In this document: positions 1 through 64,000 of the stretch, piece after piece
Layout of the letters: every line of letters starts with the position of its first letter
Position numbering within the stretch: position 1 is the first letter of the stretch
Source: an uncultured bacterium
GTDB lineage: Bacteria; Cyanobacteriota; Vampirovibrionia; Gastranaerophilales; Gastranaerophilaceae
Reading direction: 5' to 3'
Length of the DNA: 64,000 nt
Assembly: GCA_949285255.1 (NCBI GenBank)
Contig: CASDXV010000011.1
Coordinates: forward strand, 1 to 64,000
Notes under the pieces: model-generated
The model's database searches: none
The model's input: the letters and a program-made list of their open reading frames with translations, nothing else
Told to the model about the DNA's origin: nothing
Made by a program: the position numbers and the translations under genes

Positions 1-83
1 CTCTGCTCGCAACGTCGCCATCGATTGGTTACATCTTTCGCTTTCTCAACGAAAGCTCAAGATTAACACACGGCTTACGCTTT

Positions 84-97
84 TCGGGCACCTACCC
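84..97 (-). other. tRNA-Tyr-like 5' fragment; 1-83 unassigned
   Basis: On the minus strand, 26 bp after tRNA-Thr(GGU), the sequence reads like the first 14 nt of a bacterial tRNA-Tyr: acceptor strand GGGTAGG, then TG, then D-stem CCCGA. The sequence that follows (83 down to 1) does not fold as a tRNA. No D-stem 3' half, anticodon arm or CCTACCC acceptor partner is seen before the window edge. It has a small hairpin (GCTTTC/GAAAGC) and is less AT-rich than the other spacers. It could be a tRNA gene interrupted by an insertion, another structured RNA, or a chance match. Confidence 0.2.
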
Positions 98-122
98 ATG
101 TTAATACCGTATTTGTTACAAA

Positions 123-194
123 TGCCCTTGACGAGATTTGAACTCGTGGCCTCTCCCTTACCAAGGGAGTGCGCTACCCCTGCGCCACAAGGGC
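123..194 (-). tRNA. tRNA-Thr (anticodon GGU)
   Basis: A 72-nt cloverleaf reads on the minus strand. Acceptor GCCCTTG pairs with CAAGGGC, the D-stem is GCGC/GCGC, and the anticodon stem CTCCC/GGGAG encloses loop TTGGTAA, giving anticodon GGT. The T-arm is ACGAG-TTCAAAT-CTCGT and the discriminator is A. No CCA is encoded, so the tail must be added by CCA-adding enzyme. It follows tRNA-Thr(UGU) on the same strand with a 66-bp spacer, suggesting one tRNA transcript. Confidence 0.96.
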
Positions 195-260
195 ATAAAC
201 AACCCTTTGACGGGTGCGGCATTGATTTGATAGATTTTAAAAGTGCAATTGTAGAAAATC

Positions 261-332
261 TGCCGATGGAGGGAATCGAACCCCCAACCTACGGTTTACA
301 AAACCGTTGCTCTACCATTGAGCCACATCGGC
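261..332 (-). tRNA. tRNA-Thr (anticodon UGU)
   Basis: A 72-nt cloverleaf on the minus strand. Acceptor GCCGATG pairs with CATCGGC, the D-stem is GCTC/GAGC, and the anticodon stem ACGGT/ACCGT encloses loop TTTGTAA, giving anticodon TGT. The T-arm is GGGGG-TTCGATT-CCCTC and the discriminator is A. The 3' CCA is not encoded. Together with the downstream GGU isoacceptor it covers most threonine codons. Confidence 0.96.
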
Positions 333-391
333 AATTCTTCATGATATGTACAATATTATTAAGGACAAGGCAAACTGTCAAGCAAAATTTA

Positions 392-1315
392 TTACAGCAG
401 ATTTTTGACCTTTGAGTAAAATTTATGAAATATTTTTCTTATAACACCGTCAATATTTATAACACCCCTGTTGTTGCACAATCTACAGGCCAAATCGTAT
501 AAATCTCTATCGTAACTAAGCTTTATTATCCAGTAGTTTAAAATAGATGAAACTTTTTGAATATAATATTCTTCGCCCATTTTTTCAACAACGGCATCTT
601 TTATATAATTAAAAGCTTTTTCAAACTGTTCCGTAACTTGAGGTTTATTAAAATTCTTTTTTTTGAAAAATCTGTAGTAATATCCGGCATCATTCAGATA
701 AGTTACGGTTTTTAAGCACTTTAAAACATCACAGTAAAAAACCAAATCCTCACTAAAGGTTAAATCTTCCTTAAAAAATATTGAATTACCAAGCAAAAAC
801 TCTCTTTTAAAAATCTTGTTCCAAACCTCATAATTAAGTTCAAAAAGCTCTTCTAAGGCTTCATTAGCAAAAAACGGTTTTTTAAAATCCGCTATAGATT
901 TAAGCGTGCGCTTAGAATTGTCTCTTTTTACACGCTTTTTTTTCTCCATATACAAATGATACGGAAAAACAAGCATATCTGACGGGTTTAAATTAAATTC
1001 GTCATATGCCCTTTTTAGGATAGTTTCTTCTAAATAATCATCAGAATCGATAAAATAAACATACTCTCCTGTGGCGTTTTTTAGCCCGTAGTTTCTGCAA
1101 AAAGACACACCGCTGTTTTTTTCGGTATTAAATATTTTTATCCTGTTGTCGCTAAATTCTTTTAGAATATTTAAAGTATTGTCAGTCGAACAATCATCGA
1201 CTATAATAAACTCATAGTCCCCAAACGTCTGGTTTATAACACTTGAGATACATTGTTTGATGTATTTTTCTTTGTTATACACAGTTGTGACGATTGAAAA
1301 AAAAGGCGCTTTCAT
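392..1315 (-). CDS. Family 2 glycosyltransferase
   Basis: This 307-aa protein has the GT-A fold signature of GT2 enzymes, which move a sugar from a nucleotide-sugar to a glycan or lipid acceptor, usually for surface polysaccharide. Seen: the N-terminal FSIVTTVYN strand (residues 6-14), VDDCSTDNT (39-47), and the metal-binding DSDD (90-93). There is no signal peptide or membrane segment, so it is probably cytoplasmic or peripheral at the membrane. It is a single gene, divergent from the 1387 gene, ending about 60 bp before the tRNA-Thr genes. The start ATG has no Shine-Dalgarno; AT-rich TAAAAT/TATAAT elements lie directly upstream. The acceptor cannot be read from sequence. Confidence 0.9.
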   Translation of the reverse strand: MKAPFFSIVTTVYNKEKYIKQCISSVINQTFGDYEFIIVDDCSTDNTLNILKEFSDNRIKIFNTEKNSGVSFCRNYGLKNATGEYVYFIDSDDYLEETILKRAYDEFNLNPSDMLVFPYHLYMEKKKRVKRDNSKRTLKSIADFKKPFFANEALEELFELNYEVWNKIFKREFLLGNSIFFKEDLTFSEDLVFYCDVLKCLKTVTYLNDAGYYYRFFKKKNFNKPQVTEQFEKAFNYIKDAVVEKMGEEYYIQKVSSILNYWIIKLSYDRDLYDLACRLCNNRGVINIDGVIRKIFHKFYSKVKNLL

Positions 1316-1323
1316 ATTATAAT

Positions 1324-1352
1324 TTTACAATAAAAGTTCTCTTTGTTATAAT
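1324..1352 (+). promoter_or_regulatory. Sigma-70-type promoter for the 1387 gene
   Basis: TTTACA (1324-1329) is separated by 17 bp from TATAAT (1347-1352), with an upstream TG (extended -10, TGT-TATAAT). This is one mismatch from consensus at -35 and a perfect -10. Predicted transcription start is about 1359, giving a leader of roughly 28 nt before ATG 1387. Confidence 0.6.
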
Positions 1353-1386
1353 TATCGAGCAAACTTTTACGAGATAGAAAGTTAAA

Positions 1387-3813
1387 ATGCAAGTTATACA
1401 AACTATAAATGATACCATAAGAATTTTATTCAGCCCCGAAGAAGAGGACTTTAAGCTTCTTGATTTTTTACTTGTGCAAGAATCTGACAACAAATACCTT
1501 GCTCAGATTATTGAGATTTATGATGACAAATATGACGCATCACAAAATGTTGCAAGGGTAAAATTATTCTTTAAAGTAAATGAAAACGGTGAAGTGTTCG
1601 GCTATGACCACTTTACGCCCTCTAAAGAATGTGAAATAAATAAGCTTAAAAAAGAGGAAATTTTAACTTTCATAAATGAAGGCAAAGAAGCTCTAAACAT
1701 AGGTCTTGACTACAGAAGCGAAGAACCCCTTGATATAAACCTTGATTTTTTAAAAAACAACGCGGTGATTTTTGCAGACAGAATTGACCACTCAAACAAT
1801 ATTAGCGCAAGCTTTGCAAGAACTTTATCAAGATATAACAAGCACAGTGTAATTTTTGACTTCACGGGCGCACTTGAGATAGAAAATGCAAAAAAACTGA
1901 AAATTACTCAAGACATCAAACTCCCGCTTGATTTCTACAGCTTAGACTACGTCTGGGAAAAGGGTCTTTCTACTGCCAGTCTTGAAACTCAAGCAATTTG
2001 CAGAGAAATTTTTAATGAAGTAAAAACTTTTGCAAAAAATACACCTGAGGGGTTTATTCCTTTTGATAAGTTCTTAAATGTTGTTGAAATACAATACAAA
2101 GCTACACCTATCATTGAACTTACGGTACTTTTAAACAAATTAAAGGCATATCAGAAAAACAACATTTTTGCAAAAAGCAAAAAGGATTTTGAAGCTGTTA
2201 AAAAAGCAGTTGATAAAAACGACATCACAATTATTGATTTTTCTGAGGTGAAAACCTCTTGGCACAAAGAGTTTTGCGATTTTGTAATAAGAAATATGCA
2301 AGATGATGTTTTTGTGTTCTTGAGAATAAATGAAACAAATACAGATGTTGATTTAATCAACTTTATTTACGATAAAAAACCTAAAACTCACTTTATCTCA
2401 AGTGTTTCATACAGTTTTTCAAAAATGCCTCATATAATTGAGCGCGTTCAAAACTACGTACTTTTGCCCACACTCAACCCAAAACGCGACTTTGGTGCGG
2501 CAAGTTTTGAATTGATGTCTATTAATAAAGACGAGTGCATTTTATTTGGCGAAGACACAGAAAACTTTATTTTTACAATAAAAAATGACCGCTTTGAAAA
2601 TACCGTGGGAAATGCACCAAAAGCTCTTAAAAAAACAAGACTCAGACTTTCTGAGTCAGGAATTAAATCAGGCAATGTCTTAAAAGAAAAATTTAGAGCG
2701 GCACACAAAGAAGAAATCGAACAACAAGGTGAAGATAATGTTCTAACCGAAGAAGAGCTTGAGTTTTTCGGTCAGTTTGAAGAGCCTGTCAGTGAAGAGG
2801 TAATCGAGGAGGAAGAAAAAACTCCCGTAAAAAAGTCTGATGAAAGTGATGCTACAGAGCATTACGAAGAAGAAATTCTCCCCGACAAGACAGAAGATGA
2901 AATAGTTGAGCCTGAGGTTTTAAAAGAAGAAGAGCAGGTTGAAGAAACCGTAGAAGAAGTTTTTATACCCGATGAAGGTGTACAAGAAAATACTGCTTTT
3001 GAAGATGACACTTTTATAGAAAAGCAGGATGAAATTATCGCACAAGAGCCTGTCTTAGAGGATAATGAAGAATTACCCACGGAAGAAAGCAGGGAAAATA
3101 ACACAGCAATTGAACAAGAGCCTATAGAAGAGGATGAAATTCAACAAGAGCTTACAGATGGAAATACTCAGACAACAGAAAATATTGAATTACCTCAGGA
3201 TGAAACTATAGCAGCTGAAGAAAAAGAAGAGCAAATTTCTTCCTTAATAAACACTGAAACTCCAACCCAAGAAGTTGAAGAACCGGAGGAATTTGAGGAA
3301 GAACAACAGGAAGAACAACAGGAAGAAGAACAAGAAGAAGAGCTCTCCGGCAAAAACTTCCAGAACATATTTAAAGAAACTGAAGAAGAAACAACTCAAG
3401 AAGAAACTCAAGAAGAGGCATTTTCTCTTGAGGAACTTGCTCAACAGTCGGTAGAAAACGCATTCAATCAGGTAATTGATGAAGAAGATGAAAAAGAAGA
3501 ACACCCGCAAGAGCAAAAAGATGATTCATCTGCCCTTATAATTGATGATAATGTAGTTATAGATTTAGAAAAAATAAAAGAGCACGTAGATACCAAAAAC
3601 GGCAGCGAATTGCCTATTTTTAAAAACAAAACGGAAGCAAAAGAAAAAGAAGTTTTTAATACGGGCGATAAAATTGAACATGATAAATACGGCAAAGGCG
3701 AAGTAGTAAAAGTGATAAACTACGCTAATCGCTCACTTTTACAAATAAACTTTGAAGAAGTAGGCAAAAGACTTCTTGACCCTGATATTGCAAACATTAA
3801 AAAAGCCGACTAA
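1387..3813 (+). CDS. Acidic protein: degenerate HerA-like N-terminus, PcrA/UvrD-type Tudor C-terminus
   Basis: 808 aa in three parts. Residues 1-430 resemble a HerA-type barrel plus ATPase domain, but the expected Walker A site is replaced by NAVIFADRIDHSN (about 125-137), so ATP binding is probably lost. Residues about 440-720 are extremely Glu-rich low complexity, including near-tandem GAAGAACAACAG units at about 3298-3342. Residues 758-808 (GDKIEHDKYGKGEVVKV ... VGKRLL) match the C-terminal Tudor-like module of UvrD/PcrA helicases, which in PcrA binds RNA polymerase. There is no signal peptide. It is a single gene with a good promoter at 1324-1352. The Tudor assignment is fairly firm; the HerA relation is tentative. 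A role in transcription or DNA transactions is inference. Confidence 0.8.
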   Translation: MQVIQTINDTIRILFSPEEEDFKLLDFLLVQESDNKYLAQIIEIYDDKYDASQNVARVKLFFKVNENGEVFGYDHFTPSKECEINKLKKEEILTFINEGKEALNIGLDYRSEEPLDINLDFLKNNAVIFADRIDHSNNISASFARTLSRYNKHSVIFDFTGALEIENAKKLKITQDIKLPLDFYSLDYVWEKGLSTASLETQAICREIFNEVKTFAKNTPEGFIPFDKFLNVVEIQYKATPIIELTVLLNKLKAYQKNNIFAKSKKDFEAVKKAVDKNDITIIDFSEVKTSWHKEFCDFVIRNMQDDVFVFLRINETNTDVDLINFIYDKKPKTHFISSVSYSFSKMPHIIERVQNYVLLPTLNPKRDFGAASFELMSINKDECILFGEDTENFIFTIKNDRFENTVGNAPKALKKTRLRLSESGIKSGNVLKEKFRAAHKEEIEQQGEDNVLTEEELEFFGQFEEPVSEEVIEEEEKTPVKKSDESDATEHYEEEILPDKTEDEIVEPEVLKEEEQVEETVEEVFIPDEGVQENTAFEDDTFIEKQDEIIAQEPVLEDNEELPTEESRENNTAIEQEPIEEDEIQQELTDGNTQTTENIELPQDETIAAEEKEEQISSLINTETPTQEVEEPEEFEEEQQEEQQEEEQEEELSGKNFQNIFKETEEETTQEETQEEAFSLEELAQQSVENAFNQVIDEEDEKEEHPQEQKDDSSALIIDDNVVIDLEKIKEHVDTKNGSELPIFKNKTEAKEKEVFNTGDKIEHDKYGKGEVVKVINYANRSLLQINFEEVGKRLLDPDIANIKKAD

Positions 3814-3817
3814 TAAA

Positions 3818-4729
3818 CTACTTCATAAATTCGTTTAAATCTATAAATTCAACAGCTTCTTCTATCGTGTCAAAAACGTGAATTACGTTATTTAAAAACA
3901 CATAGTTAAGCGCTTTTTTAATGTCCTCGCAAGGTTTTACAAGTATAAATAATCCCTCTTTTTGAGATGTTGTTTTATAAACATCGGCAAAAATACTTGC
4001 ATAATTATCAGAGAATATTTTTATATGCTCTAAGTTGAAAATAATATTCGGTTTACCTGTTAAGACATTTGTATTTGCCTCTTTTAAAATCTTATCAAGG
4101 TATTTTTCATTATTTATTTTATAAATTGTCATTACACAAATATTGTCGTTAATGTAGTATTTATGAAATTCCTCATTTACAACTTTATTTGTAGAATTTG
4201 AAATAAACTTCAAAATACCCTCATGCCACTCGGGCTGCTTTGGTATAAACTCATCAACACCGTACTTGTAGCACTCTTGAATCATCTTAGTGTCATCAGT
4301 ACCTGATATTACAATAAGTTTAAAGTCTTTTTCTTCTTGCGCTTTAATCTTATTTGCTTCGCTTATAAGTTCAAAACCGTCTTTTGCATCGGGCAAGAAA
4401 AGGTCAATTATAAGATAATCTATTTTTTTCTTTTTAAGCTCAGTTAGTGCTTCTTCTTTATTTCTTGCAACATAAACATTTATGCCGATTTTTTTAAGCA
4501 TGGAAGTAAGCTGATAAATAGAAAGCTCCATATCATCAACTATAAGAACACTTATATTCTCAGCCGTAAAAAAGCTTAGAGGATAGTTAAAAAAGTTCAA
4601 CTTTCTCTCAAGAGCAATCAGTGCTCTTGATACTGTTTCACTTGCCTCTATCTCAGGGTTTACATCAATTCCCGATAATTTAACCAGATTCAGATACTGG
4701 TCATGTGTTAGTTTTATTTCATCTTCCAT
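3818..4729 (-). CDS. Response regulator with REC and STAS-like domains
   Basis: 303 aa. A helical N-terminus of about 58 residues precedes a complete receiver domain (about 60-178): acidic pair D65-D66, phospho-acceptor D109 in LIIDLFLPD, S142 in ISGTDD, and K164 in IPK. The C-terminal part (about 193-296) has the alternating pattern of a STAS domain (NIIFNLEHIKIFSDNYASIF, then LFILVKPCEDI and VFDTIEEAVEF), as in anti-sigma factor antagonists. Known REC proteins act by phosphorylation-driven conformational change; known STAS domains bind switch kinases or anti-sigma factors. A link from histidine-kinase signalling to partner switching is inference. No kinase gene is adjacent. The start ATG lacks a Shine-Dalgarno, and TATAAT (4737-4742, minus) ends 7 nt before it. 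Confidence 0.82.
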   Translation of the reverse strand: MEDEIKLTHDQYLNLVKLSGIDVNPEIEASETVSRALIALERKLNFFNYPLSFFTAENISVLIVDDMELSIYQLTSMLKKIGINVYVARNKEEALTELKKKKIDYLIIDLFLPDAKDGFELISEANKIKAQEEKDFKLIVISGTDDTKMIQECYKYGVDEFIPKQPEWHEGILKFISNSTNKVVNEEFHKYYINDNICVMTIYKINNEKYLDKILKEANTNVLTGKPNIIFNLEHIKIFSDNYASIFADVYKTTSQKEGLFILVKPCEDIKKALNYVFLNNVIHVFDTIEEAVEFIDLNEFMK

Positions 4730-4736
4730 AATCCTA

Positions 4737-4742
4737 ATTATA
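4737..4742 (-). promoter_or_regulatory. -10 hexamer 7 nt before the REC-STAS start
   Basis: TATAAT on the minus strand ends 7 nt upstream of the ATG at 4729. No convincing -35 is seen. If used, transcription would begin at the start codon, giving a leaderless mRNA. Confidence 0.35.
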
Positions 4743-4826
4743 CAATATTATTGAGAAAATGCCACAAGAAAAAATTTGTACTATAATATTTCCTAAAGGG
4801 GATAAGTAATAAACAGGAGCAATTTA

Positions 4827-6338
4827 ATGCAAGATACACTAAACACAAAAGCTTTCGGCAAAAATGACATAAGAGGAATTTTCCCGTCAGAAGTAAACTC
4901 CGAACTTTACTTTTATGTTGCAAAAGGTTACATAAGCTGGATGCAAGAGCAGCTTACAAAGTTAAGCGGTACAAAAAAACCTGTTGATGAGATTTTAGTT
5001 AGTGTATGTATGGATGCAAGACTGCATTCAAAAGAGCTTAAAGATGCTCTGATACAAGGACTTTGCGCTGCAGGGGTAAATGTTTTAGACTTAGGTCTTG
5101 CGCCGACTCCCCTTGGTTACTTTAGTGAATTTGCAAAAATAGATACTGAAATAACAGAAGGAAAAAGCGTAAACGGTGCGCTTATCATAACGGCATCGCA
5201 TAACCCGAGCGAATATAACGGGCTTAAAATGACATTTAACAAAGCCTCTTTAAGTGAAGAACAGATTAAAGAAGTAAAAGAACACACTCAAAAAGCCTAC
5301 GAGGACGCTAAAGCCGATAAATACAGAACATTCAGGTGCGGTTTTGTTAAAAAATACAATATCATCTCAAACTACACGGATAAAATATCCGATATGTTTG
5401 ACAAAATAGGAAACGGCATTAAAATTGTCGTAGACTCCGCTAACGCTACAGGCGGGCTTGTAGCGCCGCAACTGTATCGTGAGCTTGGCTGCGAGGTGAT
5501 TGAATTATTCTCTGAACCTGACGGAAACTTCCCTAACCACCACCCTAACCCGTCAGATGAAAAAACCCTTGATGCTATTAAAAAAGCGGTGGTAGAAAAC
5601 AAAGCCGACTTTGGTATAGCTTTTGACGGTGATTCAGACAGAATAGGCGTTGTTAGCTCAAAAGGTAAAACTATTTCAGGCGACAAACTGCTTTTAATCT
5701 ATGCTCTTGATTTAATAAAAGAATTAAAAGCACACGGCGAATCACCCACAGTTGTAAGCGAAGTTAAATGCTCACAAGTACTCTACGATACAATCAATGC
5801 TCAAGGCGGTGTAGCGATAATGCACAAAACAGGCCATGGTTATATTAAATCCAAAATGAAAGAAACAGGAGCACTTTTAGCAGGAGAAATGAGCGGACAT
5901 GTGTTCTTTAAAGACAGATACTTTGGCTATGATGACGCTATTTATGCCGGCTGCAGATTGATTGAAATAGTTGCAAAAAACAAAAAACTAAAACCGAGTT
6001 TTGACTTACAAGAATTAATTAAACCCTTTGATGAAGTTTATCTTTCAAACGAAGAAAGGCTAAAATGCCCTAACGAATTTAAAAAACCTGTCCTTGAAGA
6101 ACTGAAAGGCAGGATATCGGATGAACTTTTCAATTCAAAAATAAAAGATATCATAACAATTGACGGCCTAAGAATTATCTTTGAAGACGGTTTTGCCCTC
6201 ATCAGACAAAGTAACACAGAACCTGTTTTTACTTTAAGATTTGAAGCAAAAACAAAAGAACAGTGCGAAAACTACCGCAAAACGCTGTGCGATTTAACAA
6301 ATGAAATTACTCTAAAATATGCTCAGACAAAAGTCTAA
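4827..6338 (+). CDS. Phosphomannomutase/phosphoglucomutase
   Basis: 503-aa alpha-D-phosphohexomutase interconverting hexose 6-phosphate and 1-phosphate. It feeds UDP/ADP-glucose or GDP-mannose synthesis in the cytoplasm. Seen: catalytic phosphoserine motif TASHNP (122-127, Ser124), metal loop DGDSDR (267-272), sugar-binding GEMSGH (about 355), and the C-terminal phosphate-binding RQSNTEP. The length fits the bacterial PMM/PGM (ManB/AlgC) family, and sequence alone does not separate the two activities. ATG is preceded by a clear AGGAG Shine-Dalgarno; TATAAT at 4782-4787 is a candidate -10. In this window it could supply glucose-1-phosphate to the GlgC-like protein at 54.7 kb (inference). Confidence 0.93.
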   Translation: MQDTLNTKAFGKNDIRGIFPSEVNSELYFYVAKGYISWMQEQLTKLSGTKKPVDEILVSVCMDARLHSKELKDALIQGLCAAGVNVLDLGLAPTPLGYFSEFAKIDTEITEGKSVNGALIITASHNPSEYNGLKMTFNKASLSEEQIKEVKEHTQKAYEDAKADKYRTFRCGFVKKYNIISNYTDKISDMFDKIGNGIKIVVDSANATGGLVAPQLYRELGCEVIELFSEPDGNFPNHHPNPSDEKTLDAIKKAVVENKADFGIAFDGDSDRIGVVSSKGKTISGDKLLLIYALDLIKELKAHGESPTVVSEVKCSQVLYDTINAQGGVAIMHKTGHGYIKSKMKETGALLAGEMSGHVFFKDRYFGYDDAIYAGCRLIEIVAKNKKLKPSFDLQELIKPFDEVYLSNEERLKCPNEFKKPVLEELKGRISDELFNSKIKDIITIDGLRIIFEDGFALIRQSNTEPVFTLRFEAKTKEQCENYRKTLCDLTNEITLKYAQTKV

Positions 6339-6360
6339 GTCATATAAACTTTGAGGCAAT

Positions 6361-6401
6361 TTTAACTTTAGTAATATATGACTATAATTTTTAAAGTTAA
6401 A
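6361..6401 (+). promoter_or_regulatory. 10-bp inverted repeat flanking a -10-like element
   Basis: TTTAACTTTA (6361-6370) has its exact inverted copy TAAAGTTAAA at 6392-6401, with 21 bp between. The interval contains TATAAT (6383-6388). It lies just upstream of the 6419 gene. It could be an operator or an AU hairpin; in an AT-rich spacer chance is not excluded. Confidence 0.3.
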
Positions 6402-6403
6402 GT

Positions 6404-6412
6404 TGATATAAT
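6404..6412 (+). promoter_or_regulatory. Extended -10 promoter immediately before the 6419 gene
   Basis: TGA-TATAAT (6404-6412) is a TGn-extended -10 ending 6 nt before ATG 6419. No matched -35 is seen, which is usual for extended -10 promoters. It predicts transcription starting at or next to the ATG, and the gene has no Shine-Dalgarno. Confidence 0.45.
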
Positions 6413-6418
6413 CAGAAT

Positions 6419-7255
6419 ATGAAAAAAATAACAGGCAATATAATAATAACGGCACTAATACTTATGCTCATAAACCCCATATGCGCATACGCCGCTGCGC
6501 CTGTTACGCTCGCTTCGCATTTAGGTAAGATAGAGCAAGAACTCTGGGGGTTTGAATACGGCTCACAAACAGACACCGAGCGTATAGGAAGAATTGAGCA
6601 AAGTGTTTTTGGTCAAACAAATGACAAAGAAACAATTGAAAAAAGAATAGAAAAAATAAACAAAGCTCTTGGCATAGAATCTCAAAAAGAAGCGCAAAGC
6701 AGCGCAGGAGAGCTTTTAAGCGAAGAGATGGATGGTATTTCATATCCTCAAATTGACCAGCTTGAAATGAAATTATTCTCGCAAGTCTATGACAAAGAAA
6801 ATATCTACAAACGTATCGAAAGACTTGAGAAAAAGATTTTTGGTGCAGCACAAGAGGGTGACTTGGCCTCACGTACGGATAAATTAAAAGGCTACTTAAA
6901 TATCGATACCACGCCAAAAACCGTCTATTCAAGAGGCGATATACCCCAATACGAACAATCTTACGACGGTTATGGTTCAGACATAAATATACAAATCTCA
7001 GGACTTGAGCAGTCATTATTTGGTAAAACATTTTCCCAAGACCCGACAGGGCTAAGGCTTAACAGACTTGAGAGAAAAATATTCCAGAGAGATTTTTCTT
7101 CAGATGATGATGTAGTTCGCATGCAAAGACTTCAGGCCGCTGCAAGCGCTAAAAAAACAGCAAAATACTATGATATGAATAAAGCCCAAAAATTCACCTC
7201 TACAGGGCTTCAAATAGGTACGCTTATTCTTATGATACTTGCAATGATATTGTAA
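6419..7255 (+). CDS. Exported repeat protein with C-terminal membrane anchor
   Basis: 278 aa. An N-terminal signal peptide (to about AYA, residue 25) precedes three degenerate repeats of about 50-60 aa. Each has a consensus like LE..LFG......R...LE..IFG: IEQELWGFEYG ... IEQSVFG; LEMKLFSQ ... LEKKIFG; LEQSLFG ... LERKIFQ. A hydrophobic C-terminal segment (about 260-278) is likely a membrane anchor. Similar LE..VFG repeats occur in cyanobacterial-lineage hypothetical proteins (recalled, not searched). No enzyme motif is visible. It leads a same-strand run with the TPR, lipoprotein and Cys-cluster genes, so an envelope structural role is plausible but unproven. Confidence 0.8.
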   Translation: MKKITGNIIITALILMLINPICAYAAAPVTLASHLGKIEQELWGFEYGSQTDTERIGRIEQSVFGQTNDKETIEKRIEKINKALGIESQKEAQSSAGELLSEEMDGISYPQIDQLEMKLFSQVYDKENIYKRIERLEKKIFGAAQEGDLASRTDKLKGYLNIDTTPKTVYSRGDIPQYEQSYDGYGSDINIQISGLEQSLFGKTFSQDPTGLRLNRLERKIFQRDFSSDDDVVRMQRLQAAASAKKTAKYYDMNKAQKFTSTGLQIGTLILMILAMIL

Positions 7256-7260
7256 GTCAG

Positions 7261-7289
7261 TTGATTTTTGCACAAAAACATAAGATAAT
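7261..7289 (+). promoter_or_regulatory. Promoter for the TPR gene, 6 nt from its ATG
   Basis: TTGATT (7261-7266), a 17-bp spacer, then GATAAT (7284-7289), ending 6 nt before ATG 7296. It matches consensus 4/6 and 5/6 with ideal spacing. It predicts a leaderless transcript starting at the ATG. Confidence 0.45.
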
Positions 7290-7295
7290 AATCCT

Positions 7296-9338
7296 ATGGA
7301 AAATAAATTAGTAAAAACTACGGCATTATCAATTATTCTGGCATTTACGCTATATGGCAACCTTAACATTGAGGCATCTGCCGCTATGAGCAAAGAGTCA
7401 ATAAAACTCTACAAAAGTGCTCAAAAATTTGAATCTCAAAACAGATTTAAAGACGCTATAGACCTTATGGAGAAAGCTCTTGCAACTTCACCCGATGATA
7501 TTACCCTAAACACCAAACTTGCAGGGTTATATTCTCAAATCGGTCAATACGACAAGGCGCTTGAAATATACCAAAAAACACTTAGAATAAAGCCTGATGA
7601 CGGGTTTTTATACATAAGTATCGGCAATCTTTTAGAGCAAAAAAATGACTACGAAAACGCCCTTAATGCTTACAAAGAGGCGCTTTCCATCATGCCTGAT
7701 TACAAATACAACTACCTAAACATCGCAAATGTCGAATATATCTTAAAAGACTACCCTAATGCGATTAAAAACTATAAAATATTTTTAACCCAATACCCAG
7801 ATAACACACAAGCTATCACAAACCTTGCAACCTGTTATCTTGATTCTAAAGACTACAAAAACGCTATAGAAGCTTTTGAAGATTCAATAAAATCAAACTC
7901 CTCAGGCTTTAGCGACTGGGGAAGCTACGGACTTGCGCTTTTAAGAGATAAAAGATACAAAGAAGCAAAAGAGGCGTTTGATAAGGCAGTAAAAATCAAC
8001 TCCACAGATTACGCTTCATTTGGCAACCTTGCGGTTGTACAGTCTTATCTTGAAGAAAACGAAAACGCCTATTTAAACTTTAAAAAGGCTTTTGAACTTG
8101 AGCCGAATTTATACTCGCTAAAGTTTGACTACGCGGCACTTTTAACCAAAATGGGCAAATACGACGAGGCTATAGTTGCATACAATGACTATCTGAAAAA
8201 ATACCCCAATGACACAAATGCGTACTTAAATCTTGGTATTTTATACAAAAACACCCAAAAACCAAAAGACGCTATCGCCGTTTTGCAAAAAGGTGTCAAG
8301 CTTGACAGTACAAACTACGATATAAAAAGCGAACTTGCAAAAAGTTACTTTGAAAACAAAGACTATGACAAAGCTATCATAGTTTACGACCAAATACTTG
8401 CAAGAAACAAAGGCAACCTGCAAACACTTTTTAATAAAGCGCTTGCTCTGCAAGGTGCAAAAGAATTTAAAAATGCTCAGGTTATTTATTCTAACCTTTT
8501 AAAAGAACCTGTTGAAAACCTTGGAAAATATAACCTTGAATACTCCGCTATTCAAGAAGCACAGGCTTCAAACTACATAGCCTGGGCAAATTATTACAAT
8601 TCTAAAAAAGATTTTAAAAACGCAAAAGAAACTTACGCTAAGGCCCTTGCCATTAATCCCGATAACACGGGTGCTTACGAAGGGCTTGCAAAAACCTATG
8701 AAAATATGGGTATAAAAGAGCTTGCGGTTGAAAACTTTGAAAGAGCTATACAAATTGAGCCCGAAAATCCTAATCTTTTTACCAGCTACGGTGAAACACT
8801 TGAGCATATGAACGATTTAGAGCAGGCACAGAGCGCTTTTGCAAAAGCAATTGAACTTGACAATAAATACTTTGACGCCTATGTTTTATCAGGCGATAAC
8901 TACCTTAAACAAAAAGATTTTAACAAAGCAATAGAGCAGTTTGAAAAAGCTCTTTCAATAAATCCTGACGATGATTCTGTTGCAATTAAAATAGGTAATG
9001 CGTATAAATACCAGTCAAACAACAACAAAGCGCTTGAATATTATACAAAAACTCTTGATATTAACCCGCTGAATGAAAATGCTTATTTTAATATCGGACT
9101 TATTAACTACGAAAACGAGCACTATGACGAGGCTGTAGCTAACTTTTCAAAAGCAATTGAACTGAAAGAAAACTTTGCCTACGCATACTGGGGTCTTGGC
9201 TCTTGTTATGAAGAGCTGAAAAAACCAAAGGACGCTATTTTTAACTACGAAAAATACTGCGAATACGCGCCTGATGAAGATTCCAAAGAAAAGGCAGAAC
9301 AAAAAGTAGATGAACTCTATAAAGAACTTGTAAAATGA
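7296..9338 (+). CDS. Exported tetratricopeptide-repeat protein
   Basis: 680 aa. A signal peptide (about 1-30, ending near EASAA) is followed by more than a dozen 34-aa TPR units through to the C-terminus. The pattern is A...Y...G....A...F..AL...P, for example KALEIYQKTLRIKPDD and KAIEQFEKALSINPDD. TPR solenoids bind partner proteins; no catalytic domain is attached. The likely location is periplasmic. Its stop overlaps the lipoprotein gene start (ATGA at 9335-9338), so the two are translationally coupled. That coupling suggests an envelope complex with the lipoprotein, but the partner is unknown. Confidence 0.9.
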   Translation: MENKLVKTTALSIILAFTLYGNLNIEASAAMSKESIKLYKSAQKFESQNRFKDAIDLMEKALATSPDDITLNTKLAGLYSQIGQYDKALEIYQKTLRIKPDDGFLYISIGNLLEQKNDYENALNAYKEALSIMPDYKYNYLNIANVEYILKDYPNAIKNYKIFLTQYPDNTQAITNLATCYLDSKDYKNAIEAFEDSIKSNSSGFSDWGSYGLALLRDKRYKEAKEAFDKAVKINSTDYASFGNLAVVQSYLEENENAYLNFKKAFELEPNLYSLKFDYAALLTKMGKYDEAIVAYNDYLKKYPNDTNAYLNLGILYKNTQKPKDAIAVLQKGVKLDSTNYDIKSELAKSYFENKDYDKAIIVYDQILARNKGNLQTLFNKALALQGAKEFKNAQVIYSNLLKEPVENLGKYNLEYSAIQEAQASNYIAWANYYNSKKDFKNAKETYAKALAINPDNTGAYEGLAKTYENMGIKELAVENFERAIQIEPENPNLFTSYGETLEHMNDLEQAQSAFAKAIELDNKYFDAYVLSGDNYLKQKDFNKAIEQFEKALSINPDDDSVAIKIGNAYKYQSNNNKALEYYTKTLDINPLNENAYFNIGLINYENEHYDEAVANFSKAIELKENFAYAYWGLGSCYEELKKPKDAIFNYEKYCEYAPDEDSKEKAEQKVDELYKELVK

Positions 9339-9754
9339 AAAAAATAATTTCAAGGCTCTTTTTTATCTTTGTGCTTGTTGCACAAATCTTCCTGCTTAGC
9401 GGCTGCTCGGATGAACCTTTTATAGTTTTTAGCACGCAAAATCCAAAAGAGGGCCTAAATAAAAACCAGCTTGAAAACAACTTTAAACAAGGGCAAAGGG
9501 TGTATTTTGCAATAATTTCTCCTAAAGGTTTCAGAGATGATATGATAAGAATTTCTTTAACTAAAAAAGAAACAGACTCAGAATTTTGGGGATATTCTAA
9601 CTACAGAAACCAAACAATAAGAACAAAAGGCGAAAAATACTACAGTGACTATTTTGTAATAAGAGAAGAGGGGATTTTTGTACTTCAGGCTTTTGAGCTG
9701 ATAAACCTTAATAAACCCATAGCAACAGGAATATTTAGAGTCTATGCAAATTAA
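9335..9754 (+). CDS. Small lipoprotein
   Basis: 139 aa. The N-terminus is a lipoprotein signal: basic MKKIISR, a hydrophobic core, and lipobox LSGC with Cys24 as the expected lipidated residue. The mature part (about 115 aa) is a beta-rich small domain without a family signature I recognise. It overlaps the TPR gene by ATGA upstream and the Cys-cluster gene by 11 nt downstream, so these are one operon. It probably anchors in the inner or outer membrane facing the periplasm. Confidence 0.82.
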   Translation: MKKIISRLFFIFVLVAQIFLLSGCSDEPFIVFSTQNPKEGLNKNQLENNFKQGQRVYFAIISPKGFRDDMIRISLTKKETDSEFWGYSNYRNQTIRTKGEKYYSDYFVIREEGIFVLQAFELINLNKPIATGIFRVYAN

Positions 9755-10184
9755 AAACTTTATACAAGATATTATTCAATACATTAAAAATAAAATGTTC
9801 TCTTCAAGATACGTTGTTAAAGGCAAGTGTAAAAAATGCGGCAAATGTTGCTCGACTATTTTGTTATCAGATGAAAACGGATACATAAAAACCGAGGAAG
9901 ATTTTATAAAACTGCAAAAACAAAACCGTGCAATAAGAAATTTTGTGATAAACGCTGTAGCAGATGATGTTGAAAAAGACTCCCCCCAATACGGCGCACT
10001 GCTTTTTAAATGCAGAGTTTTAAGGGATGATGGCAAGTGCGGAAGGTATTTTTTCCGCTCGCTTTTTTGCAGGGACTACCCCTCAATTAACCCCGATTTC
10101 ATACAAATGGGCGGCACAACGCTTGACGGGTGCGGATATTACTTTGATGTAGATAAAAAATTTGATGAATATCTGAAAGATTAA
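9744..10184 (+). CDS. YkgJ-type cysteine-cluster protein
   Basis: 146 aa with the CxxCxxCC signature of the YkgJ/UPF0153 family (C29, C32, C35, C36 in CKKCGKCC) and further cysteines C90, C99 and C109 (FKC ... GKCGRYF ... LFCRDYPS). The family is annotated as zinc- or iron-chelating or Fe-S binding, with no firmly established reaction. There is no signal peptide. It starts inside the lipoprotein gene (11-nt overlap) and its end overlaps the convergent LptD-like gene by 4 nt. Confidence 0.85.
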   Translation: MQIKNFIQDIIQYIKNKMFSSRYVVKGKCKKCGKCCSTILLSDENGYIKTEEDFIKLQKQNRAIRNFVINAVADDVEKDSPQYGALLFKCRVLRDDGKCGRYFFRSLFCRDYPSINPDFIQMGGTTLDGCGYYFDVDKKFDEYLKD

Positions 10185-12106
10185 ATGTTTTCAGGAACTT
10201 TTACCTTGTAGTATTTTAGGTTTTCAAAATTGCTTGTCTTTTTACCTGCTTTATCAGGGTTTTTAATGGTCAGTTTATCGTATTTTAATTTAGCTGTGTC
10301 TTTACCGACCAAGAAAAGTACGTCAAAAATAGCTCTTTCTCTGTATGTATCGTATGAAAACGCAAGTTTTACATCCTCAGGGCCCGCTACAACGTAGAAT
10401 TTGTTTTCGGTCAAAAGCTCTTTATCAGGGTTATCTCTTAAAATAGAAATCGTTCCCTGATAACCGACTGCCAAGTACTTACCAAGTCTTATGTTTTCAT
10501 CAATTGTAATGTATTGCTTACCATAAATATATTGGTCAAAATAAAGCGGGCTCTTTCCATGTACACCAGCTATACCATACATTATACGAGAACCCCAGTT
10601 CTTAACGCGCGTTTGCAACATAGGTCCAAACCTTACAATACCAACGGTATCACCCGTACCGTATAAAGTTCCGGCTGCTTGTGTGTAGGCAAGTGTTCTT
10701 ATATACATATCTTGTTCTTCGTTTTTCTTTTCAAAGAATGTTTTATATAACTCACCTTGCCACCTTAAACGCATGGTACCGTTTCTGCTGAGACTCTCTT
10801 TTTCATTGTAGTCAGTTACATAACCTGCAGACCATCTTTGCCTAAATGTCGCATCTAAGTCTTTTACTTTATATTGCTTATCATGAACTAACTGAGCAAT
10901 GTATCCGGGCTGCCTTCTTCCAAAGAACCACTCGTCAAAGTAAGCATGACGACCGTAGTCTAAATACAAATTATCATTAAATTTATAGTTACCATGGACT
11001 ATTAAATTCTCGCTTGATGTAGCATAACCCGCCTCTAACATGTTCCTTTTTGACATATATCTTCCGATAACACCAACACCAAGACCTGAGTCATAAACAA
11101 GAGCTGGCATAATCTTCAGTGTTCCGCCAAAAGGAACTTCTGTGGTATAACCCCAGCCGACATATGTACCAAAGCCTCTAAACATACCTGCTTCAGGGAG
11201 GTTTGACTCTACAAATGTCTGATTTTTATCCGTTAAAAGCTCAGCACTGCCGACTTTTGCAACTCTGAATTTTTTATAGTAAATTTCAGCATCCTTAAGA
11301 GTTATGGTATCGTGCTCTTTTTTGCTTTCTATAATTATCTCTTTTGTTTTTATCCTAAGAGGCTCACTTCTTTTTTTCTTTAACTCAGGAGTAGCTAAGT
11401 CCTTTAAGACAAGAGTTTCATCCAAGTATCCAAAACCTTTTGTTTGCAAAAGCATATCAATGTCTTTTGCCATTTTGGCATCGCCGTTTATCATCTGAAT
11501 TTCATTAGCGTATGCATAGCCCTCTTGAGCTCTTATTGTCATAATGCCCATAGTGCCTATAGGCTCATTCATAAGCACATTTTCTTCGTTTAAATCTATG
11601 CTCATAAAATCACCCTTTAGGGTTGTGCCGTTTTTATCCAAAACTACATTGTCAAATAACCTTATAACATTTGTATTTTTATTAAAAATAGCCTTATCGG
11701 CAGTTAAAACCGTGTTATCAGGGTATGTTTTAATAACTACATGCCCTCTGGCCTCGATTTCATTTCTGTCCTCAAAATACTCCATAAAATCAGAATCTAA
11801 AGTGGCGCTTTGTTTCTTTTCGACTTGAGAATCCGATTTTTGTTCAGTCGTATCTTGCTTTTGTTGCTTTTTTTCTTTTATAACATCAATTAAATTCGGC
11901 ACTTCAAGGGGCGGGCCCTCATAGCTGTCTTTTATTTTCATACCGCCAAAATTAATATCAGCCTTGTCGTCTTTTAAAATATTTTCTTCAACTTTATTAG
12001 GGTCAATTGTAGGAGCATTGATAACTTCATAGGCATGGGAGGCATTTAAAAAATTAAATGTCATAAAAACAAAAAGTGCCAGTATGAGCTTTTTTATAAC
12101 CTGCAC
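10181..12106 (-). CDS. LptD/OstA-like outer membrane protein
   Basis: 641 aa. A signal peptide (1-25, ending NASHA) is followed by a low-complexity linker. An OstA/LptA-like beta-jellyroll (about 80-230: DNTVLTADKAIFNKNTN, TLKGDFMSIDL) comes next, then a long C-terminal half of alternating aromatic beta strands typical of a barrel (YVGWGYTTEVPF, YLDYGRHAYFDEW). LptD inserts lipopolysaccharide into the outer leaflet with LptE. Finding it supports a diderm envelope. The protein is shorter than proteobacterial LptD (about 780 aa) and lacks the canonical cysteine pairs, so it is a divergent relative. The start is GTG with a GGAG about 11-15 nt upstream. It has an INFGG motif near residue 50. Confidence 0.82.
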   Translation of the reverse strand: MQVIKKLILALFVFMTFNFLNASHAYEVINAPTIDPNKVEENILKDDKADINFGGMKIKDSYEGPPLEVPNLIDVIKEKKQQKQDTTEQKSDSQVEKKQSATLDSDFMEYFEDRNEIEARGHVVIKTYPDNTVLTADKAIFNKNTNVIRLFDNVVLDKNGTTLKGDFMSIDLNEENVLMNEPIGTMGIMTIRAQEGYAYANEIQMINGDAKMAKDIDMLLQTKGFGYLDETLVLKDLATPELKKKRSEPLRIKTKEIIIESKKEHDTITLKDAEIYYKKFRVAKVGSAELLTDKNQTFVESNLPEAGMFRGFGTYVGWGYTTEVPFGGTLKIMPALVYDSGLGVGVIGRYMSKRNMLEAGYATSSENLIVHGNYKFNDNLYLDYGRHAYFDEWFFGRRQPGYIAQLVHDKQYKVKDLDATFRQRWSAGYVTDYNEKESLSRNGTMRLRWQGELYKTFFEKKNEEQDMYIRTLAYTQAAGTLYGTGDTVGIVRFGPMLQTRVKNWGSRIMYGIAGVHGKSPLYFDQYIYGKQYITIDENIRLGKYLAVGYQGTISILRDNPDKELLTENKFYVVAGPEDVKLAFSYDTYRERAIFDVLFLVGKDTAKLKYDKLTIKNPDKAGKKTSNFENLKYYKVKVPENI

Positions 12107-12186
12107 GCTAAAAAATCTTTCTCCATAAAACTGACCAAAGACATTTTATCGCAAAAATGTTTTTTTGACACCATGCAAAAAACTTA

Positions 12187-13341
12187 TTATCTTGGAATAA
12201 AATTAAAAGGATTAGTTGGTTGACCATTTTGACGAACCTCAAAATGCAAATGCGGTCCTGTTGAATAACCGGTTGTACCTATATTTGCAATAACCTGACC
12301 TTTTGCAACATTAGAACCTACTGCTACCCTGTAGCTGTTTAAATGGGCATAAAGCGTTGTTGTAGGTACACCATTAATTCGGCCGTGGTCAATAATTACA
12401 ACCTTGCCGTATCCGCCATACCAGCCTACAAAAATAACCTTACCTGCGTTTGCCGCTTTAACCGGAGCATTCATTGGCATGCCAAGGTCAACACCTGAGT
12501 GATAAATTTTTCTTTTAAATATAGGGTGAACTCTCCAACCGTAAGGAGATGTAACAGGGCCGCCGACAGGTCTTATAAAGCCGCCTGAAACAGAGATTTT
12601 TTGCTGGCTTTTCTCTGACCTTACGGTTTCTTTGTTAATCATATCTGCAATAGCCCTACTTTGACGGGCTAAATCTCTTTCAGCTTTCTCCCATGTGGCT
12701 CTGTCTGTTTTTAACTTATATATCATTTTTTCATTCTGACTTATGGCGTCTTGAATGTTCTTTTGTTCTCTGTCTATTGATTTTATTGAACTTGCAAGAT
12801 ATCTTTTTTGCATTTCAATTTGTCTTTTTACTTCGACTATTCTTCTTGTCTGCTGCTGCATGTAGCGGATATTGTCTTTATCCTGCTTCATTACAATATT
12901 TTCAAAATAAAGCCTGTCAAGAAAGTTATTTACATCGTTTGACGAGAGCAAAAACTCAACATAGTTTTTTCTTTTCGTTTTAAATATCTGCACAATTCTT
13001 TTATTTGTAGCGTTTTGAAGTGCCCTGTAGTCGTATGTAAGTCTTTCTAATTTTCTCTCAAGTGTCAAAAGCTCTTCCTGAGCGTTTTTGTATTGCATTT
13101 TGTTTTCATTTAGCGTTTGCTCGGTACGCTCCAAGTTTCTTTGGTTTTTATAAAGTTTATTCGTTTCAATTTTTTCAAGAAGTTTTAGTTTGTGTATCTG
13201 TTGTTTTACAACCGCACGTTTTTGCTCCACTTGTTTTGCTTTATTTGCAGCACTCTGTTGAGCGAAAACAGGCGTTGCACAACAAAAAATCATTGTGCAG
13301 GCAATTGTCAAAGATAAAATTTTCTTAGAAAAATTATGCAT
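12187..13341 (-). CDS. Murein hydrolase (EnvC-like coiled coil plus M23/LytM peptidase)
   Basis: 384 aa. A signal peptide (1-28, ending VFA) precedes a long coiled coil (about 30-235) and a C-terminal LytM/M23 zinc-peptidase domain (about 255-384). The zinc and catalytic residues are present: H281 and D285 in HSGVDLG, H333 in YAH, and H364/H366 in GPHLHFE. It should therefore be an active glycyl- or D-alanyl-type endopeptidase, unlike catalytically dead EnvC activators. It likely acts on septal peptidoglycan in the periplasm. It starts 7 bp after the stop of the 41-aa membrane peptide gene, so the two are probably co-transcribed. Confidence 0.93.
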   Translation of the reverse strand: MHNFSKKILSLTIACTMIFCCATPVFAQQSAANKAKQVEQKRAVVKQQIHKLKLLEKIETNKLYKNQRNLERTEQTLNENKMQYKNAQEELLTLERKLERLTYDYRALQNATNKRIVQIFKTKRKNYVEFLLSSNDVNNFLDRLYFENIVMKQDKDNIRYMQQQTRRIVEVKRQIEMQKRYLASSIKSIDREQKNIQDAISQNEKMIYKLKTDRATWEKAERDLARQSRAIADMINKETVRSEKSQQKISVSGGFIRPVGGPVTSPYGWRVHPIFKRKIYHSGVDLGMPMNAPVKAANAGKVIFVGWYGGYGKVVIIDHGRINGVPTTTLYAHLNSYRVAVGSNVAKGQVIANIGTTGYSTGPHLHFEVRQNGQPTNPFNFIPR

Positions 13342-13348
13342 ATTTTAC

Positions 13349-13474
13349 TTAGTTAAACAAAACAGGAATTAAAACCGTAGCGCCTATCATCCAAGTAGCA
13401 AACATTACGGTGAGTATTAAAATTATGATTTTTCTGTGCTTTCTAAAAAATTCCATAGCTCCTAAACTCTTCAT
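13349..13474 (-). CDS. Small single-pass membrane protein (41 aa)
   Basis: A short minus-strand ORF encodes a basic N-terminus (MKSLGAMEFFRKHRK) and one strong hydrophobic helix (IIILILTVMFATWMIGATVL), ending VLFN. The layout is a typical N-in single-span peptide. It sits 7 bp upstream of the M23 peptidase gene on the same strand. An internal ATG at 13456 (MEFFRKHRK) is an alternative start, with AGGAG only 2 nt ahead. It resembles a bare signal-anchor and could recruit or regulate the peptidase; this is inference. I recognise no family. Confidence 0.55.
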   Translation of the reverse strand: MKSLGAMEFFRKHRKIIILILTVMFATWMIGATVLIPVLFN

Positions 13475-13517
13475 CCCAAATCTGTTAATTTAATAACATT
13501 TTAAACAAAAATGCGAC

Positions 13518-15116
13518 TTAGTGCAAATTATGAACATTTTTTTTACTTTTGCATGCCGCATCAGATGAGTCAATTTTACCGTCAAAGTTGTTATCTATGC
13601 CATCATAACAGGAGTTTTTGGACTCAAAGCTCTCTGCACGCACGTAGCGGTTAAGATATTTTTCATCAATTGAATTATAAAGCTTGTAATAATAGGCCCT
13701 ATAAGCATTACCTAAGGAGCAATTCTTTACAATAAGCGTGTTTTCATCGTTATTTAAAACAGCGTTTTTTGAAAAATTTGCACTTCCGCTTATAAAAGTA
13801 CAAGTATCAATGAGCATATTTTTCTGGTGATTTTTACCGCCCCAGTTTTCAACTTTTACTTTAATTGAATTTTCTCTAAGGTTATTTATCCTCTCTTTAA
13901 AGTTATAAGAAGCAAGCGCATCAATGGTTACAATGACATTTACTCCTCTTTTTTTAGCATTTACAAGTTCTGACATTATATCCCTGTGAGTAAGGTAAAA
14001 AGCACTTATGAGGATTTCTTTTCTGGATTTTTTTATCTCATCTAAAATAGGCGATAAAATATTTGACGCGGGAGAAAAATAAACACTCACAACGGTATCT
14101 TCTCCAAGTGAATAGTTAACAAGCTCGTTTTTAGTTTTATTAGTATGAAAATTTCCCCCAAACATCTGCTCAAATTCTTTTAAAAAAACTTGCGCTATCG
14201 CATTTGAATTAATAATTAAACCCGTGTTTGAATCATAGCCGCCGCTTCCCGATTGAGATAAATTCATGGTATAAGTTGCAACTTTTTGAGTATCAAAAAT
14301 AAAAAACTTATTGTGCATAATGTAGAAAGAATCATCGTTTCTGTATTCAAAATTTTCCCTTAAAATCTTGCTATCAGAGTACATATCACCTTTTTGAGGG
14401 TCATTATCCAGGACAAATCTTACCTTAACGCCTCGTTTTTTAGCGTTTAAAAGCGCTTGTATAATTTCATCTTGAGATTCAATACCGTATATAGCAGCGT
14501 CAATTGTATATTTTGCATTGTTAATATTTTTTATAAGCGCTTGAGCTGCGTTTGTTCTTGCTCTTTTTGAGGGGCGTGAGTATTTATTAGGGTCAATAAG
14601 ATACAACTCTATTGAACCAAAAACACCGTTAGGATAAGGCAACTCAATTATTTCTTTTTCTTTGCGAGAATAAATACAGCGATTTTTTATTTTAACTTTT
14701 GAAAAATCTTTTTTGGATGCAAAAATATAATCTATGGGTAAATCCTTTAAATAAGGCTCTGCGAGCCCTTGGCTTAAAAGATAAAGCCCGATATCTTTAT
14801 TATCAAGGTAGATTTTTGCGTATTTTTGAGTCAAAAGAGAATACTTGCCGAGGATGACTTTTTTATTTTTTAAAGTTTTAAGATAATCATTTGCCCTCTT
14901 ATAAGTTTTTTGCTCATTTTTATTAAAAACAATGTGTTTTAGCCCGAAATACTCGTCATTTGAGCAGATATTATCGGAATTTAAGTCGATACAGAGGTGA
15001 TTTTCGCTATCAACATCAAGGAGCGTATATGTTTTTTCATGCTCTGCATTATAGAAAAATACAAAACAAAAACATAAAAACAAAACCAAAAACGAATAGA
15101 TAAGTTGTTTTTTCAT
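13518..15116 (-). CDS. Exported double-HKD phospholipase D-type nuclease with N-terminal SNase-like region
   Basis: 532 aa. A signal or anchor segment (5-22) is followed by a region resembling thermonuclease/SNase (about 28-130), which contains an EF-hand-like DLNSDNICSNDE (44-55). Two PLD repeats carry HKD motifs: H268-K270-D275 and H430-K432-D437, each followed by an N-rich strand (NLSQSGSGG, SANFSK). The C-terminus has a MopE-type calcium motif bounded by C503 and C522 (CYDGIDNNFDGKIDSSDAAC). Two HKD motifs form one active site that cleaves phosphodiesters in DNA or phospholipid. With the SNase part, a secreted or periplasmic nuclease is the best guess. ATG has GGAG 5 nt upstream. Confidence 0.88.
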   Translation of the reverse strand: MKKQLIYSFLVLFLCFCFVFFYNAEHEKTYTLLDVDSENHLCIDLNSDNICSNDEYFGLKHIVFNKNEQKTYKRANDYLKTLKNKKVILGKYSLLTQKYAKIYLDNKDIGLYLLSQGLAEPYLKDLPIDYIFASKKDFSKVKIKNRCIYSRKEKEIIELPYPNGVFGSIELYLIDPNKYSRPSKRARTNAAQALIKNINNAKYTIDAAIYGIESQDEIIQALLNAKKRGVKVRFVLDNDPQKGDMYSDSKILRENFEYRNDDSFYIMHNKFFIFDTQKVATYTMNLSQSGSGGYDSNTGLIINSNAIAQVFLKEFEQMFGGNFHTNKTKNELVNYSLGEDTVVSVYFSPASNILSPILDEIKKSRKEILISAFYLTHRDIMSELVNAKKRGVNVIVTIDALASYNFKERINNLRENSIKVKVENWGGKNHQKNMLIDTCTFISGSANFSKNAVLNNDENTLIVKNCSLGNAYRAYYYKLYNSIDEKYLNRYVRAESFESKNSCYDGIDNNFDGKIDSSDAACKSKKNVHNLH

Positions 15117-15279
15117 CTGCGCTCCGATAGCTGAATTATCCGATAAAATGGCACATGTGAGGAAATTTTTAACAAATATTTACAAAATACGCCACGAAGC
15201 TTACAAGGGGCTTGAATATTAACTTTGTTTTAGTTATTATCGTTTTTGCATAGAACATATAAGTCAGAAAAGGTGTAAA

Positions 15280-15633
15280 ATGAATCCGATTATTCAAGAA
15301 CTGGAAAAAGAATATACTCAAAGAGAAATGCCCGAAACTAACCCCGGTGATACGGTAAAAGTTTTTGTACGTATCATTGAAGGTAACAAAGAAAGAACAC
15401 AGGCTTTTGAAGGTACTGTTATTAAAAAACACGGTTCAGGCATTAACAAAACAATTACTGTAAGAAAAATCTTCCAAGGCGTTGGCGTAGAAAGAGTTTT
15501 TGCTATCTACTCACCCAGAATTGAAAAAATTCAAGTACTGAGAAAAGGTGACGTAAGACGTTCTAAACTTTACTACTTAAGAGAACGCTCAGGCAAAGCT
15601 ACTCGTATCAGAGAAAAAATGGACCGTCGTTAA
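15280..15633 (+). CDS. rplS: 50S ribosomal protein L19
   Basis: 117 aa, full length for L19, which sits at the 30S-50S interface. Family signatures are visible: [33 protein letters not shown] and [17 protein letters not shown] good AAAGGTG Shine-Dalgarno lies 6 nt before ATG. It leads a ribosome/RNA-processing run with rbgA (13 bp downstream) and rnhB. Autogenous control is not visible. Confidence 0.97.
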
Positions 15634-15646
15634 TCAGAGCTCTGCT

Positions 15647-16495
15647 ATGGCACACATCCACTGGTTTCCGGGGCACATTGCAAAAGCCCAACGTGACTTA
15701 AAAGAGAAGTTAAATCTGGTTGATGTTGTTGTAGAAGTTCTTGACGCAAGAATTCCTGATTCAAGCGCTTATAAAAATTTAGAAAATTTAATAGGAAACA
15801 AATCACGCCTTATTCTTTTGAATAAGGCAGATTTGTCTGATGAGAAATACAATAAAATCTGGGCGCAAAAAATAGAAGAAAAAACCTGCGCTCCGGTCAT
15901 AATAACAGACTTGAATAATCAAAAAGACATAAATACAATTATTGATAAAATAGTTGAAATAACTAACCCCATTATGCTTGAACTCCTAAAAAAAGGTTTA
16001 CTGCCTCGCGCTGCCCGCTCTATGGTTATCGGTATGCCAAATGTAGGTAAATCAAGCACAATTAACAGACTCATTAGAAAAGGTAAAGCAAAAACAGGCG
16101 CAAAAGCAGGTGTAACGCGCCAGCAGCAGTGGGTTAGAATAAACAGAAAAGTAGAACTTCTTGATACTCCGGGGATAATACCTACCACACAAGAAGACCA
16201 AAAACGCGCACTCAAGCTTGCCTGCGTTAATTCAATAGGTGAAAATGCCTATGAAAACGAGTACGTTGCATCTGAACTTTTAAAATTAATCGTCGAAATG
16301 GGTTATGAGGATATTTTAAGAAACTACTACAAATTGCAGCCTGAAGCTGATATTACAATAGAAAACATTGCCCTTGCAAGAAACTGGATTGTAAAAGGCG
16401 CACAACCCGATGTTACGCGCACGGCTCAGTTTATTTTAACAAACTTTAGAGAAGGAAAAATTGGAAAAATCACTCTTGAAAAACCCCTTGAATAA
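15647..16495 (+). CDS. rbgA: Ribosome biogenesis GTPase RbgA (YlqF)
   Basis: 282-aa circularly permuted GTPase. The G4 motif NKAD (59-62) precedes G1 GMPNVGKS (129-136) and G3 DTPG (173-176), and the N-terminus HWFPGHIAKA is characteristic. RbgA promotes late 50S assembly in the cytoplasm; in Bacillus its gene lies between rplS and rnhB, the same order as here. The C-terminal ANTAR-like tail is present. The end overlaps rnhB by 35 nt. Confidence 0.95.
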   Translation: MAHIHWFPGHIAKAQRDLKEKLNLVDVVVEVLDARIPDSSAYKNLENLIGNKSRLILLNKADLSDEKYNKIWAQKIEEKTCAPVIITDLNNQKDINTIIDKIVEITNPIMLELLKKGLLPRAARSMVIGMPNVGKSSTINRLIRKGKAKTGAKAGVTRQQQWVRINRKVELLDTPGIIPTTQEDQKRALKLACVNSIGENAYENEYVASELLKLIVEMGYEDILRNYYKLQPEADITIENIALARNWIVKGAQPDVTRTAQFILTNFREGKIGKITLEKPLE

Positions 16496-17144
16496 CAACC
16501 TGTTTGATTTTGATAAAGATTTTAAACAATCTCAAAAAACTCCTCTTGGGTTTGAGCTTAATATATACACTCATATCTTAGGCACGGATGAAGCAGGCAG
16601 AGGCCCTGCTGCAGGCGGCGTTTGGGCAGCGTGCGTTTGTTTTTTGGACAATGATATTAAAAAAGAGCTTACAAAATTAAACGACTCAAAAAAACTAAGC
16701 GAAAAAACCCGCCTTGAACTTTACCCCATAATCCGTGAGAATTCAGTGTTTTGCGTTAAATCAGTTGATGTTGAAACAATTGAGAAAATAAATATTCTAA
16801 ACTCTTCGCTTTTAGCTATGAAACTGTGTATTGAAGAGGTTTTAGGCAAAATTCAAGCGCAAAGCCCCATTGTACTTGTTGATGGCAACAGAAAAGTAAA
16901 AGACTTAAAAATCCCTCAAAAAAATATTATAAAAGGAGATTCAAAATCCGCCTCAATAGCTGCAGCAAGCATTTTAGCCAAGGTCGAGAGGGATGAATTT
17001 ATGAAAAAAATCTCTATTCAATACCCTTATTATCATTGGGAGAAAAACAAAGGCTATTTAAGCAAAGAGCACATTGAAGCCATTAAAAAATACGGCATTA
17101 CAAAGTACCATAGGAAAAGCTTTTTAAAAAATATTCTTAACTAA
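16461..17144 (+). CDS. rnhB: Ribonuclease HII
   Basis: 227 aa. It cleaves RNA in RNA-DNA hybrids and nicks at misincorporated ribonucleotides. The catalytic start GTDEAGRGPAAG is present (D43, E44), and the central VDGNRK and later KVERDEF supply further active-site acidic residues. The first 38 residues form an unusual extension before the catalytic core. The start lies inside rbgA (35-nt overlap), which implies translational coupling. The stop abuts the convergent flhA stop. Confidence 0.95.
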   Translation: MEKSLLKNPLNNNLFDFDKDFKQSQKTPLGFELNIYTHILGTDEAGRGPAAGGVWAACVCFLDNDIKKELTKLNDSKKLSEKTRLELYPIIRENSVFCVKSVDVETIEKINILNSSLLAMKLCIEEVLGKIQAQSPIVLVDGNRKVKDLKIPQKNIIKGDSKSASIAAASILAKVERDEFMKKISIQYPYYHWEKNKGYLSKEHIEAIKKYGITKYHRKSFLKNILN

Positions 17145-19235
17145 TTACGCATAAGAACTTTCGCCGATTGTATCTATAGCCTCAACCCTTATATCGGTTA
17201 TAAGCTCAGAATAAGATATAACGACAATAGTCGGTATATGACGCTCAAGCATTTGATACAGCGGCAAACGTATTCTTGGCGAGCAGAGGATTACAGGCTG
17301 AGTACCCACTGCCTGATGAGCGCGCATAAGGGTATTTGCGGTTGATTCGATAAGCTCTTGAACCTGCATAGGATTGAGCAAAAACATTGTTCCAAGCTCA
17401 GTTCTCTGACAACTGTCATCAAGGGTTTTTTCCCATTCGCTGGATAGTGTCAGAGCATAGAGAACCTTTTCTTTGTTACAATGAGCAAGACAAATCTGAC
17501 GACCTAATGCCGCACGCAAACGCTCAGATAAGATATCAGGCTCTTTTGAAAATCTCGCATAGTCGCACAAGCGCTCAAATATAAAGATAATGTCTTTAAT
17601 TGATACTTTCTCGCGGATAAGATTTACAAATATCTTTCTTAAATCGCTTGTTGAGATAATCGTAGGTACAAGGTCGTTAACAAGCGTCGGGTCTTGCGAT
17701 TTTACAAGTTCCATAAGTTTTAAGACATCGGTTTTTGTCATAACTTCATCTACGTACTTACGGACACAATCCTGCAAGTGCGTCACTATAACATCAACAG
17801 AGTCAACCGCTGTTATATTATCTCGCTTATCAATAAACTGCGGGTCAAGCCAGTAAGCCTGTGACTGATATGTCGGGTCAACACTTACAATAGCATTTTC
17901 AGGCAATTTTTTGCCCAGAGCCTCCCACTGGTCGGCAATTACCATATATTTACCCGGGTACACCATGCCTGTAGCAACCGTATTTGAGCGAATAGAAATC
18001 AAATACTCGTTATCCGCTATGGCTGATGAGTCCATAATCCTTATGTTTGGTATGATATAGCCCAACTCATCCGTTACCCTTTGCCTTAGTGCGGCAATTT
18101 TTGCCAAAAGTTGTCCGTCTTGGTCAGGGTCAGCTATTATAAGAAGTCCTGAACCCACTTGCAGACTCAATACGTCAACACCCAATCTCTCATACATTTT
18201 ATTCGGGTTAACAAGGTCTTGCATGTTCTGTTTAACCGCATCTAATTGTCCAAGCTGCGCCTGAACATCGGCGTTAACAAGAACAGAAAACCCTGCAAGC
18301 GCTATTATAATCGTAAACATTAAAAACGGCAGCCACGGCAGCCCTGTTACAGGACTTGTAACTGCAATTAAAAGCAAGAATCCGCAAGCAAAAAACAAGC
18401 TCTGCGGTTTAGATAAAATCTGACTTGATAAGTCTATACCCAAAGATGAACCCGTTGCGGTTGAGCGGGTCATAACTATACCCGCTGAAATTGACATCAA
18501 AAGCGATGGTACTTGAGATGCCAAACCGTCACCTATGGTTAAGATAGTGTATTTTGAAACAGCGTCTGCAGCAGGCATATTATTCATCAAAATACCGATA
18601 ATTAAACCGCCTACGATATTTATAACAACAATGATGATACCTGCTATAGTATCACCTTTTACAAACTTCATAGCACCATCCATTGAACCAAACAAGGATG
18701 ATTCTCTCTGCAAATCCTCACGGCGCCTTACCGCCTCTTCAGGTGATATAAGCCCAGCGTTAAAATCCGCGTCAATCGTCATTTGTTTACCTGGCATAGC
18801 GTCCAGTGCAAAACGGGCTGCAACCTCTGCTATACGTTCTGCACCTTTGGTAATTACCATAAACTGTACAACGGTTATGATAAGGAATATAACACCGCCT
18901 ACTACCATGTTTCCGCCCGTTACAAAAGAACCAAACGCATGGATTACTTCCCCTGCGTCCCCTTTTGCCAAAATTAAACGGGTTGAGGCAATGGATAAAA
19001 CCAAACGAAACATTGTACCTATAAGGATAATTGATGGAAACGCCGCAAGTTCAAGAGGTTTTTGTACATAAAGTGAAATCATCAAAAGCACAATACCAAG
19101 GGTAATGTTTAAACTTATGGAAAAGTTTATGACCCAGTTTGGCATCTCAATGAGCAATATCAAAATCAAAACGATTACAAATATTGCAAGAAAAATTTCA
19201 CTTATAGGATTTGATTGTGCGTTTGGTTGTGCCAT
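17145..19235 (-). CDS. flhA: Flagellar export gate protein FlhA
   Basis: 696-aa inner-membrane component of the flagellar type III export gate. The N-terminal half (about 1-320) has the expected run of transmembrane segments. It also has the FHIPEP-type cytoplasmic loop (ARFALDAMPGKQMTIDADFN, then AVRRREDLQRE) that identifies the family. The C-terminal half is the cytoplasmic chaperone/substrate-docking domain. It is the last gene of the flagellar run, 11 bp after fliH. The length is normal. Confidence 0.96.
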   Translation of the reverse strand: MAQPNAQSNPISEIFLAIFVIVLILILLIEMPNWVINFSISLNITLGIVLLMISLYVQKPLELAAFPSIILIGTMFRLVLSIASTRLILAKGDAGEVIHAFGSFVTGGNMVVGGVIFLIITVVQFMVITKGAERIAEVAARFALDAMPGKQMTIDADFNAGLISPEEAVRRREDLQRESSLFGSMDGAMKFVKGDTIAGIIIVVINIVGGLIIGILMNNMPAADAVSKYTILTIGDGLASQVPSLLMSISAGIVMTRSTATGSSLGIDLSSQILSKPQSLFFACGFLLLIAVTSPVTGLPWLPFLMFTIIIALAGFSVLVNADVQAQLGQLDAVKQNMQDLVNPNKMYERLGVDVLSLQVGSGLLIIADPDQDGQLLAKIAALRQRVTDELGYIIPNIRIMDSSAIADNEYLISIRSNTVATGMVYPGKYMVIADQWEALGKKLPENAIVSVDPTYQSQAYWLDPQFIDKRDNITAVDSVDVIVTHLQDCVRKYVDEVMTKTDVLKLMELVKSQDPTLVNDLVPTIISTSDLRKIFVNLIREKVSIKDIIFIFERLCDYARFSKEPDILSERLRAALGRQICLAHCNKEKVLYALTLSSEWEKTLDDSCQRTELGTMFLLNPMQVQELIESTANTLMRAHQAVGTQPVILCSPRIRLPLYQMLERHIPTIVVISYSELITDIRVEAIDTIGESSYA

Positions 19236-19246
19236 CCTTTAGTTTG

Positions 19247-20017
19247 TTATTGACCTCCTTTGTAGATACCAAAGGCATTTTGGATTATCTGCAGCTGCGT
19301 TGAAAAATTCGCATCAACTACACCATTGTTTGAAACCACAACACAGCTGCCCTTTTCAACTGTTTCATCAGCAACGACAACAACTTTAGCGTCAAGTTTG
19401 TTTGACTCTATTACCTCGGGCAAAGATGCTCTTGCAAAGTCAACATCATCAGGTGCAACTTTTATTGTGATTTTCTCATCAGTGCTTGTAAGTTCGCCAA
19501 GCACTTCGTTAATTATATTTTTCAACACATCATCCGATAATTCCACTTCTTTTTTAATGATTTTTTTTGCAACTTCAAGTGAAATCTCAAGTATGTGAGG
19601 CAAAAGTTCATCATAAATTTCATATCTTGAAGATAAAAAGTCCTCAAGTGCAGCCTTCAATTTGTCAATTTCTTTTTGAGCTCCCTCAAGACCGTTTTTG
19701 TAGCCTTCTTTTGCTGCAAGCTCTCTAATAGAGCGCGCCTCTTCCTGAGCACGAGATACAAGGGCTCTTTCATCTATTCTTCTGTAACCCCTTCTTCTGT
19801 CCCCTCGTCTTCTTTCTATTCTTTCCTTAAATTCAATTTCTGAAATATCAATTTTTTCAAATTCTTTTAGGGTGTCTTGTTCGGTTTTTTGTATTTCTTT
19901 TACTTCAACAACGGGGGTTTTCTCAGGCAAAACTTCCCCCACGGGGGCTTCTAAAATCTGCTGCTTTGCAATTTTAGATTGATTATCAGTACTTTTTAAT
20001 CTTTTTTTAATTATCAT
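19247..20017 (-). CDS. fliH: Flagellar assembly protein FliH
   Basis: 256 aa. A charged, partly disordered N-terminus (1-90) leads into a helical stalk (EEARSIRELAAKEGYKNGLEGAQKEI) and a C-terminal domain (about 125-256) of the FliH/YscL type (ISLEVAKKIIKKEVELS; KGSCVVVSNNGVVDANFSTQL). FliH regulates the export ATPase FliI and links it to the C-ring. Its ATG overlaps the stop of the upstream FliG-slot gene by 4 nt. No fliI follows; flhA does. Confidence 0.88.
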   Translation of the reverse strand: MIIKKRLKSTDNQSKIAKQQILEAPVGEVLPEKTPVVEVKEIQKTEQDTLKEFEKIDISEIEFKERIERRRGDRRRGYRRIDERALVSRAQEEARSIRELAAKEGYKNGLEGAQKEIDKLKAALEDFLSSRYEIYDELLPHILEISLEVAKKIIKKEVELSDDVLKNIINEVLGELTSTDEKITIKVAPDDVDFARASLPEVIESNKLDAKVVVVADETVEKGSCVVVSNNGVVDANFSTQLQIIQNAFGIYKGGQ

Positions 20018-20958
20018 AGGGTCTTTTCTTCCAGATACTTACAGATGACATTTGCAACCCTTAGAGGTATTGTTGTGTCGGACTGCGCTCCCAAAAGTAC
20101 AAACTCGCGTATTTGAGGACGCTCATCTTTAATGATATTAGAAATTTCCTCTTTGTCCGAATTTTTTACAATTTTACATATTTTGCGCTGTATTCTTTCA
20201 ATCGACATACTCTGAGGCTCCGGTAGTGCCTGTTTTATTTCACTCAGACACCTTTGTGTAATCTTTGTATCTATTTTTGTTTCTAAATCCTGCATAGACA
20301 GATACTGCAGCAGTACTTCTCTTTCAGGCTGATTGAATTTAGATAAAATATTTTTAATCTTACTTTCGGGAAAATTCCTTATAAGCAGGGCTAAAGAGGC
20401 AAGTTTTAGGATTTTATTATCACTCATATCAGCGCCTATTGCCTCTTCCTGAGCTTGAGATTGAGCCATAGCATCAATGTTTGACTGGCTTAGAGCATTT
20501 TGCTCTGCTTTTTCGTCAAGCACGCCTTTTTTCTTTAAATCATCAAGAGCCTGTTTAAAGCACACATTAACATGGTGCTCTACAAGAGGAATAATCTGCT
20601 CTTGGGGCATTCTTTTTAAAACCGCTTGCTTTGCTATTTCAAAAACGGTAAAAGCAACCCTTTGCAAAATCCCTTCTCTTAATGTAGGGTCAATTTTTGA
20701 ACGTATAAGGTCAATTGACTTATGAAAAGACCACTCTCCGATAAATTGAGTAATTAAAGACGCCTGAGCCGCATCAAGGCTTATGGTTTCATCTTTTACA
20801 AGGGCATCACCCGATAAAAAACAAAACTTATAAACTATATCGACTACAAACTTCTTATCTTCCGCGCCAATATCCTCGGGTACAACCTGTCCTGCCTGCC
20901 CCGCGAGGTTTTTTGCAAATGCCTTATGGTCAAATCCTTCTATTTTACGTTCCGCCAT
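20014..20958 (-). CDS. Protein in the fliG position; FliG-like at most
   Basis: 314 aa, all-helical, no signal peptide or membrane segment. It lies exactly where fliG sits in standard fliE-fliF-fliG-fliH operons, coupled to fliH by a 4-nt overlap. Family signals are weak. Short stretches such as LALLIRNFPESKIKNILSKF and ERPQIREFVLLG recall the armadillo-type helices and EHPQ region of FliG, but the charged C-terminal torque helix is not recognisable. It may be a very divergent C-ring rotor protein or an unrelated adaptor. FliF next door keeps a C-terminal acidic helix of the kind that binds FliG, which favours a FliG role (inference). Confidence 0.75.
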   Translation of the reverse strand: MAERKIEGFDHKAFAKNLAGQAGQVVPEDIGAEDKKFVVDIVYKFCFLSGDALVKDETISLDAAQASLITQFIGEWSFHKSIDLIRSKIDPTLREGILQRVAFTVFEIAKQAVLKRMPQEQIIPLVEHHVNVCFKQALDDLKKKGVLDEKAEQNALSQSNIDAMAQSQAQEEAIGADMSDNKILKLASLALLIRNFPESKIKNILSKFNQPEREVLLQYLSMQDLETKIDTKITQRCLSEIKQALPEPQSMSIERIQRKICKIVKNSDKEEISNIIKDERPQIREFVLLGAQSDTTIPLRVANVICKYLEEKTL

Positions 20959-20983
20959 CTCTCCCCTTATTGTATATCAGGAT

Positions 20984-22687
20984 TTAATTACTTTCTATCC
21001 AATTTTTTAATTTTTCTGCCGCTTCATTTTCATCAAGCTCACCAAAATCCATACTGAGCTCATCCAGCGTATCTTTTATATCACTATTGCTGACAGCCTC
21101 AGGTGCTGCCTGAGGTGCAGCGGCACTTTGTGCTTGAGCTTGAGCAATTGCAGCGGCGTGAAGATTTTGCTGCTCTATAAGATTTTGGGCCATCTGAGCT
21201 TGTTTTTGTATAAGCTCTGCCGCTTTTAAGTTTACATCGTTTAATTGTTTTTCTTGTTCTTGAGCTTTTTTCCTTAAAAGTGCAAGCTCTTCTTCCTGTC
21301 TTTGGGCTTCTTTTTTAACTTTTTGCATAATATGCCTTAAACCAAAACCAAGACCGCACAACAAAAGCGCTCCAACTACCCACCAAGGATTGCCAGATTC
21401 CTCGGGTTTTGGAAGATTTGGCCCTTGGTCAGGAGCAAGTATGGGGCTGTTTGATTCAACAAAAGCTATAGAAACATTTTCAGGGTCTACTTTAGGGCTT
21501 GCAGCGTGTGCTATAAGCTCTTTTAGCTCGGTTATTGTCATGCTCATAGGAATTGATGACTCTTCAAGCGACACGGCAATTGATATTTCTTCAATTACTC
21601 CTGCTTTCATATATTCGTTAACCTGAGTTTTTGTAACCCCGTATTGAGTTTCTTGCGCTTGGCGGACATATTTTCTGTCTTGAGAAGAATTAGAGCCGCT
21701 GTTTGGAACGCCAAAAGGCAGATATGTACTTACAGCATTTGTTGCAGAGTTAATATCCGTTGTATTATCGCCCAATTTTTCCGTAAAGTTTTGCTCATTT
21801 ACCGAGGTTTTTCTTGTCGGGTCGTAGATTATGCTTGTTTTTTCAACAGGAGCTTGAGTTAAAAATGTTGAAACGGTAACTACGTAGTTGCCTTTACCCA
21901 CAAGCCTGTCTAACTGCGAGGCAACTTTTGATTGCATGTATTTGTCGTTTTCTTCAATTTTTGATAAAGCATCATCGGATGCGCCGATTATACTGTTGTA
22001 TACCGTTCCGTTAGTATCGGTTATAGAAATATTATTGGGTTCAAGTCCTTGAACAGCACCCAAAAGCAAGTTTGTAATAGCTTTTATTTTCATATTATCA
22101 AGGCGCTCGCCTGATGGCACGGTAACTTGAACAGTTGCCGTAATTGGTTTTTGTTGAGATGCAAAAAATGTCTGCTCGGGAATTGAAATAAATACCTGTG
22201 CGTTTTCAATCGGAGGAATTTTCCTTATAAGACGGGCAAGTTCACCGTTAATTGCACGCACAAGACGAATTTTTTTATCATCTTTCGTAGATGTAAAATC
22301 GCCCTTATCAAAAATCTCTAAACCTATGTGCTCATCAATTAAGCCTGATTTAACTATTGCAAGAAGAGCTCTGTCACGCTGTGACATAGTGTATTCTTGA
22401 AGAAAAACGGTGGACTTTGTACCGTCGACTTTTCTTTGGGCGTGAATACCCTCACGAGCAAGCAGCGCCTGAACTTCAAGTGCTTGACCGATGTTATCCG
22501 TTGTAAATAAGTCCAGAGGCTCTTTTATAACCTTTTCTTTTACAACCTCGGCTGATGTACCTGTTTTATTATTTGATGAGGAAATAACTGCCGTTAAAGT
22601 TATGGAAAACAAAAGTACGACTATCACGATTCCCGCGATAATCCCGTAAAAAAGAGGCTTATTTTCCAGTATTTTTTTGAAGTCCAT
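20984..22687 (-). CDS. fliF: Flagellar MS-ring protein FliF
   Basis: 567 aa, normal length. Two transmembrane segments flank a large periplasmic region: TM1 at about 13-33 (FYGIIAGIVIVVLLFS) and TM2 at about 432-452 (WWVVGALLLCGLGFGL). The ring-building motifs include ALLAREGIHAQRK, RAINGELARLIRKI and AQVFISIPEQ. A Gln/Ala-rich coiled region and a C-terminal acidic helix (DELSMDFGELDENEAAEKL) follow; this end binds FliG in known flagella. It is 66 bp downstream of fliE, in the same run. Confidence 0.95.
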   Translation of the reverse strand: MDFKKILENKPLFYGIIAGIVIVVLLFSITLTAVISSSNNKTGTSAEVVKEKVIKEPLDLFTTDNIGQALEVQALLAREGIHAQRKVDGTKSTVFLQEYTMSQRDRALLAIVKSGLIDEHIGLEIFDKGDFTSTKDDKKIRLVRAINGELARLIRKIPPIENAQVFISIPEQTFFASQQKPITATVQVTVPSGERLDNMKIKAITNLLLGAVQGLEPNNISITDTNGTVYNSIIGASDDALSKIEENDKYMQSKVASQLDRLVGKGNYVVTVSTFLTQAPVEKTSIIYDPTRKTSVNEQNFTEKLGDNTTDINSATNAVSTYLPFGVPNSGSNSSQDRKYVRQAQETQYGVTKTQVNEYMKAGVIEEISIAVSLEESSIPMSMTITELKELIAHAASPKVDPENVSIAFVESNSPILAPDQGPNLPKPEESGNPWWVVGALLLCGLGFGLRHIMQKVKKEAQRQEEELALLRKKAQEQEKQLNDVNLKAAELIQKQAQMAQNLIEQQNLHAAAIAQAQAQSAAAPQAAPEAVSNSDIKDTLDELSMDFGELDENEAAEKLKNWIESN

Positions 22688-22752
22688 AGCTTATACAACA
22701 GGTGATAGTACTACACAATTAATTATACTATTAATTTTCTTAATAGTTAAGG

Positions 22753-23085
22753 CTATATCTGAATTTGCATGATTTTTTCATACGTTTGTACGACTTTTCC
22801 GACAACCGTTGTTGCAATGTTTACGTTAATTTCAGATTTTGCAACTGCAGCCATAACATCATGCACGTCGGCTTTACCTAACATAGCATCTTGCGTCAAC
22901 TGCTCGGGAGCGTTAACACTTTGGTTTAACTGCTCGACAAGTCCTGTTAAAACTCCGTTAAAATCAGTTGTTTCGGGTTTTTCAATGTCATCAAGACGCG
23001 CAGATTTGATGCTGCCGGGGGCATCGAGTTTTGAAAACTCCATTCTTTCAAATAAATTTATTTTAGGTGCAACTCCGTTATTCAT
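22753..23085 (-). CDS. fliE: Flagellar hook-basal body protein FliE
   Basis: 110 aa. The conserved C-terminal FliE pattern is seen: DVHDVMAAVAKSEINVNIATTV then VQTYEKIMQIQI. FliE connects the MS-ring to the proximal rod. An AAGG Shine-Dalgarno precedes ATG. Unusually, no flgB-flgC pair precedes it; the gene upstream is a lytic transglycosylase, 13 bp away. Confidence 0.93.
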   Translation of the reverse strand: MNNGVAPKINLFERMEFSKLDAPGSIKSARLDDIEKPETTDFNGVLTGLVEQLNQSVNAPEQLTQDAMLGKADVHDVMAAVAKSEINVNIATTVVGKVVQTYEKIMQIQI

Positions 23086-23098
23086 ATTTTTCCCTTTT

Positions 23099-23722
23099 TT
23101 ATAAATACTGACTTAAAATTGAGCGAACATAGTTTTGCGTTTCTTTGTAAGGGGGAACACCTCCGTATTTTTTAACGGCGTTTGGGCCAGCGTTATAGGC
23201 AGCAAGGGCAAGGATTGTATTGCCGTTAAACCTATCGAGCATAGATTTTAAGTATTTAACACCGCCTTCAACATTTTGAACAGGGTCAAGAGGATTTTTT
23301 ACGCCAAGACCTGCTGCAGTTGATGGCATTAACTGCATAAGCCCTAAAGCCCCTGCGTGAGATTTAGCGTTAGGGTTAAAGCCGGATTCTTGCTTAACTA
23401 AAGCCCTTACAAGCTTTTCATCTATACCATACTTTTGAGCGGTTCTATCTATTAAGCTTAATATCTCGTCTTTAGTGTATTTAACTTTTCTTGAAAGTGA
23501 CCCGAAAGGAATTTCAGGCGGTTTATCGACCTTAAAAACCGTTCCGGATTCTTCTTTTGTAACCTTTAGAACCTCGTCAAAAGGTTTTATTGCAGGGTTC
23601 TCTTTATTATCAACAGGGGTCGGATAGAGTGCTTCAATATATGAATTAAGCTGCTGTGCGCGCATTTTTGCTTGCGCTTCACCGCTTGAATTTATATAAG
23701 ATTGAATTTTCGGATTAAACAT
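23099..23722 (-). CDS. Lytic transglycosylase (SLT domain), flagellar-locus type
   Basis: 207 aa from the chosen ATG at 23722, which has a strong GGGGGGTGAT Shine-Dalgarno; an in-frame start at 23761 would add 13 residues and lacks one. The C-terminal half is an SLT/goose-lysozyme-like fold: catalytic Glu in [10 protein letters not shown], then [14 protein letters not shown] and ALAAYNAGP. Such enzymes cleave peptidoglycan strands, and linked to fliE this one probably opens the wall for the flagellar rod. No classical signal peptide is evident, so export through the flagellar gate, as for FlgJ-type enzymes, is possible (inference). Confidence 0.9.
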
Positions 23723-23842
23723 TGTGTGAAAAATCACCCCCCTGATGAGGTATTCGGACACTATACCTTACTACTTCAATTAAACATTGAAATTAATGGG
23801 ATTTTTCATACAAATTAATGATTTTTTTTAAAAAGTCATGAT

Positions 23843-25348
23843 TTAATCCGGATTATGATTATATGCCCAGGCAAATTTTTCCGCAACTTGATTTCTGTAA
23901 CTGCGCTCAACCGCACCGTTTGCAAAAAGGTTATCATAGTGGCTCTTTGGTTTACCGTCAGTTGAGAAATTTCTGTTTTCAAGCATCAGATTATGTGTAT
24001 TTGTTCCGTAATTTAGCGGGAATAAATCGTGCATTTGCATAAACGAGGGGAGTTTTTCTGCAGCATTATCATAGCCAAAAAGCGAAGAATTGATTTTGTT
24101 CATTCTATCACTGTAGCAGATAAGCCCCTCATCATTATCATCAGATACTACAGGCCCCCAAGCAAAATCATTACACCAAGCTTGAGAGTGAGCAGAGTTT
24201 TTAACCGCATCCACGCTATCACAGTACATTTGGCTTGCTCCGGCGTTTACGCCCATATTTTTGTAGCGAAGAGAATCCCCCTCAGCTTTTTCACCTGAAA
24301 AACTCAAGTCAGTTCTTCCCGTGCGTTCTCTTATTTCAGCTAAAATATATGCCATCTGGTCATAACTTGGTACAGCACCAACTCCTGCGTAGTGTCCCCA
24401 GTCATAGCCGCCTACATGTTTTAGAGAATCAAAGAAAATACCATCAAAGCCAAGTTCTATACCTTTGCAGCAAGCAACAATAAATGCTTCAACATGCTCA
24501 GGGTTGTTCCATCTGAATTGTCCTGAGTCACCGAGTTTTAATTGGTCTTCTGATATTAACATACGAAAAGAAGTCTTAAAACCGCGAAGATGGGCAAGGT
24601 CATTAAATGCTTTTATTTGTTCTTCAGGAGTAAACATTTTCTTGCCAATATTGACCCAGCCAATGTTATCTGAGGCGCGCTCAAATTCAAGTTTGATACC
24701 ATAGAGGGAGTTTTCTCCGTTATTATTCCAACCATCTCCCCAGATGTTGGGATAAAGCTGTGATACCAAAATACAATTTGCCCACTTGTCATGTGAGGGC
24801 GGTATAGCGGGGAGCATTTTGATTGCGCCTAAAATTGAACTGTTTGTACGGTCATTGTGCATCTCGCCTAATGCACGGTTATTTATTTCTATATAGTTTG
24901 CATGTCTGCCCCAGTTGTCCCCATAGTTTGGAGTTTTAATGTCTGAGGGGATTTTATCGGGAACATTTTCGCCATATTGAAGAGTCATTATGGAATTTAT
25001 TGCATCTTTTAAATCTCTGTTTAAAAGTTCTTTTGGCTCAACCCCTGCTATCCATCTTTTTTCAGGATGATTAACACCATAAAATGTATTATGAAGAGTC
25101 CAGCCGTCGGCTTTTATTTTAGAGTTTTTTGAAGCTTGTGCATAGAGCTCTTGAGCAGGAGTCAGAGGTGTTTGTTTTTTTCTTCTGGCAGTAAAATTAA
25201 TTTTAGCACCGTAAATGTTACCCAGAGGAAGTTGAGTGTATGCCAAGTTGTTGTTGTAAATTTTTGGCGCAGTTACAGACTTTTGAGAGCCAAAGTTTAA
25301 ACTCCTTTGATTATTTAAAGCTGATACACTTGAAATTTTTCCAATCAT
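23843..25348 (-). CDS. GH13-like (alpha-amylase superfamily) protein with NFGS tag
   Basis: 501 aa. There is no signal peptide; the N-terminus carries SLNFGSQ (17-23) and KINFTARR (49-56). The centre looks like a TIM barrel of the alpha-amylase clan: GFDGIFFDSLKHVGG (301-314) fits strand 4 with candidate nucleophile D307. SFSGEKAEGD (349-358) fits strand 5 with acid/base E353. A late MQMHD may be the strand 7 His-Asp. The motifs are divergent, so activity on an alpha-glucan is plausible, not certain. It has a good AAAGGAG site 7 nt before ATG. It is monocistronic between the flagellar run and coaD. Confidence 0.72.
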   Translation of the reverse strand: MIGKISSVSALNNQRSLNFGSQKSVTAPKIYNNNLAYTQLPLGNIYGAKINFTARRKKQTPLTPAQELYAQASKNSKIKADGWTLHNTFYGVNHPEKRWIAGVEPKELLNRDLKDAINSIMTLQYGENVPDKIPSDIKTPNYGDNWGRHANYIEINNRALGEMHNDRTNSSILGAIKMLPAIPPSHDKWANCILVSQLYPNIWGDGWNNNGENSLYGIKLEFERASDNIGWVNIGKKMFTPEEQIKAFNDLAHLRGFKTSFRMLISEDQLKLGDSGQFRWNNPEHVEAFIVACCKGIELGFDGIFFDSLKHVGGYDWGHYAGVGAVPSYDQMAYILAEIRERTGRTDLSFSGEKAEGDSLRYKNMGVNAGASQMYCDSVDAVKNSAHSQAWCNDFAWGPVVSDDNDEGLICYSDRMNKINSSLFGYDNAAEKLPSFMQMHDLFPLNYGTNTHNLMLENRNFSTDGKPKSHYDNLFANGAVERSYRNQVAEKFAWAYNHNPD

Positions 25349-25456
25349 AAATAACTCCTTTAGGCTATTTTATAAAGTCCGTAAAGCTTAAAAATTGACA
25401 TTATGAGAGAAATGTAACAAAAAATTTACAAAGTCTTTAAGCTTAGAAAATAGCAT

Positions 25457-25484
25457 TTGAACATAAAAATTTTTAAAATATAAT
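25457..25484 (+). promoter_or_regulatory. Promoter directly before coaD
   Basis: TTGAAC (25457-25462), a 16-bp spacer, then a perfect TATAAT (25479-25484) ending 6 nt before the GTG start. The coaD start has no Shine-Dalgarno, so a leaderless mRNA is predicted. Confidence 0.5.
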
Positions 25485-25490
25485 ATCCAT

Positions 25491-25994
25491 GTGAGAAATA
25501 AATCGCAAAACCAAAGAACTGCAATTTACCCCGGAAGTTTTGACCCCATTACAAAAGGTCACTTAGATGTTTTAGAGAGAGCATCTAAAATGTTTGACAG
25601 GGTGATAATTGCCGTGCTTAAAAACTCTTCCAAAAAATCCTTTCTGCCTGTAAGCGATAGGGTTCAGCTTATTAAAGACAGTATTGAGGGGCTTGATAAT
25701 GTTGAAGTTGACAGTTTTGAAGGATTAACAATTGAATACGCTCAATCTAAAGGAGCACATTTTTTGATAAGAGGTTTAAGAGCAGTAAGCGACTTTGAAT
25801 ATGAACTGCAATTATGCCAGACAAATTCAGCAATAGCGCCTGATATTGATACGGTATTTTTGACAACAAAACCAAAATACAACTTCATTTCATCAAGTAT
25901 TGTGAAAGAATTATCAGATTTTGGTACAGATGTATCAAAATTTGTACCAAAAAGTGTGGTAGAATATTTACAAAAGCAAAAGAAAGGTAATTAA
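25491..25994 (+). CDS. coaD: Phosphopantetheine adenylyltransferase
   Basis: 167 aa. It transfers AMP from ATP to 4'-phosphopantetheine in coenzyme A synthesis. The nucleotidyltransferase signature GSFDPITKGHLD (18-29, TxGH motif) and the C-terminal ISSSIVKEL ATP-binding motif are present, and the length is normal. The start is GTG; an ATG 2 nt upstream is out of frame and is followed at once by a stop. It is followed 6 bp later by the coiled-coil gene, a pairing I associate with the cyanobacterial lineage. Confidence 0.96.
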   Translation: MRNKSQNQRTAIYPGSFDPITKGHLDVLERASKMFDRVIIAVLKNSSKKSFLPVSDRVQLIKDSIEGLDNVEVDSFEGLTIEYAQSKGAHFLIRGLRAVSDFEYELQLCQTNSAIAPDIDTVFLTTKPKYNFISSSIVKELSDFGTDVSKFVPKSVVEYLQKQKKGN

Positions 25995-26000
25995 CATAAA

Positions 26001-26564
26001 ATGTCACAGTCAGAAGAAAAAATGTATGATTTGATAGACAGGCTAAACCAGCTTTGGGAAACAGGCTTTCATATTCTGCCTCCTCTAATTGTTGTTAAAA
26101 GCCAAGAATTATCAAGAATTATATCAAGCTTTCCTGATGCAATCTCAAGCGAGATACGCGATGCTCACGTTATCTTGAGAAAGAAAGACGACATTATCCA
26201 AGATGCTAAAATGAAAGCTGAGAGAATAATCGCCGATGCGGAAAATGAAAGACACAGATTTTTAAACGAATCAAGTCTTAATAAAGCAGTTGAAGAGCGC
26301 GCAAGAGAAATCCGCGAACAGGTTATTGAAGAATGTGAAGCAATTAAAATGAAAGCTTTTAATGAAGCTGAAAGCGCAAGACTTGCAGCTCAAGAAGAAG
26401 CTATAAAAATAAAAGAAGGTGCTCAACAGTACGCCCAAGAGGTTCTAAATAAGCTTGAGGGCGATTTAAAGCAGCTTTATCAGGTGGTTATGAACGGGCA
26501 GCAATATTTGCAGGATATGCAATATCAAAATTCTCAAGTCCCGACAACCACAAGAAGAGATTAA
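26001..26564 (+). CDS. DivIVA-like / stator-like coiled-coil protein
   Basis: 187 aa, almost wholly helical and charged. A short N-terminal segment (YDLIDRLNQLWETGFHILPP) is followed by a long coiled coil (about 60-165) rich in A, E, K and R with heptads such as AKMKAERIIADAENERHRF. It has no membrane segment. The form resembles DivIVA/Cdv3-type division proteins and also ATP-synthase b or V-type E subunits, and sequence alone does not settle which. It is co-directional with coaD (6-bp gap) and ends at a strong bidirectional terminator. Confidence 0.8.
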   Translation: MSQSEEKMYDLIDRLNQLWETGFHILPPLIVVKSQELSRIISSFPDAISSEIRDAHVILRKKDDIIQDAKMKAERIIADAENERHRFLNESSLNKAVEERAREIREQVIEECEAIKMKAFNEAESARLAAQEEAIKIKEGAQQYAQEVLNKLEGDLKQLYQVVMNGQQYLQDMQYQNSQVPTTTRRD

Positions 26565-26570
26565 GATTTA

Positions 26571-26595
26571 AAAAAGCCGCTTAAAGCGGCTTTTT
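26571..26595 (+). terminator. Bidirectional intrinsic terminator
   Basis: AAAAAGCCGC, loop TTAAA, then GCGGCTTTTT. This 10-bp stem has A-tract and T-tract arms, so it works on both strands. It separates the convergent genes ending at 26564 (+) and 26612 (-). Confidence 0.88.
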
Positions 26596-26611
26596 ATTTT
26601 ATATATTATAA

Positions 26612-27913
26612 TTATACATCAAATATCTTGGACAGATATTCTTCGGCACGCTCATAAGGAAAATCTATTCCCTCAGCTTTTGCTCTTTCTATAACTTCAC
26701 GTGCATGTTTTTGAAGCGATATCAACTGTTCATCAGAAAAACGGCCCGGATGGGTATTTTTACCCGAAGCATTGATTCTTGCATGATAAGCATTATCAGT
26801 ATCCGATGGGATAAAGTCAAATCTCGGAAGTAAGATATCACCTTCTTCGAGTTTCTTTTTTTTCGGAATTATAACCGAATATATGGAATCATCCGCGTAA
26901 GTAAACTGTAAAGTGTGACGACCACCATCATCAAACAATTCAAGTGCATTTCCTATCTTGCCGTTTGAATCGTAGTTTATTACACCTATCGGGCGCATTT
27001 TACTGTCATATTGCGCGGCAGGAGTTGCAACACGGTCATATTCAAGATATCCGATTCTTTCTTTTTTGCTTCCGTCGGGTAAAATATCGACTGCCGAATG
27101 CGTGTCGGCCGATGGATTACCTTTGATTTCTTTTACAACCCTGCCGTCCTTATCAAAAATTTCTGCCTTTTTTATGCCTTCTTTTCCAAACTCGGTTTTA
27201 GCAATCACTTTACCGTCTGCAAAATCTACGGCTGTCCCCCATTCGTTTGCAGGGTTTTTATAAACACGCGATACTCTGCCGTTTTTGTCATATACATGAG
27301 AGATTTCCTCTTGAATGTTGCCGTATTTATCAAGTTTCTTTATTAAAACACCTTCATCGCGGCTGTATTTAATTACGGGATTGCCTAAAACATTCGGGCG
27401 GCTTTCAAGGTTTTCAAAGCGTTTAAATTCTTTGCCGTCAATTGAGGAATGCGTCATAAAGCCGTCTTTATAGCCGATTGAAATCTCATTTCCTTTTTTA
27501 TTAACGGTTTTTAGTGTGCCGCTGAATCCCGAACCGTCTTCAAGAAGCGCTTTCCCGCCTTTGAGATTTACCTTTCCGGTAATTTCATCACCGCTGTCGC
27601 TGAAAAACTTCTTTATATTTTTTTGAATATCACTTGCAGTATCTGCCGCTCCTTGTGAAATATTTTTTAAATCATCCGGATCGACAGGCGGTTTTTTCTT
27701 TGTTTTCATATAAATTGCAACACCCGCAATACCGGCACCGAGAACTGCAAGTCCCATAAGCGCTTTAGTAAGGCCGTTGGACTCTGTTTTCTCTTGAGAA
27801 TCCGGAGATATCTGAGTGCTTTGCTGTACTGCCGGATTTGAAACGGTGTTATCAGTTTTCAGCGCATTTGGAGCATAATTATATCCTGACTGTACTTTTG
27901 AAAATGCTTCCAT
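26612..27913 (-). CDS. Membrane-anchored hypothetical protein with YD/MORN-like repeats
   Basis: 433 aa. A polar N-terminus (1-48) precedes one transmembrane helix (about 49-67, LTKALMGLAVLGAGIAGVAIY) followed by KTKKK. The rest (about 110-350) is built of short beta-hairpin units such as DKYGNIQEEISHVYDKNGRVSRVY and DKDGRVVKEI, similar to antitoxin/MORN- or YD-type repeats. No catalytic motif is seen. An AAGGG Shine-Dalgarno precedes ATG. It is monocistronic with terminators on both sides. I do not recognise the family. Confidence 0.78.
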   Translation of the reverse strand: MEAFSKVQSGYNYAPNALKTDNTVSNPAVQQSTQISPDSQEKTESNGLTKALMGLAVLGAGIAGVAIYMKTKKKPPVDPDDLKNISQGAADTASDIQKNIKKFFSDSGDEITGKVNLKGGKALLEDGSGFSGTLKTVNKKGNEISIGYKDGFMTHSSIDGKEFKRFENLESRPNVLGNPVIKYSRDEGVLIKKLDKYGNIQEEISHVYDKNGRVSRVYKNPANEWGTAVDFADGKVIAKTEFGKEGIKKAEIFDKDGRVVKEIKGNPSADTHSAVDILPDGSKKERIGYLEYDRVATPAAQYDSKMRPIGVINYDSNGKIGNALELFDDGGRHTLQFTYADDSIYSVIIPKKKKLEEGDILLPRFDFIPSDTDNAYHARINASGKNTHPGRFSDEQLISLQKHAREVIERAKAEGIDFPYERAEEYLSKIFDV

Positions 27914-27963
27914 ATTTTCCCTTTTAATTTATAACCTGTATTTATATAAAAAAACCGTAAATT

Positions 27964-27995
27964 AAAAAAATTGCCCGTATAAATATGGGCAATTT
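27964..27995 (-). terminator. Terminator of the 28004 gene
   Basis: On the minus strand AAATTGCCC pairs with GGGCAATTT around a 10-nt loop, followed by a run of seven T. It lies 8 bp after the stop codon of the 28004-28468 gene. Confidence 0.82.
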
Positions 27996-28003
27996 GCATA
28001 GAT

Positions 28004-28468
28004 TTATTTTGCATTCAGGAATTTTTGGACATTTGTTCCCATACTCTCTTCTTTAATTTTCCAGCCCTGAGGGGTTTTTGTAATTATAAAGTATGCAGGC
28101 AGGCCTGTTGCATCGTTTCTTGGTATTCTAACGGCGCTCAATTTGTAATCAGAGCCTGATTTTACTATTTTTTGGTTCACGTATCTGTTTTTATAACGCA
28201 CTGTTTTAGCAAGCGCTGCACCTTTTTTAAGCTCGGATAAGTATCTGTCAAACGGTATAACAACGGCCTGCTTTGTACCATCAGGTTTATGAACCACACG
28301 CACGATTTTTGCATTAGGTACATAATATGAGGGGATAGAAGTTGAGTAAGTGTTTGAAGCGTTTACAAAATTGTTAAAAAACGCGCTCACATCTGCCGTT
28401 TCATCTGCAAAAGAGCATAGGGGCAACGCCATAAAACAAACCAAACTCAATATTAACTTCTTTAACAT
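28004..28468 (-). CDS. Exported hypothetical protein
   Basis: 154 aa. It has a signal peptide (1-21, ending CSFAD). The mature domain of about 130 aa mixes helix and strand (VSAFFNNFVNASNTY; RIPRNDATGLPAYFIITKTPQGWKIKEE) and resembles NTF2-like or DUF-type periplasmic domains; this is weak. A strong AGGAGG Shine-Dalgarno is present. It is monocistronic, bounded by its own terminator. The function is unknown. Confidence 0.8.
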   Translation of the reverse strand: MLKKLILSLVCFMALPLCSFADETADVSAFFNNFVNASNTYSTSIPSYYVPNAKIVRVVHKPDGTKQAVVIPFDRYLSELKKGAALAKTVRYKNRYVNQKIVKSGSDYKLSAVRIPRNDATGLPAYFIITKTPQGWKIKEESMGTNVQKFLNAK

Positions 28469-28586
28469 AATTCCTCCTAAACATTTATAAGTTATTTTAG
28501 CATTAAAAAAAGAGCCAAATTATAAACTTTAAGATAATTTAACCACTACCTGTTTGTATAACGAAAAACAAATAAAAAAGTTCACT

Positions 28587-28623
28587 AAAAAACCCGCCTT
28601 GTTTTTCAACTTGGCGGGTTTTT
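28587..28623 (-). terminator. Terminator of the rpoB-rpoC1-rpoC2 operon
   Basis: AAAACCCGCC pairs with GGCGGGTTTT across a loop of about 14 nt, followed on the minus strand by six T. It lies 10 bp after the rpoC2 stop. Confidence 0.88.
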
Positions 28624-28632
28624 ATTTTTTAA

Positions 28633-31600
28633 CTATTCAATTGTAAAATCAGGAGCTCCAAACATACCTTCGATTTCTTCTAATATTGCAGAAGGTTTTC
28701 TTGCTTGGTTTTTCTGTTGAGCACGTCTTAGGGCTTCTTTTTCCTTTTCTTCATTTGCGTTAATCAAATGATAGTAACCGGTACCGGCAGGAATCAGACG
28801 ACCGATAATGACGTTTTCTTTAAGACCTCTTAATAGGTCTTTTTTGCCTTCAACAGCAGCTTCTGTAAGGATTCTTGTTGTTTCTTGGAAAGAAGCGGCA
28901 GAGATGAAGCTTTCAGTATTCAAAGATGCCTTTGTAATACCAAGTAAAAGTGCCTCATACGTTGCTTTTTCGCCGCCTTGTTTTTCAACTTCAGCGTTTT
29001 GAGCTTCAATTTCTTTAAGTTCAACAAGTTCACCGGGAAGAAGTTTTGTTGTACCTGAGTCAACGACTCTGACTTTCTTAATCATTTGTCTAACTATAAC
29101 TTCAACGTGTTTATCAGCAATTTCAACACCTTGAGAACGATATACTCTTTGTACTTCATCTACAAGGTATTGTTGAGCAGCGTTTGCGCCTCTTAATCTG
29201 ATAACGTCATGAGGGTTTAGCGGCCCTGAAGTTAGTGCCTGACCTTTAACGATTTTTTGTTTATCTAAAACAATTACGTTAGATTCGATAGGATATTTAA
29301 TCTCTGTTCTGCCGTTTTCATTTACGATAAACAATCTTGCAACGTCATCTTCGTATTCAATTTCAGCAACACCGTCTTCTTCTGCAACAATAGCGCAGTC
29401 TTTGGGTTTTCTTGCTTCAAGAAGTTCTTCAACACGAGGAAGACCTTGAACGATGTCACCTGTTTTTTGTCTTTCAAATACAAGTGTTGCAAGCAAATCG
29501 CCTCTTAGGATGAGTGCTGAGTTATCAACCTGTAAAAGTGTACCGGGGCTTATCAAGTGAGGTCTGCCTATTCTTATTGTCACTGATTTTGGTGTAACTT
29601 CAACTACTCTGCCTGAGCAAGTAGATTTTTCGCCTGATGAAGAAATAACTGCATCAAGTTTTACAAACTCGCCGACTTTAACACTAGCTTTTGATTTGAT
29701 GTCAATTTTTCTTTCGTAAGTGTCAGATACAAGAAGTAATCTTCTTAATTCTTTATCTGTTTGTTTAATGCTTGCAATTGAGTCATTGACTGATAGAACT
29801 TGTGTTTTTGTAACAGGAGTTCTGGGTTCGATTATTTGACCGTTTTCTACAAGTAGTTCTGTTTGAGTAGAAGATAACATTCTTGAGCCTTCTTCTTGTT
29901 CACGACGAACAATTAGAGTTTCAAGAACAACGATTTTCAAGCTGCCATTTTTATCAAGCTCAACAAGACCTTTTAAGTGGCTTAAGTAGCCGCCCATTGA
30001 AAGAACTAATGAAGTTCTTGTAAGGACCGCACCATCAAGGTTACGAACTCTTGCACCGTCTTTGAATTGTAATTGAGTCAAAGGAACAATTTCAATTGAA
30101 TCATCTGTTGTATCAAACTTGATTGAAACATCTTTCGGCTTAATTTCAAATCTTTGAATAGGTCTTATAAGTATTTGAACTGATTTATTTTCGATGTTGT
30201 CATCTTCAACAATATCTTCTGTTATTTCTTCGTCTAAATCATCAATTTCAAGAACATCTGACTCGTTTTCAACAATAGTAACAATTGAATCAGCTTTTGC
30301 TTTAATGCCTGCAGCAACAATTGTACCTGCTTTAACAACTTCGCCCTCGTCAACTTTTAAGTCATTGATTGAATCAAGTGTGTGAAGTTCACCGGGGCGA
30401 ATAACAACTTCATGGATAATGTCGTTAAATTCTTTGATTTCAACAATACCGTCGATGTGAGTATAGAGGTCTTTTACAACTTCAGTACCGGCTTCAACGT
30501 ATGTGCCTGATTCAACAAGTTTTAGAGATGAATCTTTTGAAATTTGATGAATTTCTTCAGGTATAAATATCGCCTCACCGGCTTTTGTTACAACTTGATT
30601 TTCATCAACCTCAACGCCGTTGTAGCGAATTTCACCTGAAGATTCTACTTTGTGCTCTTCATCAATAAGTTCGGCTATTATCATACCGTTTTCAACCGTT
30701 GTATCAACGGGAGATTTAACGATGTATTTTTCGCCTGTTTTATCAACTGTCCAGAATTGTTCTTTTTTAGTTTGTTCAAAAGTAGCATTTGAAGGTTGAA
30801 TTGATGCAATAACGATTGTAAGCTCTTTACCCGCAACAATCTTTTTAATCTTTTTGCCTTCAAATTTAACTTCTTCAACTTCTAAAGAATTACCGACTCT
30901 AACTTCACCGCCATGTTCAGAAACAATCAATGTTTCAGCGAGTTTTTCGCCTTTTTTGATTTTTTGACCGTCTGAAACAAGAACCTTAGAGCCTGCAGGA
31001 AGAGTGTAAACATCTCCGCCTAAAACCCAAACAATACCTTGTTTGTTTGAAGTTCTTGAAATGTTGCCTTGTCTGTCTTTCTTTTCATCAGCTACGAAGT
31101 CTTCAAAAACAACTTCACCCGAGATATCAGATGTGATATCTTTTGTAGCTTTTTCGGTAAGACGAGAACCGTCACCTTTTGAAGCGGGTTCATATTCGGC
31201 AATTTCTTGACCTTTTTTAACTTCCATTCCTTGAGTAACGTATATTTTTGCGCCTGAAGGAACGTGAGCTTTTGTGATATTGCCTTTTTTATCTTCAATT
31301 TCAATATCGACTTCTTTTATTGCAACTTGTACAACATCCCCATGACGAGTTCTCAATTCACGAGTTTTAACTGCAGTTTTAACAGTACCGTCAACAGGTG
31401 ACTCAACGTGCTTCATAGCACCTGAACCTTTAAATACACCACCTGTGTGGAATGTTCTCATCGTAAGCTGTGTACCGGGTTCACCGATTGACTGAGCGGC
31501 GATAATACCGATTGCTTCACCGATGTCTACAAGTTTTTGTGTTGTCATTGCCCAGCCGTAGCATTTTTGGCAAATACCGTATTCAAGTTCGCAAGTAAGA

Positions 31601-32484
31601 GTTGAGCGAACATCAACTTCCTTGAGTTTGAGTTCTTTAATTTTTGCCAAATCTTCACGGTTAACTGTTGTGTTTTTAGTAACGATTACATTGCCGTCTT
31701 TATCTAAAATATCTTGTGCAACAGTTCTGCCTAACAATCTGTCTTCAAGAGGAACAATTACCTCATCACCGTCCATGATAGCCGTTAATTTGATTGATTT
31801 ATTTGTATGACAGTCTTCTTCACGGATGATAACATCTTGAGCTACGTCAACCAAACGACGAGTCAGGTAACCTGAGTCAGCAGTTTTAAGCGCCGTATCT
31901 ACAAGACCTTTACGTGCACCGTAAGATGAGATGATGTATTCTGTAACAGACAAACCTTCTTTAAAGTTTGATTTAATAGGCAAGTCGATAATCTGACCTT
32001 GCGCGTCTGCCATCAAACCACGCATACCAACAAGCTGAGATACCTGAGATAAGTTACCTCTCGCACCGGAGAATGCCATCATATAAACTGGGTTTAATCT
32101 GTCAAAGTTTTCAACTACCTGTTCTGTAAGTTTTGCAGTTGTTTCAGACCAAGTGTCGATAACTTTTGTATATCTTTCAACTTCTGTAATCTCACCTTTC
32201 ATATAGCGATAAGTTGACTCTTCAATTTGATTTTGAGCTTCTTCCAAGAGCTGTTGTTTAACTTTAGGAACGCTCAAATCATGAATTGAAATAGTTGTAC
32301 CTGCTTTTGTTGCATATTTAAAACCTAAGTTTTTAAGGTTATTTGCAAGTTCAGCAGTCTTAGCACCGCCCCACTCAAGATAAATTTGAGAGAGGAGTTT
32401 TCTTAAGCCGCCTTTATCAACTATTCTGTTAATAAATTCAACAGTATGTTTTTTCTTTTTACTCTGCGGAGTTAACGTAGTCAT
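28633..32484 (-). CDS. rpoC2: RNA polymerase beta'' subunit (RpoC2)
   Basis: 1283 aa. It corresponds to the C-terminal two thirds of bacterial beta-prime, encoded separately as in Cyanobacteria. Seen: the trigger-loop region (RGLMADAQGQIIDLPI; SSYGARKGLVDTALKTADSGYLTRRLVD), the second zinc site (SVRSTLTCE-type region with C...CQKC), GIIAAQSIGEPGTQLTMRTFHTGG, and the C-terminal EARKPK/GITKASLNT core. A long sandwich-barrel hybrid insertion (about 370-1000) separates them, as in cyanobacterial beta''. It is 38 bp downstream of rpoC1 and ends at a strong terminator. Confidence 0.97.
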   Translation of the reverse strand: MTTLTPQSKKKKHTVEFINRIVDKGGLRKLLSQIYLEWGGAKTAELANNLKNLGFKYATKAGTTISIHDLSVPKVKQQLLEEAQNQIEESTYRYMKGEITEVERYTKVIDTWSETTAKLTEQVVENFDRLNPVYMMAFSGARGNLSQVSQLVGMRGLMADAQGQIIDLPIKSNFKEGLSVTEYIISSYGARKGLVDTALKTADSGYLTRRLVDVAQDVIIREEDCHTNKSIKLTAIMDGDEVIVPLEDRLLGRTVAQDILDKDGNVIVTKNTTVNREDLAKIKELKLKEVDVRSTLTCELEYGICQKCYGWAMTTQKLVDIGEAIGIIAAQSIGEPGTQLTMRTFHTGGVFKGSGAMKHVESPVDGTVKTAVKTRELRTRHGDVVQVAIKEVDIEIEDKKGNITKAHVPSGAKIYVTQGMEVKKGQEIAEYEPASKGDGSRLTEKATKDITSDISGEVVFEDFVADEKKDRQGNISRTSNKQGIVWVLGGDVYTLPAGSKVLVSDGQKIKKGEKLAETLIVSEHGGEVRVGNSLEVEEVKFEGKKIKKIVAGKELTIVIASIQPSNATFEQTKKEQFWTVDKTGEKYIVKSPVDTTVENGMIIAELIDEEHKVESSGEIRYNGVEVDENQVVTKAGEAIFIPEEIHQISKDSSLKLVESGTYVEAGTEVVKDLYTHIDGIVEIKEFNDIIHEVVIRPGELHTLDSINDLKVDEGEVVKAGTIVAAGIKAKADSIVTIVENESDVLEIDDLDEEITEDIVEDDNIENKSVQILIRPIQRFEIKPKDVSIKFDTTDDSIEIVPLTQLQFKDGARVRNLDGAVLTRTSLVLSMGGYLSHLKGLVELDKNGSLKIVVLETLIVRREQEEGSRMLSSTQTELLVENGQIIEPRTPVTKTQVLSVNDSIASIKQTDKELRRLLLVSDTYERKIDIKSKASVKVGEFVKLDAVISSSGEKSTCSGRVVEVTPKSVTIRIGRPHLISPGTLLQVDNSALILRGDLLATLVFERQKTGDIVQGLPRVEELLEARKPKDCAIVAEEDGVAEIEYEDDVARLFIVNENGRTEIKYPIESNVIVLDKQKIVKGQALTSGPLNPHDVIRLRGANAAQQYLVDEVQRVYRSQGVEIADKHVEVIVRQMIKKVRVVDSGTTKLLPGELVELKEIEAQNAEVEKQGGEKATYEALLLGITKASLNTESFISAASFQETTRILTEAAVEGKKDLLRGLKENVIIGRLIPAGTGYYHLINANEEKEKEALRRAQQKNQARKPSAILEEIEGMFGAPDFTIE

Positions 32485-32522
32485 ATTTTATTGTTTCCTC
32501 ATCATTTTTAATTACATTTACA

Positions 32523-34235
32523 TTAAGCAAGAATTGATTTACGAACTACTTCGTTAAATACGATTCTGCCGGGCGTGGTTTCTATTCTCTTTCCTTCATC
32601 GTCTCTTACAACGATTTTGTCATGAAGCTTAACAATTCCGGATTCAAGAGCGGAAATTGCATCCATATAATCGTGGAAATAACCTTTTATAGGAGCGTTT
32701 TCGTCTTTTAGAATTGTCAGATAGTAAATACCTAATACCATATCTTGAGATGGTGTAATGATAGGTTTACCAGTTGCAGGAGCAAGAATGTTGTTTGTAG
32801 CAAGCATTAACATTCTGGCTTCAGCTTGAGCTTCAATTGAAAGAGGTACGTGAACAGCCATTTGGTCACCGTCGAAGTCAGCGTTAAACGCCGTACATAC
32901 AAGCGGGTGAAGCTGAATAGCACGACCTTCTACAAGAATAGGTTCAAATGCTTGAATACCGAGTCTGTGAAGGGTGGGGGCACGGTTTAACATAACGGGG
33001 TGTCCGTCAACCACTTCTTCTAATATATCCCATACGATAGGCTCTGAACGCTCGATTTTCTTCTTAGCGGATTTAATGTTTTGAACCAAACCGCGTTCAA
33101 TTAATTTATTAACAACAAAAGGTTTAAACAATTCAATTGCCATTTCTTTAGGCAAACCGCATTGATTTAGACTTAACTGAGGACCTACAACGATAACCGA
33201 ACGACCTGAGTAGTCAACACGTTTACCCAATAGGTTTTGTCTGAAACGACCTTGTTTACCTTCGATAATGTTTGATAAAGATTTAAGAGGTCTTGAGTTA
33301 GGCCCTACAACCGTTCTGCCGCGTCTGCCGTTATCAATTAGGGCATCAACGGCTTCTTGTAACATACGTTTTTCGTTACGTACGATAATTTCCGGAGCAC
33401 CCATTTCAAGCAGCCTTAAAAGACGGTTGTTACGGTTAATAACACGTCTGTATAAGTCATTTAAGTCAGATGTTGCAAAACGTCCGCCATCCAGTTGCAC
33501 CATAGGACGCAAATCCGGAGGAGTTATGGGAAGAACATCCATAATAAACCAAGTGGGCTCAGTTCCTGATTCAATTAAAGATTCAACAAGTCTTAATCTT
33601 TTGATTAATTTTGCTCTCTTTTGAACAGAACCGCCTGCAGCGTCAAGCTCGGAGCGAATTTCTTCAGCAAGTTCGGTAAGTTTTATTTCAGATAAAAGGT
33701 CCTTAATAACTTCAGCACCGATACCTACTTTTAGCGTAGAATCTTCATTTTCAAGAATGTAATCTTCATATTCTTCTTCAGATAGAAGCTGGAACTTTTT
33801 AAAAGGGCTTTCGCCGCCGTCAACTACAACGTAGTTGTTAAAGTATATGATTTGTTCCAAATCTTTTAAAGTCATATCAAGAAGTAAGCCAAGGTATGAG
33901 GGGATACCTTTTAAGAACCATATGTGAGATACGGGAGCTGCAAGCTTGATGTGACCCATACGGTGACGACGCACTTTAGAGTCTGTAACTTCTACACCGC
34001 AGCGTTCGCATATGATACCTTTGTGGCGTACTCTTTTATATTTACCGCAGTAACATTCCCAGTCTTTTGAAGGTCCAAAAATTCTTTCGCAAAACAGACC
34101 GTCGCGTTCGGGTTTTAATGTACGGTAGTTAATTGTTTCGGGTTTTGTAACCTCGCCGTAAGACCATTTCAATATGCGCTCGGGAGAGGCAATTGAAATT
34201 CTTATATAATCGAAATAATCAATACTAGTAGACAA
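32523..34235 (-). CDS. rpoC1: RNA polymerase beta' (gamma) subunit (RpoC1)
   Basis: 570 aa. It is the N-terminal part of beta-prime. The zinc-binding pair CYCGKYKR ... CERCGVEV is near residues 60-80. The catalytic [14 protein letters not shown] motif carries the three Mg-binding aspartates. The lid/rudder segment [20 protein letters not shown] is also clear. Its shortness relative to full beta-prime, followed at once by rpoC2, shows the split typical of Cyanobacteria and their non-photosynthetic sisters. It is 36 bp from rpoB. Confidence 0.97.
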
Positions 34236-34271
34236 CTTTTATTCTCCTTAACTGTTGTTTATTATCTTTAA

Positions 34272-37200
34272 TTAGTCTTTAAAACTTGTCGGAGTTTCAA
34301 AGAAGTTGATGTTGAGAAGTTCACTGTCCATATCGGATAGAACTCTCTTAGGTGCTGATTTTCTTAAATCATCAGTATCTGACATCAAGTCGACCTCTTC
34401 GCCGCCTTTCTTAGAAACAGCGATATCTAAGCCGATACTTTGAAGTTCGCGAACAAGAACTTTAAATGACTCGGGAATACCCGGACGAGGTATATTATCA
34501 CCTTTAACAATAGCTTCATAAGCGCGGCTTCTTCCGTTAACATCATCTGATTTGATTGTTAACATTTCTTGAAGAGTATAAGCTGCACCATAAGCTTCAA
34601 GTGCCCAAACTTCCATTTCACCGAATCTTTGACCGCCGAACTGTGCTTTACCGCCCAGAGGCTGTTGAGTAACAAGTGAATAAGGACCTGTTGAGCGAGC
34701 GTGAATTTTATCGTCAACAAGGTGAACAAGTTTCAATATATATGAAAGACCAACGGCAACAGGTTCATCAAACGGTTCACCTGTTCTACCGTCGTAAAGT
34801 GTAACTTTACCGTCTTCTCTAACCCAATCGCAGCCTGATTCTTTAATACCTTTAAGAAGTTCTTCTTTAGTTGCAATTTCAGACTGGTTAGGCCCGTACA
34901 TTTCATCAAATGACGGAGCTTCGTAGTAGTTTCCTGTCAGGTATGCAGCCAAACCTAAAAGCAGTTCGTAAGTTTGACCTACATTCATACGAGAAGGAAC
35001 ACCCAGCGGGTTAAGAACGATATCAAGCGGAGTACCATCAGGCAAGAAAGGCATATCTTCTTTAGGTAATATTCTTGAAACAATACCTTTGTTACCGTGG
35101 CGACCTGACAATTTATCACCAACTGAGATTTTACGTTTTTGTGCAATATAAACACGAATTACGGTATTAGCACCCGGCGGAAGCTCATCTCCCTTTTCTC
35201 TGTCGAATACTTTAACGTCGACTACCCTACCGCCTTCACCGTGAGGAACACGAAGAGAATTGTCTTTAACGTCACGTGCTTTTTCGGCAAATATTGCACG
35301 AAGAAGTTTTTCTTCCGGAGGATGTTCAGATTCACCCTTAGGTGTAATCTTACCAACCAAAATATCATCAGCGTAAACTCTTGCACCGATTCTAACGATA
35401 CCGCGCTCATCCAAGTGTCTGATTGAATCTTCAGATACGTTAGGAACTTCACGGGTAATTTCTTCAGGGCCGAGTTTTGTCTGACGTGCATCTATTTCAA
35501 GTTTTTCAATGTGAACTGATGTAAATACATCGTCATGAACAAGTCTTTCGCTCAATAAGATAGCATCTTCGAAGTTATAGCCTTCCCAAGGCATATAAGC
35601 AACAAGAACGTTTTTACCAAGTGCCAATTCACCTTGGTGAGTTGAAGCACCGTCTGCTATTACATCGCCTGCTTTAACCTTATCACCTGCACGAACAATA
35701 GGTCTTTGGTTAATACAAGTATCTTGGTTTGAACGAACGTATTTTAGTAAAGGATATTGGTAAATCTTGCCGTCATCACCTTTGATGTGGACTTCTTCAC
35801 CAACAACTCTTATAACTTCACCGTCTACTTCAGAACAAGTTACCATACAAGAGTCTTTTGCTGCGCGTTTTTCAAGACCTGTACCTACAACAGGACGTTG
35901 TGTTACAAGAAGAGGAACGGCTTGACGTTGCATGTTTGAACCCATCAGTGCACGGTTAGCATCGTCGTGTTCAATAAACGGTATCAAAGAAGTAGCAACC
36001 GATATTATCTGAATCGGGCAAACACCGACGTAGTCGACTTTTTTAGATTCGCCCATTGTAAATTCAGACCTGTAACGAACGGGAACATATTCTTCTTTTA
36101 TGCTTCTGTCAGGATTTAATTGAATATCAGCAGGTGCTACACGGTAGTTTTCATCTTCATCTGCCGTTAAGTAGTGAACTTCATCAGTTACAACACCGTC
36201 TTTTACAACAAAGAAAGGTGTTTCGATAAAACCATAGTCGTTAACACGAGCATGTGTTGCAAGTGAACCGATAAGACCTGCGTTAGGACCTTCAGGAGTT
36301 TCAACCGGACAAATACGACCATAGTGAGAAGGGTGAATGTCACGAACCGCAAAACCTGCACGTTCTCTCATCAGACCGCCGGGGCCAAGAGCCGAGATAC
36401 GTCTTTTGTGAGTAAGTTCGGCAAGCGGGTTTGTTTGGTCCATAAACTGTGATAACTGTGAAGAACCAAAGAATTCTTTTAAAGATGCCACAAGGGGCTT
36501 AGTATTTAAAAGGTTCAAAGGTGTAAGAGTTTCACTGTCTTGCAGTGTCATTCTTTCTTTAACTATTCTTTCAATTCTTGATAAACCTACTCTGAATTGG
36601 TTTTGCAACAATTCACCGACCGAGCGGATACGACGGTTGCCCAAGTGGTCGATATCATCAAGAACGCCTTCATCGTATGTAAGGTTAATTAAGTATTCAA
36701 TACCCGCAACGATATCTTGAACAGTAATTGTTCTTTGTGTTTCAGGCAGGTTAAGACCTAATTTTTTGTTTAATTTGTAACGACCAACCTTACCGATGTC
36801 ATATTTTTTCTCATCAAAGAAACGAGCTTCTAAAATTGAGCGGCCGCCTGCAGCTGATGCAGGGTCACCGGGGCGAAGTTTTTTATAAACTTCGATAAGA
36901 GCTTCATCTGTTGAGTTTGTTGTATCTTTTTCAAGAGTTTTCTTTAAGAATTCAAAGTGAGTAAATAAAGTTTCCATTTCAACAGGTGTGATACCCAACG
37001 CTTTAAGCAGTGTTGTAGCGAGGATTTTTCTGTTTTTGTCGATTTTAACGTACACAAGGTCGTTAGAATCTGTTTCAATCTTCATCCAAGCACCACGGTT
37101 AGGAATTAATGTAGCGTTGTAAAGACGTTTACCTGTGGGAGAAACTTCTTTTTTATAGTAAATACCGGGAGAACGAACGATTTGAGAAACGATAACACGT

Positions 37201-37636
37201 TCCGCGCCGTTTACAATGAATGTACCTTTATCAGTCATTGTAGGAATGTCACCAATGTAGACTTCCTGTTCTTTAATTTCCCCGCTATCACGGTTAACAA
37301 GACGCATCATAACACGCAATTGCTTAGCGTAAGTAGCGTCATGGATACGAGCTTCTTCTATTGTATATTTGGGGTTATCAAATGTGTAATTAGGTAAGAA
37401 ATGCAGCTCAAGTCTGCCTGTGTAGTCTTTAATAGGCGAAAAAGAAAGGAATTCTTCCTTTAAACCTTCTTTTAAAAACCACTCAAACGACTTTTTCTGA
37501 ATTTCAATCAAAAACCTTCTTTTAAAAACCACTCAAACGACTTTTTCTGAATTTCAATCAAGTCGGGTAAATCCTTAAGGCGTGTTTCGGGTATGCCCAT
37601 AGGAGTAACTCGGTTCGCATATTTTGTTGTTGACAT
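34272..37636 (-). CDS. rpoB: RNA polymerase beta subunit, frame broken by a 50-bp tandem duplication
   Basis: The catalytic subunit is complete in sequence: fork and rifampicin regions ([30 protein letters not shown]), [10 protein letters not shown], and [19 protein letters not shown] at the C-terminus. The natural start is ATG 37636 with an AGAGGT Shine-Dalgarno ([17 protein letters not shown]). An exact duplication of 37462-37511 as 37512-37561 shifts the frame: translation from 37636 stops after 42 codons (TGA at 37508-37510). The main frame is open only from a GTG at 37532. Removing one copy restores a 1104-aa protein of normal length. Because rpoB is essential, an assembly error or a clonal mutation is likely. 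Upstream ribosomal protein genes are absent. Confidence 0.93.
37462..37561. repeat. Exact 50-bp tandem duplication inside rpoB
   Basis: 37462-37511 and 37512-37561 are identical; flanking bases differ on both sides. The unit encodes [16 protein letters not shown] in the rpoB frame. 50 is not a multiple of 3, hence the frameshift. Confidence 0.97.
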
Positions 37637-37856
37637 CTAAGTACCTCTAATATATGTAATTACAATTAAATTTTAAAACAGCTGTTAATGGTATAATTCT
37701 TTCTTGAGCTTAAATTTTGCAAAAAATGATTTTTTCCCATCCTGCAATATCCTAGTCAGACATACTAAATCATATCTGCTAAATACCGCCAGTCAAGAGC
37801 AAAATTTTACATATCTTTACATTTTATGGTAAAATTTTAATAAGGAATTTTATTCA

Positions 37857-38513
37857 ATGAAAAAAATAATACTCACAGCAATATTTTTACTCATATTTAC
37901 CCTTAAATCAAACGCCGATGTTACTCCTCAGTACTTAGGCTCTGTTTATCACTGGGGAATTGGTGTAGCGCAAACGGGTAAAGATATAAAAATTTATGAC
38001 ACAAATGAAAAAAATGCCAAACTTCAAGCCAATATTATCTGGAATGAATTTGGCAAAGTTGAGTGCAAAAATACTAAAATGAGCTGCGAGGCGCGTGAGA
38101 TGTTCCTTGGTTTTGCACCTGAAAATTCTGTAGCACTTTTCTCTGTTGAAGATGAAACGGACGAGTGGATAAAAATCTGTTATAACCAAAAAAGAAAGCT
38201 CTTTGGCTGGGTTAAAAAAGACAAAGATACAAAATACCTCAGCTGGAGCGAGTTTTTAATAAGTTACGGCAAAAAATACGGCATGTATTTATTTAGAGAT
38301 GTGCCGAAGGATTTTAAAAGGTTATATGCCGCGCCAAACATTGAAAGCGGATGTGTGGACAGTTTCTTTCTTGCAAATCATATAAGCCCTTGGCTTGTAA
38401 GCGGCAATTGGGTTCTTGTAAAAGTAGAAAATTATGACGATAAACAAAAAACCGGCTGGCTTCGCTTCAGAAGCGACACCGGTCGGCTTTTTGGTTTTGT
38501 GAATTTAAAATAA
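37857..38513 (+). CDS. Exported protein, possible SH3-like fold
   Basis: 218 aa. It has a signal peptide (1-20, ending SNA). The mature protein has features of bacterial SH3-type beta barrels: IKIYDTNEKNAKL (a typical SH3b opening strand), WIKICYNQKRKLFGWVKK, and a closing GWLRFRSDTGRLFGFVNL. Conserved cysteines C62, C68 and C114 may form disulfides. No catalytic motif is seen. It is divergent from rpoB and convergent with the giant GH13 gene. AAGGA precedes ATG. The function is unknown. Confidence 0.8.
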   Translation: MKKIILTAIFLLIFTLKSNADVTPQYLGSVYHWGIGVAQTGKDIKIYDTNEKNAKLQANIIWNEFGKVECKNTKMSCEAREMFLGFAPENSVALFSVEDETDEWIKICYNQKRKLFGWVKKDKDTKYLSWSEFLISYGKKYGMYLFRDVPKDFKRLYAAPNIESGCVDSFFLANHISPWLVSGNWVLVKVENYDDKQKTGWLRFRSDTGRLFGFVNLK

Positions 38514-41500
38514 TTATGCCGCAAAAAATCTGCTCATAATTTCCTGATGAGATACTTTGCCTATATTTACAGGTTTATAGAAAGTTGTTACCGTATCATT
38601 AATAACAATCTTTTTATTATCTTCACGCCTCAACTTGCCGTCAGATACAATGTATTTAACGGGGCTACCGTTAGAATCAACTTCATCAACAAATTTTCCG
38701 CCGATATAATTTCCGTTCTTATCGTATTCTTTTTGATAAACCTTTCTGTATAAATAGCTTTTATCCGTACAGTATTGGACACCATTTTCGTCTTTAAGAT
38801 TTATGCTTACAACTTCTACTTTTGCATCCTCATCCATTTTTGAATACGGGTCTTTTGTCATACCGACATTTGAGAACACATGCAATACGTTTGAACCTTT
38901 ATCATCGTATTTAAGCATTGCATAAAGGTCGTTTGTACCCTGAGGAAGTGAAATAGGCATGCCACCTGCAATTGCAGACAGTCCGTATTGTTTGTATAAA
39001 CCGGCACTTGCCTGCATTCTGTCATAGTACTCGCGTATTTCAGGCTTATATTCTTTTGAATCCCTTTGTATCCATTCATGGCGAACCAAATTTCTGTTTG
39101 CAACAGAAATATTTTTCGAAGCATACTCATAACCGGTTAAACCCATATTATCCCCAGCATAGAAGAACGGAGTACCTGTTATTGAGCTTAGAAAATCTGA
39201 CATTTTTGTCATTTTCTGAAGTGCGGGCTCCATAGCTGTACTAAATACAGAATTTTCAAGCTTCTTGCTTTCTTCTTCACTGAACCACTCTTTTTCATCA
39301 CGTTCAGCTATATATTTTGCCTGTTCCATAATATCTTTTATCGATATATCAAACGGATTTTGACCAAATGATTCGGCACGAAGATAATCAGGATGAATTT
39401 TTATTTTAAATTCACCCATAGCTAAATCTGCTATGGCTTCATTTATTATTTCAAGTTTTTCGGGTTTAAATTTCAACTCTTTTGCAAAAGCACTTCTTAA
39501 AAAGTCAGCAACTACAACTGCTTTTGAGCTTATTTTGTCATAATTATCGGGCTCTTTACCAAAAACTCTTATCGCAGCTTGTTTTGCACGTCTTATATCA
39601 TCTTCGTTTGTATCAGAACCTGAATTAATACCAAATCTTGAAAGATATGCACCCATATCAAGCGCAAGACAGAAAAGCGCCAGAGGCTTATCGTGGTTAT
39701 CTACAAACACATGGCTATGGGTTAAATACAATAGTGGCCCTGACTTGAGAAATTTGTCAATATTTTTCTTAAGTGAGTCCATATTAGCAAAATCACCAGT
39801 AATATTGCCTTTTTCAAAGTTTTGACCAAACAAGTTGGGTGTAAATCCATAGAATATTGAGTAATTTGAACTTGTTGTAGCACCTGTTTTTTCATAGAAC
39901 ATACGCTCTGCTATTTCATGGTTTTTATATTTACCCCAATCTTCAGCTACGAGCTGTTTTGTAAGTTCATTTATTTCAGTTTCGCTCGCACCTTCGCCAA
40001 GAGCAGCAATTGCTTCGTTTCTGTAGTTTTTATTACCTTCATAGAAACTGTAAAGGTCTGTTACCTCAGCAATGATATAAGACGAGGGGTTAATTGCTCT
40101 AACATTTTTAATAAATTCACCCCAAAATTCTATAACATCATCCCAAGAATCTTCAAATGTCCTCAGACCGTTTCTGTTTGTGTTTAAGTCACCTATATCC
40201 TTTGCTGCGTCAAATCTCCAGTTCAATCCGCCGCCTGTAAGCTTCAAAAGATTTTGGGCCATTTGAAATCCGTCTAGTTTATATTTGCTGGCATCCGTAC
40301 TTGCAATTTGTTCGGCCAAATCGGTTTGCTGACCATAAATTGCAGCTTCTCTGTCTAATCTCTTGTAGATGATTTTTCCTAACTGAAGCGCCTCGTCTTT
40401 GAAATTGCCGGATGGCATAACACCTGCTTCGTAAGGAGAGCGTTCTCTCATGGCTTTTGAAACTTTAATGGTACCGTCTTTTGAATCAATATAGGCACTA
40501 TCTTGAGGGAACATTGCCTTTAATATCGCATAACTTAAAATTTTTGGCACTAGAATATTTGCCATATACTGACCATACGTTGTAAGTTTTACACCGTTAT
40601 TAGCTTCTTCGGGATTATTTGTTTCGGTTGATAAAACATCGTTTACTTCGCTTGTAGGTTCAATTATAGCTTCAGGAGTACAGCCGTCAAGTCTTCTTAG
40701 AGTTTCTATTGTGAAATTAAAGAGTCTGTTTTTAACTTGCGGTGTTTTCATATACTCTGAAAACTCAGGCATAGAGAAAATCGCTTGGATTTGAGGAGAA
40801 ACATCAAGCGTTTCAAATCTGAAATTGTCTATGATGTTGTTAACATGAGCCTTAGCACTTACCACAAGAGCATTTGAATTAGGTTCATCAGAGCAGGCTC
40901 TCTCAAGAGCAAGTTGTAATTCTTGAGGAGTTACTCCGTTTTTTTGAGCAATATCGGCTACAAGTTTTCTGCCTTTTTCACCCTTAGAGAAACACTGAGC
41001 AAGATATTCAAATAAAGCGTCATGAGCAAATTGCGTCCAGTATGTTGCAGCAGAATATAAATGTTCCCTTGCATTATAATACCCTTCAACATTGCCTTCC
41101 ATGACATTAGGGTTTGAAAGATTCATTTTGACAATATCGACATTGCCATCCCAGAAGTTTGCACCGCCAGAACGGCCTTTTCTTACTATGTCATAGTTTT
41201 TAAAAGAGAAAAATGAATCAAGTTTATCCTTAATTTCAGGGTCATTAAGCATTTTACGCGAATAGCCGCTAAATCTTTGACGAACACTCTTATCAGAATA
41301 GTCCAGTTCAAAATAATATGGTATAACTGAGTCTTGATGAGTTGTTATGTCAAAATGGTCTTTAGAATTAGAATTTGCATATCTTTTAATCAGATTTTTT
41401 GAATCAAATTGCTGGTCTCTACTTGCAAGTCTATCATCAAAGAACTGAATATAGCTTGGTTTTTTAGGGTTATAGTCTTTTGTACCCCTCGGGTTTACTA

Positions 41501-42479
41501 TCTTAAAACCGATATGCTCCATTGCCTTTTCACGTTTTGGATTTGAAGATTGTATAGAGTCGGGAAGAACACCCAATTTCAATCTTCCGTTTATCTTAAA
41601 CCAATGGTAAAACGGTGAGTCTTTACCATATTTCAAAACATTTTGAAACATCGGACTTTGAATACTTTGAGAAGTAAAAGCACCGTCTGCTATGTAGCCT
41701 TTACCTTCTTTGTAAAGGTCTATAAGGACTTCTCTAAATTTAGAAGCAGATGGGACTTGAAAGAAATTTTCACCCCAGTATTTATGCGATGACTTAGAGT
41801 CTCTGCCAAAATAAGGGTTTGTCATTACATATCTGTATGGTTCAAGTTCATCTCTGTATTTAACAATACTGTCCAAATCACCGCCTGCTTTATTAAAATG
41901 GTTTCTTACAAAAGAAGAGCGGTCAATCCCTTGGCTGTCAAACGAATCGTAGAAAATATGAGCAGCAGAACCGGATTTAGGTGTTACACTCATATTATTT
42001 GATATAACAGTGAAATCTCCGTATTTCGATTGCACTTTTACACCGGGGTCATTAATGTAGCCAAGCGTTTCAAGGTTATCAAAGGGGCTTTCGTTACTAT
42101 CAGGGTCAATATTGCGGGAGGCATTCAGGGCTTGGTTTTTATCAACCAATCTAAACCTGTAACCCATAAACTCACTATCTTCAGGGTTGCTTATAATAAT
42201 AGTTCTGGGGTACTCTGATGTTCCCAAGTCTCTTAGTTCTTTATATGATTTATTAAGGGTAAAGGGTTCTGTAATACTTGTGTCAAGCTCAAATCCTCCG
42301 TTACCGTCTTCCTTAACGGCACAAAGTTCAAGAACAAGAGCGTATTTACTTTTATCATATGGAGGCGCATAAAACTTATAAACATCCTCAAAGTCATTAT
42401 CATAGCCTCTTTTTAAGCCACCAAATGAAGTATTGTTTTTATTATCTGCCTTCTGCAGTTCTATTGCTGAGATTTTCAC
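38514..42479 (-). CDS. Giant GH13 enzyme with SFGG tag and a very long insertion
   Basis: 1321 aa. There is no signal peptide; the N-terminus has NTSFGGLKRG (16-25). The GH13 active-site set is complete but widely spaced: strand 3 region GYIADGAFT (261-269), strand 4 nucleophile D757 in GLNWRFDAAKD, strand 5 acid/base E805 in YIIAEVTD, strand 7 H929-D930 in VDNHDKP, then TPFFYAGDNMG. About 490 residues separate strands 3 and 4, far more than a usual domain B. The C-terminus is a beta-sandwich-like region. The likely substrate is an alpha-glucan; hydrolase and transferase cannot be separated. The start is GTG. It is the last gene of the membrane-protein/GH13 run, 117 bp after the previous GH13 gene. 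Confidence 0.88.
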   Translation of the reverse strand: MKISAIELQKADNKNNTSFGGLKRGYDNDFEDVYKFYAPPYDKSKYALVLELCAVKEDGNGGFELDTSITEPFTLNKSYKELRDLGTSEYPRTIIISNPEDSEFMGYRFRLVDKNQALNASRNIDPDSNESPFDNLETLGYINDPGVKVQSKYGDFTVISNNMSVTPKSGSAAHIFYDSFDSQGIDRSSFVRNHFNKAGGDLDSIVKYRDELEPYRYVMTNPYFGRDSKSSHKYWGENFFQVPSASKFREVLIDLYKEGKGYIADGAFTSQSIQSPMFQNVLKYGKDSPFYHWFKINGRLKLGVLPDSIQSSNPKREKAMEHIGFKIVNPRGTKDYNPKKPSYIQFFDDRLASRDQQFDSKNLIKRYANSNSKDHFDITTHQDSVIPYYFELDYSDKSVRQRFSGYSRKMLNDPEIKDKLDSFFSFKNYDIVRKGRSGGANFWDGNVDIVKMNLSNPNVMEGNVEGYYNAREHLYSAATYWTQFAHDALFEYLAQCFSKGEKGRKLVADIAQKNGVTPQELQLALERACSDEPNSNALVVSAKAHVNNIIDNFRFETLDVSPQIQAIFSMPEFSEYMKTPQVKNRLFNFTIETLRRLDGCTPEAIIEPTSEVNDVLSTETNNPEEANNGVKLTTYGQYMANILVPKILSYAILKAMFPQDSAYIDSKDGTIKVSKAMRERSPYEAGVMPSGNFKDEALQLGKIIYKRLDREAAIYGQQTDLAEQIASTDASKYKLDGFQMAQNLLKLTGGGLNWRFDAAKDIGDLNTNRNGLRTFEDSWDDVIEFWGEFIKNVRAINPSSYIIAEVTDLYSFYEGNKNYRNEAIAALGEGASETEINELTKQLVAEDWGKYKNHEIAERMFYEKTGATTSSNYSIFYGFTPNLFGQNFEKGNITGDFANMDSLKKNIDKFLKSGPLLYLTHSHVFVDNHDKPLALFCLALDMGAYLSRFGINSGSDTNEDDIRRAKQAAIRVFGKEPDNYDKISSKAVVVADFLRSAFAKELKFKPEKLEIINEAIADLAMGEFKIKIHPDYLRAESFGQNPFDISIKDIMEQAKYIAERDEKEWFSEEESKKLENSVFSTAMEPALQKMTKMSDFLSSITGTPFFYAGDNMGLTGYEYASKNISVANRNLVRHEWIQRDSKEYKPEIREYYDRMQASAGLYKQYGLSAIAGGMPISLPQGTNDLYAMLKYDDKGSNVLHVFSNVGMTKDPYSKMDEDAKVEVVSINLKDENGVQYCTDKSYLYRKVYQKEYDKNGNYIGGKFVDEVDSNGSPVKYIVSDGKLRREDNKKIVINDTVTTFYKPVNIGKVSHQEIMSRFFAA

Positions 42480-42596
42480 AGTACTTACCCTTATTGTTCC
42501 CTTTATTTTTTACAAAACATCTGAAAGGATAAAATTGCCTAAATATACAATTTTATTTTGCAGATATTTAAAAAACTTAACTACAACATCATGAGC

Positions 42597-44366
42597 TTAA
42601 AAATTTTGCTGCATAACATTTTCAGGTTTTGATAATTTCTCAATATCAGGTGTATCAATTTCAAATACATGTGCTCTTAGGGGCCCTAAATCAACCGTCA
42701 TTGAACCGTTAGCTTTTTGGAAATAGCTCGGTTGAGAATAATCAGGTACGAGATTATCCAGCTTTTGGTCAGCCTTAAAGCCAGGAATATTAATCTTTGC
42801 ACTTGTTCTTAAGTTAGCATTTCTGTTACCGACAAAAAGAAGTGTTTTGCCGTCTTTATGTCTTGCATATGCAATAATTTCAGGGTTATTTGTTTCAAGT
42901 TTGATAAACGAACCATGTTGAATAAGGTCTTTGTATTTATCATTATTTCTTACAGCAAGAGAAGATTTAATAAACTCTTGAATTTGCGGGAAATCACCGC
43001 CCGGTTTTCTTGAGAAGTTAAATATATCCAATCTGCCCTTATGAACCGTGCACTCATCGTTATCTGTTTGAGATGTAGGAGATTTAGCATGGTCATACGG
43101 GTATAAGAAATAATCACCTGTTTGAACACCGTCTATAAAATACGGGTTTACCATAGGAAGAGTAGATTGCATAGCGGTTGTAAACATAACCCATGGAGCA
43201 CCGCCGTAGTACATGGGGCTTTGGTCATCATGAGTTGTCATCGAACCGATAAGAGATTTTGGCTCTTTCATTCTGTTGGACATATCAATGTTATCTCTCA
43301 TATAGTTAAAGAGGTCATCTGCTTTTGTCCATTGGTTAAATATGTGGAATTGACCATAGTAAGAGTTAAATCCGCCTCTTAGCTGGTCTTCAGGTCTATC
43401 ATAGGGCATATTAAGCTGAGGTGAAGCATCTTCATATGTGTAAGATTCTGCCAACCAGCCAAATTGAGGGTCAACAGAGTGAGAATAAGGAATAATAACA
43501 TTCCAGAACTCAATTGGTTTTGCACGGGACACATCGGCTCTTATACCGTCTATTCCAAGCTCAACACAGGCATCAACGTATTTTTTGTGCATATCAAGAA
43601 GCGCAGGGTTGAGTTTTCTTTTTGCTTCATCATCCCAAACCCTAAACATTCTGATATCTTGCCAGCCTTGAGGAGTTTTATCTTGCCCGTCTTTTTCTTT
43701 TGCCATTAATTCAGGATGTCTTCTTGAAAAATCTAAACTGGCACAAGAGGGTAAATCAAGCATTACTGAAATTCCGCGCTTATGGCATTCATCAATAAAG
43801 ATTTTGAAATGGTCCCAAGCACTGCCCTCTACATTAGGGTCTTTTAAATTAGGGTCAACTGCAAGCTTGCCATCATCTTCAATGAATCTGTCAGGAGCAT
43901 ACAAAGAACCTGCCGTACCCATAGCAAGGGTTTTACCTGTCGGGTGAATGGGTAGAATATGAAGGGTATTTATACCCATTGCTTTTATTTCGTCAAGTCT
44001 TTCTATTGCATTAATAAAGTTACCTGATTCTTCACCTATTTGAATAAGGCCATTGCCGTCAATGTCTTTAGCATTCATAGTTCTTGGCACAACACCCAAG
44101 ATGTTTGCTTCATTATTTTTAAGCATATCTTTAAAGTGATTTTGCCATTGGATATTTTGCACTGAAGCCATATCGCCCACAGCAGCTACATTTGAAGAGG
44201 GTAAAATCTGGCTTGATTGCTTAATAATATATTTGCTCAAAAGCGGATTATATGGAGTCTTTTGAGCTTCGTTTGATGTTTGCTCATAAGTGTTTGCAAC
44301 TTGTTCTTTTTTATAAGTTGTTTGAGGTATTAAGTAGCGATTTGTTGATATATTATTTACTTGCAT
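42597..44366 (-). CDS. GH13 alpha-amylase-family enzyme
   Basis: 589 aa, no signal peptide. The catalytic residues are in order: strand 2-3 VMLDLPSC (D204, a variant of DLVxNH), nucleophile D278 in GIDGIRADVS, acid/base E307 in GWLAESYT, and H379-D380 in SMTTHDDQSP. An EF-hand-like loop DIDGNGLIQIGEE (101-113) suggests calcium binding. A C-terminal all-beta domain ends near residue 575. The AESYT/THDDQ pattern fits transferase or debranching-type members as well as amylases. Its start overlaps the upstream 834-aa membrane protein gene by 14 nt, so translation is coupled. Confidence 0.92.
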   Translation of the reverse strand: MQVNNISTNRYLIPQTTYKKEQVANTYEQTSNEAQKTPYNPLLSKYIIKQSSQILPSSNVAAVGDMASVQNIQWQNHFKDMLKNNEANILGVVPRTMNAKDIDGNGLIQIGEESGNFINAIERLDEIKAMGINTLHILPIHPTGKTLAMGTAGSLYAPDRFIEDDGKLAVDPNLKDPNVEGSAWDHFKIFIDECHKRGISVMLDLPSCASLDFSRRHPELMAKEKDGQDKTPQGWQDIRMFRVWDDEAKRKLNPALLDMHKKYVDACVELGIDGIRADVSRAKPIEFWNVIIPYSHSVDPQFGWLAESYTYEDASPQLNMPYDRPEDQLRGGFNSYYGQFHIFNQWTKADDLFNYMRDNIDMSNRMKEPKSLIGSMTTHDDQSPMYYGGAPWVMFTTAMQSTLPMVNPYFIDGVQTGDYFLYPYDHAKSPTSQTDNDECTVHKGRLDIFNFSRKPGGDFPQIQEFIKSSLAVRNNDKYKDLIQHGSFIKLETNNPEIIAYARHKDGKTLLFVGNRNANLRTSAKINIPGFKADQKLDNLVPDYSQPSYFQKANGSMTVDLGPLRAHVFEIDTPDIEKLSKPENVMQQNF

Positions 44367-46857
44367 CTACCCCTCCTTGAGCACTTTTTTCTTTTTTATA
44401 CAGGTGCTCATGTTTAACTTTTCCAAAGAACATTTGAGAAACAAGAGTTATTCCAAGAACTGCTATACCAATACCGCCAAATGTCTTGAGCCATGTTTTA
44501 TCGTTAAATTTCTGGCTTGCGGTTTCCATAAACAATTCACTTACGGATTTACCGACCATTGAGTATTGAGTCTTCTGACAAACATCTATTCCGCCTTGAA
44601 GAGTATGTCCTTGTCTTGCCAAATCTGCTGCGCTTGCATAGATATTATATATATTCCTTCTTGTTGCATTCAGAGAATCAAGCATCTTTTTGTCACAGTT
44701 TTCAATAGTTGCCTTGCTCATACCAAACAACGGTTTCTTGTCTTCGCCAAGCTTATCTGAAATACCAAATAAAAGTTTAATTACTTTTGGCGCTTCAATA
44801 CCGTTACCGTCCATGTAGAACTTATTTGACAAGTCATTCATAGTGCCGTCATAGATAATATCTCTACAAATTTTCTTAACTTGTTCAAATACATCCTCAC
44901 TGCCGCCAAGTTCTTTCCAGAAAGCTTCAAGCTCACCTGTTTGTATTCTCTTTTCTAAGTCAGCTGCAAGAATATATCTGTGTCCTGTTGCTTTTATGCC
45001 TGCACCTTTTTCTTGTACAAAAAGCTTGATAACTTTTTCGTACAATGGCATTTTACTCATTTTATTATCAGTACCAAACTTTGATACTTCTTTTTTATAG
45101 AAAGCAAAGGGGGAATCATCGCTTATTTTACTAAAAGCATTACCTATTGTCCTGTTTGCATAGTCTTCAACTTTTTTAAGAACTTTATCTATTGTTTTTG
45201 ATTCAAGATTAGCTTGTTTTGCAGTAATTGAAGAAATAAAGTCGCCGTATCTGTTGCCTTTATCCTGCGCAACTGATGTAAGTGCTCCAACAAGGTATGA
45301 TTTTGCATTATCGGTAGAATTTCTTGCAATTTTTAAGTCATCCATAGTAGGGCTTAGCTGCTTCATAAATTCATTCAAAGAATCAAGGTGCAACATAGTA
45401 TGTACTGATTCATATTTTTGACCTACAAGACCATTGATAAAATCATCTATACCTCTTACCTGAGCGCTTAGAGGTCTTGTTTGAGAATTATAAATCTCAC
45501 CTATTGATTGGCAAAATTCTTCAACAATGCGAGGGTCAGCATCTTCTCTTTTCAAGAATTGTTTTGCAAGACCCATTATACTGTCTTGAATTTCGCATTT
45601 TTCCTGATTTGCCGTAGCATTTTCAAATGCTCTGCAAAAATCATCAAAAGCAACGATTGTTTTAAATTCGTCGACCTTAACAGATAGCGGGTCAAGTTGA
45701 CGTTTTAAACTTGCAAAAATTTCTGCACCTACAGCAGGCTTTGAGGCTTGAAGGTCAAACTTGCCATGTTCAGCCTTAGTCATTTTTTTCAGTCTTCTCA
45801 TAAACTCGCCGTAGTCAATGCTTGAGGGTACATAGTCACGAGTTTTTAGTGCAGTATAATCTGCTTCAAGTCTTTTTCTGACTCTTGGCGCAAAACTCGA
45901 AAGGTCAGCCACCAAATTGCCATCATCTAAATCTCTTGTAGAAATAAGCTCCCTAAACGGGTCAAGACAAATAGACACATTGCCGAAAAATGCCTTGTCG
46001 GGCTCTTTTGTTCTATCTTCAATAAGTGATTGAAGCTTGTTTACAACCTTGGCGTCAAAATCAGGATTATTCTTAATTCTATCTGCAATAATCGCTTCCA
46101 TGTTATCTACTTCAGATAGGATTTTATTGTATTTAGAGTTTACAAGATATCTTGTAACACCTCTTTCACCAAGATTGCATATCATAGATGTCAAAAGCGG
46201 GCTAAAACCTGCGCTTAGCATCCACAAAGTATTACCCTGAAGAGCAATTGAGCGCATTTTTTCTTTAATCAACTCTTCGCGGTCTTTAACATCTTTTGGA
46301 ACATTAAGCTTGTCACCGACTTTGTTTAAGTCTTCTTTTGACCATAAATCCCATGGTTGATATTGGTTATCTTGGAAGAAAGATTTCTTTCTGCCTTGCG
46401 AATCAACATATTTTTGTCTTATATCAAAACCAAAACGCATTTTCATAGGTTCTGATATAAACAATCTGGGCCACATTGCCATTGATGCAAAAAATGCACC
46501 AAAGCCCAAAAATTCCATTAGACCTTTTGTCGTTGTACCGCGTCTTGTAAACAAGTAAGAAGCAATACCCAAGCCGCCAAGTTTCATGCCAAGGTCGTTA
46601 AATCTTCCAAGTTGGTTATCGTTAGATTCACCTTTTACTAAAGCTTTACCCAATTCTACAACATCTTTTACAGTATCTCCTGCGCCGATTATAACACTTG
46701 ATACGGGATTTCTGCTTTTTAGCAAATAGCCTTTTGCCTTTTGCGGAGCAGTTGAATTAGCATTTAAAACAAAAGCTCTATAGACATCTTGTTTAGCTAT
46801 ATCGTCACGAAGTTTTTCGTATTGTTTATTTAGGATTGAGGAATTAATATCGTTCAT
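44353..46857 (-). CDS. Four-TM membrane protein with large soluble insertion (unknown family)
   Basis: 834 aa. Hydrophobic segments lie at about 90-105, 113-135, 208-228 and 797-815, followed by a basic tail. A long helical soluble region (about 240-790) separates TM3 from TM4. Between TM2 and TM3 a conserved-looking stretch (MRFGFDIRQKY ... QPWDLWSKEDLNKVGDKLNV) parallels the upstream protein (MKTGVDLEMPYRK ... PRWDLINKAG ... YDKIAKKMGF), so the two are paralogs. No enzyme motif is seen. The start overlaps the previous stop as TAATG and the end overlaps the GH13 gene by 14 nt. It may scaffold the GH13 enzymes at the membrane (inference). Confidence 0.85.
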   Translation of the reverse strand: MNDINSSILNKQYEKLRDDIAKQDVYRAFVLNANSTAPQKAKGYLLKSRNPVSSVIIGAGDTVKDVVELGKALVKGESNDNQLGRFNDLGMKLGGLGIASYLFTRRGTTTKGLMEFLGFGAFFASMAMWPRLFISEPMKMRFGFDIRQKYVDSQGRKKSFFQDNQYQPWDLWSKEDLNKVGDKLNVPKDVKDREELIKEKMRSIALQGNTLWMLSAGFSPLLTSMICNLGERGVTRYLVNSKYNKILSEVDNMEAIIADRIKNNPDFDAKVVNKLQSLIEDRTKEPDKAFFGNVSICLDPFRELISTRDLDDGNLVADLSSFAPRVRKRLEADYTALKTRDYVPSSIDYGEFMRRLKKMTKAEHGKFDLQASKPAVGAEIFASLKRQLDPLSVKVDEFKTIVAFDDFCRAFENATANQEKCEIQDSIMGLAKQFLKREDADPRIVEEFCQSIGEIYNSQTRPLSAQVRGIDDFINGLVGQKYESVHTMLHLDSLNEFMKQLSPTMDDLKIARNSTDNAKSYLVGALTSVAQDKGNRYGDFISSITAKQANLESKTIDKVLKKVEDYANRTIGNAFSKISDDSPFAFYKKEVSKFGTDNKMSKMPLYEKVIKLFVQEKGAGIKATGHRYILAADLEKRIQTGELEAFWKELGGSEDVFEQVKKICRDIIYDGTMNDLSNKFYMDGNGIEAPKVIKLLFGISDKLGEDKKPLFGMSKATIENCDKKMLDSLNATRRNIYNIYASAADLARQGHTLQGGIDVCQKTQYSMVGKSVSELFMETASQKFNDKTWLKTFGGIGIAVLGITLVSQMFFGKVKHEHLYKKEKSAQGGVDASK

Positions 46858-47891
46858 TAGTGCACCTCGTATCCTTTATTAATATCTATTTGTGTGTCAG
46901 GTTGATTTTTTGCAACTTTAAAACCGCGAGTAGCGTTTGCTACACCAAGAATAGTAGAAGCTAAAGCCCCAAATATAAGGCCTCTGCCTACAATTTTTGC
47001 TCCGCGCGTAAATTTAAAGTTGTTTCCGTTATACAAATCTATAAAGCTGTCTTTAAGTGTTTCGGCACAATTTCTTGCAAATACTTTAAGTTTTTCTGAG
47101 CGCTTAGCGTACTCAGGCATTGCAATTTTATTTTCAAAAGGAGCTTGAACAGCAAGCGCTACACCTAAACCAGCCCAAATAAATGAGCTTATTGATTTTG
47201 CGGCACTTGATTTAACAATAACTTCTTTTACCTTGCCTTGAACTGTTTGGTCAGGTGAATTCAAAGGCTCTTTAAAGCCCATTTTTTTAGCTATTTTATC
47301 GTACCAAATATACCTGTTGCCTTGTTTTTCACCTGCTTTATTAATTAAATCCCAACGCGGAAAATCAGCGCTTTCAAAAACTCTATGGTATTCTACAGCC
47401 GTTAAGTCCTTATCGCCGGGGTGTTCAGGCAACTCTGTAACAACTTTTCTATAAGGCATTTCAAGGTCAACACCTGTTTTCATTTGAACACCTTTATTGA
47501 TAAGTTTTGAACCGAGCCATTTACCTATAGCGTAGAAAACTACACCAAAAGCCATTTTTCTGCCGGGGATTCCTGCAAAAGCTCTGTCAGGATTTCTGAA
47601 GTTTTTATTAACCCCGTTAAATAAAGCAATGAGCATGCCTGAACCGACTAAATTTGGCACAAGGCCTAATGATAAAAATTCATAAAAATTGGAGTTTCTT
47701 GAGCCCTTCATGCCTTTTGGTGCATAAACAAAAATATCATTTACTAATTTATCCGCAACAATTCTTGCGCCTGTTAGAGGAGTCTTTTTAATTATCTCAT
47801 CAGATGTGCTAGCAAGCTCCTTATCGGCATGATTTTGCACATAATAAGAGTTTTGAGGTATATTTGTAAAATTGTTTTTACTTGTTTGCAC
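46857..47891 (-). CDS. Four-TM membrane protein, paralog of the downstream 834-aa protein
   Basis: 344 aa from GTG 47891. An upstream in-frame TTG at 47990 would add 33 residues but has no Shine-Dalgarno, and the polar start MQTSKNNFTNIPQNS matches the N-termini of its neighbours. Four hydrophobic segments are visible: FLSLGLVPNLVGSGMLIALF, MAFGVVFYAIGKWLG, SFIWAGLGVALAVQAPF and GLIFGALASTILGVANA. The TGVDLEMPYRK ... RWDL stretch after TM2 matches the downstream protein. It leads the run and is coupled to the next gene by TAATG. The family and function are unknown. Confidence 0.8.
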   Translation of the reverse strand: MQTSKNNFTNIPQNSYYVQNHADKELASTSDEIIKKTPLTGARIVADKLVNDIFVYAPKGMKGSRNSNFYEFLSLGLVPNLVGSGMLIALFNGVNKNFRNPDRAFAGIPGRKMAFGVVFYAIGKWLGSKLINKGVQMKTGVDLEMPYRKVVTELPEHPGDKDLTAVEYHRVFESADFPRWDLINKAGEKQGNRYIWYDKIAKKMGFKEPLNSPDQTVQGKVKEVIVKSSAAKSISSFIWAGLGVALAVQAPFENKIAMPEYAKRSEKLKVFARNCAETLKDSFIDLYNGNNFKFTRGAKIVGRGLIFGALASTILGVANATRGFKVAKNQPDTQIDINKGYEVH

Positions 47892-48060
47892 CTTAATTGT
47901 AGGACTCCAAAAACTAACACACACATTAATGAAAAAGTCTGAATGAAAATATTTGATACCATATTTGATAAAATTTACATTGGTTAACAAATATTTTTAC
48001 TTTTCATCAACAACAACACCAAATGTAGATAAATGAGCCAAAATTATGTAAAATAAATAT

Positions 48061-50418
48061 ATGGATACATCCAATCTTCAATTTAGCATTGAAATTATAG
48101 ACAAAATAAAAAAATTTTACAACTCGACAAATGAGCTACTACTCTTGTGCGGCTTTTCCGGTTGCGCAAAAAGTGAAATTCTAAACAAAACACTTGATGA
48201 TTTGGATGAAAATACTCTTGTATTTAAGCATTTGTGCTTTTCACATACTACAATCGATGACTTTTTATTAAACTTTTATGATTCTTTTCGCAAATTTTCT
48301 CTTGAAAAAAAAGTAAGCCTCAAAAAAACCATGGGCGAAAGTTTTGCAAATAAAGTAAGTTTTTATTTTAAAGATATAGACAAAAAATGCGTCATTGTTG
48401 TAGATAATTTTGAACTTGTTTCAGATAACACGGAAATTCTTAATTTGCTATATCACATCGCAAGTTTTGAAAACACTAAAGTAGTGCTTGTTTCAAGAGA
48501 TAAGCAAATACAGTTTTTTATAAACAGAGGTTTGCCCGTTGAAATTATTGAAATAAAGCCAAATACCTATGAAGTCTTTAAGGCAAAGCTGGAATATGAA
48601 AATCTTGAGGCGGATGAAAATACACTTGAAGAATTTTACAAGCTCACAAGCGGGTATGAGTTGTATCTTAAGATGGTTATAAGATACTCAAAAACAACAG
48701 GCATGAGTATTTCTGATTTAATTGCAGAATTTAATAAGAAAAATATAGAATTTTCAGACTTCATTATTTTAAAAGTAGTTTCTCTTATACCAAATGTTTA
48801 TTTTGAATTTTTAAAAAACTTAAGTGCGCTCAATCACAGCGTGAGTGTTGATTTTATAAAATACTACAACTTAGGCGATATAAAGCAGATTGACTATCTT
48901 GAGCGTAATTTGCTCATCTCAAGATTTGACAACGATATAATCCTTAGAAACTACTTTAAACAGTATTTTCTAAATTTACTTTCTATTCAGGAAAAATATT
49001 ATATATTTTCACGCTTTGTTGATATTTACGAAGAAGAACTCTCAAAAAGCCCGCGTGACAGGCTTTTAAGACTTTCTCGAGAAAGTATAAGAAAACAAAT
49101 AGAAATGATAAAAGAAAATATCCCTAAACTTGGCACAAGCGCAAGTATTAAACAAAACAACTTTTCATACATTTCTCTTGCTCAGGGTGGCGCTAACCCT
49201 TGGTTTGATAAAAAAGAAATGGACAAAAAACAAAAATATCTTGATAAAAAAAGAGAACTGCAAAACAAAAAACCCTCTGCAAAAAGAGAGCCTCTAAGTC
49301 AGGAAGATGCGCTTATTTTAAAAGAATACAGAAGAAAAAAACTCGAGCAGGAACAAGAATATGAATCAAGAGAAGAAACTGTAGAAAACTTTGTACTTGA
49401 ATTTAGAAAAGCGGATGAACTTGAGCAAAACTATCACTACAGAGAAGCAAATGAGATTTTATACAGACTGAAAAATAAAGCGCAAGATGAAGAAACAAAA
49501 ATAGAAATCCTTGAGCACCTTGCTCACAACAGTGAAAAATTGAACAACTTTGAGCATGCTCTTGATTATTACACTCAAATTGGCAGTTTGCATCTTTTAA
49601 GAGGCGATTATGAAAAATATTTCAGGACTATACTTGAAATAGCCGTGTTGTACAAAAACCTATACAGATTCTCAAGCGCCAAAGAAGAGTATTTAAAAAT
49701 AGTAAACACCGATAAACCCGTCGCAGATGATATAATATCAAGTGCGTATAGCGGACTGGGGGATATTTGCGAGAGTGAAAACTCAATCTCTCAAGCACTA
49801 AAGTATTACAGATTGGCGTCAGATTATTCTAACCCTCAAAATATCGTTGCAAATGCTGAAATATTCTACAAAACAGCTATTTTATATGATGATATTCAAG
49901 ACTTTGACAGCGCCATTGAATTTTATCTAAAAAACATAGACACAAGCAAAGACACAACGAAAAACAGATGGCTTTCTCAGTGTTATGTAAATTTAGGACT
50001 AATCTATTCTTACAAAAATGAAACCGATGAGGCTAAAAAGTATATAGAACTTGCGCTTGAAACGGACAGAAACGACAAAAACCCATCAGGCATTTACTTT
50101 GCCGCAAGAGAATTATCCAAAATATATGAAACTGAAAACATTGAAATTGCTATTGAATATTTAAAAGAAGCCCTAAACTGTGCAAAAGATATGCATGATG
50201 AGTTTAAAGAAGCTTTTGCCTACCTTGAGCTTGGGGATTTATATTATAATTTTAATCAGGATGAACTTGCGCTTATAAGCTTTTTTGAAGCAAAAAAAGC
50301 CCTTGGCGAAAACATCCTTGAAGAAAACGAGCAAATCATTAACCAGAGAATTGATGACATGAAAATAAAAATGCTCCCCGTAGAGTTTGAGAGAATTGAG
50401 TCACAATATGCTGAATGA
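48061..50418 (+). CDS. STAND/AAA-like NTPase with C-terminal TPR repeats
   Basis: 785 aa. The N-terminal NTPase-like domain (about 10-330) has a P-loop GFSGCAKS (31-38), in which the Gly before Lys is Ala, and a Walker B strand CVIVVDNFE (about 112-120). It is followed by a VLVSRD sensor-like strand and winged-helix-like helices. Residues about 340-440 are charged and helical. The C-terminal half (about 450-770) is TPR-like (FEHALDYYTQIGSLHLLRGDY; ALKYYRLASDY). The layout matches STAND signal-transduction ATPases (MalT/NACHT type) without an output domain. TAAAAT ends 6 nt before ATG and no Shine-Dalgarno is seen. rsmG begins inside its end. Confidence 0.82.
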   Translation: MDTSNLQFSIEIIDKIKKFYNSTNELLLLCGFSGCAKSEILNKTLDDLDENTLVFKHLCFSHTTIDDFLLNFYDSFRKFSLEKKVSLKKTMGESFANKVSFYFKDIDKKCVIVVDNFELVSDNTEILNLLYHIASFENTKVVLVSRDKQIQFFINRGLPVEIIEIKPNTYEVFKAKLEYENLEADENTLEEFYKLTSGYELYLKMVIRYSKTTGMSISDLIAEFNKKNIEFSDFIILKVVSLIPNVYFEFLKNLSALNHSVSVDFIKYYNLGDIKQIDYLERNLLISRFDNDIILRNYFKQYFLNLLSIQEKYYIFSRFVDIYEEELSKSPRDRLLRLSRESIRKQIEMIKENIPKLGTSASIKQNNFSYISLAQGGANPWFDKKEMDKKQKYLDKKRELQNKKPSAKREPLSQEDALILKEYRRKKLEQEQEYESREETVENFVLEFRKADELEQNYHYREANEILYRLKNKAQDEETKIEILEHLAHNSEKLNNFEHALDYYTQIGSLHLLRGDYEKYFRTILEIAVLYKNLYRFSSAKEEYLKIVNTDKPVADDIISSAYSGLGDICESENSISQALKYYRLASDYSNPQNIVANAEIFYKTAILYDDIQDFDSAIEFYLKNIDTSKDTTKNRWLSQCYVNLGLIYSYKNETDEAKKYIELALETDRNDKNPSGIYFAARELSKIYETENIEIAIEYLKEALNCAKDMHDEFKEAFAYLELGDLYYNFNQDELALISFFEAKKALGENILEENEQIINQRIDDMKIKMLPVEFERIESQYAE

Positions 50419-51037
50419 GAAAAACCTTGAGATTTTAAAAGAAGAATTTAATCTGATACCTGACAAAAAAACAATTGAGAGGGTTAATCTTTGGCACAAA
50501 ATGTTTCTTGAATATAATTCTCATACAAATTTAATGAGCAAAAATGATACTCAAAAACTTTTTGAAAAGCATGTTTTTGATTCGCTTGCAATTTTAAAAT
50601 GGAGAGATTTTGACCCTCAAAAAAAACGAAAAATCCTTGACGCAGGTACAGGCGGCGGGTTTCCATCGGTTATTTTAGCGCTTTTTTTCCCTGAGCTTGA
50701 AATTGTTGCAAACGATTCAAGGATGAAAAAAATAAATTTTATAATTGATATTAAAGACAAATTAAATGTCGAAAACCTTAAAATATCATATTCAAGAATT
50801 GAAGACCTTGAGCCGCTTAACTGCGACATTGTAATATCTCGCGCGGTAGGTACGATAAAAAATGTCCTAAGACTTACAAAAAAACACATTAAAGAGGGCG
50901 GATACTTTATTATTTACAAATCAAAAACTCTTGAGAGCGAACTTTGTGAGGTTAATAACATTGAAGCTGAGATTGTAAATTATAAATTGCCTCTAAAAGA
51001 AGATTTTGAAAGACATTTAGCGATAATTAAAATGTAA
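50408..51037 (+). CDS. rsmG: 16S rRNA (guanine-527-N7) methyltransferase
   Basis: 209 aa from ATG 50408; a TTG 21 nt upstream is the alternative. It is a SAM-dependent methyltransferase of the GidB/RsmG family: the substrate-loop NLMSKND and KHVFDSLA are followed by the SAM motif DAGTGGGFPSVILA, then the IVISRAVG strand. It modifies G527 of 16S rRNA in the cytoplasm. It overlaps the NTPase-TPR gene by 11 nt and precedes the sigma factor by about 55 bp. Confidence 0.94.
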   Translation: MLNEKNLEILKEEFNLIPDKKTIERVNLWHKMFLEYNSHTNLMSKNDTQKLFEKHVFDSLAILKWRDFDPQKKRKILDAGTGGGFPSVILALFFPELEIVANDSRMKKINFIIDIKDKLNVENLKISYSRIEDLEPLNCDIVISRAVGTIKNVLRLTKKHIKEGGYFIIYKSKTLESELCEVNNIEAEIVNYKLPLKEDFERHLAIIKM

Positions 51038-51091
51038 ATTTTTTCTCCAATGGAACTAATACAAAAGTCTTGCGTCATCTAATCCATAAAG

Positions 51092-52063
51092 ATGATAAAA
51101 GTTAGAGGAGTTAATATTTTGGGTATTAACATTTGTGAGCAAAAAGAAGATTTAATACTGGATAACATTTTAATTGAAGATGACAACGAAGAAAAAGAAG
51201 AAATAAAAACATTTTCTACAATTGCAAATAAGGATGAGATTTTGCAAATGTATTTAAAAGACATAGGGAGAATAAAACTGCTTAACAAAAACTCTGAAAT
51301 GGCGCTTGGCAGAACAATTAAAGAAGGCAGCAGAAAAGAAGCGCAAATAGCAAAAAAGAAACTTGTGCAGGCAAATCTAAGACTTGTCGTATCTATTGCA
51401 AAAAAATACACAGGTCAGGGAATACTCTTTATGGATTTAGTTCAAGAAGGGTCTTTAGGTCTTATAAAAGCAGCACAAAGATTTGACTACACAAAGGGTT
51501 TTAAGTTTTCAACTTATGCAACTTGGTGGATTAAACAAACGATAATCCGCGCTATTGCTAATTCTTCACGCTCTATCAGAATCCCTGTACATATGAGCGA
51601 CAAAATAAGAATGCTTAAAAAAGCAATGGTTAAACTAAATGTAGATAGCGGCAGAGAGCCCACGGATTATGAGCTTAGCGACTATTTAAAAATGGATGAA
51701 AAAAAGATAAAAACAATTAAAAAAGCCATGATAAAAGAACCCGTGAGCCTTGATACTCCTGTGGCTCAAGACTTATGCCTTGAAGATTACATAGCCGATT
51801 GCGAAAGTAAAATGCCTGAAATAAATACGGAGAAAGAATTTTTAAACAAAGATATCATAGGAATTTTAGACATTTTAAACCGCAAAGAGAGATTTATTTT
51901 AATAAACCGTTTTGGTTTAGGGGGGCGTAAAACAAAGACTCTTGAAGAGTTGGGGAAGATTTTAGGATTTTCTAAAGAAAGAATAAGGCAAATTGAATGT
52001 GAAGCGCTAAAGAAACTAAGACGCTCTCAGGAGGCAAAAAGTCTTAAAGATTACTTAACTTAG
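51092..52063 (+). CDS. RpoD/SigA-family sigma-70 factor
   Basis: 323 aa. It has region 1.2 ([17 protein letters not shown]), region 2 ([53 protein letters not shown]), region 3 (IRIPVHM) and region 4 ([28 protein letters not shown]). All -10 and -35 recognition segments are present, so it should read TATAAT/TTGACA promoters like those seen here. The acidic N-terminus is short and lacks a full region 1.1, so group 1 and group 2 status cannot be separated. No strong Shine-Dalgarno precedes ATG. Confidence 0.92.
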
Positions 52064-52085
52064 CAATACACAAGTATAAAACATA

Positions 52086-52094
52086 TGCTACAAT
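52086..52094 (+). promoter_or_regulatory. Extended -10 element before the ABC ATPase gene
   Basis: TGC-TACAAT (52086-52094): TGn-extended -10 with one mismatch, ending 7 nt before GTG 52102 (10 nt before ATG 52105). No -35 is recognised. It predicts a leaderless or near-leaderless mRNA. Confidence 0.35.
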
Positions 52095-52101
52095 TAGCTA
52101 G

Positions 52102-52887
52102 GTGATGGAAAATCTTATTGAAATAAAAAACTTATATAAAACTTACAGCGATGACACGGGTTTCTTTAGTGCAAAAAAAGAGCCCGTGCATGCACTTAAA
52201 GGTATTAACCTTGAAATTAAAAAGGGAGAAATTTTAGCTCTTGTGGGAGAATCAGGCTGCGGCAAGTCTACTCTTGGCAACTGCATTTTAAAACTTCTTG
52301 ATGTTACATCCGGAGAGATTTTATTTGAGGGCGAAAATATTATAAACTACGACAAAAAACAGACAAAAGCCTTTAGAAAACAAGCGCAGATGATTTTTCA
52401 AAACCCTTATTCAAGTCTGAATCCTAAAATGAAAATAAAAGAAATTCTTGAAGAGCCCCTTAAAATCCACGGCATTAAAAATAAAAAAGAAACAGTTTAT
52501 GAAACAATTAAACTTTGCGGTCTAAATCAAAACGACTTAAAAAAATACCCTCATGAGTTCTCAGGCGGTCAAAGGCAAAGAATTGCAATAGCCAGAGCCC
52601 TTGTTCTAAAGCCTAAGTTCATTGTAGCGGATGAACCTATTTCAGCGCTTGACGTGAGTATAGCAGCGCAGATTATTAACCTTTTAATAGAATTAAAAAA
52701 TAAACTGGATTTGACTTTTTTATTTATTTCTCATGACCTAAATATTGTAAAATACATAAGCGAGCGCACTGCAGTACTTAACAAGGGCACAATTGTTGAG
52801 ATAGGTTCAACAGATGAAATATTCAAAAACCCTAAAGACGACTATACAAAACTGCTCTTAAATTCAATACCGAAGGTGGATTTTTAA
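52102..52887 (+). CDS. Orphan ABC transporter ATPase, oligopeptide/nickel (OppF/DppF) type
   Basis: 261 aa. It has Walker A GESGCGKST, Q-loop MIFQNPYSSLNPKM (the NPYSSLNP string typical of OppF/DppF), signature FSGGQRQRIAIARAL, Walker B FIVADEP and switch ISHDL. It would power peptide or metal uptake, yet no permease or binding-protein gene is adjacent, and the usual OppD partner is absent from the window. It may serve a transporter encoded elsewhere. GTG 52102 and ATG 52105 are equivalent starts. Confidence 0.92.
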   Translation: MMENLIEIKNLYKTYSDDTGFFSAKKEPVHALKGINLEIKKGEILALVGESGCGKSTLGNCILKLLDVTSGEILFEGENIINYDKKQTKAFRKQAQMIFQNPYSSLNPKMKIKEILEEPLKIHGIKNKKETVYETIKLCGLNQNDLKKYPHEFSGGQRQRIAIARALVLKPKFIVADEPISALDVSIAAQIINLLIELKNKLDLTFLFISHDLNIVKYISERTAVLNKGTIVEIGSTDEIFKNPKDDYTKLLLNSIPKVDF

Positions 52888-53559
52888 CTATCTTATATCT
52901 AAAAATTTATGCATCTGGGCTATCAGCCTTGTGTTTTTGTATTTTTTATAGAACTTTTCAAAAATTTCATAAGGATAAAAGTCCTTGCTTATTGGCATTT
53001 TTGGCTGCAAGACAAGTAAAATGCCGTATTTTTTTGCAAAAGATACAGCCTGTTCAATTTCTTCATCCAAAATGTTTTCATCAAAAATTATTTTTGCAAA
53101 AACTTCTTTTTTCTGCGCCACAAGCATAAAATCATCAAAAGTAATTAAGCTAAAATCCTGTCCTGTAGCGCTTTTTAGCTTTATATCAGTTGCTATAATA
53201 TCAACATAGTCAATGATTTTTTCTAATCCCTCAGGATGTGTTCCGTTAGTTTCAAGGTAGATTTTTTTATTCAGCCTGTTTTTATATCTTTTTAAAAACT
53301 CGCACAAAAAATCAGCCTCTAAAAGCGGCTCTCCGCCTGTAAAACTAACAACATTAGCGTCATAGGATTTCAGTTCTTCAAAAAATTCTTCGTAGTTGTA
53401 TTCTTTTGAATTTTCATCACATCTAAAATCAGTATCACAATAGCTGCAATTCAGGTTGCACTTTGTTGTTCTTACAAAAAGGTGTTTTTCTCCAATATAG
53501 GGGCCTTCTCCCTGAATTGAGATAAAAATTTCTTTTATCTTTATTTTTTTATTATCCAT
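52888..53559 (-). CDS. queE: 7-carboxy-7-deazaguanine synthase
   Basis: 223-aa radical-SAM enzyme converting 6-carboxytetrahydropterin to 7-carboxy-7-deazaguanine in queuosine synthesis. It has the cluster motif CNLNCSYC, an early SIQGEGPYIG substrate loop, and the glycine motif FTGGEPLL. The length is normal. Its start overlaps the dnaJ-like gene end by 8 nt; no other queuosine gene is nearby. It is convergent with the ABC ATPase gene, stop to stop. Confidence 0.93.
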   Translation of the reverse strand: MDNKKIKIKEIFISIQGEGPYIGEKHLFVRTTKCNLNCSYCDTDFRCDENSKEYNYEEFFEELKSYDANVVSFTGGEPLLEADFLCEFLKRYKNRLNKKIYLETNGTHPEGLEKIIDYVDIIATDIKLKSATGQDFSLITFDDFMLVAQKKEVFAKIIFDENILDEEIEQAVSFAKKYGILLVLQPKMPISKDFYPYEIFEKFYKKYKNTRLIAQMHKFLDIR

Positions 53560-54544
53560 ATTTTCTGATGTCTTCTCTTAAATCACCCTTGTTAATATCT
53601 GAAATCTCACGATAGAGCTCAACTTCTTTATCTCCCAATTGAGGCAAAATGTCAATTACAACTTTTACCATAAGAGGGTCGCGAGTGTTTGTTTGAGCAT
53701 TTAAAAAACCGCTCTCCATAAGCTTAAAGACAGTATTAGTCCTTGTTTTTGGAGGGATTTTTAAAATTTTTGTACCGTTATCGGGTATAGGGATTCTTAT
53801 CTGCGCACCAAGTACAGCCTCATAGGGGCTTATGGGCACTTCAATAAAAGCAAGCCCGTCAAGACTTTTAAAAGCTGCGTTTTTTTCAACATGAACTACA
53901 AGGTACAAATCTCCGTTTTTACCGCCGAATTTGCCCTCTTCGCCCTCGTTTTTAACCCTTATTTTAATACCGTCACGAACATTAGGGGGGATTTTTACGT
54001 TTATTTTTTTATACTGAGTTTTCTCACCCTTACCGTCGCAAAAAGTACACTTTGAGCCGTTTATAAACTTGGAACCAAAGCATTTTGGGCATTTTTCACT
54101 TGTTAAAATATTTACTTTCCTGCTTGTACCGGATATTGCTTCAGAGCTTGTGATATTAATGTGGGTTATAATATCCTGACCGTTAATTTTTTTAGGGGTT
54201 TTTTGCGGTTTTTCTTTTTTCTTGTTTTTAAAATAAGCATAAAAACTGCTTGTAAAATCTTCGTATGTTTTTTTCTCTTCTTTTTTTTCAAAAGAGCTGT
54301 AAGTTTCTTTTGTTTTATATTCTTTCTTTTTTTGGTTAAAACCGTATGCAAAATCGTACTGAGAGCGCATAGCATCATCAAGCAGAGTTTTTGCCGCAAG
54401 GTTTACCTGCTTAAATAAAATCTCAGCTTCAAGGGTATGATTTACATCGGGGTGATATTTTCTTGCTTTGGCGCGAAAAGCGGATTTTATTTCATCCCTT
54501 GTAGCTTCGGGGGAAATTTCTAAAATATCGTAGTAATTTTTCAT
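53552..54544 (-). CDS. DnaJ-type co-chaperone with half zinc finger
   Basis: 330 aa from ATG 54544; the upstream TTG extension is not credible. The J domain (1-70) has the HPD motif in YHPDVNHT. A Lys/Glu-rich linker follows instead of the Gly/Phe region. The cysteine-rich domain has only one pair, CPKCFGS ... CTFCDGKG, where classical DnaJ has four CxxCxGxG motifs. The two C-terminal substrate-binding domains are present (IKIRVKNEGEEG; VLGAQIRIPIPDN). It should stimulate DnaK ATPase; substrate handling may differ. It is coupled to queE. Confidence 0.87.
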   Translation of the reverse strand: MKNYYDILEISPEATRDEIKSAFRAKARKYHPDVNHTLEAEILFKQVNLAAKTLLDDAMRSQYDFAYGFNQKKKEYKTKETYSSFEKKEEKKTYEDFTSSFYAYFKNKKKEKPQKTPKKINGQDIITHINITSSEAISGTSRKVNILTSEKCPKCFGSKFINGSKCTFCDGKGEKTQYKKINVKIPPNVRDGIKIRVKNEGEEGKFGGKNGDLYLVVHVEKNAAFKSLDGLAFIEVPISPYEAVLGAQIRIPIPDNGTKILKIPPKTRTNTVFKLMESGFLNAQTNTRDPLMVKVVIDILPQLGDKEVELYREISDINKGDLREDIRKYG

Positions 54545-54595
54545 TTGATATGATTTTAAGGAAATTTTAAAAAAAATCCAATAGTACAACTTAAC

Positions 54596-54636
54596 AAATT
54601 AAAACCGCCTGTCATATTAAACGGCGGTTTTAATTT
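54596..54636 (-). terminator. Terminator of the 706-aa nucleotidyltransferase-like gene
   Basis: AAATTAAAACCGCC pairs with GGCGGTTTTAATTT around a 12-13-nt loop. T and A tracts on both arms allow use on the minus strand, 26 bp after the stop at 54662. Confidence 0.82.
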
Positions 54637-54661
54637 ATATATCAGCATATCAATTGCTTAA

Positions 54662-56782
54662 CTATACTGATTTTTCATTAACAGTAATAGCATCGGCAAA
54701 GTAATCAATGATTTTCGGGTCAACTTTTACCGCACGTTCAGTTGCCATTACCTGACCATTAATATCATATTTACTTTCAACTCTATCTTTTAATTCAGGA
54801 GATGTTGCAACAAGACCTGTTTGAGTATTTACGCATTTTAGAACATTGGCTCTTTCGAAATCTTCCAATTCAAAATCACCTGAAGCAATCTGCATTGTAG
54901 TATGGTACAGTTGGTTCAAGCTGCCGCAATCAGCCCAAGGCTCATCTGTAGGAACTGCAACAATTTTTTGGTCTCCCAAGAGATTTTTTGCAAATAAAAT
55001 CTCATCCATTGGAATATTTGATTCATTTGTATTAACAATTGAGGCAATTTCTTTTCTTATGGTAAACGGGTCATCATTTTGTGTCAGTGACATCAAAATA
55101 GGAGTTAAGCATTTAGACCAATCTCTTGGTTCCTTACCTTTGCCCGCAGGGAAATAAGGAGAAAGAATTTCAAGTGCTTTGAATGCTTCTTTGCTCACTG
55201 CAAACTGGAATGTATTTACCATACATTTACCCTCAGGTGAAATAAGGTCTTTGGAAGGATTTTTCGGTTTTTCAACAAACTGTAGTATCTCATTATTTTC
55301 ACCAAGTTTCATAATACCAAAATTTTTTGCCAAAGACGGGTCAACTTCTTTTGCTATCATAACCATAGCAGCTTCCCCCGAATCAATAAGTTCTTTTGTT
55401 TTGACCATAGCATCAGTAACTCTGGAAATCGGGTCATTTGGCAAAATTAACAAGTTTTCTCTGCCTGAGCGTTTCATCTTGTTATACATATCAATTGTAA
55501 AACCGCCGTTACCTTTGTTAACCCCTGATTTGTTTAAGTAAAATTTAACATTTTTGCCTACTCCAAATACACCTTTTGAACAATCCAAAAGTCCTGCATT
55601 GTGAAGTGTAATAAATGTTGTTTCCATAGGAGTTAAACCTGTGGGGGTTCTGAACACACCCTTAGTAGATTGTGCACCATGTTCAATTTTTTCTTTATCC
55701 TTACCGTGAAAAATACCATCAGAAGAGGCATTTGTATATTCTGCACGTGAACCAAAACCGCCTGCAAGCATTGCTATCTGTGTTTTATCGGCATCTGGTG
55801 CAGCAACAAAAGTATCAAGAACTATCTCTCCATTGTTAATTTTTTCTTCAAATTCTACAATACTTTGAATAATTTCCGGAACAAAACGACCGTTTTCCAT
55901 ACCTATTACAATTTCAGTACCCTTACCCACAGAAGCTTCCGGATGTCTTTCACGCACTTCTTGTGGTTGTGCTACAAACGGCACAAAGACATTTGCACCT
56001 TTTCTGGCATTAACTACAAGTGTTCCGTCAAGAGTATCTTTTTTAACTATTTTACCGGTATCTGTCATAAGAATATATCTGTCTACGGGGTTAGAAGCAG
56101 AATTATCCTCAACTACAGACATTAAGTTGCCTTTTGTGTTCAGTATATAAGCAAGCTCTTTCATAGGTTCAGATAATTTTGAATCCGGAGTTAATAAGAC
56201 TCTGATATTTTGCTTCAATGGCAAAGATAAATCAGCACGCATTTTTCTAACCGGTTTTGGCTGGCGAACAGCCATTTCGTACAAGAAATCTTCTCCGGCA
56301 TTTTTAATTTGAGTTCTTGCAATAGTTTCATACGGAACAGTTTTTTCATACACATAATATCTTCCGGTAGAATTGTACTGCTGCTCATGTTTTTCTTTTC
56401 TGTCTTCATTTGAAACCACAATGTTTGTTTTAACCGCATCTTCATATTTAGGTAAAGAATCATGCAGTTCTTCAATGATTTCAGAAACATTTGCCCTGCT
56501 TCCTGTCATTTCACCTTTTATACCTGCAGCAGGGTCATCACAAGTAACAACTTGCATGTTAAATTTATCAAATACTTCATTTAAAGAAAGACCGCCTGTA
56601 AAATTAACTGTTTTTGCAGTTTGAATACCGTTTAGTGCTTGATAAGCGCTAGCTAGTTTTGCAGCTTGGGTTTTTGAACCTTCAAAATTTACACTTTGTG
56701 CTTTTGCAGGTGTAACTGCAACATTTGAACGTAGTGCCTGATTTTTAACATTTACAGGACTTAAACTGACTTTGTTTATCAT
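54662..56782 (-). CDS. Sugar nucleotidyltransferase-like protein with long tagged N-terminus
   Basis: 706 aa. Two NFxG tags (SVNFEGSK at 30-37, TVNFTGGL at 58-65) lie in a non-globular start. An unrecognised region (about 70-330) precedes a nucleotidyltransferase fold (about 336-660): AMLAGGFGSRAE (GGxGTR variant), delayed KGVFRTPTGLTPMETT, LPNDPISR, GIMKLGENNEILQFVEKPKNP and PWADCGS. These match GlgC/GalU-type enzymes, which make NDP-glucose from glucose-1-phosphate. An insertion of about 30 aa splits the usual GGxGTR...KP signature. A good AAAGGA site precedes ATG. An alpha-glucan or cell-surface sugar role is inference. Confidence 0.82.
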   Translation of the reverse strand: MINKVSLSPVNVKNQALRSNVAVTPAKAQSVNFEGSKTQAAKLASAYQALNGIQTAKTVNFTGGLSLNEVFDKFNMQVVTCDDPAAGIKGEMTGSRANVSEIIEELHDSLPKYEDAVKTNIVVSNEDRKEKHEQQYNSTGRYYVYEKTVPYETIARTQIKNAGEDFLYEMAVRQPKPVRKMRADLSLPLKQNIRVLLTPDSKLSEPMKELAYILNTKGNLMSVVEDNSASNPVDRYILMTDTGKIVKKDTLDGTLVVNARKGANVFVPFVAQPQEVRERHPEASVGKGTEIVIGMENGRFVPEIIQSIVEFEEKINNGEIVLDTFVAAPDADKTQIAMLAGGFGSRAEYTNASSDGIFHGKDKEKIEHGAQSTKGVFRTPTGLTPMETTFITLHNAGLLDCSKGVFGVGKNVKFYLNKSGVNKGNGGFTIDMYNKMKRSGRENLLILPNDPISRVTDAMVKTKELIDSGEAAMVMIAKEVDPSLAKNFGIMKLGENNEILQFVEKPKNPSKDLISPEGKCMVNTFQFAVSKEAFKALEILSPYFPAGKGKEPRDWSKCLTPILMSLTQNDDPFTIRKEIASIVNTNESNIPMDEILFAKNLLGDQKIVAVPTDEPWADCGSLNQLYHTTMQIASGDFELEDFERANVLKCVNTQTGLVATSPELKDRVESKYDINGQVMATERAVKVDPKIIDYFADAITVNEKSV

Positions 56783-56907
56783 TAGGATTTCCTTTCGCTA
56801 TCCTCTCACAACTAACAACTTTTTGCATATTTAAGTATGCATGGTCTTAACAACCGTGAAAAAAATATTTTGTTCTTTTTTTCACATAATTTACAAATAT
56901 TCACAAT

Positions 56908-57573
56908 TTACTTAACAACACCTAAATCGAGAACCCTTTTAAGTTCTGATTTTATAATACCGTGGATTTCTTCTTTGCTTTTTGTTCCGTCTATTTCAAT
57001 AAAGCCATATTCTTTTTCAAGTTTTTTATACTCGTCAAGACATCTTTTTTGATAAATCTCAAAACTTTTGTAGATATCTGTTGATAAACCTATATCTCTT
57101 CCTGATTCAAAATAATCAAGCCCGCCTGAGGCGATAAGTCTTTTTATCAAAATATCAGGAGGCATTTTTAAGTAAAACACCAAATCAGGCTCAGGGGCAA
57201 ATTCGTAAAGTTTTTTTACCCAGTTAATATCATGACCTCTGACTGAATCTCGAACAAAGGCGGTGTAGACATATCTGTCCAGGAGCACTACAAAGCCTGC
57301 TTTAAGAGCAGGGATGATAACATTTTCCAGCCTGTCTGCGTAATCTGCTGCATAAAGAAGAGAAAAAGTTGTGGTATTAAGGAGGTTTTTCTCCTTTGCT
57401 TCGTTAATAAGACCTGAGATAAGCCTTGAAGTTTTCCACTCGGAAACTACACAGCCATAGCTTAAGCCCTCAACAAAGCCTTTTAGCATATTTACCTGTG
57501 TGGATTTTCCTGCCCCGTCAGTACCTTCAATAACAACAAGAAGTCCGTCATAACCGTGTTTTTTATAAGTCAT
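56908..57573 (-). CDS. Thymidylate-kinase-like protein (second copy)
   Basis: 221 aa. It has Walker A EGTDGAGKST (16-25), LLDRYVYTAFVRD and a C-terminal LID-type region, so it is in the dTMP kinase superfamily. It lacks the TREPGGT motif of standard Tmk (SEWKTSRLIS stands there), and DRYxxSSxAYQ is replaced by DRYVYTAFVRD. It overlaps by 11 nt the upstream paralog, which has the same substitutions. One or both may supply dTMP kinase activity, or act on another (deoxy)nucleotide; no standard Tmk is in the window. Confidence 0.85.
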   Translation of the reverse strand: MTYKKHGYDGLLVVIEGTDGAGKSTQVNMLKGFVEGLSYGCVVSEWKTSRLISGLINEAKEKNLLNTTTFSLLYAADYADRLENVIIPALKAGFVVLLDRYVYTAFVRDSVRGHDINWVKKLYEFAPEPDLVFYLKMPPDILIKRLIASGGLDYFESGRDIGLSTDIYKSFEIYQKRCLDEYKKLEKEYGFIEIDGTKSKEEIHGIIKSELKRVLDLGVVK

Positions 57574-58258
57574 TTTCGCCCTCTTTTATCTCAATACCTC
57601 TTTTTTTGAGCACATCGCACACAAGGCTTCTGAAGTACTTTTGTTTTTGATGAATTGTTTCATTGGCGTCGATTTTAATAAGACCGTATTCATCAATCAT
57701 ATTTTTATACTGTTCAATAACTCTGTTTTGAAAAAGCACATAGCTTTTATAAGGGTTATTTGAAAGCTTTAAGTCCATGCCTGCTTCATAAAACTTCGGC
57801 TGACGATTTGTGCAAATTCTCTCAAGTGAAACCTTGGCACTTACATCAAAATAAACGCTTAAATCGGGCTTAATTGCAAAACCGTACATGTTTCTGACCC
57901 ACTTTGGGTCAACTTCACGTGCAACATCACGCGCAAAGGCAGTGTAGACGTATCTGTCGGCAAGAACTATAAAACCTGCTTTAAGAGCGGGGATAATGGT
58001 ACGCTCCAATCTGTCTGCAAAATCTACCGCATGCAAAATGGAAAACGTACGCCCCGAGAGGAGGTTTTTCTTTTTTGCACGTTTAGTTGTTTGAGAAATT
58101 AACTCAGATGAGTTCCACTGAGTCAAAATGACGTCAAGATTTTTTGACTTTAGCCAGCTGTACAATAAATCAAGCTGAGTACTTTTACCCGAACCGTCAA
58201 TGCCTTCAACACAAATCAACACACCTTGCAGTTTATGGTCTTTTGAAAATCTTAACAT
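57563..58258 (-). CDS. Thymidylate-kinase-like protein (first copy)
   Basis: 231 aa. It has Walker A EGIDGSGKST, TQWNSSELIS in place of TREPGGT, LADRYVYTAFARD, and a substrate-closing helix similar to the next gene. The two proteins align through their whole length, so they arose by tandem duplication. The 11-nt overlap implies coupled, equimolar synthesis and possibly a heterodimer (Tmk works as a dimer). An AAGG Shine-Dalgarno lies before ATG. Confidence 0.85.
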   Translation of the reverse strand: MLRFSKDHKLQGVLICVEGIDGSGKSTQLDLLYSWLKSKNLDVILTQWNSSELISQTTKRAKKKNLLSGRTFSILHAVDFADRLERTIIPALKAGFIVLADRYVYTAFARDVAREVDPKWVRNMYGFAIKPDLSVYFDVSAKVSLERICTNRQPKFYEAGMDLKLSNNPYKSYVLFQNRVIEQYKNMIDEYGLIKIDANETIHQKQKYFRSLVCDVLKKRGIEIKEGENDL

Positions 58259-58336
58259 TTTCTGCCTTGTTTTTTTTACCGTTTAACAATAATATCTATA
58301 TAGTAAATCATAAATTGTAAAAGAGAGCAACAAAAA

Positions 58337-59218
58337 ATGATGTATCAAAGCGTTAAAAAAAGTATTTCCATAATCATTGATAACCCTGTATTAACACTTA
58401 GTTTTGTTATATATTTAATCTTTCTTACTTTTGTTATGCCAAAACTTTTTGTTTGGCAAAATGTAATTGTCTTTGCACTCATTGTGCTTTTAATACTGCT
58501 TTTTACCTCGGCATTTTTTGCAGGCTGGCTGCAAATGGTAAAAACAGCCATTGAAAACTCAAAAAAAGAGGAGCGTAACGAGGAAGAGAGAGTAAAAGAA
58601 TTTATTCAGATGAAAAACGACTTTTTTAGCGCCGTTCCCGTTTATATTTTGCCGATTTTAGGCGGAATTGTGCTTTATTTTATAATGTTCTTTTTGCTTG
58701 TTGCATTTAACATAAAATTTGCAAACCACTTTATCGGCAGGCTTGATTTTATAGTAGACACCATAAACTCTATTCCTCAGGATTCTCAGGCGCTGCACGC
58801 TTTTGTAAGCAGCTTGCCTCAGGATAAAATAATGATTTTATGGAGCTGGCAGTTTTTATTTTTGTTTACCATAGGGATTTTTAACTTCCTTATAATGTTT
58901 TGGGCATCTGCTCTTTACTACCCCGAAAAGTGCACAACAAGCCCGCTTAGCGCTCTTAAAAACTCACTCTTTGCGATTTTTAAACACCCTGTAAAATCTT
59001 TAGCGCTTTATACTTTTATACTTATTTTAGGTATGCTCTTTAAAATCATAAGCATTTCTTTTGCCACAAATGTCGTTTTATACTTTATTTTTATGGTTTT
59101 AGCGATATATTTCTGGGTATTTGTATTTGTGCTAATATTTGACTATTATGAGTCAAGATTTTACAATCACGGTGATAACGGGTGCAACCTGCTCGGGAAA
59201 AACAAGTCTGTCAATTGA
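58337..59218 (+). CDS. Polytopic membrane protein of unknown function
   Basis: 293 aa with about six hydrophobic segments (PVLTLSFVIYLIFLTFVMP; VIVFALIVLLILLFTSAFFAG; VYILPILGGIVLYFIMFFLLVAF; FLFLFTIGIFNFLIMFWASALYY; LALYTFILILGMLF; VLYFIFMVLAIYFWVFVFVLIF). There is no signal peptide cleavage site and no transporter signature. The layout resembles DUF-type bacterial integral membrane proteins. The last 71 nt overlap miaA in another frame, so the annotated C-terminus (about 24 aa) is unusual, though the final hydrophobic segment ends before it. Confidence 0.72.
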   Translation: MMYQSVKKSISIIIDNPVLTLSFVIYLIFLTFVMPKLFVWQNVIVFALIVLLILLFTSAFFAGWLQMVKTAIENSKKEERNEEERVKEFIQMKNDFFSAVPVYILPILGGIVLYFIMFFLLVAFNIKFANHFIGRLDFIVDTINSIPQDSQALHAFVSSLPQDKIMILWSWQFLFLFTIGIFNFLIMFWASALYYPEKCTTSPLSALKNSLFAIFKHPVKSLALYTFILILGMLFKIISISFATNVVLYFIFMVLAIYFWVFVFVLIFDYYESRFYNHGDNGCNLLGKNKSVN

Positions 59219-60020
59219 TTTGGCTAAAAAAATTAACGCAGAGATTATCTGTGCAGACTCAAGAAGTGTGTACAGGGGTCTTGATATTGTAAGCGCTAAA
59301 CCCAAAAAAGAAGAAATGCAGGGCGTAAAACACCACCTGCTTGATATTATAACGCCTGATTGCGACTTTAGCGCAGGTGATTTTGCAAAAGAGGCGCAGC
59401 GAACAATTGAACAAATTAAAAAAGAAGGTAAAAATGTAATTGTAACGGGCGGCACGTGGTTTTATATAAAATCTCTGCTTGATGATAAAAAACTGCCTCA
59501 AGTCGGCATTAACAAAAAACTAAGAGAGGAGCTAAACCCAAAAACGCCTGATGAACTCTGGGATATGCTCTATAAACTCGATAGCACAAGGGCGCAGCAA
59601 ATTCATAAAAACAACAAAGATAAAGTCATCCGCTCAATTGAGATGTGTATCGGGCTTAATATGCCTATATCAGAGTATATTAGGGAAGATAAAGAGCAAT
59701 ACGACACAAAATGGTTCATGCCAAAAATCGAGCGGGAAGAACTGTATCAAAGAATAAATAAAAGAGTAGATATTATGGCAGGCGAGGGGCTCTATGACGA
59801 GTGGCAAAAAAATAAAACCCTCTACCCCAACTCAAAAGTGCTTGAGAACACCATAGGCTACAGGGAATTTTTTGAACTTGAGCGAGGCGAGTATAAAAAC
59901 TTTGACGAGGCGGTTGATAAGATTAAACAAAGGACAAGAAACTTTGCAAAGCGCCAGCTTACATATTTTCGCTCAAATAAAGACATAAAAAGTATTGGCG
60001 ATATTGGGGAAATAATCTAA
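59148..60020 (+). CDS. miaA: tRNA dimethylallyltransferase
   Basis: 290 aa from ATG 59148; an in-frame TTG at 59139 is the alternative. It adds a dimethylallyl group to A37 of tRNAs reading U-starting codons. It has Walker A GATCSGKTS, ADSRSVYRGLDI (a variant of DSxQVYRGLDI), HHLLDI, TGGTWFYIKSLL and the C-terminal QRTRNFAKRQLTYFR. Its 5' end overlaps the membrane-protein gene by 71 nt. It ends at a bidirectional terminator. Confidence 0.95.
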   Translation: MSQDFTITVITGATCSGKTSLSIDLAKKINAEIICADSRSVYRGLDIVSAKPKKEEMQGVKHHLLDIITPDCDFSAGDFAKEAQRTIEQIKKEGKNVIVTGGTWFYIKSLLDDKKLPQVGINKKLREELNPKTPDELWDMLYKLDSTRAQQIHKNNKDKVIRSIEMCIGLNMPISEYIREDKEQYDTKWFMPKIEREELYQRINKRVDIMAGEGLYDEWQKNKTLYPNSKVLENTIGYREFFELERGEYKNFDEAVDKIKQRTRNFAKRQLTYFRSNKDIKSIGDIGEII

Positions 60021-60045
60021 AAACCCCTGCAATTTGCAGGGGTTT
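60021..60045 (+). terminator. Bidirectional intrinsic terminator
   Basis: AAACCCCTGCA, loop ATT, then TGCAGGGGTTT: an 11-bp perfect stem directly after the miaA stop. It also serves the convergent hpf gene, where the minus strand continues with T residues. Confidence 0.88.
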
Positions 60046-60078
60046 AATCTGTTATCTATTAAATTTTTATTGTGCTTA

Positions 60079-60438
60079 TTATTTAGCCGCCTCTTCATCA
60101 GCAATAACTTCTGTTCTGATTGAAGGTGAGCCGCTTTTTGCTTTCAAGTATTTTTCTTTGTACTTTCTTACTTGTCTGTCCAGTTTGTCGCACACTAAAT
60201 CGATTGAAGCATACATTGACTCAGCTTTTTCTTCAACTCTTACAGTGTCACCCAGTACTTTGCAGTTAATTTCCGCAACGTGAGAGTCTGCAACGGACGG
60301 ATTTTTAATAACGGTTAAAACAACGTCAATTGCCTGAATTTGGTCATAATGTGCCGCAACTTTACCGGCTTTTTCTTTAACGTAGGCTTTAATTGCGTCA
60401 GTAATTTCTACGTTACGTCCGTTTACGTGAATATGCAT
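60079..60438 (-). CDS. hpf: Ribosome hibernation-promoting factor, short form
   Basis: 119 aa from ATG 60438, which has GGAG 7 nt upstream; the open frame extends 13 residues further but canonical HPF begins here (MHIHVNGRNVEITDAI). The fold signatures AYVKEKAGKVAAHYD and HVAEINCKVLGDTVRVEEKAESMYASIDLVCDKLDRQVRKYK are clear. HPF binds the 30S decoding centre and stalls idle ribosomes. It lacks the C-terminal dimerisation domain of long HPF, although cyanobacteria usually carry the long form (LrtA). Confidence 0.92.
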   Translation of the reverse strand: MHIHVNGRNVEITDAIKAYVKEKAGKVAAHYDQIQAIDVVLTVIKNPSVADSHVAEINCKVLGDTVRVEEKAESMYASIDLVCDKLDRQVRKYKEKYLKAKSGSPSIRTEVIADEEAAK

Positions 60439-60485
60439 AGTTTCTCCGTTTCTAGCCATATACTCTCTATATAGCAACTTTTCTT

Positions 60486-60514
60486 ATTATACAACATCGA
60501 ATTGTATTTTTAAA
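60486..60514 (-). promoter_or_regulatory. Candidate hpf promoter
   Basis: On the minus strand, TTTAAA (60509-60514), a 17-bp spacer, then a perfect TATAAT (60486-60491). Predicted start is about 60479, giving a leader of about 40 nt to ATG 60438. Confidence 0.4.
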
Positions 60515-60590
60515 GACACAAATAGTAAAAAATTTAAAATTTGTAGTATAATTGGTGACAGACGCAAAAAATCGTGAGAGGAAAAAAATT

Positions 60591-61826
60591 ATGCAGAACT
60601 TTAGCAACTACATGGGTACACTTGAAACTTACATCATGTTTCAAATTAAGGCAAAAATGCTTGCAATGAAAGATGAACTCACGAAAAAAGGCAGAAAGCC
60701 CATCGCTCTTTCTATGGGAGCACCTGTTGATATGGTTCCGCAGTTTGTAATTGAAAGAACAAAAGAACTTCTTAATGACCCTAAAAACCACACCTACTCT
60801 ACTCCAAAAGGTGAAGTTCCTTTTCTTGAAGCTGTAGCAAAACGTATGAAAAACCGCTTTGGTGTTGAACTTGACCCTAAAAGCGAAGTATTTTCTCTAA
60901 TCGGTTCAAAAGAAGGTATCGCAAACTTTATAAGGGCTCTTATTAACCCCTCAATGGATAAAAATGAACAAGAAATAATAATGATACCAGACCCCGGGTA
61001 TGCTTCATACACTGAAATGATTAAAGTTTCAGGCGGCAGAGCATACGGTGTACCTTTAACAAAAGAAAATAACTACATGCCTGACTTAGATGAAGTTTGG
61101 GAAAAATTCCTAAAAGAAGGTAACAACCCTAAAAAAGTTAAGGCTTTAATTATAAACTATCCTAACAACCCTCTTGGCTGCACTTGCGATAAAAAATACC
61201 TGCAGCACTGCGTAGATTTCTGTAAAAAACACAATATTATTCTTATGTCAGATAATGCATACAGTGAAATTTATTTTGATGAAAACGACAAACCCCACTC
61301 GGTACTTGAATGCAACGGTGCTATGGATGTAGCGGTTGAGTTTCACAGTTTTTCTAAACCCTACGCTATGACAGGCTGGCGTTTAGGCTGGGTATGCGGA
61401 AATAAAGACCTTGTATCAACTTTTGGCAAATTAAAATCCAGCCTCGATACAGGCGTATTTAAAGTACTTCAGTTTGCAGGTGCTGAGCTTCTTAACTCAA
61501 AAGAGGGCGATGAGTACATTAAAGAAGCAAATGAAAAATTTAAAAAGAAAATAGGTGACTTTGTAGACGGGCTAAACGAGCTGGGCTGGAGTGTAGAAAT
61601 GCCAAAAGCTACGTTCTACCTATGGATTGACCTGCCTCCAAGATACAAAAATGCAAAAGAATTTTGCGATGAACTTCTTGAAAAATCAGGTATAGTAGCA
61701 GTGCCGGGGGACGCTTTTGGCGATGAGGGTGCAGGACACTTAAGACTTTCTATCGTAGCTGATGAAAAAGAACTAAAAGAAGTTATTCAACGTATGAAAG
61801 AAGACGGTCACACTTTTGTCAAATAA
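60591..61826 (+). CDS. PLP-dependent class I/II aminotransferase (LL-DAP aminotransferase-like)
   Basis: 411 aa from ATG 60591 with an AGAGGA site 8 nt ahead; the frame extends upstream but without a ribosome site. It has fold type I motifs: PDPGYASYTE, NYPNNPLG (substrate Asn), SDNAYSEIYFD, and the PLP-lysine segment HSFSKPYAMTGWRLGW, with the C-terminal RLSIV arginine. Length and motifs fit LL-diaminopimelate or aspartate aminotransferases of the cyanobacterial lineage. Its stop overlaps hisH by 11 nt, which hints at a histidine-pathway (HisC-like) role instead. TATAAT at 60547-60552 is a candidate -10. Confidence 0.88.
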   Translation: MQNFSNYMGTLETYIMFQIKAKMLAMKDELTKKGRKPIALSMGAPVDMVPQFVIERTKELLNDPKNHTYSTPKGEVPFLEAVAKRMKNRFGVELDPKSEVFSLIGSKEGIANFIRALINPSMDKNEQEIIMIPDPGYASYTEMIKVSGGRAYGVPLTKENNYMPDLDEVWEKFLKEGNNPKKVKALIINYPNNPLGCTCDKKYLQHCVDFCKKHNIILMSDNAYSEIYFDENDKPHSVLECNGAMDVAVEFHSFSKPYAMTGWRLGWVCGNKDLVSTFGKLKSSLDTGVFKVLQFAGAELLNSKEGDEYIKEANEKFKKKIGDFVDGLNELGWSVEMPKATFYLWIDLPPRYKNAKEFCDELLEKSGIVAVPGDAFGDEGAGHLRLSIVADEKELKEVIQRMKEDGHTFVK

Positions 61827-62409
61827 AGTTATAATAATAGACTACGGCGCAGGCAATGTTAAAAGCCTTGGAAATATGCTCGAGTTTTTGGGCGCAGATT
61901 ATGAAATAACTGAAGATAAAGAAAAAATCCTCAGTGCAAAAAAAATAATCTTCCCCGGACAAGGGCACTTTGAGCAGGCTATGAAAAAACTAAATGAAAA
62001 AAACATGCCTAAAACCATAAAAAAAGCAATATCTAACGGGGCAGATTTCTTAGGAATTTGCCTCGGTTTACAGGTTCTTTTTGAAAAAAGTGAAGAAGCA
62101 CCAAATGTAGAGGGGCTTGGAATTTTTAAAGGCGAAGTTAAAAAATTTCAAACAGGCAAAACACCTCAAATAGGCTGGAATAATATCAAAACAACAAATG
62201 CTGATACATATCTTGAGGATGATTACTTCTACTTTGTAAACTCTTACTACGTAGTGCCTCAAGATGAGAGCATTATAAGCTCAATAACAAACTATCACAT
62301 TGACTTTTGCTCATCAGTTCAAAAAGACAATGTCTGCGCGGTGCAATTTCACCCCGAGAAAAGCTCAGATGCCGGTGTGAGATTTTTTCAAAAATGGCTT
62401 AAGTTATGA
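61816..62409 (+). CDS. hisH: Imidazole glycerol phosphate synthase, glutaminase subunit
   Basis: 197 aa. It is a class I glutamine amidotransferase with catalytic Cys in FLGICLGLQ and the His-Glu pair in QFHPEKSS; the start DYGAGNVKSLGN is typical of HisH. It supplies ammonia to HisF for imidazole ring closure. It uses a TTG start inside the aminotransferase end (11-nt overlap). hisF and other his genes are absent from the window. Its stop overlaps the convergent GGDEF-HD gene by 6 nt. Confidence 0.93.
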   Translation: MSNKVIIIDYGAGNVKSLGNMLEFLGADYEITEDKEKILSAKKIIFPGQGHFEQAMKKLNEKNMPKTIKKAISNGADFLGICLGLQVLFEKSEEAPNVEGLGIFKGEVKKFQTGKTPQIGWNNIKTTNADTYLEDDYFYFVNSYYVVPQDESIISSITNYHIDFCSSVQKDNVCAVQFHPEKSSDAGVRFFQKWLKL

Positions 62410-64000
62410 TATATTATAAAACTCATCAAGCGCGCTTATAAACTCGTTTGTAAGTTCTTCTGAGTATTTTTTGCCTGCTTGGCGTTTAATTTCTTCAACT
62501 GCCTCTTCTTGAGTGTATGCTCTTCTGTAGGGCCTGTCTGATATCATAGCAAAATAAGAATCTACAATAAGAATAATTTGAGATGTAATAGGAATATCGT
62601 CACCCTTTATCTGATTTGGATAACCGCTGCCATCCCAGTTTTCATGGTGGTGCTCAATAATAGGGATAATATCGGAAATATTTGTAATAGGTTTTAATAT
62701 CTCGCGCGCTGCTAAAAGCGGGTGCTCACCTACTTTTTCTTTTTCTTCCTGAGTTAAGGGAGCAGGTTTTTTAAGAATTTCATCAGGCAGCATAGTATTT
62801 CCGATGTCATAGAGCAAAATTGCTATTTTTAGCTTGTCAATTTCAGTCTTTGAAAGCTTAAATTTCTTTGCAACAATTGTAGCAAGCGACATTTTTGCTT
62901 TTGTAATGCCTTCTTGATTTGACGGCGCATAAGTTTGGGAAATTGTATCCACAACGGAATACAAAAGCTCTTGAGCCGAATTTCCCTTAACATTTTCCTG
63001 ACGGGTTTGAAGTTTATGAGAAAGCTCGGAAGCCAGTTTTGTGTTAAAAGGAATTCTGTGTTTTTCAAGTATTTCAACAAAAGCATTAACCGCAACATCT
63101 TGCCAAGAAACATTTTGCTGAGGCTGCGCCAGACAAACCCTGTTTCTGCCCTGAATTTTAGCGTCATACATGGCCTTATCCGCCATTTCAACCAAATCAT
63201 CAAGGTCAAGAGTATGCTCTATGTATGTTGCTACACCAATACTGGCACTCACGTGCCCCAAGCCCTCAACAGGCTCTTTTTCAATAGAAGAGCGAAGTCT
63301 TTCAGCTGCTGCCGCACCGCCTTGAGCGTCAATACCGGGAAGAATTATGGAAAACTCTTCACCGCCTATACGAGAAGCAATATCCACAGAACGCGCATTT
63401 CTCATAATAACTCTCGCTACCGTTGCTATCGCCCTATCACCCATAGAGTGCCCGTAGGTGTCGTTTATTTCTTTTAAGTGGTCTAAATCAAGCCCGATAA
63501 GCGTAAAAGGCTGATTTAAGCGCATTGCACGATTTGCCTCACGCTCTATAGCATCATCAAAAAATCTTCTGTTAAAAAGCCCTGTTAATGGGTCTGTGAC
63601 GGCTTGTTTTTTAACAGTTTCAAAAAGATTTGCAATTGTTATTGCAAGCTCAATTTGACGGGCAAAAAGATTTAGAAAATTAAGCTCGTCTTCTTTTGCC
63701 TCAGTACGGGGAGAAAACACCGCAAGAAAACCCGTGAATTCTTTTGACGCTACAAGAGGCAGGATAATTACAGACTTTGTAAATGTCTTTTTTGCAATAT
63801 CTTGAGTGGTTTCCTCACTTAATTCAGGAAAAACCTCTGTTAAAATTTCAACCAAATCAGTGTAGTGTACTGCGGTCTTATTTTCAATTGCTTCTTGGAT
63901 TTTGCCGTCTTTTTTAATTTTTAATTTAACATCAAAAATGGATTTACCTATAAACTGTTCAAGTCTTTTTGAAAATTCATTTCTCAGATAAGTTCTTAAA
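62404..64000 (-). CDS. GAF-GGDEF-HD signalling protein, N-terminus beyond the window
   Basis: The frame stays open to the right edge, so the TTG at 63855 is not the true start. The edge part (LRTYLRNEFSKRLEQFIG ... VHYTD) continues into a GAF-like domain. A diguanylate cyclase domain follows, with DPLTGLFNRRFF and active-site IGGEEF. A C-terminal HD/HD-GYP-type domain ends the protein (HHHENWDGSGYP; SQIILIVDSYFAMISDRPYR). In the HD domain the usual LHDIGK reads LYDIGN, removing one metal His and the Lys. The cyclase half should make c-di-GMP; phosphodiesterase activity is doubtful. It is a cytoplasmic or membrane-linked sensor, depending on the missing part. Confidence 0.92.
   Translation of the reverse strand, partial: LRTYLRNEFSKRLEQFIGKSIFDVKLKIKKDGKIQEAIENKTAVHYTDLVEILTEVFPELSEETTQDIAKKTFTKSVIILPLVASKEFTGFLAVFSPRTEAKEDELNFLNLFARQIELAITIANLFETVKKQAVTDPLTGLFNRRFFDDAIEREANRAMRLNQPFTLIGLDLDHLKEINDTYGHSMGDRAIATVARVIMRNARSVDIASRIGGEEFSIILPGIDAQGGAAAAERLRSSIEKEPVEGLGHVSASIGVATYIEHTLDLDDLVEMADKAMYDAKIQGRNRVCLAQPQQNVSWQDVAVNAFVEILEKHRIPFNTKLASELSHKLQTRQENVKGNSAQELLYSVVDTISQTYAPSNQEGITKAKMSLATIVAKKFKLSKTEIDKLKIAILLYDIGNTMLPDEILKKPAPLTQEEKEKVGEHPLLAAREILKPITNISDIIPIIEHHHENWDGSGYPNQIKGDDIPITSQIILIVDSYFAMISDRPYRRAYTQEEAVEEIKRQAGKKYSEELTNEFISALDEFYNIS

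Follow-up and report, generated by a model that had tools for sequence, protein, structure and literature searches.

The question raised by this locus is whether two membrane proteins and two GH13 enzymes, encoded together in the window (the whole stretch of 64,000 nucleotides that was analysed), belong to one system working at the membrane. We re-derived from the sequence a run of four ORFs, all on the minus strand, and named them mem344, mem834, gh589 and big1321 (Table 1). The initial annotation had described four packed minus-strand genes with TAATG coupling, a 14-nt overlap and a 117-bp gap, and all of these coordinates were confirmed. The TAATG junction between mem344 and mem834 has 1 nt in common (...CACTAATGAAC...), the 14-nt overlap of mem834 with gh589 lies at 44353-44366, and the 117 nt between gh589 and big1321 are positions 42480-42596. 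The frame of mem344 extends upstream of its GTG, and a longer ORF opens with TTG at 47990. A promoter scan gave matches no more numerous than in shuffled sequences. The run is flanked by rpoB, a split rpoC, rsmG and genes for a TPR protein and an exported protein of 218 aa. Neither a sugar transporter nor a SusC/D or classical glg gene adjoins it, and glgC, glgA, glgP and glgB, the classical glycogen operon neighbours, were not found beside it, so the annotation was also right that no such gene stands alongside.

Table 1. Positions in the window of the genes, putative catalytic residues and leader-related features.
Feature	Position	Strand	Remarks
mem344	46857..47891	(-)	344 aa; GTG start; first gene of the three-gene unit
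mem834	44353..46857	(-)	834 aa; start codon overlaps the mem344 stop
gh589	42597..44366	(-)	589-aa GH13 enzyme
big1321	38514..42479	(-)	1321-aa GH13 enzyme; GTG start
gh589 D278, putative catalytic nucleophile	43533..43535	(-)	motif GIRADV; invariant, 21 sequences
gh589 E307, putative acid/base	43446..43448	(-)	LAESYTYEDASP; invariant, 21 sequences
gh589 D380, putative transition-state Asp	43227..43229	(-)	motif THDDxSP; invariant, 21 sequences
big1321 D757, putative nucleophile	40209..40211	(-)	NWRFDAAKD; invariant, 14 sequences including the outgroup
big1321 E805, putative acid/base	40065..40067	(-)	invariant, 14 sequences including the outgroup
big1321 D930, putative transition-state Asp	39690..39692	(-)	DNHDKP; invariant, 14 sequences including the outgroup
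big1321 leader motif TSFGG, residues 17-21	42417..42431	(-)	F19 and G21 invariant in all aligned orthologues
NTP-transferase-like leader gene	54662-56782		inside the window

About four TM helices are predicted in mem344 (residues ~73-91, 113-131, 230-248 and 304-322) and four in mem834 (~86-104, 116-134, 211-229 and 793-811), in both cases from family-averaged hydropathy. A mainly helical insert of ~560 aa separates TM3 from TM4 in mem834, and the AlphaFold2 model of this protein (mean pLDDT 80.3, pTM 0.68) shows the same. Profile-profile comparison with hhalign showed that mem344 is homologous to the N-terminal ~250 aa of mem834 (probability 97.4%, E 9.5e-12, 194 columns; 79.9% and 1.4e-5 in a second alignment pair). 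The two proteins are paralogues, as had been claimed. Neither has a convincing relative in Pfam, NCBIfam, PADLOC or PDB sequences, and neither carries the ABC, MFS or PTS signatures of known maltodextrin transporters. A single marginal match of mem834 in PHROGs (0.0023) is to a family of unknown function; Foldseek comparison of its model with the PDB and a viral library gave nothing at E<=0.001 (best TM about 0.1), and no mem834 was found among plasmids and phages.

The order mem344, mem834, gh589, contiguous and on one strand, was found in 80 of 80 Gastranaerophilales loci within contig limits. These loci are the best 80 of 207 relatives from a named-genome scan, and are Gastranaerophilales-type assemblies, a few of them under other names. 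It is near-invariant in 47 further loci, where one is rearranged (L037) and one has a broken or split gh589 (L035). Junctions fall within 30 nt in 115 of 121 cases for mem344-mem834 and in 106 of 123 for mem834-gh589. The surroundings vary by genus, with rpoB, TPR and rsmG genes in the genus of the window and genes of the kdsD-kdsC-queD-uppP-panD type elsewhere; since these change between genera, the unit itself is what is kept. The initial annotation had named, as the case that would refute it, relatives whose membrane genes stand apart from any GH13 gene. We looked for such genomes, and apart from the two exceptions the order was kept in all of these loci, so the proposal is not refuted. Its four-gene system held only in part, because the conserved core is three genes, not four. 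big1321 is directly downstream in the genus of the window and in several other lineages and divergent in one; in many it lies at another place in the genome.

Presence and absence of the genes were also compared. mem834 is present in 48 of 58 relatives, and in 175 of 386 genomes of the phylum, almost all from the family of the window; in this 386-genome scan a single sampled genome of that family was without it. All ten of the 58 relatives that are without mem834 are also without mem344 and the long big1321 (Fisher 1e-9 and 5e-9), which shows joint loss of the membrane genes and the second enzyme. Related genomes are not independent, but the ten genomes span several families and genera. GH13 matches are few in some of the genomes without the unit (none in G025, one in G029 and two in G032). 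A GlgA-type synthase is present throughout, including genomes that lost the unit, and because these retain a canonical glycogen synthase, the unit is dispensable for glycogen synthesis as such.

The sister order gives direct evidence on the membrane proteins and the enzyme. Of 18 genomes searched there, 14 carry the unit with its genes arranged in the same way; these 14 include one genome (G431) with only a weak partial GH13 match. In G382, the class-level outgroup, the mem344 homologue is followed by a single ORF of 1030 aa, in which residues 1-518 correspond to mem834, last helix included, and residues 518-1030 to gh589, with the catalytic triad present. Colinear mem834-gh589 fusions were found in three genomes, of 1030 aa (G382), 986 aa (G433) and 1082 aa (G434). 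In about nine others of this order mem834 and gh589 are separate genes with a 4-nt overlap, and G433 has both kinds. The big1321 homologue adjoins the fusion gene in divergent orientation in G382, the only genome of this order with data on its adjacency. In a tree of GH13 domains the fused forms make one clade (99/98) and the Gastranaerophilales another (100/99), so the simplest account is that the unit predates the divergence of the two orders and that one fusion came later. Such a gene fusion is the strongest available sequence evidence for membrane protein and enzyme working as a single assembly. Because mem834 and the GH13 domain are one molecule in three genomes, gh589 is very probably attached to the membrane when it acts, and the earlier guess of a membrane-tethered apparatus gains direct support from these single ORFs.

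In fold and triad the two enzymes are unexceptional members of GH13. gh589 scored 13.3 bits against Pfam PF00128, under the 22-bit cut-off. Its family profile matches GH13 structures (best 1.3e-25), namely the amylase 4gkl (1e-25), the Thermotoga maltodextrin glycosyltransferase 1gju (9e-23) and GlgE 3zss (4e-16); since GH13 structures are found despite the low Pfam score, we consider gh589 a divergent GH13 by fold and triad. For big1321 of the window no Pfam family was found at E<=1, and some of its orthologues pass the PF00128 cut-off. Its profile matches cyclomaltodextrinase 1ea9 at 3.2e-27, in a group that includes maltogenic amylase 1sma and neopullulanase, and a mainly helical insert of ~400 aa separates its conserved regions I and II. 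BLAST gave no significant direct similarity between gh589 and big1321. The complete Asp/Glu/Asp sets first annotated in both enzymes were confirmed and are invariant across the families (Table 1), as are H379 of gh589 and, outgroup included, R755 and H929 of big1321. The usual Asn-His of conserved region I is missing from both (DLPSC in gh589, DGAFT in big1321), so hydrolase and transferase cannot be distinguished on this evidence, and alpha-glucan activity is inferred. No hydrophobic signal peptide was found in gh589 or big1321, again as annotated. The same genome encodes a gh589 paralogue (34% identity) with a typical signal peptide, which means that exported and non-exported forms of this type are distinct.

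As a side observation, the N-terminus of big1321 is a disordered stretch ending in [N/S]xF-x-G, whose F19 and G21 are as invariant as the catalytic residues. The strict form of this leader was found in 32 proteins against 5.7 expected in the genome of the window (1.44 of 1.60 Mb examined), and a broad regular expression showed no clear enrichment (11.3% vs 9.9%). Divergent GT5-like, NTP-transferase-like, GlgX-like and GH77 proteins carry the leader in strict or close form; canonical GlgC and GlgA and the second GlgX/GH77 copies are without it. At the syntenic site of the NTP-transferase-like gene of the window, most sister species share the leader (residues 1-70) and the body differs. Since proteins unrelated to glucans (helicase, AAA, RelA/SpoT-like and subtilase-like) also have it, the leader is not a glucan tag as such. 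No kinship of mem344 or mem834 with L168, a leader-bearing membrane protein, was found.

We propose that the locus encodes a membrane-docked alpha-glucan processing complex on the cytoplasmic face. This is the reading we favour, with moderate confidence and with no experiment behind it. In this model the paralogous four-helix proteins mem344 and mem834 would form a membrane platform, and mem834 would hold gh589 beside its last helix, at the side of its Lys/Arg-rich C-terminus, which would most likely be the cytoplasm. There gh589 and big1321 may act on alpha-1,4/1,6-glucan chains at the surface of the membrane, by cutting or by transfer, the substrate most likely being the cell's own glycogen or maltodextrins, and big1321 would be the second enzyme of the same complex. 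The link between enzyme and membrane is strongly supported; the reaction and the purpose are inferred. It is likewise an inference that the unfused proteins associate in the way that the fusion imposes, and separate genes need not yield a stable complex. The place of big1321 in the complex is inferred as well, and speaking against it this gene is non-adjacent in many lineages. The cytoplasmic side is also inferred: five K/R are found in the first 15 residues past the last TM, in mem834 of the window and in the fusion alike, and this tail together with the lack of signal peptides places the GH13 domain most likely on the cytoplasmic face. The topology is based only on hydropathy and the positive-inside rule, and the charge bias of the other helices is weak. 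Thus the intracellular location guessed in the initial annotation is favoured, not shown, and the substrate and purpose of its alpha-glucan apparatus are still inference.

A bolder reading is that Vampirovibrionia have a membrane-based compartment or assembly site dedicated to alpha-glucan, with the mem344/mem834 platform and docked GH13 enzymes as core, where the NFxG/SFxG leader would recruit a second divergent glycogen-type set (GT5-like, NTP-transferase-like, GlgX-like, GH77 and big1321) alongside the canonical soluble set. We regard it as unlikely. We rejected, in that form, the idea of a complete tagged glycogen pathway inherited together with the unit, because even inside the genus the GT5-like and NTP-transferase-like proteins with the leader are patchily distributed.

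Among the rival explanations, the one that survives best is that maltodextrins or another alpha-glucan pass through a channel or transporter formed by mem344 and mem834, with the GH13 enzymes trimming the sugar in transit, inward or outward. The obligate pairing of two paralogous multi-helix proteins with a GH13 enzyme would fit this, as would the GH13 domain directly following the last helix in the fusion. But there is no likeness to transporter families in Pfam, NCBIfam or PDB sequences, the mem834 model has no significant fold match in the PDB, and each protein has only about four helices, mem834 being mostly soluble helical insert. We therefore consider a transporter improbable.

Less probable still is an export function of the NFxG/SFxG leader, with the enzymes at work outside the bacterium, in the gut lumen or in a prey or host cell. 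For it speak the invariance of the leader on big1321, the reassortment of leader and body at a syntenic locus, which resembles secreted effectors, the flagellar export proteins FliF and FlhA encoded in the window and, by analogy, Chlamydia, where glycogen enzymes are exported into the vacuole (PMC4829429, PMC3722199). Against it, the leader occurs only sporadically on gh589 (15/77) and seldom on mem834 (4/80), a multi-pass membrane protein with GH13 fused to it is poorly suited to export, the genome already holds GH13 paralogues with classical signal peptides, and helicase, RelA/SpoT-like and AAA proteins that look intracellular carry the leader too. Similarly remote is the possibility that gh589 has a structural or sensing role in a membrane complex that serves a different purpose, with catalysis secondary. 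A GH13 domain on membrane helices recalls the SLC3-type heavy chains of human amino-acid transporters, but triads invariant in both enzyme families and present in the fusion would be unexpected for a dead scaffold. Finally, that the order is kept for expression only and the proteins do not cooperate is conceivable because translational coupling alone can retain overlapping genes, but the fusion, the persistence amid changing surroundings and the joint loss speak against it, and we consider it very unlikely.

The membrane-docked complex that we favour can be compared with known systems. The classical glycogen system (GlgA, GlgB, GlgC, GlgP, GlgX, MalQ) also has GH13 enzymes acting on alpha-glucan inside the cell, but it has no membrane subunit, none of its genes is in the run, and some genomes keep glycogen synthase yet are without the unit. 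In the genome of the window, canonical GlgC and GlgA pass the NCBIfam cut-offs, and there is a GH57-type candidate, recognized by motif only. Gastranaerophilales are reported to be able to store glycogen (PMC5877343) and to ferment starch or glycogen (PMC4040986, PMC3787301), and these genes agree with such use. In Sus-type starch utilisation SusG is a membrane-held GH13 amylase, but it is an outer-membrane lipoprotein outside the cell working with TonB-dependent SusC/SusD, none of which is here, and the criterion of a SusC/SusD pair with a lipoprotein amylase is not met within the run. Chlamydial luminal glycogen metabolism (PMC4829429) is similar in having a second alpha-glucan site served by a glycogen enzyme set; it differs in that canonical glycogen enzymes reach the inclusion by type III secretion, with no known partner like mem344 or mem834.

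SLC3-type heavy chains (4F2hc, rBAT) pair a GH13-type domain on a membrane helix with a multi-helix SLC7 partner. The likeness is a GH13-like domain joined to a membrane segment, as in the three fusions. However, their domain is extracellular and that of 4F2hc is without catalytic residues, whereas here the triad is invariant and the domain probably cytoplasmic; the membrane partners are unrelated, and mem344 and mem834, with ~4 helices, no transporter match in Pfam and, for mem834, no significant fold match, do not qualify as partners of the APC transporter fold. The nearest GH13 enzymes (4gkl, 1gju and 3zss for gh589; 1ea9 and 1sma for big1321) share the TIM-barrel core and the Asp/Glu/Asp triad, but have no membrane partners, lack the large helical insert of big1321 and differ in region I.

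The initial claim that no system of this composition has been described held within the literature searched, with subscription journals outside its scope; in the text searched of a 2024 review of prokaryotic alpha-glucan enzymes (PMC11046441) the words "transmembrane" and "anchored" are absent. The enzymes themselves are not new and a function is not shown. For the membrane half and the way it is coupled to GH13, however, we found no system of the same kind: two membrane families without library relatives are tied to an active-site-intact GH13 by gene order in two orders and by fusion. The lineage concerned comprises abundant, uncultured gut bacteria, non-photosynthetic relatives of cyanobacteria. 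Bacterial glycogen enzymes are usually regarded as soluble, and a conserved membrane platform for them, if true, would alter the picture of how storage glucan is handled. The fused protein offers a single polypeptide for a direct test of the complex.

The module of two paralogous membrane proteins (mem344, mem834) and a GH13 enzyme (gh589) is missing from scattered genomes (G025, G029, G032, G035, G041, G043, G046, G051, G052 and G398), and in three of the module-less genomes GH13 proteins are nearly absent too. Most relatives, some of them lacking the operon, yielded gh589 homologues of the signal-peptide type. The sister-order genome G433 carries a fused as well as a separate mem834/gh589 copy (loci L325, L338).

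Unrelated proteins of the window's own genome, G000, share a recurrent N-terminal leader, which is N/S/T/K-rich and ends in [NST]F[GKTSR][GAS]; 32 leaders were found against 5.7 expected, and outside the three window sites there are about 27 more leader genes in G000. At the site syntenic to the divergent nucleotidyltransferase gene, most sister species keep the first ~70 residues followed by a different body (loci L269-L284), which we read as leader/body reassortment. The two leader-bearing membrane proteins have a TNIPRT motif in common, and no Pfam match was found for the one in L168. It was also observed that leader-bearing GlgX-like, GH77 and GT5-like enzymes form a second glycogen-type set alongside leader-free copies.

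Positions of features in the window and at other loci
Feature	Position	Strand
gh589 paralogue with signal peptide	L162:12058-13728	-
Divergent nucleotidyltransferase, 706 aa, two NFxG leader motifs	window 54662-56782	-
Leader-bearing sites	window 42417-42431; 54662-56782; 23843-25348	
Multi-helix membrane proteins with leader (two)	L168:5486-7087; G000 C7:79168-81201	
GlgX-like, GH77, GT5-like set, leader-bearing	L161:10914-13187; L162:371-2392; L166:11123-13519	
Leader-free copies	L163:533-2686; L215:370-2259; L164:3601-5034	
Flagellar export genes	window 17145-22687	-
FlhA	window 17145-19235	-
FliF	window 20984-22687	-
rpoC as two genes, 570 and 1283 aa	window 28633-34235	-

The window also holds flagellar export genes and a divided rpoC; cyanobacteria likewise have split rpoC.
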